Source: Polytrichum commune
Lineage: Eukaryota; Streptophyta; Polytrichopsida; Polytrichales; Polytrichaceae
Assembly (NCBI GenBank): GCA_950295325.1
Contig: OX485806.1
Coordinates: 50,651,169 to 50,715,168 of the forward strand
Length of the DNA: 64,000 nt
Direction of reading: 5' to 3'
Shown: in pieces, positions 1 to 64,000 of the stretch
Numbering within the stretch: position 1 is the first letter of the stretch
Layout: every line of letters starts with the position of its first letter
The notes under the pieces: generated by a model
Told to the model about the DNA's origin: nothing
The model's input: the letters and a program-made list of their open reading frames with translations, nothing else
The model's database searches: none
Program-made: the position numbers and the translations under genes

Positions 1-690
1 AGAGCAGCTTCGAAGTTGTCGAGACAGGGAGTGTCGAAACCCTAAGGTGGGTGGATGAACTTGGATGAACTCTTGGATGAACTATGTGATGGTGGCGTTC
101 CAGCAGTGAACGGGGAGATTTTTGGGCATAACCGGTTGAGATCCTAGTGTTTGCAAGTCCAACCAATTACATGTTCACATCCTCCGGTTTTCTTATATCA
201 AATTGGGGTATATTCTATAAATGACGCCAAAATGATCGGTAATTTTTTCTGCAGTCTTGCACTGCAACTGATTATTTCGCAAACTCAACCGGTTCATCTG
301 TAAGTCACTGCTAGCTGGTTCTCCCCGATCACTGCCTAGGGTTGGGAAATCTAAACATACCAATCTCCAGGGAGATTTTAGGCATAATCAATCGAAATCT
401 TATTGTTTCTAATATAAACCGGTTACACGTTGACATTTTTTGGTTTTTCAATATTAAATTGAGTAGTATTCTATAAAGTCCCCTACATTGATTGGTAATT
501 TTCTTGAATTAGGTTAACAAATTAAAATTAAAGGATTGGTTTATAAGTAGTTCATAGAAGTTGAGTTTTTTACCCAAAAAATTACTATTTTAGATATTTT
601 TAGTACTATAAAAGTTAAGTAAGAATAAAAACTTTAATTTGAAAATTTAAATGATGCGTAATCGGGAACTTTTGATACCCTAATTTGGTT
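1..690. repeat. Non-coding flank with a diverged direct duplication (113-252 and 370-507)
   Basis: Two ~140 bp stretches share the order 'gggagatttt-ggcata', 'accggtt', 'cacatt/gacatt..ggttttt', 'tattctataaa' and 'attggtaatttt', so they are an old direct duplication. Near the left edge (52-81) the word 'ggatgaac' is repeated three times. A similar 'aaccggtt/gaaccggtg' vocabulary occurs in the opposite orientation around 38560-38780. No coding potential was seen. Confidence 0.5.
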
Positions 691-933
691 CACTAGACAT
701 CACGTGTCATATGGACTTGTACGCACTCCAACACAAAAGGTGTTAATCCTTTCCACTAGATCCACTGGGGCCTTCCTCTAGTGATATGATTGTTCACAGT
801 CACATGACTGCCACGGGTTATATGACTGCCCTTTCATGTGTATCCACCTAGACATGTGATTGCGTGCATGTGAGCATTCTCTGCTTGTAAGGTATTTCCA
901 TATCACAATTTGATCCGCAGCGCACTCCACAGG

Positions 934-1131
934 ATGGCAGAAGGGGAGTTGGAATGCCTAAAGCATCTACAATTATGGCAAGAAGAAGAAGTCCAAGCAG
1001 ACGCCATGCGGTTATCGAAGTACCCATGCCCTTGCATGGAGTGTGCAGGAGGGAAAGTCCTCGATCGAGCCACAATTCGAAAGCATATTCGCAGCAAAAA
1101 AAGGGACCCTGTGTTTACAGCCTTTATCTTG
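934..1131 (+). CDS. Transposase-associated zinc-finger exon of the CACTA element
   Basis: This 66-codon open exon starts at an ATG (MAEGELECLKHL) and ends at a consensus donor, CTTG|GTAAGT. It carries CPCMEC followed 13 residues later by IRKHIRS, the CPCxxC...HL pattern of the Transpos_assoc domain found at the N-terminus of plant CACTA proteins. An in-frame ATG 24 bases upstream (910) is also possible. The nearest acceptor (AG at 1222-1223) would join it out of phase with the SET-domain reading frame. Either the two are separate genes or the joint is not as drawn. Confidence 0.6.
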
Positions 1132-1228
1132 GTAAGTCACTCCAACAAATGACTATTGAATGAGCGTAAGCGGGTGGTCCTGCGTTGGGCAAGCTCTCAT
1201 ATTTGTGCATATGAATTTTGTAGGCCCG

Positions 1229-1831
1229 ATGGAGACCCATAGTAAAAGCTGCTTGCATGACATCCCTGAAAACCTTCTAGGAGGATACGAATCACCAATA
1301 CACTCCATGCCAAAGACAACGTCTGCAAGAGTACGGGCCTTGTAGACATGGCGGTCAAACGTGTATGACGGACAGTGGTGTGATGGGCCCATCCCAAAAC
1401 TTACACAGTTTTCATATTGGAACAGAGAATGGGAAGTAAGGGTGTCCAATTTCCCATTCATGGGTTGGGGTCTATTTGCACTCCAAACCGCCAAAGAGGG
1501 AGAGGAACTGCTTCCCTTCGTAGGACCACAATACTCCTTGGCAGAATACAGAGCTTTGAGGAAGGCACGACCTCGAGTGAAGTCATATGCAATGCAAGTT
1601 GAGCCGGACTTGTACATCGATGGAGATGTAATGAAGGGGAATGTCGCTGGTTTCATAAATAGTTCCATAGGGCGCAAAGAGATAGGAAATGTGGTGTGGG
1701 AATTTCGCATGTTGCCAAAACCCTGGAACAAACAGGAATGGAGGTATGTAATTACCATAGCCATGAAGGACATTTTGGTCGGAGAAGAACTGTATGCACA
1801 CTACTCTTTGAACCCGCATACCGCATTGTAG
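1229..1831 (+). CDS. SET-domain protein ORF inside the CACTA element
   Basis: An open frame from an ATG at 1361 to the stop at 1829-1831 encodes 156 residues with SET-domain landmarks in order. These are an N-SET core NFPFMGWGLFA (the GxGLxA step), a central DGDVMKGNVAGFINSS resembling the GNVARFINHSC core, and ITIAMKDILVGEELYAHYS resembling the A-R-DI..GEELTxDY end. SET domains usually methylate lysine using S-adenosylmethionine. Here the NHSC histidine is Ser and the Arg before Phe is Gly, so activity is doubtful. The same frame continues upstream to 1229 across one TAG at 1343-1345, which could be a nonsense mutation or the edge of an intron. The ORF lies on the transposon's strand between the zinc-finger exon and TNP2. 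This suggests capture or a family-specific accessory gene. Confidence 0.65.
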
Positions 1832-2296
1832 GCTGACATCCAGTAATCCATCCATGGAATGACTACATGTAGTCATGTATTCGTTAACATGACTAGACCA
1901 AGTCATGTTCTGTATTGACAAAATTTTGTATCAAAAGTCCCGACCACGGCATACATGTATACGAGGAACATGATAATTTTTTCACATACATTATTTGTAT
2001 TTGTGTGTTGCATGGGAGTTCATGTTCCTGACACATTGTAGTTGCAAAAACTTGTGGACACCCCCCCACGTATGTGACACGTCCCTGTTATATTCGGCGT
2101 TTTATAACAATTCATTGTTAGATAGAGCGGACATTTTATGACACAACCCCGTAACACAGATGTCACAAAGTTATGACTCATCCATGTGATACAAGACTAC
2201 TTATGATTGCTCCTTGTCATTTTCATCAGTTCATAACATGTCCATGTTATATACAATCAATGTTTTATAAATGACATTGTTATACATCCTTGTCGT
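1832..2296 (+). other. Intron or spacer with CACTA-type TGACT/AGTCA motifs
   Basis: Between the SET ORF and TNP2 lie repeated 'tagtcatg', 'catgactag', 'tatgact' and 'gtcacaaagttatgactc' words, the same vocabulary as the subterminal regions. No open frame was seen. Confidence 0.5.
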
Positions 2297-3880
2297 ATGT
2301 TTCAGCCAAAGCACAGATATATAACATGTGTACAAATTTACGACTCTCTGCAAGACGAGTACAGCCTGATTGACTTGTTCTCCCATGCACTGAGGAGTGG
2401 TCAAGCAAGCCAGACAAGCCATAAGCCCATCCCAAACGATGGACAAGATGGAGAAGTTGAGGTTCTACGTATGGTAGCAGAATGTTTTGGCAAGTACGAT
2501 AGCCTCAATGTTGACGGACTCGGGGATGCAATGGTTGAAGGCCATGAAGGGGAGGATGGTTTCCCAACGCCCGACACTAAAGATAGCGACGAGGAAAAGG
2601 AAGAAATGAATGACCCCATGAAAACAAGAAGGAGCACCATGAACAGCAAGGACCCTAGTAGGGTAAACCATGAGAGTCTGTTACGCGAAGCTGGAACTCC
2701 TATTTATGAGGGAAGCCCCTCGAACTGTCTCACATCGACACTCTTGATACTATTGTGTTGCACCACCTTCGCCGTACCAAACAACTTTGTGGATGAGTTG
2801 TTGAAGTTGTTGAAGGAGATAATTTTACCCAAGGACAACACACTACCGAAATCATTTAACGAGGCAAAAGGCTTGGTGATGAAGTTGGGGTTGTCCTACA
2901 ACTCAATATATGCGTGTAGAGATGGATGTTGTTTGTTTCGGAAAGAATTGGAGGATGCAACGGAATGCCCAACATGCCACAAATCGCAGTTTGTAGAGAA
3001 CTCCAAAACAATTCCAGTCAAAGTTTTGAGACAATTTCCTTTGATTCCTCGTTTGCGAAGGATGTACAGCTGCACATGGATCGTGGAGCTAATGAAGTGG
3101 CATGTAGGTGGGAAAAGTAAGGACAAGGTGATGAGGTCCGTGGTGGACTCAAAGTCTTGGGACTACGTAAATAATAGGTGGCCGTGGTTTGCGGAAGATG
3201 AACGGAACGTTAGGCTTGGCCTTGCACTGGATGGCGTAAATCCATTTAGGAACCAAAGTCTTAGCCACTCTACTTGGCCCGTGGTCATGCTGAATTACAA
3301 TCTCCCCCCGTGGTTAGTGACCAAAAACTTCTTCATGATGTTTGCACTAATCATACCAGGAAAATAGAGTGTGAGGGATAGGAACGTGGATGTTTACCTG
3401 GCACCGTTGATTGAGAAGCTCCAAGAGCTTTTGAAAGGGATCGACTGCCTGGACGGATCACAAGGAAACTCCAAAGAGAAAACATTTAAGCTACATGGCA
3501 TGCTTTTGTGGACGGTGAATGACTTCCCGGCGTACGGATTGATTTCCGGGCAAGTAACAAAAGGACATAGGATTTGCCCTGTGTATGGCCCGAACCTGAC
3601 AACACAGCGTTCCAAAGCGTTGAAAAAGAATGTTTACCTTGGGCATAGACGACAATTGCCAATGACCCACCAATGGAGACGACACAGGTCCAATTTTGAT
3701 GGGCAGCCCGAGATGAGACCACCGCCAAGAAGGATGAGTGGTCGAGAGCAATTGCGATATGCGAACGAGCGAGAAGAGTGGACAAAAAAACACTACAGAA
3801 ACCAAACTAGACAGACGACAGACCCCGTACATGATCACGGAGTGAAGAGGAGGACATGTCTATATAGACATGTCTACCGT
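2297..3880 (+). pseudogene. CACTA transposase TNP2 (Transposase_21), N-terminal and central part
   Basis: The frame opens near 2297, has an acidic stretch (DSDEEKEEMND), then the hallmark TNP2 block: CRDGCCLFRKELEDATECP (CxxxCxxF...CP.C), LALDGVNPFRNQS, STWPVVMLNYNLPPWL, IIPGK, and after a stop VDVYLAPLIEKLQELLKG, WTVNDFPAYGLISGQ, TKGHRICPVYGP and VYLGHRR. In family proteins 'ALIIPGKESV' is continuous; here the Glu codon is TAG at 3365-3367 and the same frame resumes at once, so this is a single nonsense change. One zinc-binding Cys also looks lost (CPVYGP where CPVCGP is usual). The frame is cut at ~3875 by a MITE. TNP2 normally cleaves CACTA ends in the nucleus. Confidence 0.85.
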
Positions 3881-4848
3881 ACTTTAAGGGCAGCTTCGGC
3901 GCTCTCTTGCCGAATAATTATTAAAAGTAAAAAAACAGTGTTCGGCGACAAAAAAACAATTACTAAAAATTTCGGCATTTTAAATAGTTTAATAATGCAA
4001 TTTCGGCATACATCCAAGAAGTTATTATCTAACAGTAAACAAGGATGTTCATTCACGATTTCACAATTTGTGTGAAGAGTTTTACAAAAGATATAAATCT
4101 TTCACGATTTTGTGAAGAGTTGAGAATGTTCTATGCTTTATACAAGTAGAGTGGAGTTGTGTTCAACAATGCATATGGGATATGTAAAGTTTGAGGTGAA
4201 GCACCTAGTTAGACTTCATTTTTATAACACGCATAACTTTTGTATAGAGTCTTTAAATGACATAAAATTTGTTGGAGGTGGAAGATTACTTGATTTCTAA
4301 ACTTTTCTTAGCGCAACAAAATTCCAAAAAAGTTGATCTTCTATGCACAAATGAGCTCCGAAAAACTGTTATGAACGCATTTTAATTTTTTGATCTTTAC
4401 ACGGCTGCAATGTTTTGTCCATATCTTTCGCATAAAGACTTATTTTGACACAAAACTTGTTGGAGGTGGAAGATTACTTGATTTCTCAACTTTTGTTAGT
4501 TGGACAAAATTCTATAAAACTTCATCTTCTATGCTCAATTGGACTCCAAAAAATTGTGTACAACACATTTGAAAAGCCTCACTTAGAGTCTTGCTACTTC
4601 TTAACCCATATTCTTTGTGGACTAATGTAAGTGAGCTTGATTACAAAAAGAGCACCTTCTCTCCTTCAGAATTCATATATGCTTCCAGTGTAAGTAAAAT
4701 TCTAGTGAGAAGTTAAAATTTCTTACTTTTCGGCAATTTTGAAAATTAATTAATTTTATATTCGGAAAAAAATGTCAATAATTTTCCAAAATTTTCGGCG
4801 TCTATTTTTAGAATTATTTTGTGCCGAAGCTGCCCTTAACGTACGGTA
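3875..4848. mobile_element. MITE-like element with ~28 bp terminal inverted repeats inserted in TNP2
   Basis: The left end (3875-3902, beginning TACCGTACTTTAAGGGCAGC) and the reverse complement of the right end (4821-4848, beginning TACCGTACGTTAAGGGCAGC) match at nearly every base over 28 bp. The 10 bp flanks TAGACATGTC and TACACGTGTA agree at 7 of 10 positions, which may be a worn target-site duplication. The interior is AT-rich, has no ORF, and contains an internal ~188 bp direct duplication sharing TTGTTGGAGGTGGAAGATTA (4269 and 4457 region). Confidence 0.75.
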
Positions 4849-5025
4849 TACACGTGTATGTTATTATGAGAATTAAGGGAGTGGACGTAGTCACATGATT
4901 GCATATAGTAATATTGTTTATGAGTATTATGTGAGTAGATGTAGTCATGTACAGTCACATGATTGCACGTAGTGATATTGTGATTCACTCCGGCAAATTT
5001 CTGACTGGCTCGAGTCATTGTGTAG

Positions 5026-5923
5026 GATCTTCTAATTCAACACACATTGGATGTTATGCACTGTGAGAAAAACATCGCTGAAAATGTGATGAAAACCATA
5101 TTTGGAGAGAATGACACACTTGGAGTTCGTCTGGATATGAAGGAGGTGGGTATACGCAAGCATCTTTGGCCCGTAGCAGGAACAAAACCCGGTAGCGTGA
5201 TTCTACCTCGGTCCTCGTACGTTCTGACGAAAGAAGAGCGTGAAATCTTTGTGGAGCAAGTGCGTGCATTGCGAACCCCCACCCACTATGTGGGACAGCT
5301 GAAGAAGCGCGTAAACATGGATGGGCACATAAAAGGCTTGAAATCCCATGACTACCATGTCCTCATGCAGCAAGTGTTGGCACTATGTGTGCGCTGCACA
5401 ATGGAAAAGGAAGTGCGGACATCAATAATAATGTTGAGCCGTGTATTCAGGAGGGTGTGTGCTAAGTCCATTGATCCCGCAACAATACAGGAGATGAGGT
5501 GTGAAGCGGCCATAGCACTATGCATGTTGGAAAAAGAATTCCCGCCATCATTTTTGACATCATGAGCCATTTGGTCCTGCATCTCGTGGAGGAAGTGGAA
5601 ATTTGTAGACCCGTACATACACGTTGGATGTACCCTATAGAGAGGTACCTGAAGACTCTAAAAGGGTACGTCCGAAACCGTACTCGGCCAGAGGGTTGCA
5701 TGGCTGAAGGCTACGCCATAGTAGAGGCATTGGGATTTTGTACGGAGTATATGCAAGAATATACAGTCACCACTCGAAGAGTGTGGGATGACAAAGAAGA
5801 CCCATCAATGTATGATGAGATCCTCGAAGGTGGCGCGCGGGCGCGTCATCTCCCACCCGACCTTCGACAATGGATACATGAGTTCGTGGTGAACAATGCG
5901 ACACCACTGGAGGAGTGGAGGAG
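5026..5923 (+). pseudogene. TNP2 C-terminal region with DUF4218-like domain
   Basis: The exon begins after acceptor TGTGTAG at 5021-5025 and reads DLLIQHTLDVMHCEKN, the 'LDVMHxEKN' signature that follows TNP2 in CACTA transposases. It continues with LKSHDYHVLMQQ, EKEFPPSF and FDIMSHLVLHLVEEVEICRP, typical of DUF4218, then YPIERYLKTLKGYVRNRTRPEG. Reading passes from one frame to another at a T-run near 5549-5553, where one T appears to be lost. The exon ends at GAG|GTGAGT (donor at 5924). The block that usually precedes 'LRHNLDVMH' in the family is missing, because of the MITE, an intron or a deletion. Confidence 0.8.
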
Positions 5924-6214
5924 GTGAGTTCATATTTTAGTGGAAGAACCCTAAATGCACCACATCTCCTAGAACAACACTCCAATCCATGCGGACTACA
6001 ACAAAATGCATCTTTTATGACCAAAATTTATGATTGCACTCAGTCATATTTTGGGATTTATGACTGAGTACAGTCACAAAATGTAGTTGTAAAATATGTA
6101 TTTTGTTGTAGTTATCACGACACACTACGACTACTGTTGTATGCAATTATGACTGCCCTTAGTGATTTCAGCGAGTCACAAGTAATGATATGTTGGGTTG
6201 TATCCAAAATGCAG
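5924..6214 (+). other. Intron of the CACTA transposase gene carrying TGACT motifs
   Basis: The interval is bounded by GTGAGT and AATGCAG. It contains 'tatgattgcactcagtcat', 'tatgactgagtacagtcac' and 'tatgactgccctt', matching the subterminal motifs of the element. Confidence 0.55.
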
Positions 6215-7086
6215 GAAACACAAGGATGACATGTTACGGCGGGAATATGAGCGGCACGAATACAGGCGCAAGAAGCGGAAGGCGCGGGTAATGTACCCAG
6301 CGGAGTTGCGCGACAAGGATTTTTACATTTGGTTTCCAAAAGCAGTGATGCACGCCATAGAAGAAGGGACTGATGAGGTAGAAGAAGACGTTAGGGCCTT
6401 GATGTTACCTCCATTAGATGCAGCGAAGTCACATGTATGCGTTTGGAAACCACATCCGTGTCCGCAGCGCGCATGCGCAATTGACAACGATGGACTATGG
6501 GGTGGCCGTAACATTTCGACAATTATGTCGCTTGGGCCTGAAGGACACAAATCCAAAGGCAGCAGAGTTGGAGTACGTGGGTTGGGTGGAGGAAATCCTA
6601 TCCGTAGACTATGGATTCTTTGAGGTGGTGGTCCTCTATTGCAATTGGGTCGTTGCAAACATTAAGGGAGATGGGGCCACGATGAAGCGCGATGACTATG
6701 GTTTCACCATTGTAAACTTTGACAGATTGATTCCTTACTCAGTACAATCATTTGCCTTTCCTCTCCACATCGAACAAATTTTTTTTGCACCCGACGTAGC
6801 GAAGTGTGGATGGGAAGTTGTTTTGCGCAAGAAACCGAGAGGGGTTCGGGTATTCTCCAAACAACAAAGACCGGATGAAGTACAATGCATAGCACTGGGT
6901 AGGACTTCTGATTTTCCCGGATTACAAGTGACGGGCTTATATGACAATATCGTACTGAAGACACCCATATTGGGCGATGCAGTGGAAGTGGGGCCAGGAG
7001 TGGTTGCTAAGGCATTAGAATGTCTAGAGGGACCGGACGACGCATCGGTAGATGCCTTAGAGTATTGCGACTCGGACGGTGATTGA
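6215..7086 (+). pseudogene. CACTA element DUF4216-like C-terminal exon
   Basis: After an acceptor at 6213-6214 the frame reads a basic segment (RREYERHEYRRKKRKARVMYP). A shift near 6485-6505 leads to DYGVAVTFRQLCRLG, KDTNPKAAELEYVGWVEEI, VDYGFFEVVVLYCNWV and IPYSVQSFAFPLHIEQIFFA. This is the order seen in DUF4216 (ArS.D.NP....YyG...eI.eldY....v.LFkC.W). The end (EYCDSDGD, stop 7084-7086) is acidic as is common. The function of DUF4216 is not established. Confidence 0.75.
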
Positions 7087-7727
7087 CTTCCCGTCCGAGC
7101 AAGAAGTTGTATAAATGAAACTTAGGTGGGTATATATTTAAGTTCAATTGTATACATGTTCAATTAGTCTCTTGGCAATAGTAAATTTCAAATTTCCTCC
7201 CCAATTTCCCCCTTATACTCCCTAAAACATCAATCAATTAATTATTCAATAAATAAACATGGGCCATTCCCAATTTTCATTGTCATTCATACTATAACAC
7301 ACAAAGTACTTAATTTTGACCAAAATCCGTCATTATTAAATAAATACTCCAAACCATAATACTAGATAATGAGTCATGGGGCAAAAGCACAAGAGGCCCG
7401 TCTAGGGCAACCTGAATTTTCAAGGGTTGCCCAAAAAAAGGGAAAAAAGGTCCCCGTCAGAATGTGACTGAAGAATATGACTCACAGAAAAATGTGACTG
7501 CCACATATGACTGGGCGTCCAGAAGACACGTTCCCCGTCGTTCCCCATAACGGCACCCGTCGTTCCCATACGCCGTATACAGTACATTTACCGAATATGA
7601 CTGCGAGTCATATTTTTGAATTTTGTACCCCCCAAAGGTCGAGGCCTGGCAAAATGTGACTGCCTGTAGTCACCAGTCATCCCCAATCATATTTCCCTAG
7701 TCACAAAATACCCAATCTGTTGTAGTG
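7087..7727 (+). repeat. 3' subterminal repeat region and terminus of the CACTA element
   Basis: The region contains at least six TATGACT/ATGTGACTG words on both strands between 7455 and 7700 and ends with TGTTGTAGTG. In En/Spm elements such motifs bind the TNPA-like protein. Confidence 0.7.
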
Positions 7728-8401
7728 ATTGGTTTTAATGAAACCTGAATGTTTGACTAAGCAAATTCGTTCTTGCCTTTATGCAAAAGTGCACTCCACA
7801 TTTTCTGGCTATAGCCTAGTCAATGTTGTTTTTCTTAAAAATATATCTATCCAAGATTTGGTGTTCATTTTCTTATTTAGGAAAAAAAAATGGAGGTTAT
7901 AGCTGCTCAAAATTGGTTATCGGGTGCAACAACCATCCTCCACTTTATTGTCTCCTACAAGAAAGTGACAAGGAAGAAGACATGTTAATTTGGTTGTTTA
8001 TATTTTTCAAAGCTTCAAGATAGTAGGCTATAAGCTCTTAGCATCAAATCATACAAATTGACTATGGAGATTGGCTTAGTGAGTAAATCCCAAGTGAGAT
8101 GTTTGAGGATAAAGCAATAGTTTTGTGGAACCAAGTGGTTTGGATTATTGACAATATTTTTAACTCTTAAGTGAAAAGTACGGATGGATCAATCTTAGAT
8201 GCAATTTCTTTGGTATATTTGAAATGGAACACCAATAGTTATTATTTGTAGATTGAAGCAAAATGAATTTTTTTAAGCTATCAAAACTATGGCTATGAGT
8301 CAAGTATGGCGTCATGACTTAGAAAGTCCAAGAGTTGTTAGAATTACACTGATATGAGAGAGAATAATTTGTAAAAAATTGCGAATTTTTTTTGAAGAAG
8401 T
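7728..8401. other. Spacer with nothing recognised
   Basis: The stretch is AT-rich and has no ORF of interest. The last five bases (GAAGT, 8397-8401) are the left target-site duplication of the LTR that follows. Confidence 0.5.
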
Positions 8402-11379
8402 TGTGAGCCCTAAAAATGTGCCCACATCTTAATTAACCCTAACACAACTATTGGGAAGTGAAAAGGCAAATTAAAGAGGTTAACCTCACCCTTAAAGAGG
8501 AGAGAAAAAAAGATGAATCAAAATAAAAAGGTGAGTGCGATTGCCATGTGTGACAAAGGGGGGGTGGTCTAAGAAGGGAGAAGGCCAAGGAAGAAGGCCA
8601 AAACCCGTTTTTTCCTTCGGGCCGCCCGAAGATGCCGGGCATCGCGGAAAATAAAAAGGAGTTGGAGGGGTCTGAGAAGGGGGAGAGGAGAGGCTCATTT
8701 TTTTGGGTGGGGGGTGTGCAAGAAAGGAGAGAGGGACATTGGGGTTAGGAGGCGGAAGCGCTGCCCCAACTCAAAATGAGTGTGCATAGGGTAGTCAATG
8801 CTAAGAGAGTGGGATCAATTAGAAAGAAAGGGATGTGGGCGTTCAAACGATGGGGAATTGACAAGCTAAGGGCGACCGAATGATTAGCTAGGGACATCAA
8901 AGTCAAGATAGGAAGAGAGGGAGGGAGCTCTCGTGTCCCTGGTGCGTCGCAATAGTGGAATCGACACACGCACAAACATTCGGCCAAGATCTCAAGTCTC
9001 GGTTCTGTGGTCATCGCTGCCTGTGGAAGCAGCAGAGAGGAGGAGAAAGAAAAGAGGAGCTGAAGAATAATAATGAAGGATTCAATGAGAGAGCGGCATG
9101 CGGCCCAACTATGAGAGCATGGCAAGAAGAAGATCGGTGATGAGTGATGAATCTGATTTCCTTTCCAAGCATGACCAACAACGAGGAAAATGAGCATTTA
9201 TGGTGATAGGATCTTTTGTAAATGGTTCCATGGCCATTCCACTCACTAACCTCCCTTCAAGTTTTGAGTTTTAACATACACAAGTCCATGTAAACACAGT
9301 AACAACAATAAGAATGTGTCGATTTCTCAGTCTTCACATCGTGCAACTTGTGCGGATTTGAGTAGGTTGAGCTGGTAGGCTGGTGGATTGCATTGCGTCG
9401 CAATTGCACAGTCTGGTCTAAGTGAAGAGGGAAGTGGCTAAGTGCAGGTTGCTTCCATGTTCATCCCGCAATGGCATGTATTCACCGACTACAGTTTTCA
9501 CGAAGGTGGAAATATGTTTGACTAGATGTGTTTGAGGTAGGTGTAGATTGCCAGTGTTGGAATTTTGTCGAGGATCCTCAGGAGGGACACGAAGGAAGGA
9601 GCAGGGGAAGGTTGGTAAGGTAGTGATCCACTTGCTTTGTTAATGGGAGCGCCCATCCTGATCTACTCCAGCAGCTCGTAGGTAACATGATCTTATTGAT
9701 CGCGAAGCACGCGTAGTGGGTCAGGAGCAAGTAGGTCAAAGAGATTGGATATAGCTAGTTGGGAGATTTTTCTTGAGTATGGCAAGTTTCTTTACGTTTT
9801 TTATAAGGGTGCGAGAGGTTCGGGGAGGGTGGCACAACAGTGCATTTTAGATCGTCAAGATTTTGGTTCACTGAGGGAGTGTGTCTATGCAAATCAGTAG
9901 TCTTCTGCTCTCTGTTTCGTAGTCTCTCGTGTCCCAAGGGTCGTAGATAGGGTCCTTTGCTCTTCTCCTTGTGTTGTAAGGTAAGGCAAGCTAAGCTCAT
10001 TGAAGGTCAAGATAGGTTGCAGAAACAACTCGCTCCTTGAGTGGGTTCAGATGGAGTTTAGGAAACAAGAGTTGGGGGAAGTGTTCGGAGGATTAAGAAG
10101 TATTCTTTCTTGCATTGTTTGGTAGCATTTTGTGGAAGTTCATGAGTGCGTTTCTACAACCTGAATGGTCCAGGTTTTGTACTTTGTGCGGAAGGTAAGT
10201 CTAGCTTAACCCTATTGTTGATAGTGGGTGCAGAAGTACAGACATTTTGTCTGTCTTTGTGCATCCTCCTTCGAGACTATTTCTGGTGGGATACAGAGTG
10301 GGTGTTTCGCAGATGTGGGAGTTGGGCTATTTTTGGCCACTAACAGGATTGGGATCTCATCGTTAACCTCAGGTGGAGTTCATAAGTAGGTTTTTCACTC
10401 TTGAGAGACTGTCGAAGTGTATCCTTAACGAACTGGGAGTTGTAGGTGGTTGCAGTCAGCATAGCCTTGAGTAACTCTCCCTGGGTTTGAGTATGTTTTG
10501 TCCTTGTGTTATCGGTGTTGCTTCGCCTCCTCAAAAACACGTGGGATTTTAGAAGTTGGTATAACTTGGGATTGCAGAGTGAGTCCCCTTTGAATTTCAC
10601 TCGACCCTGTTGCAATGGCGGTGCGGTGAGAGATTAAGTGCACCTCAATCAAGGCAACAGGTGGATTGTGGGAGTGAGGGCCAAGCGGGAACAAAGGAAC
10701 ATTGGGTTCAGCGCTTCAGGTGGGTTATCTGCAATGTGGGATCGGACTGGAGGTGTACAGGAGGACTGTGAGCAAGAAGAGATGTTCATTGCCGAGGATC
10801 ATTCCAACTAAAGGAGCAGCATACCATGGTTTGTTCCCATGGAACCCCCATGCATCGAGCTGCAGGGGGCATCACACCGAGTGGCAATGCAGTTGCCATA
10901 ATACGGGGTGTCACTAGTAATGGACCATCAGATAATGGTTCTCCGGTGAATGTTAGATGAGTAGCAGCTATAATTGAATTAATTCTAAAGAGGGCTTAAG
11001 CTAGTAGTGGATTAGGATGCAATTGAGCGGATGCTCGTAAGGGATGAAATTCTAGAACGGGAGGCGAGAGGTAGGACTTGAGCCGGATTCCCCGCTTGTG
11101 GAGGAATGGGGCAATTAGGCTAGAATGTGGAAGGAATTCAATTGATTAGTAGGTAATTGATATTGTATGGGGATGGAGCATTTGTAAATGCTCATATGGT
11201 TAATAAAAAAGGTGTTATACACACCACTTCTCTTACCCTCAAATGGAACAAGCACTAGAAGGAATCGTGTCCAAATCAACCCTCCTCTGCGGTGATGGTA
11301 GGGTCTGTGTCCACTGCCATTCTGACTGTAAACCCGTTGTCTGACTACCGCCGCGACTGCAGTTTGGGTATATGCCAGC

Positions 11380-11640
11380 AAAAGTTGGGTGTAACTTGGT
11401 TTACTTGGGTGACGGTTGCCATGTCAACCCGTTCGGGTGACCGCCACCGTTTTGGTAGCCTTTGGGTGGCGGTTTTTGGGTGTCGGGTTTGGGTTTTGGG
11501 CATAGGGTTGCAAGCGGGTTGGTGTTCATGGGTTGCACAATGCACTACCGAGGGTGGCCATCATATGTCGGTGGCTTGGCACCCATGTTGGGTGGCTTGA
11601 CACCCATCTTGGGTGTCATTGGCGCCCCCCGGGGCACAAT
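11380..11640 (+). repeat. Left subterminal GGGTG-rich repeats of the Pack-CACTA
   Basis: Short words such as TTGGGTGAC, CGGGTGACC, TGGGTGGCGG, TTGGGTGTC and TTGGGTGGCTTGACACCCA recur through this stretch. They mirror the CACCC-rich array near the right end. Confidence 0.6.
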
Positions 11641-11774
11641 TATTTTGATCATTTCCTCTCTTTCCCTTTGATGGGTTTGTACTCTCCCAGGGTGTCTGCT
11701 ACCCATCATAACCCGATTTTCCTAGATGAACGGGTTTCTGCACAGATAGGAAATATTGTTCCATACGAAACCCT

Positions 11775-12830
11775 AGGGTGCCTACACAACCGGCACACAC
11801 ACATAGCTCAACTCAAATTGCAGCAGAGACCCCAACATTCGCTCTCGGATGCCTTTTGTCAACTTCTCTCCTGTAGCTGCAAAATTGTAGTGCTGAAGCA
11901 CATTCGTTCCAAGGAAGAAAAACGCCAGTGCAACTAGAATTCCTGCAAACTTTCCAACCAGGTGCCATAAATGGGCCGTGGGTTGGTTTGCATAGTACTC
12001 TATTGTTATCGATGCGATAACATAAGCGCATAATGGGTTGGTAAATCCAAAACCAATAGCTCAAAGAAGCCCCAACAGTCTTTCTTTCCATTTTGGTTTG
12101 TTTAACCATAACATGCGTGTGAATGAAGGCTTTTGATTTGAGTAATATCTTCCGGGGTGGCGATATTTTTAAGGCCAAAGTGTTGTGCATTTTGGACTTC
12201 CAAGCTATCCCAACTCCTTCGGGAGTTGGACTTCTTTGAATGACCGAGTCCATAGCTGGCTCTTACAACTTCTCCGTGCTCTAGAGGGCCCTCAGGTTCA
12301 ATGTCAGCAACCATTACTCCCGCTTCTTCGTCCTGTAAATAAACACCAAATATATTCACACACAACGTCAGTCACAGAGGCTCAAAATGTAGTAGGGAGA
12401 CAATAGAATATCTGAACTTGGCCAATTCTAGTTATTACCATCACACACATGTCAGGAGAATGCTCATAAGATTTAGTCGTTCAGGGAAATGTACCTGTCT
12501 ACGAGTTTGCATGTTAATCATTGCATAGTATACTCCCATCTCGCCTATATTCAATAAATCCTCGTGACTTCCCATCTTGACTACCTTGCCATATTGTAAC
12601 ACAACAATTATGTCAGCATTACGAATTGTCGAGAGTCTGTGGGCGACTACTATAGTAGTTCGTCCAAGTGCAGCCTTCTCAAGAACTTGTTGAACTACTC
12701 GGTCAGACTCTGTATCGAGAGCACTGGTTGCCTCGTCGAGGAGAAGTATAGGAGGACTTTTTATGATGGTTCAGGCAATTGCAATACGCTATTTTTGGCC
12801 TCCTGACATCTGCACTCCCTTTTCACCCAC
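11775..12830 (-). pseudogene. ABCB-type (MDR/P-glycoprotein) transporter fragment: end of NBD1, linker and start of TMD2
   Basis: On the minus strand the exon at 12830-12495 reads VGEKGVQMSGGQK (ABC signature), [20 protein letters not shown] (Walker B and D-loop) and [20 protein letters not shown] (H-loop), ending at a donor CAG|GTACAT. The next exon (12332 downward, acceptor TTTACAG) starts DEEAGVMVADIEPEGPLE, shifts frame near 12137, then reads PSFTRMLWLNKPKWKERLLG, FTNPLCAYVIASITIEYYAN, VLQHYNFAATGEKLTKGIRE. These match the linker and first TM helices of the second half of plant ABCB proteins. Three nonsense codons are visible: TAG for Gln after GGQK, TGA for Arg in RIAIAR, and TGA after GLL. 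The Walker A half and the rest are absent. It is a captured gene fragment. Confidence 0.85.
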
Positions 12831-13031
12831 CTGCATCGTTGCATAATTTACACAGTATTCAGGAATACAATAATATATTTGGACATCTCGGTAAGTGTTA
12901 CAATCCTTTATGTCTGACTCATATGTGTACGGCGAACACCACTCTGTAACAAATGTACAACTAAGGGAAAACATGCATGATCATAATTCAAAATGTCACA
13001 TGTAACACCCAAGCTGGATGGTGATGCTTAC

Positions 13032-13117
13032 TGACTGGTAACAACCTCATTGAGCATGAGGTAAGCAAAAAAGACATTAGAGACAAACTGCACTGATCCC
13101 AAAACTGCCAATAATGA
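13032..13117 (-). pseudogene. NIPA-like (DUF803) magnesium transporter, captured exon B
   Basis: The 86-base open exon is bounded by acceptor TTTGCAG and donor GTCA|GTAAGC. It reads SLLAVLGSVQFVSNVFFAYL then MLNEVVTS. This is the conserved helix pair that follows 'SYAAQ' in NIPA8/NIPA9-type plant proteins. It has no stop and joins exon A after Gln-Gly phase 0. The family mediates Mg2+ transport in membranes; this piece alone cannot. Confidence 0.75.
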
Positions 13118-13322
13118 CTGCAAACGATGAGTAATGATGATTAGTCACATGAGGTAGAACTGATCGATTTAATCATGAATGATTTCCAAATAAGTAGAAA
13201 AGGAATAATAAGATCTAATAGTTCATGTGATGCCTTATCAATTCCACACTATGGGCAGCATCTACAACTCTAGAAGTTAGTTAGTGTCCAAAACATTTAG
13301 TCAATGAAGAGCCAAGGTTCAC

Positions 13323-13384
13323 CTGAGCAGCATAGCTGAATGAAATAAAGTTTAAGAAATTTCCAAGTGTAAATATCGCAACAC
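13323..13384 (-). pseudogene. NIPA-like (DUF803) magnesium transporter, captured exon A
   Basis: The 62-base exon lies between acceptor ATGGTAG and donor CTCAG|GTGAAC and reads VAIFTLGNFLNFISFSYAAQ. It joins in phase with exon B (13117-13032) across a 205-base intron to give the continuous NIPA-like block ...SYAAQ-SLLAVLGSVQFVSN. Both exons and their splice sites are undamaged, in contrast to the neighbouring ABCB piece. Confidence 0.75.
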
Positions 13385-13858
13385 CTACCATAACAAAAAT
13401 ACAGCTGAAGAAGTCAATACTCTAGCTTTACATATTAGAGAATATTTAATAGAGATTCAGGAGGTTGGACTACATAAAACAAAAAAACATTTTAATGTTT
13501 AATGAAAACTACAATTTGCACAGGTGCCCCAGGTTCCAGTTTATTATTGATAATACAAGGACATCGAGTCACATTAGATAATGCAAGGTTAGAGAGTCAT
13601 CTCTTTCCGTTTGCCCGAACTGGATCTTTGGCATGTGGTCAATGGTTGCCTGCACAATCACACCCACCTGTTCTCCTCCAAACCCTAAATTTGAATACCT
13701 AATATTTCCCTGTGCAACTTGTTTCGATGCCGTTTTTTGGAGGACCAGCAAGTTGGCAACCCCCATTCTAGTATTTTGTGTGAGGTGCAGCTGATGCTTG
13801 CATTGTTGTGAGTGTGTCAAATTAAAATTCTTTTTTTTTGTGAGGAAATTGTGGGTAT

Positions 13859-14569
13859 GTGGAGTACAAATCCAAGCAACCTCCTCAAACCCTTGTTTGT
13901 TGTCCACCTTTCGTGATGTTTGGCTCCGAGGGTGACCCGATAGAGCGTGAGATTGTGGTTGTGGGCCGTCAACTTGCATTTGTGAACCACAAATTGCAGA
14001 GCCAATTGGAAACCATGAAAGATCTCATCCATGAGTACGAGGTTTCTTTGGCGGCGGAGCGAATGCTGGACTGCTTGGGTTTCCCATCTCCATCAGGGTC
14101 CTCTGGGATCGTCCCCATTGAAATGGCTCTCCTTGCTGTACCAATGCTAATTCCTTCCCCCCATCCTGCAACCATTGTTGTTCCAGATAGGAATATGGTA
14201 GACCTCCGTGCGGCTATCCTCTCCTTGGTTCAGTATGACATGTTTTCCTGGAGAGAGGACAAATTTTTCGCCAGGCTGGGGAAAAAACCCAGACATGCCT
14301 ACACCCGAACCAACCCCCCTTGCAGTCATATAGGTTTCCAGCATGAGCATGTGGCAGTACTGGGAGGGAGGGAGGTGGACATGCCCTATGGGTTGTGGGA
14401 GGACTTGCATCGACAAGTCGTGCGCACGGACAATGCGCAATTCCTAAAGACCAACCACCCAATGCTTCATGTCTTCTACAAATTTATAGAGGCACAACTT
14501 TGTGCTGTCACCAGATGTCGCCCGGAAATGCATCGCAAAACCCCGGCAGTTCCCAAGTTTTTTGGATAG
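13859..14569 (+). CDS. Unrecognised 236-codon ORF within the Pack-CACTA
   Basis: This is an uninterrupted frame ending at 14569 (TAG). A likely start is the internal methionine of MFGSEGDPIEREIVVVGRQL at about 13916. The N-terminal third is predicted helical and charged (NHKLQSQLETMKDLIHEYE), the middle is Pro/Ile-rich, and the C-terminal part has scattered Cys/His (CSHIGFQHEHVAVLGG, CAVTRCRPEMHRK). No family was recognised. Its length without stops in ~47% GC sequence makes it stand out, but it may be a retroelement gag-like remnant or a captured exon run. Confidence 0.35.
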   Translation: MEYKSKQPPQTLVCCPPFVMFGSEGDPIEREIVVVGRQLAFVNHKLQSQLETMKDLIHEYEVSLAAERMLDCLGFPSPSGSSGIVPIEMALLAVPMLIPSPHPATIVVPDRNMVDLRAAILSLVQYDMFSWREDKFFARLGKKPRHAYTRTNPPCSHIGFQHEHVAVLGGREVDMPYGLWEDLHRQVVRTDNAQFLKTNHPMLHVFYKFIEAQLCAVTRCRPEMHRKTPAVPKFFG

Positions 14570-14901
14570 TGCATGCAATGGGGATTGCAATTATTAGGGT
14601 TTCCTTGTATTTTTGTGTTCGTCCAGTGCGTGCCACATTCCAACTTCATTAAAGGAAGAGTTGCACATATCTTGGCTACATTTGTGGTGGTATTGGATCA
14701 GATATATTTGTGTAACGTTTAAGATTGTTGCACAAGAGCTTAGTTCTTGCCATTGACAATTGCTACAATATCCACCCCCAATCCTCATGGAGGGAGCGTG
14801 TGGATGATAAAGTTATTTTTGTTTCCAGTCCCGCACGTCACAGCATGGGCCCTTTCATAACTTCCAGATGTGTGTGGAGATTAATGTCTTCAGCAATGTT
14901 T

Positions 14902-15007
14902 TGCTTCCTTTCTGCAATTGGGTTGTTCCATGTTTGGACTGTTAACCCTTTGACGTGCTGCTTCCTTTCTGCAATTGGGGTTTTCCATGTTTGGACTGTT
15001 AACCTTT
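14902..15007 (+). repeat. Two tandem copies of a 56 bp unit
   Basis: TGCTTCCTTTCTGCAATTGG...CCATGTTTGGACTGTTAACC occurs at 14902 and again at 14958 with few differences. Confidence 0.75.
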
Positions 15008-15369
15008 CCATGTAACTTTGCAAGTAGGTTTTGGTCAAACAATTTGGGTTGCAAGATGCATGTCTACATACATATTTGGTCAACACTCATCTGATATGCT
15101 TCCAATTGCAACAGGGTGTTTAGGTTGAAGATGGTTTTTCTGCTACAAATCGCCGCGCTGCTGTTGATAGTATAGGCTCAATTGGGAAGTGATGTCTATG
15201 CTGCCCATTTGGTAAGTGTCTTGGTGATTCTAGAGATTGTTATACTATGATGTAAATTTTCCAAAACATTGTCTAGGTGTTTGAGTGTAGTTGCTGAGCA
15301 ATATTGAAACAAAATAGATTGTTTTGGAATTAACCAATCCAAATCAACCCGACATTGATAGAACAATTG

Positions 15370-15621
15370 AAATGGTGCATTAGTATTGGTGGATGAAACT
15401 CCTTTAAATTCGATTGTTGTGAAACAGGCCGAAATGCAGACTTTGCAACAGGATGGATCCCTTCACTTGCACACTCGGAGTCTCAAATATGGCAAGGTGA
15501 TCGACTTCTTCTCAGCTGGGGTTTAGGGACTTTGAATTCGTAGGATTCATCCTTCTGGAACATGTCCTTCATTTGCCAATCCACTACTGCTTTGAGCTCT
15601 ACTTAAACTGATAAAAAGTAA
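15370..15621 (+). repeat. Direct duplication, copy 1, containing an RRP4 exon
   Basis: About 250 bp are shared with 16234-16486, from AAATGGTGCATTAGTATTG to CTTAAACTGATAAAAAG. The shared stretch includes the exosome exon plus intron flanks on both sides, so the duplication happened at DNA level after capture or in the donor. Confidence 0.85.
15428..15496 (+). pseudogene. Exosome subunit RRP4 exon, copy 1
   Basis: The 69-base exon lies between GAAACAG and AAG|GTGATC and reads AEMQTLQQDGSLHLHTRSLK then YGK. RRP4, the RNA-binding cap subunit of the nuclear/cytoplasmic exosome, has AEV...Q.DGSLHLQARSQKYGK at this place in its S1/KH region. The frame is open. The downstream TAG in the readthrough is intronic. 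Confidence 0.75.
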
Positions 15622-15846
15622 GAGTAAACCTCACAGAAATTCCAGCTTTGGGACTCTGTTCATAGGTATTGCGGTTGCTCTTGGCATTAGTTTAAATGCA
15701 TGGACGACAAGCAGGTGCAAGCTTCGGTCCAGCAATAGACATCCATTGTAGGTTTTTAGGTATTGCTTTACCCTGCCCAGTTCATGGGTAGCCCAAGATG
15801 TCACAAATGTGGCTTCCATATCATGCGTCCACATTATTGAGTCGAT

Positions 15847-15994
15847 CTAAAATAACACTCTGCAATTTTAATGTGTGTGTGTTGAGTTTGTGCAATGCGA
15901 CCAAGTGATTATCTGCCATTGAATTGTTGAATAGGTTACTTTTGAATTTTGATTCGTGTGTCTCTGCCCTAACCTTTTGTCTGGTATATTGCAA
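15847..15994 (+). repeat. Direct repeat copy 1 (second duplicated block)
   Basis: CTAAAATA-CACT-TGCAATTTTAATGT...CTGGTATATTGCA is shared, with ~10% differences, with 19319-19465. It reads as an intron tail. Confidence 0.75.
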
Positions 15995-16233
15995 TTGTAA
16001 ATGTTGCTGCAGAGAAGATGCACAACTGCAGATGAGCAGAATATGTGAGACTTGTATGTCGAGAATGACCTTATCAGTGTGAGTTGCAAGAGAACCTGAC
16101 TATCTGTGTAGGGTGGTGGTGGTTATAGTTCAGAAAGCAGTTATTGTCAACTGGATTGATAAGAAATGTGTAAAGCAACATGTATACTTTGTTTTCGAAC
16201 TAATATATCTAGTCCATTTACAGAGAGCTGTTA

Positions 16234-16486
16234 AAATGGTGCATTAGTATTGAAGGATGAAATTGCTTTAAATTCCACTGTTGTGAAACAGGCCGAAGTG
16301 CAGACTTTGCAACAGGATGGATCCCTTCACTTGCACACTCGGAGTCTCAAATATGGCAAGGTGATCGACTTCTTCTCAGCTGGGGTTCAGGGATTTCGAA
16401 TTTGTAGGATTCATCCTTCTAGAACATGTCCTTCATTTGCCAATCCACTGCTGCTTTTGGTTCTACTTAAACTGATAAAAAGCAAG
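16234..16486 (+). repeat. Direct duplication, copy 2, containing an RRP4 exon
   Basis: This is the second copy of the ~250 bp block at 15370-15621. The offset is 864 bp. Confidence 0.85.
16292..16360 (+). pseudogene. Exosome subunit RRP4 exon, copy 2
   Basis: The exon reads AEVQTLQQDGSLHLHTRSLK then YGK with the same acceptor and donor as copy 1. It has Val at residue 3, as in known RRP4 proteins, where copy 1 has Met, so copy 2 looks closer to the ancestral exon. Confidence 0.75.
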
Positions 16487-17559
16487 AAAATACACACTGT
16501 AAGGGTGGTGGCAATCATGAAGGCAGAAACAAATTGACAGCACTACAAGCTCCTCCAGGAGTATTCCAGGAATTAGATGTTGTGTAGTAAATAAGGTAGA
16601 CATGACTAATTTGGTTACTTATCTTAATGAAGCACCTATATTGGAGTGGGGGGTGGTTAGATGCATGCTCAAAACTTACTGAACACGGAAAGTGTTGTAT
16701 GCAAAACAACTAGCTCCCGACCCAAAGTCCCGTTAAATGAATGACAGCTCTATTATTGTGCAAGTTTGTAGTATCCCTTAACAATTTCTTCATTAGCCAG
16801 TAGCATTTTCACTTGGGTTTTTTGCTGAATTGGGGACCAGATGGGAGAAATAACACTGCTTTGAAAGTGGGTGTTTTGCTCTGCTTCAAATTTTTAGCTT
16901 TAGCTTCTACACATTTCTGGTTGTGCTGCATTGTTCTGCTATACTTTGAAGGGTCCTTCCTCTGGTTTGCATTCTCGCACGGAGCCGGTATTGCGACTGT
17001 TGCTTGATCACTCTCTTCTTCTTGGTGTGCCCAAAAGAAGTACAGGTATGGAATACCTAGTATACTTTAACATGTTTTCTATGACACTTTTTCAATTACC
17101 TGCACACAAATGGAAGAGGGTTGTTTGAGCATCAAGTTTTCCAACCACTACATGTAATTAAGGAGGTTGCCAATTGAATGAATTGGTCAGTTTTACTATA
17201 GCTTGCGGCGAAAGCCAATACTTTTAGTGGGAGTTGCAGCATGGTGTAGGTCAAATAATTTTCCTCACACAAGTGTTTTGTTTTATTTTTGTAAAGTGGT
17301 TGTCGTAAAATAACATCAATGAACCTATTTTTTCAAAGGGAAATAACTTATTTATCTGAGTTATATAATAATGCAATGGGAATTTTGGTTGGGAGTTGGC
17401 TATCATGCGTGCAACATTTTCCATGTTTGGTAAGTATTCAGAGCATGCTTGGAGTTGGTGTGGAGGTTTGAACAAAGAACATGTAGTATGAGTTCATTGA
17501 GGGTCAAAATCATTTTGGCATGCCAAGAGGTTCTAAAATGAGTTTGGCACTTGATGAAC

Positions 17560-18011
17560 GAATATAGAAAGTTTTTGGTTCAAATCTCCACAGCAACTCA
17601 GTAGCTGAGGATATTAGTCATAAGACTGAAACAGTTCCTGGTGTTGATAAATCAAGTCAAGATGGTGCTCATGAAGCAGCACCCCAGCTTGGGAGTGCAC
17701 CTTTTCAAGTGGAATGGCAGTTGCACCTATCAGCCTATCTGTCCTTGCTAAATGTTGTTCTTGAGCACCGGAAAGGAAGCCGAGCGAGCGGTGAGTTCTG
17801 TGTTATGGGAAGTGTGATTGGCTTCTTGGTCAGTAGATGGTCAGACTACAAGCCACTGTCCTTCGGGTGTTTCTTGTGGAATGTGAAGCAATCACTTAGT
17901 GGAAAAGGAAGTAATCGAGCAATGACAACCAATATGTCAAATAGTGTACTAGAATGCCTTAGTGTGGGTATATGTGAGTCCCACACATCCGGTGAAATTT
18001 GTCACACGTAG
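17560..18011 (+). other. Exon-like segments of unknown origin in the Pack-CACTA
   Basis: An open stretch reads HSNSVAEDISHKTETVPGVD then KSSQDGAHEAAPQLGSAPFQ, with codon-like composition. It runs into an ORF starting at 17709. No family was recognised; it could be a disordered part of a captured gene. Confidence 0.25.
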
Positions 18012-19318
18012 TGGTACTATATGTCCAGCATGAAGCATTGCGTGTTTGACTGTGTTAAAAGTCTTATTGTTTGTCTGTGTTAAAGCCACCTGTCAGGTTT
18101 AGTGTAAAGTGGATTGCAAGAGTGGAGCATATGCATTGAGCTTGTTGTGCATCTACGTAGTTACAATTTAAAGTTCCTATTGCTGATTTGTATCTCTTGT
18201 GGTATGTTTACAGTCTTGTGCCCTTCTATCATGCTCAAAATTGCAATGTTTCGTTGTTTTCTTCCAGAGTTTTTTGTCATATGTTCAAAAGTAATTCAGT
18301 TGAAGTAGACGAGTTCCAAGACTGCCAACACCAGGTTGCCGTAAACTATCATTTTTGTGGGGACGACGAGGGATACGACGTACTTTATAATACACACCAA
18401 GGCTACTTCTTTAAACACATCAAAAGCAGGAAATAATGCAGCTGGACAAATAGGAAATTGGGAGTAGTGCAACAACATCTTCATCACAAATGGTCCTCCT
18501 CTATTGTTGGTTCAACAGTTGGCGGCTAGGCCCTGTGGAGGTAAGTATTGGCCGTCTCGGTTACCACGTCCGGTCCAAAGCATCAAATAATGGTGTCAAT
18601 CTCGTGGAAATGTGCGTTGTGGTTGTCTGTTGCAGTTTTAATTTGGGGTTGAAAACTGTTGGAAGATTGTGTGTGTGGTTCTGACTCGACACCCCAAAAA
18701 CCACTCTAGGACTCTTAGTGCCTCCCTTAAATAAAAACCCTTGAATGTTGCTCAAGCCCCAAAATATTTCCATCCAAGTGATTCTCAGTGATGTCACAGA
18801 AATTTGGAGCGACCCCCGCATAAAATCTCCCCAACGAGGGACTGGTCATATTCGACAGACACAGTACACAGTACTCTAGTAGTTCCCAGGAGTCAGCAAT
18901 CCATAGCCTTCTGACCCGTCTGATCTCCGAATCCAATCCACACTTGAACGCCCTGCCTGACACACTTCATTCGTGGAATGGTCTTTTCTCCTACATGACT
19001 GACACCAGGGGTCATATAATTGCATCCAGCCTAAGGTGCAAGGTATGTATGTGGTGATAAGTCGTAAACTTTGTGAAGCATTCCCTGTTTTTAACGAGAA
19101 GACATTTTCTCTTACTTCCTCTACAATAACCTATTACACTTCTTTGTATGCTTGAAGAGGTGAGGAGTAAATTGAGGGTCAGTAGTCACCTGATTCTCCT
19201 CGTCTTTTTGTGGGATGTCATGTCAGGTTGCCAATAAGAGATGGAAAGTGGAGGTTAACTCCAAAAAAAATGCAGAGTTGATGTTATCTGCTGTGATACT
19301 ACCTGGTGGTATTCAGGT

Positions 19319-19465
19319 CTAAAATAGCACTTTGCAATTTTAATGTTTGTGTGTTGAATCTGTGCAATGAGACCAAGTTATTGTCTGCCATAAAATTGTT
19401 GAATAGGTTATTTTTGAGTTTTGACGCCTGTGTCTCTGCTCTCACCTTGTGTCTGGTATATTGCA
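19319..19465 (+). repeat. Direct repeat copy 2 (second duplicated block)
   Basis: This is the partner of 15847-15994. It ends in an acceptor-like TATTGCAG that leads into an exon-like stretch. Confidence 0.75.
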
Positions 19466-19466
19466 G

Positions 19467-19631
19467 AGGGAGAGGTTGTGAAGATTTCCAAATTTTGAGG
19501 TTCTGGAATGAAGGAGACACAAGATTACATCCCCCTTTCAAGTCAACAACTTTTGCAGCGGTTTCTGCTAGGATTAGACGAGGATACCCTTTCCTCAGCT
19601 TCATCTCTGCAAGAAGTCTCCCCTGCTGAAG
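19467..19631 (+). other. Exon-like segment of an unidentified captured gene
   Basis: The stretch is bounded by TATTGCAG and GCTGAAG|GTATGTG. After one stop the frame reads KETQDYIPLSSQQLLQRFLL then GLDEDTLSSASSLQEV, which looks like real protein. The gene was not recognised. Confidence 0.35.
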
Positions 19632-20794
19632 GTATGTGAATCATTGCCACAGTTTCAAATCCTACAAACACTTTATAAATGGAATATGCTCCTAGTAGCT
19701 TATTCAAGACAAAGATCTTTCACGTTGAAAATTCAGAAGACATTGTCTGTGACCAAATAGGGACACTGCTATGTGTGAGCAAAGTGTGTGGATTCAGTTC
19801 ACCCAAATCAAAAACCCTTCTAAAACTTGAGAGTAGAAAAAGGGCACGTCCTTCAATTGGACAGCCATTTGGGCATTTTTTGCTGGAATCCATATTTTTC
19901 GCTCTAGGAGGATCCCTGTAGGATATCCGATAACCTGAATGGCCACCACCCGAAATTTGTAGCTCTTGCTACAATGGCATTTCTGACTGTATACAGTTCA
20001 AAATTATACTTCTTGAGCTGCCTGAAATGAGTTTCTTAAGGTACCTCCTCATGATGGGATCCACCAATGTACAAAATTGTGAGCCTCTTCAAGGAAGCCG
20101 CCATAGTGTTCACATCAAATTGTGAGCCTCTTCAAGGAAGCCAAGTTGCAAGTGTTATCCATGAACTGAAAAGTGCATTTCTTATTCTGTGCACACCGAT
20201 GACTTGTTCTGTGTAAAGTTATTCTCTTATGTATACAGGAGGAGATTGTTGTTTTGAGAGTGAGATGCTACTGATGAGAGACATACATTGATTCCAGGAT
20301 CCAAGGTGAAAAGAGCCACGACTAGGACTTTCCCCAGAAAGTGCGACCCTTCTCTTGACACCAAAGCTGGAGCCATGAATTAGGTCACCCATGCCAAATG
20401 GGGCAATTGGAGTCACTGCAGAGATGGTTCCTCAAAGCACAGAAATTGTAAACACTGCAGCTTTTAATCTGAGGGACCCTAGAGCCACTTTTCAAATGCT
20501 CTCCAGTTCAAGGTAAAATTCCTAATTGTCAGAGATTTCGAATTATCTAGTCATTGCTTGAAAAACAGATGACATGAACTCTTCTGTGTCAACTTTGAAG
20601 CAGTTGGGTGTGTCACAGGTTTAGCTCCAGGGTTGAAGCTCTTGTTATTAAACATGAGATTGGCTACTTCTGTAATTGGTTGGGAATTGGTAAGTAGCGG
20701 TAGTGCTTATTATCTGCTCAGTAGATCTGGTTATTATTTGCATCTGAATGTGGTTCTCAATATTATTATTTGTTGACCTCCTTTGTTCTTGACA

Positions 20795-21105
20795 GATGTG
20801 ACTTCAGAACGAGAACACGATCCTACTGTTTCACAATATGAGATAGGCCCGTTGGCATTATGTGCCTTCTTACATTGATATGGCTCAATTGGAATTTCAC
20901 ATTAACTTTGTCATCTCTTGCAATCCCTGCGCCAGTGATCACACATCTGCCACTATCAGGAGAGCAGCAGGCAGCATTGAGTACAGTTGCTCTGGTGCAA
21001 ATATTGGACAATCAGAAGACAATAGCGCAAGCTGGAAGGGCAGATCTTCGAATTGCACTATTAGCTCGAATAGTTGCCGAGGTGATTGAGCATAAATTTT
21101 TCTGA
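20795..21105 (+). pseudogene. Possible symplekin-like (3'-end processing scaffold) fragment
   Basis: After an acceptor CTTGACAG a frame reads VTSEREHDPTVSQYEIGPLA. A shift leads to PAPVITHLPLSGEQQAALST, then LVQILDNQKTIAQAGRADLR and IALLARIVAEV. The pattern 'RI-sy--i..aG..dlR..LLARlVA' is found in plant symplekin/PTA1 proteins. The assignment is from memory of the pattern only and is tentative. Confidence 0.4.
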
Positions 21106-21609
21106 TGTTTTGGAGTTTGGGTCCAGTACTTTACACATTCTGAAGGTTTAATTCTTGGGCATTCCTATGGGCAAGTTCAAACTTTGACTTTCTATAAGAT
21201 CAAATGTGGTTGAAATTAGAGGATGTAGGATTGGCAGGGTTGTGGAACTTGTAGAATAACATTTGTGGACGTGCTCCTCTGTCACCGGGGATGTTGCATG
21301 TAGATTGTTTGTTTACTCCATATCATATGTGAACGACAAGCAGTGAATTTCACAACATTCTTGAGTAGCCTATGTAGTCTCCGGATGCAAATGGTCTACA
21401 CAACACTGATAATAGTTAATACAATCTAATGCATGATAATGGTTGGTTAGAAGAAGCTTAGATGTCACTAATACCTTGCACGAATTTGCCATTGAATGTT
21501 CGATCATGGAATTTGGATACGATGGGAAGAGTCATATTTGCATTTCAATATGTGCATTTTCTTTTTGAAGTAAACCACAAAATGACCGGCTAAAGACACA
21601 CGATTGTGT

Positions 21610-22560
21610 TGTTAAAACATCCACCCATCCACCGAGAATACGTGCCTAGCACTAACCCATCCACCGAGATTGTCCACCCAACAGTAACCCATCTACCGGG
21701 GATGCCAACCCAACCCCCACTCAACTCTAAACCATCCACCGAGGGCGCTCACCCAACACCCACCGGACACTAACCCATCGCCGAGGACGCCTACCCAACA
21801 CCCACCCAACACTAACCCATTGCCGAGGAGGCCTACCCAACACCCACCCACACTCACCCAACACTAACCCATCGCCGAGGAGGCCTACCCAACACCCACC
21901 CATCGCCGAGGACGCCACCCAACACCCACCCGACACCCACCCAACACTAACCCTTGAACACCCGAGCCCACCCGAGCCCACCCAACACCTAGCCACCCTC
22001 ACCCATTGAATGCCACCCACTAACGGGTAACAATGGCACCTATTTGGTCACTTGTCGACCGACGTGGCATGCTTGGATAGGACAATTAGAAGCGAAACCG
22101 GCAGTGGTGACCATGTGGGTGAGTATCTACCCGAATGCCACATCCATATGTACCCTATACCAGACTCGACACCCAACCCGGTTTATCCTGGTGCACCATG
22201 CCACCCAATATGTCCACCCTCGGCCGGTTAGTTCGGTGACCAATATGCTAAACCCATGAACGGGTAACTTGTCATACCCTCCATGTACTCTAATGCACAA
22301 CGTGTCAACACATGATAGGTGAATGGCATATGTGCACCCACAACGGTGGCCATCTTGGTATGTCCACTGATTCGGGTAGATGGTGCGCACCATAAAGCAC
22401 CCAATTCCGGCACATGTCACCAAGAGGGCACCGAACTAATGTCACCCAAAACCCACTCCACCCCACCCATTGTGGTAGAATGGGCAAAGGGTATGTGTCA
22501 CCCTTGGGATGGTGATCGTCACCCACAGAAGCCCCAAGGGGTTGAAAAGAGCATTATTGG
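21610..22560 (+). repeat. Right subterminal CACCC-rich minisatellite of the Pack-CACTA
   Basis: From 21610 to 22015 a degenerate unit of about 40 bp (ACCCATCGCCGAGGACGCC, TACCCAACACCCACCCAACA) is repeated roughly nine or ten times. Beyond it single GTCACCC words continue to ~22560. The polarity is opposite to the GGGTG words at the left end, as expected for CACTA subterminal repeats. Confidence 0.75.
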
Positions 22561-22737
22561 CTGCATCACCCGGCTTTTAACTAGGCCATCAAGACTGCAC
22601 CGACAGACTACTACCCACCCATACCGGTGCCCTTTTACAGTGAAATTCCTGCTACCCTGCAAGGTTGATTTGGACATGATTCCTTCTAGTAAAGGTCACA
22701 CATATGAATGATGATCTTGGTGTGTGAAGAAGGATCC

Positions 22738-22756
22738 GCCACCCGGACTAGGACGC
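22738..22756 (+). other. Conserved LTR 3'-end box
   Basis: CCACCCGGACTAGGACGCA occurs 31 bp before the LTR end. Close variants are found near the ends of the other family LTRs (reverse strand at 34890, 35185, 43615 and 60125; plus strand at 58393). Confidence 0.7.
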
Positions 22757-22787
22757 ATTTAAGGGTGGTTGATGATTCTTGCTCACA

Positions 22788-24750
22788 GAAGCCATGACTA
22801 ATTTCTTGGCAATATGCTGAGAGAAATGAGCGAGAGGCTCTAAGAAGCAATATAAGTCATGAGTTGGCAATGAGCATGAATGACATGAGTATGTGTCCCC
22901 ATTAGAGGATATGCTGAAGAGCTTAGAAATTTATAGGAGTGCATTTTCTTAAGCTATTCCAAGACCTTCCAAAACATGCCCTCATCATATTTTTGGGATT
23001 AAACTACTTCAATTCCTTAGCCTCCTTTGTTTGTTCTTACCACATAGGAGGTGTGAGGTTACTTTCTTTGGGGTTTTGGATTTTTTTTTCACTTTTCTCT
23101 TCTTGCAAAATCCTCCGCCTTCATTTCAAATCCTCAATGTTAGTACTTCATAGAGGTTTGAGGGAGATGTTCCATCTTCTTTTTGCAGTTTTGCGACATG
23201 CAACAAACCTTTTACATATCGGTCATCACTTCAAAGATTTTCAGTGTCATTGTTCTATTTCGTCTCCGCTGCTCTTCCTCACACATTGTGTTGTTTCTCA
23301 CCTAGCAACAAACAATATTATGTAACATATCATGTTATTATGCTCACCAATTACTACATTGCCAAGGAGATTTGTTCAGAAGTCAAATTTAGTGTTTCTT
23401 TGCAAAGGTTTATTTGCAGTACACTTTAGGTTTGGATCGTTGTTGTGTAACTATTACCACCACCACACTTGAGGTTGTGCAACTAGACTCATTTAGGCAA
23501 TCATAATGAGAAATTTTAGATATGTGAATGAAGGCATCAGATAGCATCTGATAATAGAATATCTACATCAAGGTTGAATTGTGACGATCAACATAAGTAA
23601 GTGTCACTCACCATCCAACATAATATTCAATCTAGAATGTGATTGCGTTGGCAACAAAAGCGTCTTCCATGGGAGAGCCTACATGCCTAATTTGTGGGCA
23701 GAAAAATATTGTATTTGTGATTTCATAGCAAACCCCCCCAAACTCCCAGTCTGAAGTGGTATTGGATTTTGGTATCTCCTCCACACACAATTGCAAGCAC
23801 CTCAAAAAAAATTAGTGTTAGAAGGTCTCCCACAAGAATGCTTCAATCTCAGAAAGGTGTTACCTTAAGTGTGTTAGGGAAACTCAGACGAGCAATGATC
23901 CTTAAAAATCTACATTGAAACAATGCCAGTGAGTGCACAAGGATAACAATACATGCTTCAAGATTAGTCTGCTGGTCATCGTCCATGGTTTGTTGATGCA
24001 TCACAAGTGCTCTTTAGGACCACTCTACGTGCTTTCTAATTGCCTCAATTACTAAGTACATACAGATCACTCCAAGGTCAGACTTCAATTTGAAGATCAA
24101 GTTGCCCAACACTACCAGCTGCCACCAACCACTGGTCAAGCTTGTCAATCCCTTGTATTTTTAACCCTTGCAATGAAATGGTCTATTTTACATCAAGATT
24201 GCCATTCAAACTGGAATAAGAGGTTTCTCCAACACACTCCTCACCCCTGAAGAGAAACCATTGATTACATCCGTATTGGAATGGGTTCTGAGAGATGCAA
24301 AACATCATAGAAGCCTCAGCTATGCAATAAACTTCTTAGAAATCGGAACAGAAGAGTAGCATTAGAACAGAAATCTATCTGCAAAAATCTTGGATGAGCG
24401 TGAATGATTACATTATTGAAATCGTTCAGGACATAGAAAAACTCCTGCACTAGAACCAAGTAACAATGAACTGCTTAGATACTCAACATCCAAGGAGCAA
24501 TGTATCCACAAACTGAAAGAGGCAGGACTGGATATCAGGCAAAGATTCAATGAAGAATACTGTAAGGTAACACAATTATGCAGCTTCACAGAAGATTGCA
24601 GTATCCATGATAGTGAAGGATATTTGTAAAGTGTCGAACGATTATATGATTTTTCCCGGGCAGTGCGTTGCAAGCGCTTGCCCTAAAAACTTGCAGCCAA
24701 CTCAAACATCAGATGATCAGATGAGATAGTGGCACCAACTGCTGCAATGT
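22788..24750. other. 3' flank of the arginine decarboxylase gene; nothing recognised
   Basis: The stretch starts with GAAGC, the right duplication of the solo LTR. A 128-codon plus-strand frame at 22939-23325 is rich in Phe/Leu and lacks recognisable motifs; it is not called. No clear polyadenylation signal was identified for the gene at 24751. Confidence 0.4.
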
Positions 24751-26826
24751 CTAACGACAAAAAACGGCACTTCTCTGCTTCACCCCGGAGTAGAGATAAG
24801 TGTAGGAATGGAAACTGGTGGCCAAAGTGCTCATTGCGCTCATTGCCTCCCCCTTGCCAAGCATTCCATGAAGTACATAATCATCAATTCTGCACTTCAG
24901 GTCATCAAACATCACCTCTGGATCGTGGTGCATCGCCCGTAGCGTGCAGGATAAACTTTGCCCTGGGAGGACCTTCGATATCCGGAAGCCGTCTCCGCCC
25001 TTCGATGGCACTACGTGCACCACATGAGGATTGCCAAATAAGTTGTGCATACTTCCGAGGACCTCTTGGTAAGCGCCGCCTAGAAACATACCCATGTAGT
25101 AAGGTTTTCCTTCCTCCAGCTCGTGAGCACACAAGTGCTTCGCGGCCTCCCCGTACTTGCCGTTGCCAATGAATGCTGCGACCTTGCCGTCGCTGTCGCA
25201 GGTAAGATCTGAGAGGATTACCCGCTCTTTTGGCTCCGTTTCAAGACGGTGGAGGGGGATAATGGGGAAAAGTTGTCCAATCGCCCAGCTGTCCGGCATG
25301 GACTTGAAGATGGAGAGGTTGATATGGTAGGTCGAGGAGTAGTCGCCCTTGCAGCTCTCCCCTGAGACCGGTCGCTCACCGCAACTCTTTTCGATGAAAC
25401 AGGTGCTCATGCTTTGGTTTTCTTTGTGATCTGCACAGGTGGAGACGATCTCTAGCATCTCGTCGATGGCAGCGCGAACCTCCAAGCGGAGTAAACCAGC
25501 CTTAAAGAGATGGCTGCATTGATATTTCAACTGCCGCGCATACGTCAGAGCCCCTTCATAACTGCCACTGCCGACGCACCTCACGAGCTCGTCCTGGAGG
25601 TGCACCAGCGCTTCCGGAAGCCCCTCGATTTTCAGGGGGATGCCGCGGTCATGGCCGGGGATGCCACTCCCGCTCTTGTGAGCAGACAGCACATCAAAAA
25701 CCAGCACGGAGTGATGTGACACCAGCGCCCGCCCACTCTCACAGCACAAGACGGGATGCTTCACGTGCTTCTGGCTGGTTGCATTCTTGATTGCTTCTAC
25801 AACCGTCTCAGCATACTCCTCCATATTGTACCCAATAGACATCTCCGACTGCGATGAGTGCGTGCCGTCGTAGTCCACGCCCAGACCACCGCCAATGTCG
25901 ATCACATTCATATTTGCTCCCATAAGCGCCAACTCGCAGAAGATGTGCGCGGCCTCGCTCACTCCCTCACGCACCAGCCCAAGAGAGGGAATCTGGGAGC
26001 CTATGTGAAAGTGCAGGAGCTGCAAGCTATCCAACATATTAGCCCTCCGCAACCTCCGGACCACCTGCACAATCTCGCATGTTGATAAACCGAATTTTCC
26101 TTTCTCGCCAGAGGTTTCCCCCCAATGTCCCGCGTGCTTAGTGCTCAGCTTTGCCCTCACGCCGACCACCGGCTGGATTTGCAGCCTCTTGCTCAACCTT
26201 AAAACTGTCTCTAGTTCCTCCACTTGCTCGAGAACGATCACCGTCTTTAGCCCCATGCGCCGCCCAACCAGCGCAATCTCCACGTACTCCGCGTCCTTGT
26301 AGCCATTGCAAATCACAAAAGCCTCGGCGCTGGACTTGCACATTGCGGCCATAACGAGCAGGAGCTCAGGCTTGCTGCCTGCCTCGAGACCGAAATTCAT
26401 GTGGCGCCCATGGGAGACGATCTCCTCCACCAGGTACTTGTCCGGGTTGCACTTCACAGGGAACACCCCCTGAAACGTCCCGGTGTAGCTCTGCCGCTTG
26501 ATGCCTACATCGAAAGCCGATTGCAAAGTTTCCATCCGGTTCTTCAGGATATCGGGAAACCTGATGATCAGAGGCATACTGATATGTTCCCTGCCTGTGA
26601 CCACCTTATCAATAGCCTCCATGAGGTCGATCTCATCGTTGGGTTCAGTCCGAGTGCCATGAGGGCACACCGCAATGTTGCCGCGCACGTTGATCTTGAA
26701 ATACGGTGCGCCCCATCCCTCCACTCTGTAGAGCTGGGACGATTTCTGTACAGACCAGGGCTTCTTTGCAGCCTCAGAGTAGAAAGATTGTCCGTCAAAC
26801 AGCATAGGGTCTGCTAGCGGGGCCAT
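24751..26826 (-). CDS. ADC: Arginine decarboxylase, plant biosynthetic type (EC 4.1.1.19)
   Basis: An uninterrupted 691-codon frame encodes a complete plant ADC, a PLP enzyme of fold III that converts arginine to agmatine, the first step of the ADC route to putrescine. Visible landmarks are GWGAPYFKINVRGNIAVCPHG at the N-terminus, the PLP-lysine motif VFPVKCNPDKYLVEEIV (K125), HFHIGSQIPS (His274), the phosphate-binding IGGGLGVDYDGT (312-321), CESGRALVSHHSVLVFD (363-378), and DLTCDSDGK with the predicted catalytic Cys543 donated across the dimer. The C-terminus has YMGMFLGGAYQEVLGSMHNLFGNPHVV. The length is typical (about 630-720) and an intronless CDS is usual for plant ADC. The start at 26826 has a good context (GAAATGG) and aligns with family N-termini. 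There is no obvious transit peptide. GC content is clearly higher than in the flanks. It is the only intact host gene here. Confidence 0.95.
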   Translation of the reverse strand: MAPLADPMLFDGQSFYSEAAKKPWSVQKSSQLYRVEGWGAPYFKINVRGNIAVCPHGTRTEPNDEIDLMEAIDKVVTGREHISMPLIIRFPDILKNRMETLQSAFDVGIKRQSYTGTFQGVFPVKCNPDKYLVEEIVSHGRHMNFGLEAGSKPELLLVMAAMCKSSAEAFVICNGYKDAEYVEIALVGRRMGLKTVIVLEQVEELETVLRLSKRLQIQPVVGVRAKLSTKHAGHWGETSGEKGKFGLSTCEIVQVVRRLRRANMLDSLQLLHFHIGSQIPSLGLVREGVSEAAHIFCELALMGANMNVIDIGGGLGVDYDGTHSSQSEMSIGYNMEEYAETVVEAIKNATSQKHVKHPVLCCESGRALVSHHSVLVFDVLSAHKSGSGIPGHDRGIPLKIEGLPEALVHLQDELVRCVGSGSYEGALTYARQLKYQCSHLFKAGLLRLEVRAAIDEMLEIVSTCADHKENQSMSTCFIEKSCGERPVSGESCKGDYSSTYHINLSIFKSMPDSWAIGQLFPIIPLHRLETEPKERVILSDLTCDSDGKVAAFIGNGKYGEAAKHLCAHELEEGKPYYMGMFLGGAYQEVLGSMHNLFGNPHVVHVVPSKGGDGFRISKVLPGQSLSCTLRAMHHDPEVMFDDLKCRIDDYVLHGMLGKGEAMSAMSTLATSFHSYTYLYSGVKQRSAVFCR

Positions 26827-27180
26827 TTCCTTCTCCTCGCAGATGGATACAATATACGGTGCAACACCCTCCTGGCTAGCAGCCGAGGCCGGAGCCTCGG
26901 CTCGAGCGCTACTGAATCAATTTTCTAAAGGTTGAATGGAACCCAATGTTAGGTGAAGAACGTCGAGATCAATCTCTGAAATGGTTGAGGTCGCCAGCAG
27001 GGCTGTTTGGCAACGCAAGAGATTGTTCAAAGCAGATGTGTAGACCGCACAAACCTTGATTTTCACCAACTCCTGAGGGCACAGGCAGGACGCTAGAGCT
27101 AATTTGTCTCCTTTCGCTAGTCGAAATAAACTTAACGTCTCAAGCTAGAGGCCGGCTTGCTTCGGTTGTTCTAGAATCAG
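26827..27180 (-). promoter_or_regulatory. Probable 5' leader of ADC: no upstream ATG, GC-rich hairpin
   Basis: Reading the minus strand, no ATG occurs in about 350 bases before the start codon, which supports the chosen start and argues against a uORF in this stretch. A perfect 9 bp inverted repeat, AGCCGAGGC-cgga-GCCTCGGCT at 26881-26902, could fold in the mRNA about 55 nt before the start. The transcription start and any leader intron cannot be seen. Confidence 0.4.
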
Positions 27181-28291
27181 CGCATAACATAGACACGTGT
27201 TCGGCAATATTCTAAAGCGAAGGAAATATTTCGGTGCGACGCAGAGGCGGGAATAGGAGCCCGTATGAAGAGGGTAGGGGTTCTGGTACTCTGCAAATAG
27301 AAATTGTGATGTACGCGTGTTAAGCTAAGAAACACAAACGTCGAGAAATAAATAACAGACGTGCAACACTCACACATGTCCAATCGATTGGCCTCCTCAA
27401 TGCGGAGAGGCTAGAACGCCTGTGCAGCACCTTGCAGCCAAGAGGATTCTTAACCACCACGCAGCACAAGAATAAGAGCCAGCCTCCCCGCTGAACGAGA
27501 AAGTAAAACATCCAAGGAGAGCGACCTATCCTTTCGGCTGCTCCACAAATCTACAAGACAACCAAGTGCCTGGAGGCAAACCGAAGCCCGGAGCACAAGA
27601 TTCTTCTTCCTCAACAACCAAGAGAAAGCAGGAATATGCCAGGTGGAGGATTTGATGTCCTGTGATGTGGTAGTGAGAACTAGGATAGGATGGTGCAGCA
27701 GCCAAAAGCGGGCACTATATTCCAAACGAAGCCAAGCCGTTTCAGCCACAAAAACAGGCAATCAAGGTCCAAAAACAGAAATAAGGTCACGGACTCACGG
27801 TTGCCTGTCTGTCTCCTCTCTGGTTTTTATGTCGAGACTCTTAGGCCTCGCACATGAAGGCGCACGCCTTCACTTTCGCCTCTCACCGCGGACGAGGCGT
27901 AAAAACCAAAATTTGCTCTTCGCCACCACCGCCATATGCTCGCTTTCGATACGGCGTCCAGGTGGTGGGAACCACAACGGTGAACGCCTTAGAAAACGTA
28001 TCATGTGCGCAGGGCTTCTGAATGCTGACTGGTAGGTGTGTTATTCCGGGTAAGACTAGTGTTTCCACCTGCCAACACAAACAGTTCAAGACACCTGCAG
28101 AGGGAAACACATAGGTCAGGTGCGGTTGGTCCAGGCGAGTGGCTAGGCACGGATGGATGGAATTAGCGAAGTGACTTGGATTGTGCACCAAAACCAGGGC
28201 GATTCAGTTGCCGCCGAGCGCACTCCCTCACCTGCTCTTCACTCCCTCTTTTCCTCTCCCCTGTCAGTGGGTGTTGTTAAATGAAGCCTGA
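27181..28291. other. Upstream region of ADC; no gene recognised
   Basis: Several short open frames on both strands lack family features. The promoter of ADC presumably lies here, but no convincing TATA box was picked out. Confidence 0.35.
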
Positions 28292-28325
28292 GGGCTGGTT
28301 TACACTATGGACATGAAGTTGGACC
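28292..28325 (+). repeat. Left member of a distant inverted-repeat pair
   Basis: GGGCTGGTTTACACTATGGA and following bases match, in reverse complement, 38438-38471 with a few differences and small gaps. The flanks are TGA here and TAA there, which could be a worn 3 bp duplication of the TWA type used by PIF/Harbinger elements. Confidence 0.5.
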
Positions 28326-29017
28326 ATGGAAGATGGCGTCTGTCGATGGTCCGACTTCATAAAAAATTAGTTTTGAGAGCCATGGCCCCTCACTAGGTGT
28401 AATCCGAATGTGAACCAAGAAGAAAGACCATGGAGCAACGAGCCACTTGGGGCCAAGGCCCCACCGTTGGTGGGAGGAGGAGGCGGTGTTGCAATACCAT
28501 GGGTCACTTGGCACGTCAGCTATGAACCCAGGGTTGGATTTCTTGGGAGTCAAGTCGTAGTGAATGACAGTGTTACAGACAATGCACCATTAACATGGTG
28601 ACTCTTAAAGTGGAACTCTTGAGTGAAACACTTCAGGACCCATAATGATAAGGAGTAATGAGATTCAAAACCATAATCAATAAATTACCCTGCAAACATT
28701 TGGACTTTGGACTTTGGACTTCTTAATATATGATTTGCTTTTATGTCCACATGGAAAATCTTGAAATCATTCATTGTGCACTAAATTTATCAACCACACA
28801 CAATCAAACAATGTGCATGCAATGTATATTTCCATTGTTTGAACATCACATGTTAGTATTGATTAAGGCCAATGCAATTCAATGGATTTAGGTTGAGCTC
28901 AACCAATCTACGCATTCACAAAGGTTCTTCAATTAAACCCCGAAAGCATCATCATGTGCACGTTTCATGCATGGTGATGTTCAACATTCTTGTTAAATAA
29001 AAGTATAACATCGGCAC

Positions 29018-29344
29018 TCAACAAAAAACATTCAAGCAACAAGTGTTTTCAAAAATTGAAGAAATCATGTTGTGCCAAGAAGTGGGCATGGAATGAAATT
29101 TGACGATACCAATTTTCTTAATTATAATCTTTAGGTTTTGCCTATTTGTGGTTCCAGATAGCATAACATAAATTAATCCAGGTACGAATGCGTTTTGAAT
29201 TTCAACAATAACCTTAGTTGATATTGTAGCACCTTGTGAATTGTGGCCAATCATTGCGTATGCTAGAATTACTGGAAACAACGTTTTGTAATAATATTGT
29301 TCATATGTGTACTTGTGTTGGAAATTGTGATGTTTTAAGAACAT
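29018..29344 (-). pseudogene. Helitron helicase (PIF1-like) C-terminal domain remnant
   Basis: The frame reads PVILAYAMIGHNSQGATIST then KVIVEIQNAFVPGLIYVMLS and TTNRQNLKIIIKKIG. This is the terminal helicase block of Helitron Rep/Hel proteins (AYAMT.HKSQGATIS..V.....AF.PG.tYVMLSRvTNR..L). Changes such as Lys to Asn in HKSQG and Arg to Gly in LSR show decay. It would act in rolling-circle transposition. Confidence 0.8.
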
Positions 29345-29782
29345 TTGCGTCGATGTCCCGTTTCGTTATTTGTATCAGAGAGAAGATTATTTTTATTTCT
29401 AAAGAAAATGGTACGAATGAGGATGTTAAAAAAAGAAAACCTCTAAATTGTGGATCGGGTAGAATTTTGTGAACCTCGTGATTTTATGGGTCTCATACAT
29501 GTGGAATTCAAGCATGTCTTTCCCACAAGATGGCACAATACGTCGACATATTTATCCCATGTCGAACCTCTTGAAAAAATTAGTGAATGTTATATCCTCG
29601 CATTAATATAGTATGTTATAGTAAATATCAATGGTGAAAACCCAATGCCCTTGATCTAATGACCATTATTGTTTGTATTGCAAATGGCTTGAAATCAATG
29701 TATTTGACATCAATGTTTTTTTGAACAATTGGTATTTGCAAGCACACAAGCACTACTTCTAAAGGGGACACCAATCTAGTTA

Positions 29783-30043
29783 TTATGAGAGACGATATGA
29801 AATAGAATTGTGCGTCAAAAGCTTCATGGAGTCCCAATCATTTGTCATTTTTTTGTTCAAGTTTATGGAACCATGGGGCTCGCATTTCATTGCGTATTTC
29901 AATAGATAATACAACCAAGATGTTGTATTTATACATTGCAAACTCAAATGTGCACCCCACACCAACAACAAGGATGTATGGTAAGGGACAACATTGCGGT
30001 CTTCGTACCTTGGTCTAAAATACTCCCATTTTTTCGTCTCCAT
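29783..30043 (-). pseudogene. Helitron Rep/Hel central segment remnant
   Basis: The frame reads KKWEYFRPRYEDRNVVPYHT then LLLVWGAHLSLQCINTTSWL and YYLLKYAMKCEPHGSINLNK. It corresponds to the 'YFRPR.EDr.VVPYhp.lLl.w.aH.N.q.....s...YL.KY..K.EP' region between the Rep and helicase domains of Helitron proteins. It is in the same strand and order as its neighbours. Confidence 0.8.
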
Positions 30044-30274
30044 GGATTGTATGTTGTTATCTCTTCAATATGCGGTTTGAAAAAAAATCCATATTTGCAA
30101 TTGTTGCGATTATTTTGTTGTTGACATCAACAATTGCATATATGCAATTGTTTTCCCATCACAATCTTAAATAATTTATTTTGATTTGAGTCTATGGGCT
30201 CCAAAAATTCTCTAAAGATTGTATCAAAGATAGCCAACGTTACTGATGTTATTTTGTTAGTTATTTGTTTTATG

Positions 30275-30679
30275 TCAACTTGGTTCACCCACAAAATAAT
30301 ATGAGCATGTACAGAGCCTCGCGATTATAGTTTTGTATTGTATGATGTATTGATCAATCGTACCCAAGATTTTGGGCCCACATAACCAGATATCATGCAT
30401 GAATTTTTCAACACGTGCATCAAATAAAGTCAAACATTTAATAGGGCAGTCTTTCCATAACATCGATGGGTTTATTGTCTTTGCTATGTCCTTGAAATAT
30501 GTTACCTCTTCCCAAAGAAGAGAATTTGTTTCGTTTGTAGTTAAGATGAGAAAAAAATGCGGCATTTCAATTTTTTTTACTATAGCTAATAAGTCTTTGC
30601 AAATGTGATTTGTGCCAACGAAGGGTCCCTTGGATGAACGCGAGAAGATTGTATTTAGTGATATGTTGTCACATATCAC
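30275..30679 (-). pseudogene. Helitron_like_N domain remnant
   Basis: The frame reads DLLAIVKKIEMPHFFLILTT then NETNSLLWEEVTYFKDI and ARVEKFMHDIWLCGPKILG. This resembles the Helitron_like_N block that precedes the HUH Rep motif (mPtfFlTlT..E..W.Ei......W..cPve...lf..Rv..fl.d.i). Together with 29783-30043 and 29018-29344 it outlines a broken Helitron on the minus strand. The HUH motif itself lies near the downstream end (around 30275) and is not intact. Helitron termini were not located. Confidence 0.75.
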
Positions 30680-33000
30680 GTTTTGTTATATGTGAATATT
30701 ATTGTTTGACTTCTTTAAATTTTTTATCTAAACATGTTTTTGAATTTTTTTAGGAATTGCAAGGAATAGCACATATAATACATATATAATAAATACGGTT
30801 TGTACAAGGTAAAATGAAACAACAACATTTTAATGCTATATTTTAAATACTCAAAGAATGTTAGTTTTTCATCATACGCGTCGTGTCTATATGGAAATAA
30901 GATTGCAAATAATGTGTTTTTAAGTGTTAATATATGTTCTTTGATATTCATTGTGTTAATTCAAAAAATGATTGGTTCACTTTGAATATCAAATTCCTCT
31001 ATTCCGCGTCGATGAATATCACCAATTATATAAAAATCATTATGTATATTATGAGGTGTAGTGTCACGTATGTCACATAAGTTGGTTAAATCGTAAACAG
31101 TTGACGGAACGGACATCGTAGGAAACAATTATGTGTGCATCCCGCTTGGTTGCATAATATTATTATCTCAAGTGTTAAGATGCACATGCTCATGTTTTTG
31201 TGATTGTTTGAACATTGTTAAATATATATTGAACAGAGGATTGCTATGCATATTCTAAGTTGGGATGGGATGAACGGTTGAAAATAATTCTTCAATCGTT
31301 GTAGTTTTGTCCATGGTACCATTATAGCTTAACAATGAATTGTTCAATAAGTTTGTCTCAAGTAGTTGGCGAGTCGAGAAGCCCCAATTTCTTGATTGAA
31401 TGTGCAAACCAATGTCTATAAATGATAACTGTTGGATATGTAAAGGGTGCGTCGATATAATAGATTTTATTTATGATGGTGATTGGTATACAACATATGG
31501 GACACTTGCAAGTTTCATTTGGTTCATGTAACATTTCATGCACAAATGCATTACATTTTTTGTTTTTGTTGGTTGTGTATATTGGCAAACACATGTTAGC
31601 AACTTCATATAGAGTGCATCTCGGTTAAACAAGAGCACTGGAACCATCAAAGATTGAATTTGGTATAGATCAATATTTCTTATTATCGTCTAATAACTTT
31701 GTAACACCACATGTAGCACAACATCAAAAATCCTTGAAGAATGGTGACGTCGCGCTGGTCCTTTTGTTGAGGACTTTATTGCGAGAATCCCAAGCCCAAT
31801 CGCAAGGTTAGAATCATTAACATTGTATTTTTTTCACTTGCTCATAAACGACTTTGATGTACCTCATCGTCTTGTCTTTTGAATAGAAATCTAACAATAA
31901 CGATACACATGACAATAAAAATTACACATTCTCGTGGATTACAACGTCATCATAAGTATTTTCAACCAACTCACGAATCAAACGTTCAACAATAAAGACT
32001 CCAACGTGCGTCTTGTAATTGATGGCCACATCATAGGTATTTCTAAAGCATTTTTATTCACTTATGTATGAGAGTGTTGAGTTAGATATTTTATATTTTT
32101 AAAATTCAAACTTTTCATATTTTTATTTTGAGCAATTTATAAATTTATAAATTTATACTTGAAGTATTATAGATTTATGTTTTAATATTTTATATTGATT
32201 TCAAATTACGATTGAATGTGTTACCTTGGCAACGAGAATATGTGAATGGCCAACAAAGTATGTGAATGCGAGATGGATGTAAAATATACATTGATTCCTG
32301 CATGGCGTCAAATGGATCATGTTTCATGGTCATTTTTGTCCAATGATTTCCTTCAAAAGTTGAAGTTAAAAGTGATATAGATACTTAGCCAAAAATGAAT
32401 TTAATTTGAAGTGCATCGCTGTGTTTGTTAGTTTAGTATAGACTTGTGGTTTAATTTTATTATATGTAGTATATTGTCTACACCTCCAATACAACAAATA
32501 TGCGCTCCTTCGACAACTTGTCCAAAAAATGTTGGGCGATCATAAATATCTACACACTCACGTGTAGGTAAGTAGACACAATATTCACTTTTTTTAGATC
32601 AATTATATGGTTGTTTACATGTTTATTGACATTTTTTTTTTGCAAAGACGATAGACATGTTTATGTTGGACAATTCATACAACCACAAGATAGGTATGGA
32701 CAAGATGCCTAAAGTCCTCCTCTTTGGATGAGAGAATATATAAAAAAAAGATATTTTTTTGGAAAATTTTGACATGGCAATAGTGTATAATATGCCCAAA
32801 AAATATATAGCGGATAAGAAAGAAAAACAACTTATTCGACAATATGAAAGTGAAGCGGGTCGTATTTATAATATAATGAGAGCACACCCATTCTCAGACC
32901 CTTTGTGTGGTGCTTTTGGGCACCCCCCTCCGAGGGAGCCTAAAAGTACCGCACAAGCCCTTCAGTGAGGGTGGCTTGCTTTGGCAGGTGCCCAAGCCGA
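30680..33000. other. AT-rich stretch, possibly the N-terminal part and left flank of the Helitron
   Basis: A minus-strand frame at 31358-31594 has a Cys pair (CKCPICCIP) that could belong to the Helitron N-terminus, but this is not certain. The rest is very AT-rich and many-stop in all frames. Confidence 0.3.
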
Positions 33001-34189
33001 ACCCGGGTGTTATGATATTTAATGGGTGTTTTGTATCTGTGGAGGGATTTGATAATCGCGTCGTATTCTTTCGATAGGTTATGCCTAGATTTTTAGTACC
33101 TAAGGTAATTATCAAGTTCCCTAACTTAATGCCTAATCTATCCTAGTCTACGAGTAGACGCATAAGCCTTGGGATCAAGGCAACCTAATCCTAATGAATG
33201 AAATAGCCTTATTTTTTACCTTGGGCCACCTCTAATTCTTTATTTCTTATATATTAAATTCTCTAAACGGGGGGACCTTAATTAAGTCCCACCCTCTCAA
33301 CCTTCATTCTAAGTTTATGGTTGATTAAACAAAACCTATATTACTAAGTACATAATATATGACATCACCATCTACCTGTTTGGTGCACGCCCTAAGCCGA
33401 ACCCTTCAAGGCCCTGTGCGGGTATCTTGAAGGTTGATTTATACTTACACTCTCCGATCTTTGCCATCGGAGGGGTAGTCTCAATCTTCCGTGTTAAATT
33501 CCCAGTTGGTTTTTGCCCACGGGGGTCGTATGAATTTTGTTGGTTATTAATAAGTTTAACACGGTTTGACTATAAAAATTCAAATTGATAGGACCGAGGA
33601 ATAAGGCAACCTATGTGTTCAACCTGTTGCACAATCTTCAAGGGTTGGGGCCATCACCTCCAATCCTTGGGGCCAACAACATGATGATAGTTTCGTGGAT
33701 CACTACTTCCACTTTACCACCTACAAACATACAGAGTGGTCATGCCGGTGATTAACCCTGCTTCACCACACATGAACGAATTATGAATGGAAAACTACTA
33801 CTACAACATTTAACCGAGAGGCTCGCACACATGGGAGTTGGAATCCCCCTCGATAGCTAGGTGGGTGATGCTCCCTTAGCCTTATATGAATAGTTGGGTT
33901 GGGGTGAGAATTTACCTTTGCCGCACTTCCAACATTCTTAAATTGAAGGGTGTAGGGTTAAAAAACTTACCGAGTGACTCCCATCTTGGTTTGGCGATGG
34001 TTGGTGCAGAACCTCTACTCCAACGCTAGGCCGTCCACAACACCAACTCGTACCCACCAACCTTGGATGGACGAACATCTTCTTCGTAAGGCAACAGACA
34101 CCCCTTTGCTTAAACGGTCACAACCTTTTCATACAAGCTTCAATTGGAACAGTTGTTAGTAATCTGGAAAGCTAACAACAAGAACTATA
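33001..34189. other. Unassigned repeat-like region
   Basis: The words 'gccgaaccc' and 'tcggaggg/ctccgaggg' recur at 32930-33005 and 33395-33475, and the composition differs from both neighbours. It could be a piece of another LTR element. No coding region was recognised. Confidence 0.3.
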
Positions 34190-34690
34190 ATTCATCCAGT
34201 TGTCAAAGCAATTGCATGGATCTTCTTAAAGATATCAGCTTACAAAGTCAACTCTTAGAATTCAAGAGGCAGCTCGGATACCTTCATTCAAACATCCATA
34301 ACTTTTGCATATTAACTTAGATTCCAACAAGCTTAGGTTTTCTAGAAACCTTGAAATTAGATCTACAACAACTCCAAATATCAAATAACTACATGCTTCT
34401 TCTTGCGGGTATAAGCTTACAAAGTCAACTCTTATATTTTAGGAGGCAGCTGGGATATCTTCATTAAAAAAATCATAATTTTCACTCCTTAAATCTGATT
34501 GTGACAAACTTATACTTTCTAAGAAGCTTACAACAAGAACTATAACGCATTTGAATATCAAAGCAACTTGATCATTTTTCTTTGAGTTATGTGCTTGCAA
34601 AGTCAACGCTTGTAATTTAAGAGGGATTTGAGATACCTTCATTCAAACACTCATAATTTTTTTTCTCTAACTTTGATTCTAATAATTTTA
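34190..34690 (+). repeat. About three degenerate tandem copies of a ~180 bp unit
   Basis: Each copy contains a form of CTTACAAAGTCAACTCTTA, AGAGGCAGCT.GGATA.CTT, CATTCAAACA.CCATAA.TTT and a tail with ACAACAAGAACTATAA. They start near 34230, 34415 and 34595. The spacing is satellite-like but the copies are quite diverged. Confidence 0.65.
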
Positions 34691-34865
34691 GGCTTTTTGG
34701 AAAGCTAACATAAAGGGCTAAATTCACTCAAAATCTGAAGGCTAAATTCTAGTTTTTATGTCTAGTACACTTGCTTGAAAGTAACACAACTACTTAGAGG
34801 TGTGTTAAAAAACACACAACATTCTCTCAAGAGTTCTAACTATAAGAATTCTAATGTATGCCTAT

Positions 34866-34956
34866 ATTGAATGAATCACCCTCACCCTTCAATTGCGTCC
34901 TAGTCCGGGTGGAAGATCACGTGCTACATCTCATGCTCATCATTGTCATAAGTGAA
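34866..34956 (-). repeat. LTR 3'-end fragment of the TGTGAGCC family
   Basis: About 90 bp (ATCACCCTCACCCTTCAATTGC through GTCATAAGTGAAC) duplicate the last 90 bp of the LTR at 35154-35245. The outermost TGTGAGCC end is missing. It may be the remnant of the 3' LTR of an internally deleted copy. Confidence 0.6.
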
Positions 34957-35130
34957 CTTCTTGTTACTTTTATTTTTTTTCACCATTATTGTTATTATTA
35001 ATTGAAGTTCGTGATTACTCTTACTTTAATACAATCAATTTAGCAATGTGCAAGTTGGGGTTGATGTTGCTTACCTCAATCGAAATCCTCTTCTATCACC
35101 GCATCCGCTTCCAACAATTGTGACATCCTC

Positions 35131-35149
35131 GCTTCCGGCGGACGCACCA
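35131..35149 (-). other. Retroelement primer-binding site
   Basis: On the minus strand TGGTGCGTCCGCCGGAAGC follows the LTR end after four bases (TAAT). The same site occurs on the plus strand at 58440 in the gypsy element. Confidence 0.65.
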
Positions 35150-35153
35150 ATTA

Positions 35154-37687
35154 TGTGAGCCATAATCACTCCCACCCTTCAATTGCGTCCTAGTCCGGGT
35201 GGGATATCACGTGCTACATCTCATGCTCAACATTATCATAAGTGAACACACACATACAATTCTAATTGAAGTGGGAGAATTGGTGTATATAACACCTTTC
35301 ACCTTCTTTATTAAGCAATGCAAGCATTAAGAAATGTTTGGCCACCAATTATTGTCAATTGTTGTTTACCCAACTCAGTTTCCACCACGTCCTAGCCTAA
35401 TCCGCCTTCCTCCAAGGGCAGAGAATTGAATCTCAATTCTATCTAGCTCCATCCACTAACACAAGCTCATTCCTAATTCCCCACCCCTTGCCTAGATGCT
35501 GCAACCAGTATATTCCTTCGCCGATGTTCCTTCGCTGGTGGCCACGGCACCCTCCATCTCTACCTGTAACGCTCCCGAGCCCTTGTGGCCGCCGTAAATG
35601 CCGAATTAGTCCGCAATACTGACCTCATTTTTCCTATATTCCTCCCTCACCAGCTTTGTTCGCATCCTGCCCTCTGGCCACCAATTCAACATGACCTAGA
35701 ATTCCTCCGGCGCCTCAAATGTTAGCGAGACCACTCGCCTCCACAGCCTACACCTTCCATGTACACATCAACAACAAATTCCACAGCAAGGGTTGTGTTC
35801 TACATTTCCTCTAGTGTTGGCCCTCCTCCAAGTGCACGGCGATGACAATTCTTTCCTTCCTACTTTTGTCCTCAATGAGCTCCAACTTCTTAGCCACCCT
35901 CGCACTTCTCCATTCGCAGTCCCCTAATCTGCTTCGGCCCTCGAACTGGGTCTGTAGTGACTTCTCACTCCATCCTCACCCTCATCCCGCCTCGCACCTT
36001 TAGTGTTAAGCTGACCATAGTGGGAGAGCCCTAAGTCTCCCAAGGCCAAGTTCTCTCCAATCACTGCCAACGCAACATGGCGTTCCTCCGCCTAGATGTT
36101 ACCCGAACCTTTTAGTAGCCTATTAGCAAGCTTCCCGTACGAGTGCGGTCCGCCAGTGGAAGCTGCTTCCCTTTGGTTCGATATGGTATGAGGGCATATT
36201 CCCCCGATAGAGATAAAAAAGGGAAGAAACTATAGTTGAAGCTTTCTCTTTAGGTTTCTGCATTCACCACCAAGTCAACGCCAAAAACACCTTGTCCCCT
36301 CTGTTCAGCTAGACTAAGATCAGTACAAGACTTAGACACTCCAATCTTTGGATCCGAATCCTTCGCTACAGTCCGAACCCACTCCTAATCGGGTAATGTG
36401 CCTTTATGTGCGTACACAACTCCAGGAACACCCCGTCTTCAAAAGAGCCGTGAATGCGTATCTCTCATTCCCTGGAAATCTGTAAGTTGTGTTGACAGTT
36501 GGCGATCGCTCTTGCTCATCAAGGGTGGGTGATGCATTTTATAGTCGACTGGCTCTGGGCGGGGCGGAGCTCATAGAAACTCTGATCTCGCCAGAATCCC
36601 AAGTTACAGATCTTCAAGTTCAGCACCTAAGATAAGTATCTCGACTGCTAGTCAAGCTCCACCCGTACAATCAACTAACTTGCATAGATGGCATCGGGCC
36701 TCCTAATGCTCTGGCCACTGGCGACTAACTGACTGACTTGAGATTTTTCAAACCTCCGACAAAGACCTTCGGTTGCTAGTGATCGCTACGACTCATGAAG
36801 AATGGAGGTTTTCCAAGGAGCGACAAAGAAGATGAACTCACACAACCCCTCCTTTGGCTGGTAATAGTGTAGCCCGAGGAAGGAACCCCATTCGGCAAGA
36901 TTCCCGGCTCGGTTGTGCATAACGCTGCCATCGTCGTCGTGCACTCCTCCTTCCAACCCCCAACCCGATCTTCGATGTCTGCGGTGCAGCCCCCCAGATT
37001 GACCATCTCGTCCTCTAGTGCCTCACTTGCTTCACCGCACAGCACCGCACCCTCACCAGGCTTTTCATTCTTCTGTCATTCTCATGACATGTTAGCACGA
37101 TCAGTGGCCTGGGATTTTCACATCCCTCTCCGCTCTTGATCCACCCCATCCTAACATTGGACTTTTTTTCAACACTCCATTTCTTCTTCTCCATGTCGAC
37201 GGTGTTTCTGCCTCCTTCCTCTCCTCCACATGCATCCAATCCCCAATGCGGCAGGGCTCCGCCCCTTCTCCTCTCTCTCTTCCTCTCACTCTCTTGCATA
37301 ATGAGGCCCTTCTCCTTTGCCTCCCGAGACCCCTCCAAACCTTTTTTTTTCCTCGGGTTGCCCGGCATCTTTCGGGCCGCCTGAAAAAAAAAAAAACGGG
37401 GTAAGGCTCTTTCCTTGGCCCTTTCCTTTGTAAGACTCCACTTCCCCATTTGCTTAGTTAATTTTACCTTCCCCTAGAACTCCCACTTAATTATTTACTT
37501 GACACACCATTAATTCTCCTAGGCCTCTTGCCTTGCATAGTTCCTAGCTCACCACTTAACTCAATGAAATCTAGACTATAATCCCTAACCCTTTTTCCTA
37601 TCTTTTTGACTACTCCCGAAGCACAATATTAAGGTTTTAATAAATTTTATGGTTAATTCTTCATGTGGGCACAATCTTGGGCTCACA
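35154..37687 (-). mobile_element. 5' LTR (minus orientation) of a Ty3/gypsy-type element, 2.5 kb
   Basis: On the minus strand the LTR starts TGTGAGCCCAAGATTGTGCC at 37687 and ends ...GGCTCACA at 35154, next to the primer-binding site. It carries the CCACCCGGACTAGGACGCA box 30-50 bp before its end. The internal region is almost gone: ~190 bp of leader follow, then an LTR-end fragment at 34956. No exact target-site duplication was found (ACCGC at 37688-37692). Confidence 0.65.
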
Positions 37688-38437
37688 ACCGCTCATCATA
37701 CGCTTTGATTTCACATCAAATAGAGCAAAAAAAAACAAAACAAAATACAATGAACAATCTACGCATTGATGAGGAGACCTAAGTGTCGAGCACATTACTT
37801 TGACTTGAACGTGTAGATTCGTGTTTTTGTTCGAAGCACGTAATGATTCATCCTCTTGTAGAGGTTTAATTAATTTCTTTGTAGTGTTCTTATGATATTG
37901 CCTTTCCATGACATGTCGAATCATAATCCACGCACGCATACTCTCAATGCGTGGTCCATTTCCGACCTTCATCTCCGCCTGCAAGAGGCTCATGGCGGTA
38001 AGTCGCATGACCCTCTTCGCCATAGCTAGGGTTTGGAGCTTCTCAGTCCACCATACAACCCTAACCTTAATAATCTTAACAAGTGACATGGTTGCCTCAG
38101 AGGGCGGCATTTCCGGATAGGACTATAAGCATCCTCTTTGAAAAATGAAGGTGTTGACTTATTTAAAATATGCACAAAAAGGGCAATTTCCACAAAAACG
38201 TTAAAAACTTATTGAAACAACATTTTTTTGTCATGGGCCCTTGCATTTTGTGACCAGACCACCTCTCTTGCCTTTCTCAACGCAAAACCCGTGGGACCAT
38301 GTTAGTGCATTTATTAGGTTTTAATATTTATATTTTGGGAACCTCAAATTTCATGGTCCCCCTGCCATTTTTCTAGTGTAAACTGAAGTTATCCCAGGAC
38401 GAGTTCAATAGCCAATCAATGCTCTTACATCGCCTTG
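37688..38437. other. Spacer with nothing recognised
   Basis: Short open frames exist on both strands without family features. Confidence 0.3.
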
Positions 38438-38471
38438 GGACAACTTCATGGTCCATGATGTAAACCAACCC
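38438..38471 (-). repeat. Right member of the distant inverted-repeat pair
   Basis: Read on the minus strand it begins GGGTTGGTTTACATCATGGA and matches 28292-28325. No second copy lies close by on either side, so it is not a simple short MITE. Confidence 0.5.
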
Positions 38472-41400
38472 TAAGGGCATGGCCACCCATCATATAGCAT
38501 ACTCCACTATTGAGAATTTGGTTATATTATAAGCCGCCCACACATACTAGTGGTGGGCAGTAGTGAACCGGCGAACTCCGTTCACTGCCGCTAGTAAGTG
38601 TGGATGAGAATCATGGAGAATTGGCAGTTAGCTACAAATGAACTAGTTGATTTTGAGAAATAACCCGGTTGAAGTTCAAGACTTCATGATAATTTGGTAC
38701 CTTTGGTTACAAATATGAACCGGTGAGTTTGAAAAATAACCCACAAAATTTATCAAGTGTTCTAGAGGAATACAAAGAACATACCTCAAATTTTAAAATT
38801 TTAAAAAATGAATTTTTACACAACATGTAACTAATCAGATTTGGAAATAATAGAATTTTAATCGATCATGCCAAAAAAATCTCCATGGATAATTATTCAA
38901 ATATGATATTTAGCGGGACTTATTATTTGGATCTACATGATGCTATATCCTTTTACTAATGAAATGATTTTTTATGAAGTAAAGATGTCAATGTTTTCTA
39001 ATGTCCAAGGTATCAATTTAACATTTTTTGGTAAAATATGAGATGTCTAGTAAATATACTTAGCATTGCATAGTTCCACATAGTAAGTTTTGCTTAATAT
39101 TCAGAGTAGTTATAGGGAGATATGAATTCGTGGCCTAAAGTAGACACACTCATTGCGAAGGTGAAAACGTCGTGATTTATCTCGTTTGAAATTAACTAGA
39201 ATTGCAAAATTATCTCGCTCGATATTATGTAGTAGTGCGTAATTATCTCGCTCAAAATTATCTTATAATACAAAATTAATTTGAGTGAAATTATTTGGCG
39301 TGCAAATTACCTCGCGCATCAACAAATGAGCGAGTGGTAAGACCGATGCGACTAGTTGTTGCCATTGATGTAAAATTATTTAAAAGCTTGACCCTACTGG
39401 TGGGAGCCTCCGACGAGCCTCACCACTAGCATATGTGGGGAGGCTATTACTTAGCTTAACTAGAATGGCTAGCTCAAAATTATATCCTTCATCGGTTGGC
39501 ACTAACCTCAACCCTAAATCTCCGAATTTTGCTATCAGGGGATTTTTCATGCCCTAAAATTGAAAGGAATTTTTGGATGCCCAACTATCCAAATAAAAAC
39601 AGTCATTTCTTGAAATTTTGACCTGCCCAATTGTTCAATATTTTGGCATGCCATCCTTTGAAGAGAGCTTCAATTCCAATATCAAATCATAGCATCAATA
39701 CATCCAATCATAAAACAATCTCCAATGCAACCAAAATTTCACCTACATTCTAAGGCACCCACCCAAAATTACAAGGCTAATCCAAAGCTAATTGCAAGCA
39801 CACTCAAGTAATCAAACATGGGAAAACACAAACAACCAAAAATTGTTAGATGTTGGCATTTTCTAAAAGATTGAGCAAATGTTGTTATTTTTTGCACAAT
39901 GGCCTAAGTATTGTTATAGAGATTGATGTATAACCTAAAATACTATATAAATACCCACAAAACATCTTTAATGACAAAAACAAAGTACAATCGATGTTGA
40001 CCACAACCACCATCTTGAGTGTCAAAACATCACTGACCCAAAATTTGAGTGTTTTATGTTTCTTCAACACATCATTGTTCACCCGAATCATGCCTCTCCT
40101 CACATTTTTTCTTTCAAATCATGATCACCCACTTCAATTGGTTGATGTTTATATTGGGTGACATGTGTGTGTGAGCTTGAAGAGTAGGAGGTGAATTAGC
40201 ATTATTAACAGGGTGTGAATGTGGAAGAAAATTAGCTAGGATGTCCATCTCGAATGCGGCAAGAAATACAAAATATGGTTCCGTCAATCTCTTACATAGT
40301 TTTGCATATTCTTCATCTCAATTAATAGTGTAATATTCATATGGTCTTCAAATTTGCCTTAATACATACTATGCATTTTAGGTCTTCTATCTACTTTTGA
40401 TGATATTCTTGAGCTTTGTGGATCTCTTTGTTAAATAATCTTCCACTTTTTTGTCATCTATAAAAAAAACAATTGCTGCATATGAAGGGAAAATGCAAAT
40501 AAATCTGTTGAATAAGGGATCAATCGATCAAATTTGAAGAGTGTGAATCATCTGCACATGCATTTGATACTCAACAAATTGTAAAATAATTTAAGAGAAG
40601 AAACACTATAATTAAATGCGTTGTTCGATAACCCTCGTATAATGGATTAATTTACTCTTCTAGGACATTCAATAACTCTACCTCCTCGAAATTTTTTGTT
40701 TCCATGGCAGTGGTATCTTCGTCATCCTCGAGTCCATCATTAATTGCGGTAAGGTTGTTGTTGTACCTGCCTAGGCACTATGTTATCATTCGTATAATTT
40801 TGAATTCTTCATGTTTGCTTTCAATATTTGAGGACTCCATTAACTATGTTCAAATTTTGTAGTCATAGAGTCAAATATAAGGTCTACATTTAATTATCCA
40901 TATGGTTTCAAAGGTTTTAGTCCTAGAGTCCAAAATAATGACTACATTTTGTCATTTGTATGGAAGTTGGCTACAACAATTCGTTTTAGAGAGGACATCT
41001 AAAATCTAGAATTACTAACTTTTGCTAAACTATGCCAAATGAAGGAGTGGATCCATGCCTCACTCAAGGCCATTATAGTGGTTCAATTTATTGGGTAATA
41101 TGTGAATAATTCATATCCTTTTTAAATCTCTCATGTCGTTACAGCATAGCATATTTCCAAGCTTTGGGTTCCATGGTGTAGGCAACGACATATAGTCCCA
41201 TTGCACATTGGTAATCTCCTCCCTACCAATAGACTTGTAAATGAAACATCTGATGTTTACATTCAAAACATCCTCATTTTGGTAGACAATTTTCTTTAAT
41301 TATTTAATTTGATAAAACATGGTTTTTTTTGTACTTGCTTTTGCATTCCATTTAAAAAAATAATTACCTTACAAATGACAATAATTCATCCTTAACCATT

Positions 41401-42600
41401 GTTGCTTACAATGCAAATACGCCCATTTCATGTATGAATGCGTTGACACTCTAACCTCCTACTTCTTATTCCAATGTGTAAAGAGAGTGAGTTTTGGAAT
41501 TGCTCATGAGCCCCATTACCTATATAAAATATCCATTCCAAAATTACGCGCCAACATTTTTTGGTTGCTAAATGAATTAGACTCTCCACTCTTTTGAAGT
41601 AGTAGAGTAACTAAAACTATAGAATGTAAAGCAGCAATTGTTGCAGCCTACACATAAGGTCTTTGCATTTTGTACATGTTTGAATGCAACATAGCAAACT
41701 ACGCACCATCCCACCTAGACATTCCTTAGAAAAATAACATCAACAATGTCTAGCAAACATATTGTGGTTGATTTCTTGAATTCAAGATCTTGTTTGTACT
41801 TGCGAAGATGTTTGCAGATGGTTTTCTTTGACAACATTTTTGCACCCATGCATTTTTATATGGGCATGCGTAACTTATGAGTTGTTCTCTATCTGCTTTC
41901 TTCTCATCTATGTCTCAAAATTAAACTGCAGAAGATCATTTTGTGATCTCGGATCCATTTCCAAATGTTTCCATGTAATTGAAAGGGGTCTAATTTGTTT
42001 TTGTACACGATAGTCTTGCGAAGGACATATACAAGTCTAGTGATGACGATTGGATTATTTAGAATTTTACTATAATTAAATTTGATCACGTCTATGCGTA
42101 GTCACCTTATAACTAGTTATAGTGCTTAATAAGCAAATAGATGACTATCAATAATAATCAATGTAATAAGCAATAGAGAAACACCTAAACCTAACCAAGG
42201 ATTTGTGCCTAAGACTAGTCATATATGTAGGACAATCATGTCTAAACGTTAATCATTCTAAATGTCTAAATGTTCATTTACGTTCCATGTAGGTTTGAAG
42301 TTGTTTATTTAATTATTGACAATAATATTTATAATCTTCCTTGCACATTGGAGAGTTTTTTCATTAAAACTACTGCCTACCCTATCCCTGTGGGTTACCT
42401 ATCCTATTACTGCATGATTTCTTTGTAATTTTGTGGCCGAGTACCTATTTCCATGTCCGTTTTCCTCTTTGCTCCAGTGTGTTGTTCTTTGACCTTCATT
42501 TGTTCTTCGGCGTTCTTCCTTTTGGTTTAGCATGCTTGGTCCTCTCCTTCATCTCCTTAGCTGAAGTTTTGTTGCTACATTGAGGTGTGAAGCTTACTTC
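38472..42600. other. AT-rich intergenic region
   Basis: Around 38560-38780 there are 'gaaccgg' and 'gaaataaccc' repeats related to the left edge of the window. At 39174-39320 there is a small tandem array. Apart from these no gene or element was recognised. Confidence 0.35.
39174..39320 (+). repeat. Small tandem array, ~33 bp unit, four to five degenerate copies
   Basis: The units follow ATTATCTCGCTCGAAATTA plus a variable tail. The best copies start at 39210 and 39243. Confidence 0.6.
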
Positions 42601-42616
42601 TAGGTGTCTCTAACCT

Positions 42617-42892
42617 TTGAATCAATTATTGTCTCAACATTGGTCTTTCATTGCAAGGAAAATGGCTCAAATACCTCCACTCTCGCCATCTTCCTTTGTA
42701 CATGTGATACTGAGGTCCGTAGCCAATTTACTGGATGAGCATGTAGAAGAGGTGTCTTCCATTGTAAGGAAAATGACTCAAATACCTCCACTCTTGCCGT
42801 CTTCTTTTGTACATGTGATACTGAGGTCCATAGCCAATTTACTAGGTGAGCATGTAGAAGAGGTATTCCAAGGAATTGCTAGAATGCCATAG
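42617..42892 (+). repeat. Tandem duplication of a 111 bp unit within a 91-codon frame
   Basis: The unit starting ATTGCAAGGAAAATGGCTCA at 42650 is repeated at 42761 with few changes. Because 111 is a multiple of three, the frame repeats 37 residues (QIPPLSPSSFVHVILRSVAN, then ...LLPSSFVHVILRSIAN). No family was recognised. The frame may belong to the CACTA element that follows. Confidence 0.6.
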
Positions 42893-43056
42893 ATATTGAG
42901 TGTTGTTTTGCATTGAATGTCACTGTTGTTGTTTGATATGTTTGAGGATTCCTAAAACGTCCCTATTGTAGGTAAGAGAAGGTGAACTTTTCATAGTGGC
43001 CATTCCAAACCAAGTTGTGGACTTATTTCTACTTGATAATCCATGTTTGATCTAAT

Positions 43057-46000
43057 ACTAGACCAAGGAAAGAGGACCTTTGCATCATAGGGAGTGGAGA
43101 CGACCACAAAAACGGTATGATAGAATGGGACGAAGACCACCCACCTCCGCCGAATCAACGACATGCAGCAAAGGTGCGTAACCCTAAACCAATTTTTTTT
43201 AGAAAATATGACTAAGATTAGTCATTAGTTTAAACAATATGATTGAGACTAATTATTATTTTAGAAAACATGACTAAGAATAGTCATTTTTACTAAGAAA
43301 TGTGACTAAGAATAGGCATCTAAGTCATAGCTATGATTAATTATACTCATTAGTCTATAAATCATTACTATGGCTACTTATGTAGTTTGTTATCACTAGT
43401 GGTTGTGTACTCACTTGTGAATCATCCATGTGTATAAAAAATGCCAAATACAAAGCCTCAAATTTAAGCGATAAGAAAATCACTCTAAACGATGTCGGTA
43501 ATCGCACGTTTACTTATACGGTTTTTTCAAGAGGTTTTTATGTACGTAATCATTGGAATTGCAGGTAGTCATTGCGAATGAAATCTCCACCACCTGTCAG
43601 CCCTAAACCTCCACCCTTGTGCGTTTGTAGTCCGGGTGGAAGCCTATGGCTTACATGTACTTGATTGGTTTTACTTAGTCATTGGAATTCAGTACCCAAT
43701 GCGCCCACGATATAGATGTCACACACACAACTTTACTCAAATGACCCAGGTTACAAGCATTTAGAAATGCTCTTCTTCCTAGTGAACTAACTACACACAC
43801 TCATTCATTAATTCTTCAACATGCCACACTTGAGCCCTAAACCCTACCACAATAATCTATCCAAGGTTTATGTCACTGGCTGCATCAATGTCACCTATTG
43901 TGCTTGCCACATTGTGACTTTTATTCACTAATAAATCAACACAACACAACTAAGTCCTACCTAACACCCTGGCTTTTCCCACACTAGTATGGGACCACAT
44001 TTAGAATCAGCTTCTCATGAGATGCCCGTGGCCAACGATATAAGCTCCTGGAGTTGCCACCTTAGGCATTTCTTCGATCTAACTCCCTCTCCTGAAATCT
44101 CTTAGGGGCTCTCTGGTCTCTACCCGGAATTCACTTGGCAGGCTCTTAATCAATAGTTTGGGGACAACAACTATTGGGTGCGAGTTGAATCCCGTGGCCG
44201 CACACCGAACTGGAACACCCACACTACCTTTCACTTTGCTATCGGAGCAGTGTTTGACTTCGAGTTCCAGTCATCTGAAAGTGTAGTCACGAATCGCTCG
44301 TAACAATAGGCCTCCACACCTTCAATCACTTCGATTCGATGGCAGGTTTTTACCCGAAAATTCTCCTCCAACAACTTCCAAATTCTAATTTCTCATACTC
44401 CGAAGTAGCATTAAGCTACCCAACTTGCCATTCTCATTGCAGTTGAGTCACCTTCTCGAGCAGCATTCCCAAGCGTCCAAAGCCCCAAATCAGTGTGAGG
44501 TATTGGCTAAATAACCCTCAGAAAACACCTTAGATTAGCAACCAGATTCTCCATGCCGCGACCAAGACGCCAACTTCGTAGAAACAGAGTGCCGCAAAAA
44601 GTAGCCAGATCACAATGCCCTCGGCATCTCCACATGCCGACTTCACTGCGTTCTTTGGCGTCAACAATCCTACTACGGCAATAGTGGGAGTACCCACCAA
44701 CAAGTAATTCCGAAGTAGCGTTCCCTTCGACTCCACCTCTAGACAATGGCCTCACTTCTCCTTCTCTCCCATGTCTACACAATCCAGCCACCGAGCCTAT
44801 TCGCTGCCAGCTAGTAGGGTTGCTTCCACCTCGGAAGACCTCCCACTCTCCGCTCGGCGCGGATTAGTGCCGCAACAAAAATCAAATTGAAATAGAATCT
44901 CACCTGCTGCCAACCTCTTGCAGCTCGCCGCCCACTTCACATTCCATCCACCTTCGAACTTCTTGACTTGTGCATTAGAAACCCATCTTAGCTATCCAGT
45001 GCTTGCCCAGCAGAGGCACTCTCGGAATGTTGTTCGCTCTCATTTCCTTAATCATCCGTCTTTTGAACTGATAGCCTTCCTTCCTCACCTACAGGGAGAT
45101 TCAACGCTCCTCGCTACATCCCTTGACTCTTCCTCTATTCGACAATTTCCGCTGCTCTCCGTGAGAGCCTTCCTGCCGCCAAAGCTCACGAGACCTAGAG
45201 AGAGAGACCCCCCTCGAGCTCCCGAGAGCCTCCTGGCCTCCAACTCCAAGAGTTATCCAAATCCCCTAGGGACCCCCTAATTCAAACAATTATTTCCAGC
45301 TCTAGCCACTTTTCCTTAAACCTTAGTCAACCCTAGAATAAACTATTTTTCTTTCTTTTTTTTCTTTTTTTTTTCTTTAATAATTCCTAGACTAAGAACA
45401 CTAAATATAATTCTATCAAACTGTGGGGCTTCTTATCCTTTTTCGTCCTTCAACTAACTCAACCGAACGTTAATTCAATGATTTTGGCATTCCTAAGGTT
45501 AAATTCAAATGTGGGCACATAATTGGGCTCACACCACCCTTCACATTTTCAACATGGGATGTTATGCAAGTGATGGGTTATGGAAAATGAGACGAAAAAA
45601 ATATGTTTGCACACTAAAAAACAATAAATGTAGAAGGGGATACATTGCATCAAATTATAATATATGAATGTTCTGTGTCTCTAGAGGTGCAGAGGAGCAA
45701 CGATGATGAATATAACTTCGTCAGGATTGTAGAATTGGATAACCCTCATATCAAGAAGATTGGAAAAGTTGTAAGGAACTTTATAATGTAGTCCACCAAA
45801 TTTCTACGTCATGCATGTATAAAGTATAATGTGAATGTAATAAACATATTTTGTATAGATGATGGGTAGTAGTGTATTGCATATGTAATGAGTAGTTTGA
45901 ATATGTTTTGTGGATGACATATATATGTGAGATGTCTTATAGTAAAGTATATGTAGACATTGACTATGCTTTGTCATCTATTATAGTAAAATATTTTAGT

Positions 46001-47127
46001 ATATTGACTATACGGATTCATTTTGTAGTTTATTATTTGAATATGATGACTATGCTCAATAATATTTTATTTTATTTTATTTAAATATAATGACTAAATC
46101 TAATCATATTATGGAGTAAAATGTTTGAAAATGGTGACTCACGGGGAGGTCACTTCATTGTCAAGTTGACACCACGTGCGGACAAAGTTTGCTACCCCTA
46201 TATTACATGCCATATATAATTTTAAAATTTATGATATTTTTTCTACATATACATAACCATTGATAGTATCTTTTGTATATTTTTTGAAATTTTTAGTAAT
46301 TTTTAGTAATTGTTTTAGTTCAATTTTGTGTCATTCTAGTTAGAAATGGTATGTTTTATGAAAAAAACAAATCATCAAATTTAGTTAAAGCTTTTAACTA
46401 TGTCATAGGTATTGTGTATATCTACTCATGAAAAAAAAGTTGATAAAAGTTTGACCCATTTTGGTGGTGCAACTTACCAAAAGAAGATTTTTTTTGGTTG
46501 CACGTGGTGTTCAAATTGACAATGGAGTGATCTACCCATGTGATGACTATCCTTAATTATCTTATTCATATGAATAGCATAATTATCGTGAATATAAATT
46601 TCAATCTTTTAATATATTATTTATAGTTATATAAAATGACTACATTTAGTCATCAAAATTGAAATGCTTATTACTAGACCAAAATAATGACTAACCCATC
46701 AAAATATGAAACGCCAAAGATGATTCATTTTAACAAACATTCATGTATCATATGATTATTTTTAGTTACAACATGACTAATAATAGTCGTTAATGAATGA
46801 ATGTACTTGTCATATGACTACACGTAGTGGAAATTATGTTGTCATATAAATACAAAACATGATTAATTCTAGTCAAAGGACAAAACTATACATGATTAAA
46901 TATAATAAAAAATGACAAAGGGTCGAGGGGCAGCCTAAAACGAGGTCCCTAAACCCCATGGGAAACAAAAGTTATCCGATATGACCGTAGTCATTTTGTT
47001 TGGAGCAACTAGTCCGACATGATCAGGTTGAGGACTAAAAATAATGCTAGTCATCACTGTATTTTCTTACCTATATTAGTCATAAACCCCAATCATTTTT
47101 ATGTGTTTTCCTTGTAGTGCATAGATA
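43057..47127 (+). mobile_element. Second CACTA element (3' part), split by a solo LTR
   Basis: The 3' terminus CCTTGTAGTG lies at 47118-47127, and its reverse complement (CACTACAAGGAAAACACATA) shares the start and a downstream TGATTGGGG..TATGACT with the end of the first CACTA. TATGACTAA/TTAGTCAT words are dense at 43200-43340, 45960-46140 and 46570-47100. Two exon-like pieces with splice sites lie in the same direction: 43057-43173 (PRKEDLCIIGSGDDHKNG then WDEDHPPPPNQRHAAK|gtgcgt) and 45685-45770 (VQRSNDDEYNFVRIVELDNP then HIKKIGK|gtaagg). The encoded protein was not recognised. The left end was not found. Confidence 0.55.
43595..45533 (-). mobile_element. Solo LTR (TGTGAGCC family), minus orientation, with exact TSD
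   Basis: On the minus strand it runs from TGTGAGCCCAATTATGTGCC (45533) to ...GGGCTGACA (43595), 1939 bp. It is flanked on both sides by CCACC (43590-43594 and 45534-45538), a perfect 5 bp duplication. The 3' box CCACCCGGACTACAAACGCA lies just inside the end. There is no internal region. It landed inside the second CACTA element. Confidence 0.85.
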
Positions 47128-50100
47128 AACGTTGTGAGCTTCGTAGGTTGAGCTTTTCAAATGGGGCACGGGTTAATGGGCATGATAATGGATACACTAA
47201 AGCCAATTGCAATCAAAACATTGATAACATTGGTTAGCAAATCCCTACTAGGGTGTCCACATACACTTTGTTCTCAATATATTGATGAAGTTCAAAACCA
47301 TTTCACATAACTTTTATGGGATTATTAATCCCCCAATCTATGCCTAAGATCAATATGTTTCTCATAGATTTAGAGCCCAATGTAGAGATATTCATCTTTA
47401 AGGAACATAGATTAATATGACAAATATGCTTAATCTAGGCAATCATTCATGCCAAGTTGTCTTAGTTGGATACTTGAAGCAGCCCCTTGCAAGGGGAATT
47501 GGATTGACACAAATAAGGTTGAAAATAGATTGGAATCGTGTTATTTGCCAAATACATTTGCCTAATCACCATGATTGGATCAACAAATAATAAATTTGTG
47601 TTTATTAAATTATTTGAAATAAAAAATAGTAATTTTGGCATTGCAAATGTCTTTGCATCTAATATACCTAGCCAAAAAAAACCTGATATGGCATGAAATG
47701 GTAGACTCTCTACCACATGTTTGTACCTTGGTTATCAGAAAAAACTTTTGCATGTTAGCAAAGATGGAATATAGGTCACAAAATTATGTGAATGTCATAT
47801 ATTTTTGCGAAAGGTTTTGTTGGAACTCGATAGTAAACAATCTCCACGTACATGACATTTTTGTGCATGAAAAAAACTCCAAAAAATCTTGGGACAACCT
47901 TCAAGTTTATATGGAAAGATGCATAGCTCATTTAGATAGAATTTACACTCCCAAGATTTATTAAAAAATCAAAATATGCATTAAAAAATCATTTTCATTG
48001 TCAAAGAGAGGGTTTTGGTGGTTTTTTGTTCAAAATACACAACCAAAATTTATTTCTTTATGCATTTTTCATCATGGTTGCCATTGGCCAAATCACAGTG
48101 GATGATTGTAATGGAAAATAATTCTTTTAGTGATAGTGGAATAAATGCCAAATAGATTGGTCAAGCTGACATTTGGTGGAAATAATTATATAAAAATGTT
48201 CATTTCAATAATCATGAACCAACAATTGCAATTTCAATGCATTATTTCTTATAGAGAGAAGATATCTTGTGTGAATAAACCATATAACACCTTATGTATG
48301 TAGAAATCAAGACCAAAAGTTGTAAAGAGGAACATGACCAAGGAATTGAATAAGTAGGCCCCAAAAAAACATGATCTCATTGGATAACATAATTAAGGGA
48401 AATAAACTTAAAAACTTTAGAAACAACCCATAACATTAGGATTGCCAATAACAAGTTGGAGATCAAAGAGAGTGACATGGAACATTCATGAACATTGAGA
48501 ACATGAGGTTGCTTATTGGAGAGATTTTAAGAATGGTTAGAGAAATTGCAACTAAAAATAATATAAGTTGAGTAGATAAGAATTTACCTTGTTGTTGATG
48601 TTTCCGTAAATGGACATAACCACCTCAACCACTTTTGAATGAATGTGATGATGGGTTATGTAATAAAATGACACATCAATGCATATGCCATGTGTAGCGC
48701 AAAACATATCTCAAAAATAACATAGTCAATATCTTTTATATTATTTTGTAAGAAAATTAATTTGAACATTTAGATATAGGAAGAAGTAGTGTAAAATTGT
48801 TGAATCAAACAAATTCAAAATCCTATTCATTATATAAAGAAGGCATAATGAGAACCTAAATACCTCATTTGGCATCAAACAATTTAAAGTAAAAATCTCA
48901 AAGACTCGTTGAGGGCATGTTTGAAGATTTTTGACAAGCCTTTCAAGACCTTTTTGAAGGCATTAAGCTTTAGACTTGTATTATTTTAAGGTGTTCAACT
49001 TGAAAATATTAAAATGATTTAGAATATCTATGAGCATCCTAAAATTGAGAAGTCATAATGAAGACATTTAAAAAGCATTGATTTATTTAAATTTGGAAAT
49101 GTATTAGGAGAACATTAAAAAAAATGCAGATTCAAAATACTTGGAGGCATCGAGGATCAGATTTCCACGACTCAAGCATCTTCTAGGTCAAGGCGCCATG
49201 CGAAGACAATTATCCAATACTTGAGGACCTTAAAAATGAATGAAGTAGGCATGTGAGCACTTGACAATACGGACGGTCAAACATCATAATAGTTTGGCCA
49301 AGGGGGTTGCGGTTTTGTTACCTCCAAAGAATATCTTTCTAGGAGGTGATGGGATGTAGCGATAAAAAAGGGATTACCAAGGCTAAGAGGGTTAATGAGT
49401 TATACAAAGGCAACACACCATAGTAATAGGGGTCCCACATTTATTAATCCGTAGCCATGGAATGCAATTGGAATTATAATTTTATAGGATGGTGTTGGAT
49501 GATGCTTACATGGCGTGTCCACAACACTAACTTTGGTTGTACCTATGCATACACATAAGAAACAATTCCACCTTCGTTGGGATCCAAACCCTCCTTGGGT
49601 TCCGGTTGCCTTCATTGTCCTTGCCAACGGACCACCCTTGCTTTTGATCAGCTTGTTGCCTCTCGTCTTAGTCAACTCACGGGCCTTTTGCTTTAGTCAA
49701 TTTGTCGCCTTCTTGTTCCGGTTGATTAGCTTCCCATTTTTCTCTATCAACCCGTTGCCCTCGCACTCCACTGGATTTGTCATTCTCGCTTTCAATTGCA
49801 AAACCTCATCCAATTTGCAATTTTGATCAATCCTACTGTTTTTCACACTTTGGTTAAGTCAACCTTAGCCTCTCGGTCTAATTGCAAAGCCTAAAAAAAT
49901 ATAATTTTTACTAATCCTACCCTCTCTCACACTTTGCCCAAATCATGCCAAGTTCCTTGGCTTAATTAAAAAACTTAACCAAATTGTGATTTTGATTAAT
50001 CCTACCTTCTCTCACACTCTGCCTAGATTAAGCTCTACCCTAATTCACATACAAACATGCCCAAAACTCAAGAATTATCAACCATTCACTAATCCATGTT

Positions 50101-51227
50101 GTTTACGCAAAGAATCAAACTTATGGTAATACCCTTAACTGACTACTAACTATATCACTAAAATACCTCAGTCAGTTAGATTTGTCAAAACACTTAAAAC
50201 AAATATTAAAGGTATAGAAAATACCACCAAATATCACCTAAATCATGCTACCATGATTTGTGAACTATCTAGATGGTTAACAACGCTTTACAAACTCCAA
50301 TGTACATTAAAAATACAATTGTGAGCTTAACATGTTTTCAAGATCTTTTTGAAAAATTAACCTCAAGAATAATGAAATATTGTTGGGGTCAAGGTGACAC
50401 ACACTATTAAATAGGGCAATGATGCACATGGGGAGATTTGGTGTGATTGAAATTTCAAAATTCAATATTGTCATCATTGTCAATTCAATATACCTAAATT
50501 TGAACTTTCAGAATATTTAAGATATCATAGGATTAAAAAAATTTAACTTAATAAATTCCAATATTGATCATTAGACATATCTAGCCAAAACTTACAATAA
50601 AACATATTTCATCATATTACGTTAAATATACATTGGCAATTCAAACTTGAGTGAAATCTACTCAAGTACATTGAGTTCTAAATGAGAAGTTTAAATGCCT
50701 ACTTTTGACTCCAAGTTGTTGGATATTTTTTCAAGTATGGAATTAACTGAAGCGTCACTCTTGTATTTCTAACAACTATCTGAGAACAAATATAGGGTCC
50801 ACTTTAAAGTTGCAACCTACAAATTATAAAATTTGTATGTCTAAAAGAATCAAGTTATATAATGAACTCCTCAGTATTAATTAATTAAGGCTTTTACTAA
50901 TTGATCATGTTAGAGATTTTTTTAAACTAACATATCATAAGGTTCAGTAGGGTGGAGAATCAAAATAATATATATTTGGGCCCCACACCTTAGGAATACC
51001 CTATGCTATTTGCCTAATGAGAATGATCTTTATCCCCTCATGCCAAAGAATGATACTAGTTTCATTTATTACACTCAATATTTTATCCATAGAAGGAAAC
51101 CTTGAAGGAAGGGGGAATGACTATTTGAAACCCTGATGGGGGCTCATTTTCACCCCAATTCACTCATGTGTTGTGTGGTTAACAAAGGTGTGTGAGTTCA
51201 TCGGGGTGCAAATGTTTTGAATATGGC
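47128..51227. other. AT-rich intergenic region, nothing recognised
   Basis: Open frames such as 47635-47964 and 49515-49826 show no family motifs. The last five bases before 51228 are ATGGC, the presumed left target-site duplication of the gypsy element; its partner lies beyond the window. Confidence 0.35.
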
Positions 51228-52170
51228 TGTGAGCCCAAATTGGTGCCCACATGTGTTCTCAATCCCAAAAAACCATTAGAACTTAGGCTTTGGTATTTAT
51301 TCAGTCATTAAAAAAGATAAAAAGAGTGAAGCTTTTATGTTTAAATTAGAGTGAGGTTAAAGACTTGAATTGGTTTAACTAGGAGTCGAGGCTTGTGTGG
51401 TTAAAATTATGATTCGTAGATGGTTGTTAAGGCTTAGGTGGGGCTTGAGTGTAAAACAAGTAGCTGTTTTTGGGTGCGTGGGCGTTCGTTTTAAGCCTTG
51501 AGTGGGTTCATCGAAGGAGTGAGGTTGTTACCACGGTTGGGTAAGGCACTGAATTCCCGAATCTGGGAAAGGGGGGTCCCCTGATTCGGTTCGAAGAGAG
51601 TCTCGCAAGAGAGAGGCACCCCGGCGAAGTGTGGATAGGAGGACGGATGTGAAACCCTGTTTGGTCGAAGGGGAGAGCTCGGAATCATCGAACTGAGGGG
51701 AGTGAGTCCCTCGGTCTGTTTCTATTGGGGATGGAGGATGATGGTGGTAGAGGCGAAGGAATGCAGTTGGGCGACGGAGCGTTGCCAAAATTCTTATGGA
51801 TTGCGCCGAGCAGTAATGGGTGATAAGGTATATCATCGAGCGGGGAAGATGGGTGGAGATGTTGGTCCAGCAAGAGTCTAAGGGAGAGAGAATCTCCTGC
51901 GAGGAGGGATTCCAAATGGCCATGGCGAGCTGCTGGAATGGAGCTCAAGGCTTCAGAGACTACGGAAGGGCGCAAAATCTCAGCATGGCATCATTGCTGC
52001 CAACCGTCAAAAAACTTCACTTGCCGAGACTTGCTAAGTTTGGTATTACTGACAGTTGGAGGTGTTGGGTGCAGTAGACCAAGGCTATCACCGAATGAGA
52101 AGAGGAGGATTTACTGCCGAACCGGGGAAGGGTCGAAGGTAACCAGGGAGTGATTCAATTGACACATACT

Positions 52171-52362
52171 TATTGGAAGGTAGTGTTAGGTTGCATCGGT
52201 GACATTGTCCCATATGGGTTGTCACGGCTGGTCCTAACCTACACATATAAATAAAGAAATAAGGGGAGGAGCTCATCACTCTCTCCATTGTATGCAATCC
52301 TTGTGTGTTGTGTTCTACCTTTCTACGTTGATGTCTTTGCTTTCTCCTCTCACATCCCAATA
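52171..52362 (+). repeat. Copia 5' LTR
   Basis: The 192 bp run from TATTGGAAGGTAGTG to ATCCCAATA. A TATAAATAA at ~52244 may serve as the promoter's TATA box. Confidence 0.95.
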
Positions 52363-52376
52363 GGTTATGGGCCCAC
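52363..52376 (+). other. Copia primer-binding site matching the anticodon arm of initiator tRNA-Met
   Basis: GGTTATGGGCCCAC begins right after the LTR. It is the exact complement of GTGGGCCCATAACC in the anticodon arm of plant initiator tRNA-Met, not of its 3' end (which would give TGGTATCAGAGC). This is the half-tRNA priming arrangement known from Drosophila copia. Confidence 0.7.
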
Positions 52377-52620
52377 TTTGCTTTAGAGCTTAGAGATCAA
52401 CTTAGGAAGAGGTAGGAGAGAGCCGGATCTGATCGGAGGCGATTTGAAGGTGTTTCAAGCTTTTGGTGGAGTTTTGGAGTTTTGGAGCACTTTTGGAGCG
52501 CCTTGGAGCATTCTTGGACACTTGGACCAGCGTGGAGGACACCTTAGGTTGAGGTTCATTGTATCTTGAGTGTTTATGTGAGATCGATTCGCATTTTGAG
52601 GGTTTGAGGTGATTAGAGTT

Positions 52621-53660
52621 CCGAAAGGCTTAGTTGTGGCTTTTTGATGGTTATGTAGTTATTAAGCTTAGTTTTGGAGTGGAAAGGTGCTGACTTGAGA
52701 GATCCATCCATTCTATGCTTACTTTGAGGTGTTTTGAGTTCCAAAAGGCTTAGTTGTGGCTTTTTGATGGTTATGTAGTTATTAAGCTTAGTTTTGGAGT
52801 GGAAAGGTGCTGACTTGAGAGATCCATCCATTCTATGCTTACTTTGAGGTGTTTTGAGTTCCAAAAGGCTTAGGTGTGGCTTTTTGATGGTTATGTAGTT
52901 ATTAAGCTTAGTTTTGGAGTGGAAAGGTGCTGACTTGAGAGATCCATCCATTCTATGCTTACTTTGAGGTGTTTTGAGTTCCAAAAGGCTTAGGTGTGGC
53001 TTTTTGATGGTTATGTAGTTATTAAGCTTAGTTTTGGAGTGGAAAGGTGCTGACTTGAGAGATTCATCCATTCTATGCTTACTTTGAGGTGTTTTGAGTT
53101 CCAAAAGGCTTAGTTGTGGCTTTTTGATGGTTATGTAGTTATTAAGCTTAGTTTTGGAGTGGAAAGGTGCTGATTTGAGAGATCCATCCATTCTATGCTT
53201 ACTTTGAGGTGTTTTGAGTTCCAAAAGGCTTAGTTGTGGCTTTTTGATGGTTATGTAGTTATTAAGCTTAGTTTTGGAGTGGAAAGGTGCTGACTTGAGA
53301 GATCCATCCATTCTATGCTTACTTTGAGGTGTTTTGAGTTCCAAAAGGCTTAGTTGTGGCTTTTTGATGGTTATATAGTTATTAAGCTTAGTTTTGGAGT
53401 GGAAAGGTGCTGACTTGAGAGATCCATCCATTCTATGCTTACTTTGAGGTGTTTTGAGTTCCAAAAGGCTTAAATATGGCTTTTTGATGGTTATGTAGTT
53501 ATTAAGCTTAGTTTTGGAGTGGAAAGGTGCTGACTTGAGAGATCCATCCATTTTATGCTTACTTTGAGGTGTTTTGAGTTCCAAAAGGCTTAGTTGTGGC
53601 TTTTTTGATGGTTATATAGTTATTTGGCTTAGCTTTGGAGTGGAAAGGTGCTGACTTGAG
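52621..53660 (+). repeat. 120 bp tandem array in the Copia leader, eight full copies plus a partial
   Basis: Units start at 52621, 52741, 52861, 52981, 53101, 53221, 53341, 53461 and 53581, with exact 120 bp spacing and only a few point differences per copy. The last unit carries an extra T and stops after ~80 bp. Because 120 is divisible by three, the minus strand shows a 323-codon open frame of 40-residue repeats (LELKTPQSKHRMDGSLKSAP...), which is most likely a by-product. The array fills most of the leader before gag. Confidence 0.95.
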
Positions 53661-53774
53661 TGTGTGAGAACCTTGAATTAATTCCAAAGTTTAAAATCAT
53701 TTTCTAAACTTCCTTGAGGGTTTCTAAGCCCTTGTACTACATTGAGTGAGTGGGAGCTTGCATTCGGTTTGAAA

Positions 53775-56700
53775 ATGGCTTCTAGGGAAAACGATGGACT
53801 TATATCGGTTGACAAGTTCGGTGGCGAGAACTTCAACCTCTATAAGTTCAAATTGGAGATGGCCATGTCCACCAAAGATCTTTGGGAGATCGTGGATGGT
53901 TCGGAGTTGCCACCACCTTCTACGGCGAGCGACGAAGTCAAGAAGGCGTACGAGCGACGATGCAAGAAAGCCTTCGCCATCATTGCCATGAGTTTGGTGG
54001 ACAAGGAGTTGGCGCACATCAAAGGATGCAAGGGACCCGCGGAAGCGTGGAAGACCTTGTGCAACATCCACGAAACCAAAAGCTTGTCCAACATCTTGTT
54101 CATAAGGCGCAAGTTCTTCACCATCAAGATGGACGAGGGCGACGACATCCTCACGCACATCAACAAGGTAAAATCTCTTGCGGACCAACTCACATGCTTG
54201 GAGGTGCCTATGAAGGACGAGGACGTGGTCATGACCTTGCTCGATAGCCTACCACCCTCGTTCGAGCATTTGATCACCGCATTGGAGACGCGCCCCATTT
54301 CGGAGCTCAAGTTGGACTTCATCACCGCACGTCTCATGCACGAGGTGTCCAAGAGGAAGGAAAAGGAGCCTCAAGGCGACGATGCGGCCATGTTGTCCCG
54401 CCAACATCGAGCGTTCGACAACAACGAGAGGCGCGGCGACGGCCCGAGGTGCTACAATTGTGGTAAGTTGGGCCACATTGCTCGTAATTGTCGAATGAAA
54501 CGCAAGGCGAACGCAAACATGGCAAGGGCGAGTGATGATTTTGCATTTGTAGCGAGAGATGGGGCGTCTAAAATGTCCGCCACTAGATGGATCGTGGATT
54601 CGGGGGCCTCGCAACACATGACACCACATAAGCATTTTTTTGACACTTACGAACCCGTCACGGGTCGCAAAGTGTTTATGGGTGATAACGGCATGGTAGA
54701 TGCCGTAGGCAAAGGCTCCATACTAGTGGAAACACGCGTGAAAGGCCGTGTGCGGAGCATTAGAATGCACGACGTGCTTCATGTGCCGAAAATGCATTCC
54801 AAGTTGCTTTCGGTGAGCAAGCTCATTTCGAGGGGTTTGAAAGTGCATTTCAACTCGTTGGGATGCGTGGTGAGGGCGAGCAATGGCGAGATGTTGGGCG
54901 TGGCGTCGTTGGAGTCCAATTTGTACCAATTGGACACCAACGTGTTGAATGGGGCCGAAACGAGTTCTTTGGCGCATTCCGAGGCCAACTCGCATCCTTT
55001 GGAGCTTTGGCACAAGAGGTTGGGGCATCTCAACGCCAATAGCGTGAAAATGCTCCAAAGCATGGTGAGCGGGATGGACGCGGGAGCGGCGCAAGGCGAC
55101 GTGCATTCCTTCGCATGCGAAGGATGTGTGGAGGGCAAACAAGCGAGGCGACCATTCCCCACGGACGGAGGCACCCACGCCACCAAGATCTTGGAGCTCG
55201 TGCATTCCAACGTGTGCGGGCCGATGAAAACGGCATCCATTGGAGGTGCAAGGTATTTTCTCACCTTCATTGACGATTTCTCACGCAAGATTTGGGTGTA
55301 CGTGCTCAAGTCCAAGAAGGAGGTGTTGGCAAGGTTCAAAGAATGGAAAACCTTGGTGGAGAGGCAATCGGAGCACGTAGTGAAGGTTCTTAGGTCGGAT
55401 AACGGGGGGGAATACATTTCAAAGGCATTTGATGATTTCTTGAACAAACATGGCATTGCACGGCAAACCTCCTCACCTTACACGCCGCAACAAAACGGCG
55501 TGGCGGAGCGAGCCAACCGGACCATTGTGGAGATGGCACGGTCCATGATTCATGCCCAACGCCTCGGCCATGAATTTTGGGCGGAGGCGGTGTGCAATGC
55601 GGCGTACGTACGCAACCGGTGTCCGACCAAGGCGGTTGAAGGAATGACACCCGAGGAAGCGTGGAGCGGGAGGATGCCGCACGTGTCGCACATGCGGGTG
55701 TTCGGATGTGTGGCTTACGCGAAGGTGCCGGATCAAAGGCGAACGAAGTTGGATGCGAAGGGCGTCAAGTGTTTGTTCCTCGGATATTGCGAAGGCACCA
55801 AGGCGTATCGGCTCATGTGCTTGGAGACGAAGAAAATCATCAAGAGTCCGGATGTGGTGTTTTTCGAAGACAAAACGCATTTGGAGGATTGTCCAAGTGG
55901 GAGAGTTGATGAAGTACCGACGGTGAAGGTGGACATATCTCCCAAATCGGAAGCGGAGGAGTTGGAGGCGAGCGGCGACGTTTCGGAGCCGGACGAGGAG
56001 GAGCCGAACATTGAGGACGAGTCGGAGGCCGAAGTACCGGCCGCGAAATCCACTCGTAGCGCAGAGGCATCGAAACTTAACGCCGGTAAGAAAACCGCAA
56101 CCAAACCACCTCCACCACCGCAAGATGGGAATGAGACCATAGGCAATTCTAGGTATCCGGATAGGCCACGCAAACCTCTTGGGGAATGGTGGAAGAACCA
56201 CATTCCGCAACCCGAAGACGATGAGCACGCAAACATAGCAATGGTTGGGGAACCTAGAAACTTGAGAGAAGCATTTGAATCGAGTGATGCGAGCGAGTGG
56301 GAGTCGGCTATGCAAGAGGAGTACGAATCTCTCATAGCCAACGCCACGTGGGAGTTGGTTCCATTGCCGAAGGGCCGCAAGGCCGTGAAATGCAAGTGGA
56401 TGTTTCGCACGAAGAAGGATGCCAACGGTATGGTAGTTCGGTTTAAAGCGAGGTTGGTGGCCAAGGGGTGCTCGCAAGTGGAAGGTGTGGATTTCGGCGA
56501 GACTTTCGCACCCGTGGCCAAATTCAACACCATTAGGGTCATCCTCGCAATGGCGGCGGCCATGGGCTTGGAGATACACCAAATGGACGTCAAGACCGCA
56601 TTCTTGAACAGCGAATTGCACGTGGTCATCTACATGGAGCAACCGGAGGGGTTTGTGCAAAAAGGACGAGAGCACCTCGTATGCAAGTTGGGGAAATCGC

Positions 56701-57839
56701 TCTACGGATTAAAGCAATCCGGACGAGCGTGGTACGAGTGCATTCACATATTCTTTGTGAACAAAGGCTTTACGAGGAGCCATGCGGACCACTCGTTGTA
56801 CGTGTTACAAACTTGCCACTACATTGTGATCGTAATCATATATGTAGACGACCTCATCATCTTGGCAAGCAACGTGGACGTGATCAACGAGTTGAAATCT
56901 AGCCTCAAGAAGGAGTTCGAGATGAGCGACCTCGGCGAGTTGCATTTCTTCCTCGGAGTCCATTTCGAGCGAGATAGGAAGACGCGCACCATCACCATAC
57001 ATCAACGAAGCTACATCGAAACCATTTTGGAGCGATTCGGCATGAGTGATTGCAAGCCCATCTCAACCCCGCTCGACACCAAGACCTCATTGGCAAAGCT
57101 TTCGGAGGAGGAATACGAGAAGCATTCACACGAAATGAAGGACATTCCGTACCAAAGGGCGGTGGGGTCGTTGATGTACGCAATGGTGGCCACAAGACCG
57201 GACCTCGCATTCGCGGTAAGCGTGGTAAGTCGGTTTATGTCGGAACCGGGTCCGATGCATTGGATGGCCATGAAACGAATTATGTGATACTTGAAAGGCA
57301 CCATTGATATGAGGTTGCGCATCGGAGGACAACACATAAACCTTAAAGGTTATTCGGACGCGGATTGGGCCGGCGATGTGGAAAACCGAAGGTCTACCTT
57401 CGGATACGTTTTCTTCGTTGGAGACGGGGCCGTGACGTGGAATAGCAAATGACAACTAACGGTGGCTCAATCCACAATGGAGGCGGAGTACATGGCCATG
57501 AACCGATGCACGAGGGAGGCCATTTGGCTAAGGCAACTAATGGAGGATGTAGGTTGTGCACAAGAGGAGGCGACAACCATGATGTGCGACAACCAAGGTT
57601 CTATGGCATTAGCTAAGAACCCAACCAACCATGATAGGTCAAAACATATAGATGTGCAACATCATTTTATTAGAGAGAAAATTGAAAACAATGTTGTAGA
57701 GCTAGAATATTGTCCAACGCAATATATGGTAGCGGATATTCTTACAAAGGCTTTAGCGAGGGATAGGCATGAGATGTTAAGTGAAATAATGGGGTTGGAG
57801 TACAATGCCACCTCGCAAAGTGGGAGTATTGGAAGGTAG
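53775..57839 (+). pseudogene. Copia gag-pol polyprotein with two nonsense codons and an integrase active-site change
   Basis: From the ATG at 53775 the frame has gag (UBN2-like, residues ~10-190), zinc knuckle CYNCGKLGHIARNC (226-239), protease WIVDSGASQHMT (Asp275), pre-integrase HKRLGHLN and CEGCVEGK, an integrase core with RSDNGGEY and NGVAERANR, RT motifs KARLVAKG, QMDVKTAFLN and YVDD (1023-1026), and RNase H YSDADWAGD, MEAEYMA, DNQGSMALAKNP. TGA stops replace Arg at codons 1171 (57285) and 1226 (57450), both fitting CGA to TGA. The first catalytic Asp of integrase is Asn (LVHSNVCGP, codon 479 at 55209). The total would be 1354 residues. An upstream in-frame ATG at 53742 is possible, but MASRENDG fits family starts. 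Confidence 0.93.
57817..57826 (+). other. Copia polypurine tract
   Basis: AAAGTGGGAG lies directly before the 3' LTR and is the usual primer for plus-strand synthesis. Confidence 0.8.
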
Positions 57840-58017
57840 TGTTAGGTTGCATCGGTGACATTGTCCCATATGGGTTGTCACGGCTGGTCCTAACCTACAC
57901 ATATAAATAAAGAAATAAGGGAGAAGCTCATCACTCTCTCCATTGTATGCAATCCTTGTGTGTTGTGTTCTACCTTTCTACGCTGATGTCTTTGCTTTCT
58001 CCTCTCATTTCCCAATA
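57827..58017 (+). repeat. Copia 3' LTR
   Basis: The 191 bp run from TATTGGAAGG to TTCCCAATA. They differ from the 5' copy at four bases and one indel. ATACT follows. Confidence 0.95.
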
Positions 58018-58439
58018 ATACTAGCCTTCATGTCTTTATTAGTGTAGAATTTAGTGATTTTAGTGTGTGGCAGTAATTAAGGATTGAGCTAAATGCCGAT
58101 TAGGTGAGTGGATGGAATGCCTAATGAGCATGGGCTACCAATGGTGTAATGAGGTGTTGCTTGAAGGCCATTATGAAATAATTTAGGCTTGTTGATAATT
58201 TCACTATTGTAGGTAGAAGCATGTGAGTGGGTGTGATGCCTATTGAGGATGAGTAAAGTATTTCTAAATACTTGTCACTTCATGCTCTTTGAAGAAAAAA
58301 TTGTGTGTTCAATATTTGTGTTATTGGAGTAACTGGAGCTCAAGTCCAAGGGTTGAGTGACATCAAGCAAGGACATGTGAGCCACTAGCTCTCACCCGGA
58401 CTACGACGCACAGGGGTGGGGGTTTGTAGCTGACATAAA

Positions 58440-58456
58440 TGGTGCGTCCGCCGGGA
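58440..58456 (+). other. Gypsy primer-binding site
   Basis: TGGTGCGTCCGCCGGGA lies four bases after the LTR. The identical core is found at 35131-35149 in reverse. It does not resemble the initiator-Met, Lys or Asp sites common in plant elements, so the priming tRNA is unknown. Confidence 0.6.
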
Positions 58457-59295
58457 GTAAAGCAGGATTAGGACATCGAAACTTGGAGGCATGAACTTGA
58501 GGGCAAGGAAGGAGCGCGGCTTGAGGTGATGTCCTAAACCTTCTTGGGATGGCATAAGGATATCACATTAATAGTGCAACCACTAGTTCACTAAATCTTA
58601 GAGGGATAATTAATTTTAGGAAGATTCAACTTTGACATTCACCTTGGGGTGAGTTTCCAAGTTTGGGTGTTGTGCATTCAATGTTCTAGAGTTGGATGTT
58701 GTCATTTGATTATTGCTAGGGTTGAAGTCAAGTTGAATCACGGTCGAGGGTGAGTGCTAACTTGCAGGGGGGAGCACAAATTGCTTAAAGTATGAAACAT
58801 TCTTCAAAGTGAATTTGATAATTAATTAAGGAAATATTTTGGTAATTGTTTTTGTCGTTATCCATTGTAGAGGGTAATTCCCTAGTCATTGTGTCATGTT
58901 GGAGGCGAGAGGGTGATGCCTCAGTCTTCAATATGGTGCATGGCGAAGGTCAGCCCCTCACTCTCGGTATTGTGGTGAGTATCAATTCGAGGGAAGAGTT
59001 CGGATGTGATTCTTCGGCTTAACTGAGAATTGACATGAACATGCCTATCCCTTGTTTGGGATTTTCCACTTAAGTTGGCCTGCAAGTTCTCTTTCATCAC
59101 CTCCTCAATTTTAAACCACATCAAGATAAGTGAAAACATTAAAGGAGTGAAGGTAGTGAGGGGTATGTTTGGTCAAGTGAGTGTTGATCGATTCCTTGGG
59201 GAATGCAAGGTAATACTCGAGCCCACAAACCAAAATTGGAGTTAGGATGAGATATAGTTACACGTAGGAAGAAAGTAGTTAAGACTAGTGAGGTT
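58457..59295 (+). other. Gypsy leader
   Basis: This is untranslated-looking sequence between the primer-binding site and gag. No other feature was seen. Confidence 0.5.
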
Positions 59296-60106
59296 GTGGA
59301 AGATATGGAAGTTACATTAGAAAGTTGTCTGAATGTCGAACCTATTGTTAGTCCATGGTTAGGGACATTAGAAGTAGAGGATCCACTTGAGGAAAATGCG
59401 ACATCTTCCAAGTTGAGTGTGGAAACACCATTGGAAACCGAGACGATTAGGGAAGAGGTTCCAATCAAAATTGATAAGGAAGGAGGAGTGGACACACCAG
59501 TCACCATGGCTCAGAAGGGAGGTGGAATGAATCCACCACCTATACCATTGGTGAGACCGAGAGGTCTACCAATTTTGGTCTCACAAAATTTAGCGGCGGT
59601 GGACATGCCATCCCAACTCCCTAAGTTTTATGGAACCAAGGATGAGGATCCCTCTAGGCACATGGAGAGATACATGGAGAGGTTGGCTAGTTCTCTTGTT
59701 ACTAATCCCGGATATTGGTTGGTGAGGTTTCCTACCACCCTAGAGGGTGAGGCATATGAGTGGTATAGAGATCATGCCGAGGGATACTTTAGAGCATGGG
59801 ATCAATTGCAAAGGGAATTTTTAAATGAATTTAGACAGAGGTAGGTCAGAGTACAACTCTTAGAGCTCTAGCATTGTTGAAGCAAGAAAGGGAAGAGAAG
59901 ATTTTGGCATACATTAGGAGGTTTGATTTGGTGTGTACAAGGTTCGTGGGCACAATGCTCAATAATGACACACTAAAACAATTCTTCATTCAAGGATTCT
60001 TTAAGGCGGGAACCATTAGGGGCGTCTTGGAGAGGAATCCTCAAACATTAGCGGCTGCTAAGGTGGCGGCCAGGGAGATGGAGCACATAGATAGGGATTA
60101 TGAAAG
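59296..60106 (+). pseudogene. Gypsy gag, N-terminal part (Retrotrans_gag)
   Basis: An acidic lead (EVEDPLEENATSS) is followed by MPSQLPKFYGTKDEDPSRHM, FPTTLEGEAYEWYRD and WDQLQREFLNEFRQR, the capsid-like Retrotrans_gag domain. A one-base shift at ~59843 moves to a second frame, LALLKQEREEKILAYIRRFD then FFIQGFFKAGTIRGVL. The frame runs to DYE at 60104 where a solo LTR was inserted. Confidence 0.85.
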
Positions 60107-61457
60107 TGTGAGGCCAAACCCACCACCCTTAAGCGTCCTAGTCCGGATGATGGGTTTGTGAATCACATGTGTAGTATCAAATTTCAATGATATAATAAGT
60201 ATCCTTCATCTCAGTGAACCTTCTAGTTCTAAAGTTCATGATGTTTTATTAATACTTGTTTCTTGAACAAATGAGGCCTTAGCCTTCTCCAAAGTCCATC
60301 CCGCGGCTTTGGCCACGCATCCCCGTAAAGACATCCCCCTAGCACCATTAATCTTTATTTCCTTTGCCTTGCCATTGCTAGGATCAACCACATTCCCCAT
60401 TCTTGAACAAGTAACTTATTTTGACCAATAAGATGTAAGTGTTTAAAAACACTGTCTTTGATGATCCACCCCAATCACATTCACTAGCAAGCCACGCCTC
60501 ACGCTAACTAGCCTAATAAACCTAACACTTACATACGTACTAGAATAATCTAAAATGCATAATTTAACCTATGCTTAGTTTTAAGCCCTTAAGCTGCCCT
60601 AGTAGCCTAAGTCGGTTCGTCCCAGCTGCTTAGTAGCACTAATTCAGCTCGTCCCGGCTGCTCCAGTAGCCCTCCTTTAGTTGTCTCGGCTGCTCCAGTA
60701 GCCTAGTTCAGTTCGTCCCAGCTGCTTAGTAGCCTAATTCAGTTCGGCCCAGCTATGGTTGAACAGAAATTTAATCAATCCTACAACCATTCTCAACTCC
60801 TAGTAGTTAATCTAGCATTCCTCTAATCTATTAACTAATACTTAATCTATCCTACTAATTTCCTCAAGTTAACCCCCTAATCACACGTGTCTATCTAGTA
60901 ATTCTAAGGGGTCCCTCCATGTGAGAGAGATTTGAGAGAGAGAACTTAACTAACTACCTTCACTACAACTAATAACCCACCTACGTGGCTCGAGCTCTTA
61001 AGAGCTTACTCTCTTGAGTGCGCTTGATGGAGAGAGAGGAAAAATGAGAGAGAAAACACCTTAAGTAGCAAAGAGGGAGAGAGGGAGAGAGAGGTGAGGA
61101 TAGGGTGAGAGGATTAGCACCTCCAATCACAATCCCTTAACCTTCACCTCTAAAGTAGGGACTAATCCCCTTCCACCAAGCTTCCTTCTTCCTAAACTAA
61201 CAAGGTGGATCCAAAAGTGGGCATTTAACCCGCGGAGCTCGCCTTGCCTCACCTTACCCCTTACTCACATAATCAAGGCATTCTCTTATTGAAATCAAAC
61301 CTTGAATTAATCACACAACACCACCTAATGCCTAAAGTTAAATCCACACCACACTTCACTTTTTTTATGTTTTGTGAATAATCATAATACCTCAAAGTCA
61401 AACTAAAATTGGTTTTGAAGAGTTAATCACCACATGTGGGCACCATTTTGGCTCACA
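60107..61457 (-). mobile_element. Solo LTR (TGTGAGCC family), minus orientation, inside gypsy gag
   Basis: On the minus strand it runs from TGTGAGCCAAAATGGTGCCC (61457) to ...GGTTTGGCCTCACA (60107), 1351 bp. The flanks GAAAG (60102-60106) and GAGAG (61458-61462) are a 5 bp duplication with one difference. Removing the insert restores gag as DYE-RLWRRED without a shift. It is similar in length and ends to the host element's own LTR, so a relative jumped into it and later lost its interior. Confidence 0.9.
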
Positions 61458-62270
61458 GAGAGGTTGTGGAGGAGAGAGGATGAGTCAATCCCTCAATTCA
61501 TCCTTAGTCGTCCTAGGGTGGCGGAGGGAGAGCTAGGTAAACATGGGATTCAAACCCCATATGCTCTTATTGACATGGGTCCACGTCCTGTAGTGGTTAG
61601 AGAACCGGCACCACTCTTAGCATTGTCTGCTCCTCAAGTTGATACGCACATTGAGGAGGTGGAGAGAAGGTTAGGTGCTAGTCAGTTGGGATTTCAGGAG
61701 GCTATGATTAAGCAAATGCAGAGTCTTACGGATCATATGTCATTGATGATTAGGAGTCAGCAGCCTGGTCCTCCTCCTCCAGTTGAGTCGGGTAGACATG
61801 CTTCAGGATTGTGGTGTGTTCAGTGTGGCCAACCTAGACATACTAGGCAGTTTTGTCGAGTTGGGCAGAATCGTGATCAAAGGAACAATGGTGGCCCACC
61901 TCCACAAAATCCGAGAGGTCAAAGTTAGAATCAGTATGGGCAAGGTAACTATAGGGGACCTCCACCTAGAGGGCAAGTTGGTCAGAATGTGGAGAGGAAG
62001 GAGTTCCATCATTTTTGTGGAAGATGACATGCACAAGGTTAGTGTTGGTCCGAAGGACAAGGTTATGGTTGTAGTAATTGTGGGGGAAACCATCCTTCGA
62101 ACGAATGTCGTCAACCTAACAAGGTCATTAGAATGCCTCAACCGGTGGCCAATCCCTACCGACAAACTAGAGACAACATGAGGGGTGCCATGCCACAAGG
62201 TGGACCTACTAATGAGCTTAGGCCACCAAATCTTTACTATAATCATGGGAATGCTAGGTAGACGTTCCAT
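61458..62270 (+). pseudogene. Gypsy gag, C-terminal part with zinc knuckles
   Basis: After the solo LTR the frame reads RLWRREDESIPQFILSRPRV. It then has a CCHC knuckle CVQCGQPRHTRQFC, a degraded FCGR-HAQG-CW, and a second CCHC CSNCGGNHPSNEC. Stops include TAG at 61926-61928, TGA after FCGR (fits CGA to TGA) and two TAGs. The knuckles would bind element RNA. Confidence 0.8.
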
Positions 62271-63641
62271 CCTCCAACCGAATTACAGACCGCTAATGGA
62301 GACATTCCTATTCAGAATAGGCCGGGCAATCTCACGACAATAGGAGGCAAGTTCCACCTAATGACTCGGGTCCATCGAACTTTTAGGATGTCAGGTTTAT
62401 GGATGGCACAGTGGATGACCATCCGGACGAGTCCTTTCTTCTCCAAGTGCCACCGGGGGAAGAACACAACCAATGGCCTCCCAATGCTAATGTAATCACT
62501 TATGAATTGAGAAGTTTGGATGAGGGGACCACACATGAGGCTCCGGCATTAGCAGTTACCACTAGAGCAATGCGGGGTAATATTCAACCTGACAACGAAA
62601 TAGAAGAGCAAGAGGAACATTCCTCGGGTGAGGCTCCTCACCTGTCAGATTTAAGAAAGGGTAGCTAGGACACCTAGGAGAGCCACTAAGGCATTAGAGG
62701 TGGAGAATGAGATTCTTCAGGATAGGGAGAGGCCGAATATCATTCATGATCTAGAGGGTAGTGAAATGGAAGAATGGGAAGGACCTAGCATTCCATTGGA
62801 CGAATTTGATGGAGTGAGAAAGACAAAGGAGGACAAGCCGAATGGATATGACCTATGGGCCGACCTTAGCTCGCTTAAGGCTGATATCACCTTTGGATAA
62901 TTGTTGGAAATATCCCCCATGGCTCGTAAGACTCTCAAGGAAGGAATGCCGGTAACGAGGAGAACGAGGAAGGTGAAGACTAGGGTGGCTGCTAGAGTTC
63001 AATGGCAAGGAGGAGGTCGTGATGTTAAGGCAGTATAGATAGCGGTCATGGTGGTGGATAAGGTAGTTCCCAATGTATTGGTAGATGGAGGAAGTTGGCT
63101 ACACATCTTGCCAGAGCACACCATGAAAATGTTGGGTCTTAGCCTAACGGGTCCATCATCTTTCATCATTAACATGGCAAATCAAAGTCTAGCAGTACCT
63201 TTGGGGATGATTAAGGATTGAAGGATTAGCACGGGAGGTGAGGAGTATGTTGTCACTTTTCATGTCATCAAAATGCATTCCAACAAGGATACATTTCCCA
63301 TTTTGTTGGGTCGACCTTGGTTGAGAATGGTGGATGCCATAGTAGATTGGGGAGGAGCTAAGCCATCCATAACTTATGGTCCTAAAAATAATAGAGTCAA
63401 GGTGTCCATATGGTCACTAGGTAGTTGGGTGAGGAAGGATGTCACGTCTTCGGATGAAGAAGAGGAAGCCGAGAAGGGTGATGAAAAAAACGAGATATTA
63501 GTGGGAGTGGTCCAGTCTGGAGGTCAAGGAGCTAAGCTAGATGTAGGGTTAGGCCCTCTAGGTCCTAGTTTTTACCATTGGAGTGACAATGGTGAGTATG
63601 CTCAATGGTTGAAGAGTACCCAAAGTCAGTGTGTGATGTGA
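62271..63641 (+). pseudogene. Gypsy protease region
   Basis: An acidic spacer is followed by VPNVLVDGGSWLHILPEHTM, the D-G-G-S form of the aspartic-protease motif common in plant Ty3/gypsy elements. MLGLSLTGPSSFIINMANQ and FPILLGRPWLRMVDAIVDW follow. A stop interrupts the frame at 63220 (IKD-stop-RIS) and others at 62395 and 62665. Confidence 0.75.
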
Positions 63642-63741
63642 TGGTGACTTCCCACCACGAATATTTGAGGGATGATATGGAAAGTGCAAAAACATAAAAA
63701 TACAAATTGTTGGAGCCATGTGAGGTGCTAACGGAAGAGGA

Positions 63742-64000
63742 ATGGTTACAGGGATGATTGACTCTATGGGTAGATGGGATAGAGGATCACTCGGTCAGTC
63801 TAGTGCATGTAGATGGGACTCAAGACGAGGAGGCCATTATAGAGGCTTCAAAGTTGGAAACACCTCTCTACTTCAAAACCACATCGATGAGCATTCTAGT
63901 GGGACAAAATGTCAAGGATTATCCTAAGGTCCCACCGGATTGGTATAGGAACACAACGGAACAAACACATGTGTCTGAGGCGGATTGTAAGTATGTGGAA
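63742..64000 (+). pseudogene. Gypsy pol, lead-in to reverse transcriptase (cut by window end)
   Basis: The frame reads LWVDGIEDHSVSLVHVDGTQ, then NVKDYPKVPPDWYRNTTEQT at the right edge. 'DYP.VPADWYR'-like text precedes the RT domain in many plant gypsy elements. The catalytic domains are outside the window. Confidence 0.5.

Follow-up and report, generated by a model that had tools for sequence, protein, structure and literature searches.

A probable Pack-CACTA transposon carrying fragments of seven or more host genes in the moss Polytrichum commune

How plant DNA transposons pick up host genes is disputed, and two explanations stand against each other, fusion of neighbouring insertions and repair-based copying. 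We addressed the question whether positions 11253–22691 of a 64,000-nucleotide stretch of Polytrichum commune DNA (the window) constitute such a gene-carrying element, as a first-pass annotation made from the letters alone had proposed, and by which route its cargo could have been acquired.

Terminal structure and insertion site

The segment at 11253–22691 is a CACTA-type DNA transposon of 11.4 kb. Its left end, CACTAGAAGGAATCGTGTCC, begins at 11253 and its right end stops at 22691; the two form an inverted repeat of 28 nt with 96% complementarity, flanked by the trinucleotide AAG at 11250–11252 and 22692–22694, which bears out the terminal repeats and duplication described in the first-pass annotation. 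The left end reads CACTAG, the start of most family ends among the matches listed, and the right end TACTAG, one base off CACTA, the final base of the element being A and not G. The left terminal inverted repeat (CACTAGAAGGAATC..., 11253–11281, plus strand) is a 29-base motif with 127 genome matches at up to 3 mismatches (66 forward and 61 reverse), while the reversed control gave 0. Within the window, a 20-base end motif was found at two places only, which are both ends of the element (up to 3 mismatches; 0 expected).

The left end and its subterminal region occupy 11253–11804 (plus strand), and the first 300 bases match at least 40 places, this element included, at 76–100% identity. The right subterminal region (21623–22690, minus strand) contains degenerate 42-bp tandem repeats and the terminal inverted repeat, with at least 43 matches to the right 300 bases; inverted motifs are common to both ends. 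At C4:54.462M, on the chromosome that carries the element, a related unoccupied site aligns with the joined flanks at 92% over 398 columns and contains a single AAG, its likeness to the right flank extending over about 96 bases only.

CACTA-type inverted ends, a 3-bp target-site duplication and subterminal repeats are features of CACTA (En/Spm) elements; the lack of a transposase of its own, donors elsewhere in the genome and cargo that moves with the element are those of Pack-TYPE elements. Very probably, the segment is a real and well-resolved Pack-CACTA, i.e. a non-autonomous CACTA (En/Spm) element, in a moss, the latter as indicated by plastid psaA. Flowering plants are already known to harbour gene-carrying transposons of this sort.

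Host gene fragments in the interior

The interior is composed of pieces from at least seven host loci on five chromosomes (C1, C2, C3, C4 and C7), so that contiguity in one normal host locus, tested as the alternative to capture, failed. Captured DNA makes up about 61% of the element, introns included, with identities to the donors of about 83–100%, and at the donor loci the coding frames run on past the captured part. The first-pass annotation had listed four of the named donors; it placed ABCB and NIPA-like pieces on the minus strand and those of RRP4 and possibly symplekin on the plus strand, with introns retained. Strands and introns agree with the donor alignments, which span introns, but the HEATR5-like, UTP20-like and DEG-type protease donors had been missed.

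On the minus strand, an ABCB transporter fragment comprising exon, intron and exon (11805–12960) aligns at 95.3% over 1157 columns to C1:30.62M (L001:2576–3732), a different exon of which matches ABC_tran and ABC_membrane in Pfam. It is followed by a NIPA-like magnesium transporter fragment that is cut short (12957–13603, minus strand; 94.3% to C4:8.76M, L002:3115–3759), named from a Pfam NIPA match below the curated cut-off (E 8.6e-4). The adjoining segment at 13604–15009 (plus strand) derives from no named host gene and belongs to the family itself; it recurs at many places, several of which are family copies, and includes a 241-aa open frame (13844–14569, plus strand) with no Pfam match.

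All further pieces lie on the plus strand. A fragment at 15010–15323 aligns at 89.1% to C3:54.61M (L003:1915–2234), which we take to be HEATR5/SWEETIE-like and for which no Pfam family was found. The first RRP4 piece (15360–15623) shows 90.9% identity to C7:24.00M (L004:2340–2077), whose exons match KH_6 and RRP4_S1 in Pfam; second and third pieces lie in 15746–16666 (L004:3139–3038, 92.2%; L004:2698–1913, 88.7%) and a fourth at 19056–19463 (87.0% to L004:2975–2573). Between the first two RRP4 pieces, an exon piece (15613–15735) aligns at 94.3% to C7:37.41M (L005:3779–3901), a presumably UTP20-like gene with no match in Pfam or PDB. Further fragments of this donor fill 16663–18306 in partly rearranged order (seven alignments to L005 at 83–94%). 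Their region contains a high-copy repeat (17353–17599), for which reason an alignment of 17418–17567 to the RRP4 locus (79%) was kept off the donor list. Two segments of unnamed origin at 18430–19059 align at 80% to C6:5.09M and at 91% and 89% to C4:20.76M and C5:39.26M. A DEG-type (trypsin-like) protease gene fragment (19509–19788) shows 91.9% identity to C2:11.26M (L009:2300–2021), where the adjoining exon matches Trypsin_2 in Pfam. Finally, five symplekin-like pieces at 19797–21264 keep the order of their donor at C4:41.35M (L010; 89–100%). This name follows from a donor exon that weakly matches a symplekin entry in the PDB (6v4x_J, E 0.02); in Pfam, no family but a sub-threshold HEAT repeat (E 0.061) was found for this donor.

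Decay of the cargo

In the exon pieces examined, NIPA exons left out, changes are spread evenly over the three codon positions (40:37:48) and 7 stop codons occur. The even distribution indicates that the cargo is decaying. Substitutions in the 241-aa frame of the family relative to sister copies show little codon-position bias.

The explanation that selection maintains the cargo, either as a chimeric gene or as a source of regulatory RNA, has in its favour the five named donors from 15010 onward, which all lie in one orientation and would be compatible with a single spliced transcript, and the cargo of soybean Tgm-Express1 is reported to be spliced into chimeric transcripts (PMC1947982). The evenly changed codon positions, the stop codons and the loss of different pieces in sister copies argue against this explanation, and we regard it as improbable. 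Judged from its sequence, the cargo is most likely without protein function and would at most give rise to donor-like RNA or cassette exons.

Family copies, trimming and exchange

A search for sister copies yielded elements with the same ends and shared cargo joints. From the end orientation, we chose 17 end pairs by eye among the matches listed for the first 300 bases, the right 300 bases and the 29-base motif, those for the motif being part of the 127; unpaired ends and one wide pair (C4:45.62–45.69M, 74 kb) were left out. Matching 3-bp duplications were present in 15 of the 17 paired copies, the remaining two being C3:41.09M and C4:46.70M (49.4 kb). The sisters C4:47.26M and C2:38.33M have the same internal cargo joints at different insertion sites.

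A coincidental match of terminal repeats and duplication, which the first-pass annotation had itself considered, was tested and failed in the face of the 127 end matches, the duplications in these pairs and the empty site. The same duplications and empty site, together with joints shared at independent loci, leave practically no room for an assembly artefact or a chance array of pseudogene pieces, in favour of which nothing was found.

Helitrons are not known to create a target duplication or to have terminal inverted repeats, both of which are present here. They have been reported to capture several gene fragments (PMC6431247), and a Helitron or another multi-gene capturer could by chance lie between CACTA ends. 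However, both termini are CACTA inverted repeats, the 3-bp duplication and the empty site end exactly there, and sisters share ends and cargo together. A Helitron as the unit inserted at this site is already refuted, and the broader explanation is extremely improbable.

Trimming is directly visible in the sisters, which have lost different pieces. One of them (L011) matches the NIPA donor over L002:654–3759, thus retaining 3.1 kb, and C2:38.33M retains 1.6 kb of the HEATR5-like donor (L003:1441–3030). As sisters share joints yet keep longer stretches, the captures were long and were trimmed later. A private late capture of ABCB by the copy in the window was also considered and rejected, because copy C4:20.77M carries ABCB with a different deletion and the piece shows 53 differences from its donor in 1157 columns; ancestral capture followed by loss or exchange fits these observations better.

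Relative to one sister, a middle block of 6.4 kb is 1.6% diverged compared with 5.7% outside the block (best log-likelihood gain 62, the highest value among 60 chunk permutations being 35.5). These two levels suggest exchange between copies. CpG decay was rejected as their cause, as the CpG share is alike inside (23/103) and outside (47/219).

Source of transposase

No Transposase_21 match was found inside 11253–22691 among 150 scored of 643 candidates, nor did the remnant region of a sister used as query match there; cargo and the family segment together explain most of the interior. That sister, C2:38.33M, keeps a transposase remnant (DUF4218), and similar sequence is present at loci whose left ends are 76% identical. 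When the 17 paired intervals were compared by eye with the 150 scored Transposase_21 matches (643 candidates), no match was seen inside them, and the search revealed no intact autonomous copy that shares these ends. A transposase-bearing relative at C6:40.04M has a left end 76% alike and contains a 67–69% relative of the segment 13604–15009, while the right end was not found there. For the tnp2 fragment located upstream in the window, a scan for CACT...AGTG ends, which misses the 11253–22691 element too, revealed no inverted-repeat pair with matching duplication.

Mode of capture

Joints between cargo pieces were collected with gaps below 40 bp. This gave 21 joints, among which the HEATR5-like/RRP4 joint stands twice (in this element and in C4:47.26M) and was tested once; 6 with gaps of at least 10 bp were dropped from the overlap test. 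Overlaps of at least 3 bp occurred in 8 of the 15 tight joints compared with 19% in simulated blunt joins (P ~0.003), while the mean overlap (0.87) was no higher than that across all 600 simulated joins (0.81). Different genes meet in 6 of the 15, and 4 of these have overlaps of at least 3 bp; comparison with sisters identified 2 of the 4 as later trims. Joint values can differ between copies, with one overlap of 4 in this element versus −5 in C4:47.26M and another of 3 versus −4 in C2:38.33M, and in such cases the value of this element was used. On re-examination, the overlap evidence mostly concerns trimming and less the capture itself.

This assessment led us to raise the chance given to capture by neighbour fusion, in which two family copies insert close to a gene, their inner ends disappear and the outer pair mobilises the DNA in between. 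The model is reportedly that of Catoni 2019, as relayed by Gisby and Catoni 2022 and by a review. In its favour, a family right end at C4:8743684 is situated about 15 kb from the NIPA donor segment, the NIPA and HEATR5-like captures are long and contiguous in sisters, and the model is described as supported for other Pack-TYPE elements (PMC8903248). On the other hand, no inner end motif is left in the element, and several different genes abut, overlapping by 1–11 bp or lying at most 10 bp apart, with no end remnant between them, although deletions could have erased such remnants. Around the other six donors, inspection of the matches listed, by eye, revealed no family end at a distance of 20 kb or less. 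We consider neighbour fusion a serious but rather doubtful route, and favour capture by break repair involving template switching or end joining, to which we give about an even chance.

We propose that the tnp2-type transposase region of an ancestral CACTA element was lost, and that this element acquired genomic segments several kilobases long, with their introns, from host genes on several chromosomes, presumably through such break repair. The element would have moved by cut-and-paste with transposase probably supplied in trans by relatives. Internal deletions would then have trimmed it, and exchange between copies would have reshuffled the cargo.

Relation to known gene-carrying elements and significance

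The Tpn1 family of Ipomoea is a CACTA family said to acquire host sequence, as the moss element does. A direct precedent is Tgm-Express1 of soybean, a CACTA element of 5.7 kb with five host gene fragments (PMC1947982). The first-pass annotation had called multi-gene capture at 11.4 kb notable; the capture stands, and its novelty is tempered by this precedent. Both elements belong to the CACTA superfamily and carry exons and introns of several unrelated host genes (PMC1947982), but the moss element is longer and has at least seven donors and sisters that display trimming and exchange. The Pack-CACTA and Pack-TYPE elements of Arabidopsis, rice and maize are similarly non-autonomous, with captured coding DNA and shared ends; compared with the examples given for them, which average 311 to 535 bp, the moss element is longer and its gene-to-gene joints show no visible fused insertions (PMC8903248). 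Gene-carrying CACTA elements of Chenopodium also hold captured gene fragments, one or two short ones per element in the examples described, whereas the interior of the moss element is mostly cargo (PMC8978399). Under moss and bryophyte terms, no bryophyte case was found in titles and abstract openings of one open-licence library among the matches listed.

Multi-gene Pack-CACTA elements are now placed in a moss. Nested relatives hold different states of the same cargo and the donors are in the same genome, which allows a direct reading of the joints and of the order in which the events took place. Tentatively, and with somewhat less than even confidence, we suggest that the family acts as an accumulator, in which copies reach about 48–50 kb through successive uptake of gene segments several kilobases long and of other transposons, swap cargo blocks and release trimmed derivatives of 8–20 kb. 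If this is true, the successive steps of capture, trimming and exchange could be followed inside one genome.

Ends and insertion site

The first-pass annotation had read 11253-22691 as a Pack-CACTA transposon, and its ends support that reading. They form a terminal inverted repeat of 28 nt with arms 96% complementary and 11,381 nt between them, and AAG adjoins the element on either side. CACTAG opens the left end, while the final G of the right end is replaced by A. In the window, a 20-base end motif occurs just at these two ends (≤3 mismatches; expected 0). Among the genome matches listed for the left 300-base flank, a single other one is full-length (C4:54462256-54462560 on chromosome C4, 90%) and the further ones are partial. 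Alignment of the two flanks, joined with one AAG, to this place gave 92% (365/398 columns) and crosses the joint, to the right of which likeness stops after about 96 of the 398 columns. The C4:54.462M place is thus a related unoccupied site, and it delimits the insertion as 11253-22691 together with the duplicated AAG. The sister copy at C4:47.26M has an empty site as well, its flank recurring with a single ATC at C1:77.36M, within another family member.

Other features of the window were recorded alongside. Pieces of another CACTA transposase lie at 2237-7121 (plus strand), with a Transposase_21 match containing one internal stop and a DUF4218 match under the cut-off; a strict scan detected no paired ends with duplication for it. 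Two kb right of the element, at 24751-26916 (minus strand), an uninterrupted 721-aa frame reads, we presume, like an arginine decarboxylase. The stretch 52171-58017, which we take from its one long frame (53718-57287) to be a Copia-like element, has 192-bp direct repeats at 52171 and 57827 (97%) and, between left repeat and frame, a 120-bp tandem array (52603-53660; 8.8 copies, 97% matches).

Origin of the captured gene pieces

Whole-genome searches with the element interior, followed by alignment to the places found, revealed seven named donors, which account for about 7.0 of the 11.4 kb (61%, as the sum of alignment intervals). On the minus strand are an ABCB piece (11805-12960; donor on C1, 95.3%) and a NIPA-like piece (12957-13603; donor on C4, 94.3%). 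A HEATR5-like piece on the plus strand (15010-15323; donor on C3, 89.1%) is accompanied by four pieces of RRP4 (donor on C7, 87-92%), eight of a UTP20-like gene (donor on C7, 83-94%), one of a DEG-type protease (19509-19788; donor on C2, 91.9%) and five of a symplekin-like gene (donor on C4, 89-100%). At the donor loci, coding frames extend past the captured part. The ABCB piece aligns to its donor across an intron in a single alignment with one gap, which indicates that it was copied from DNA.

Pfam supports the names ABCB (ABC domains), RRP4 (S1/KH) and protease (trypsin-like domain, presumably of DEG type). The NIPA name rests on a Pfam match under the curated cut-off (E 8.6e-4) and the symplekin name on a weak PDB match. 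The UTP20-like donor gave no Pfam or PDB match and the HEATR5-like donor no Pfam match; both names are our assumption. A short repeat at 17353-17599, which has dozens of matches across both strands of the genome, lies within a captured UTP20-like piece and also in the donor (C7:37.41M); it came along with the capture.

Family members in the genome

The host's plastid psaA gives its best scores, 1634 bits, with chains 6l35_A (also 7ksq) and 8htu_A, both of the moss Physcomitrium; 9lut_A follows at 1609 bits and all others reach at most 1569. The genome has seven large contigs of 42-78 Mb, suggestive of n = 7, a number common in Polytrichaceae. In its 408 Mb, a 29-base end motif gave 66 forward and 61 reverse matches (≤3 mismatches), and the reversed motif, used as a control, gave 0. 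The terminal 300 bases matched at least 40 (left) and 43 (right) places, this copy counted in both. Pairing convergent ends by eye yielded 17 copies, whose lengths range from about 7.6 to 49.8 kb, and 15 of them have agreeing 3-bp duplications: all seven fully read copies (AAG, ATC, ATG, AAC, TAT, GTG, TCT) and 8 of the remaining 10.

Two long copies carry agreeing 3-bp duplications, ATT at C4:31895122-31944909 (49.8 kb) and ACG at C4:42055437-42103527 (48.1 kb); those of a third long pair (C4:46.70M, 49.4 kb) disagree. In the 49.8-kb copy, family sequence occupies 5.4 kb at the start and 330 bases at the end. The interior holds C2-domain, NIF-phosphatase-like and DUF7869 frames and a transposase-like frame that we take to be of Harbinger type; three more long frames there matched nothing in Pfam. 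Self-alignment detected no long LTR pair in it, the longest direct repeat pair being 177 bp (85%).

The sister copies at C3:24.05M and C3:12.76M have tubulin-tyrosine-ligase-like fragments in common, and a Pfam run on the former alone matched TTL and SET_TTL. They make up a distinct lineage of the family that also carries gene pieces.

The element lacks a tnp2-type transposase. A DUF4218 remnant of one survives in its sister at C2:38.33M, and DNA resembling this remnant occurs at five places, all of which also have 76%-identical left ends. Such transposases are very abundant in the genome (643 first-look candidates; all 150 scored exceed the cut-off). By eye, no Transposase_21 match among the 150 scored of the 643 candidates lies in the 17 paired intervals. 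The segment 13604-15009, which contains an open frame of 241 aa, belongs to the element itself. It is found again at many genome places, including several family copies, and a transposase-bearing relative at C6:40.04M holds a 67% relative of it. Changes in this frame by codon position were 12:9:11 against C4:47.26M and 16:16:20 against C3:24.05M, with 2 stops in each comparison and little codon-position bias; they were 24:39:39 against the 49.8-kb copy and 54:51:88 against the C6:40.04M relative, where alone a third-position excess was seen.

Capture, trimming and exchange

CACTA capture of several genes is already known in soybean (PMC1947982), Pack-TYPE elements are widespread (PMC8903248), and Pack-CACTA capture is covered in a 2026 review (PMC13317346), whose main text lacks the words 'bryophyte', 'moss' and 'microhomology'. 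Titles and abstract openings listed in the literature surveyed revealed no moss or bryophyte case, nothing on microhomology in CACTA gene capture and no CACTA element of such length; one of the titles concerns a large soybean CACTA transposon.

Sister copies hold longer parts of the same genes. The NIPA gene is contiguous over 3.1 kb in C4:47.26M versus 647 bases here, and the HEATR5-like gene over 1.6 kb in C2:38.33M versus about 315 bases here and in C4:47.26M. Symplekin-like DNA deleted here survives in C4:47.26M, and ABCB is present in C4:20.77M with a deletion differing from ours. Several joints are common to three related copies, e.g. RRP4 to UTP20-like with an 11-base overlap. Long pieces of genomic DNA were thus taken up first and trimmed later, and copies multiplied along with their cargo. 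In the neighbour fusion model (PMC8903248), two family copies near a gene lose their inner ends and the outer ends move the intervening DNA; we consider this route to capture possible though less likely than a repair-based one, but an inner end motif was not seen in the element.

Twenty-one joints were gathered by rule, two of them being one joint listed twice, and 15 were tight (gap <10 bases). Overlaps of at least 3 bases were found at 8 of the 15 versus 19% of simulated blunt joins (P ~0.003); the mean overlap was no different (0.87 versus 0.81 over all 600 simulated joins), because some joints have short gaps. At some joints the overlap differs from copy to copy. By our own sorting, 4 of 6 tight between-gene joints (2 of these 4 being later trims by sister comparison) and 4 of 9 within-gene joints have at least 3 bases. 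Microhomology therefore favours trimming of the repair type, and for capture it is no more than suggestive.

Compared with C4:47.26M, this copy has 103 differences in the 6300 positions of the block 15434-21807 versus 219 in the 3832 of the remainder, a contrast attained by none of 60 chunk permutations; transition and CpG shares are similar inside and outside. The middle is thus younger than the outer parts, so that a block has passed between copies, in either direction.

Fate of the cargo

With the NIPA exons left out, the exon pieces compared differ from their donors by 40, 37 and 48 changes at codon positions 1, 2 and 3 (about 755 sites per position) and contain 7 stop codons; those of C4:47.26M differ by 25, 26 and 28. 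The cargo exons are in neutral decay. The five named donors rightward from 15010 share one orientation, so that spliced chimeric RNA from this moss element would be possible, of the sort shown for Tgm-Express1 of soybean.
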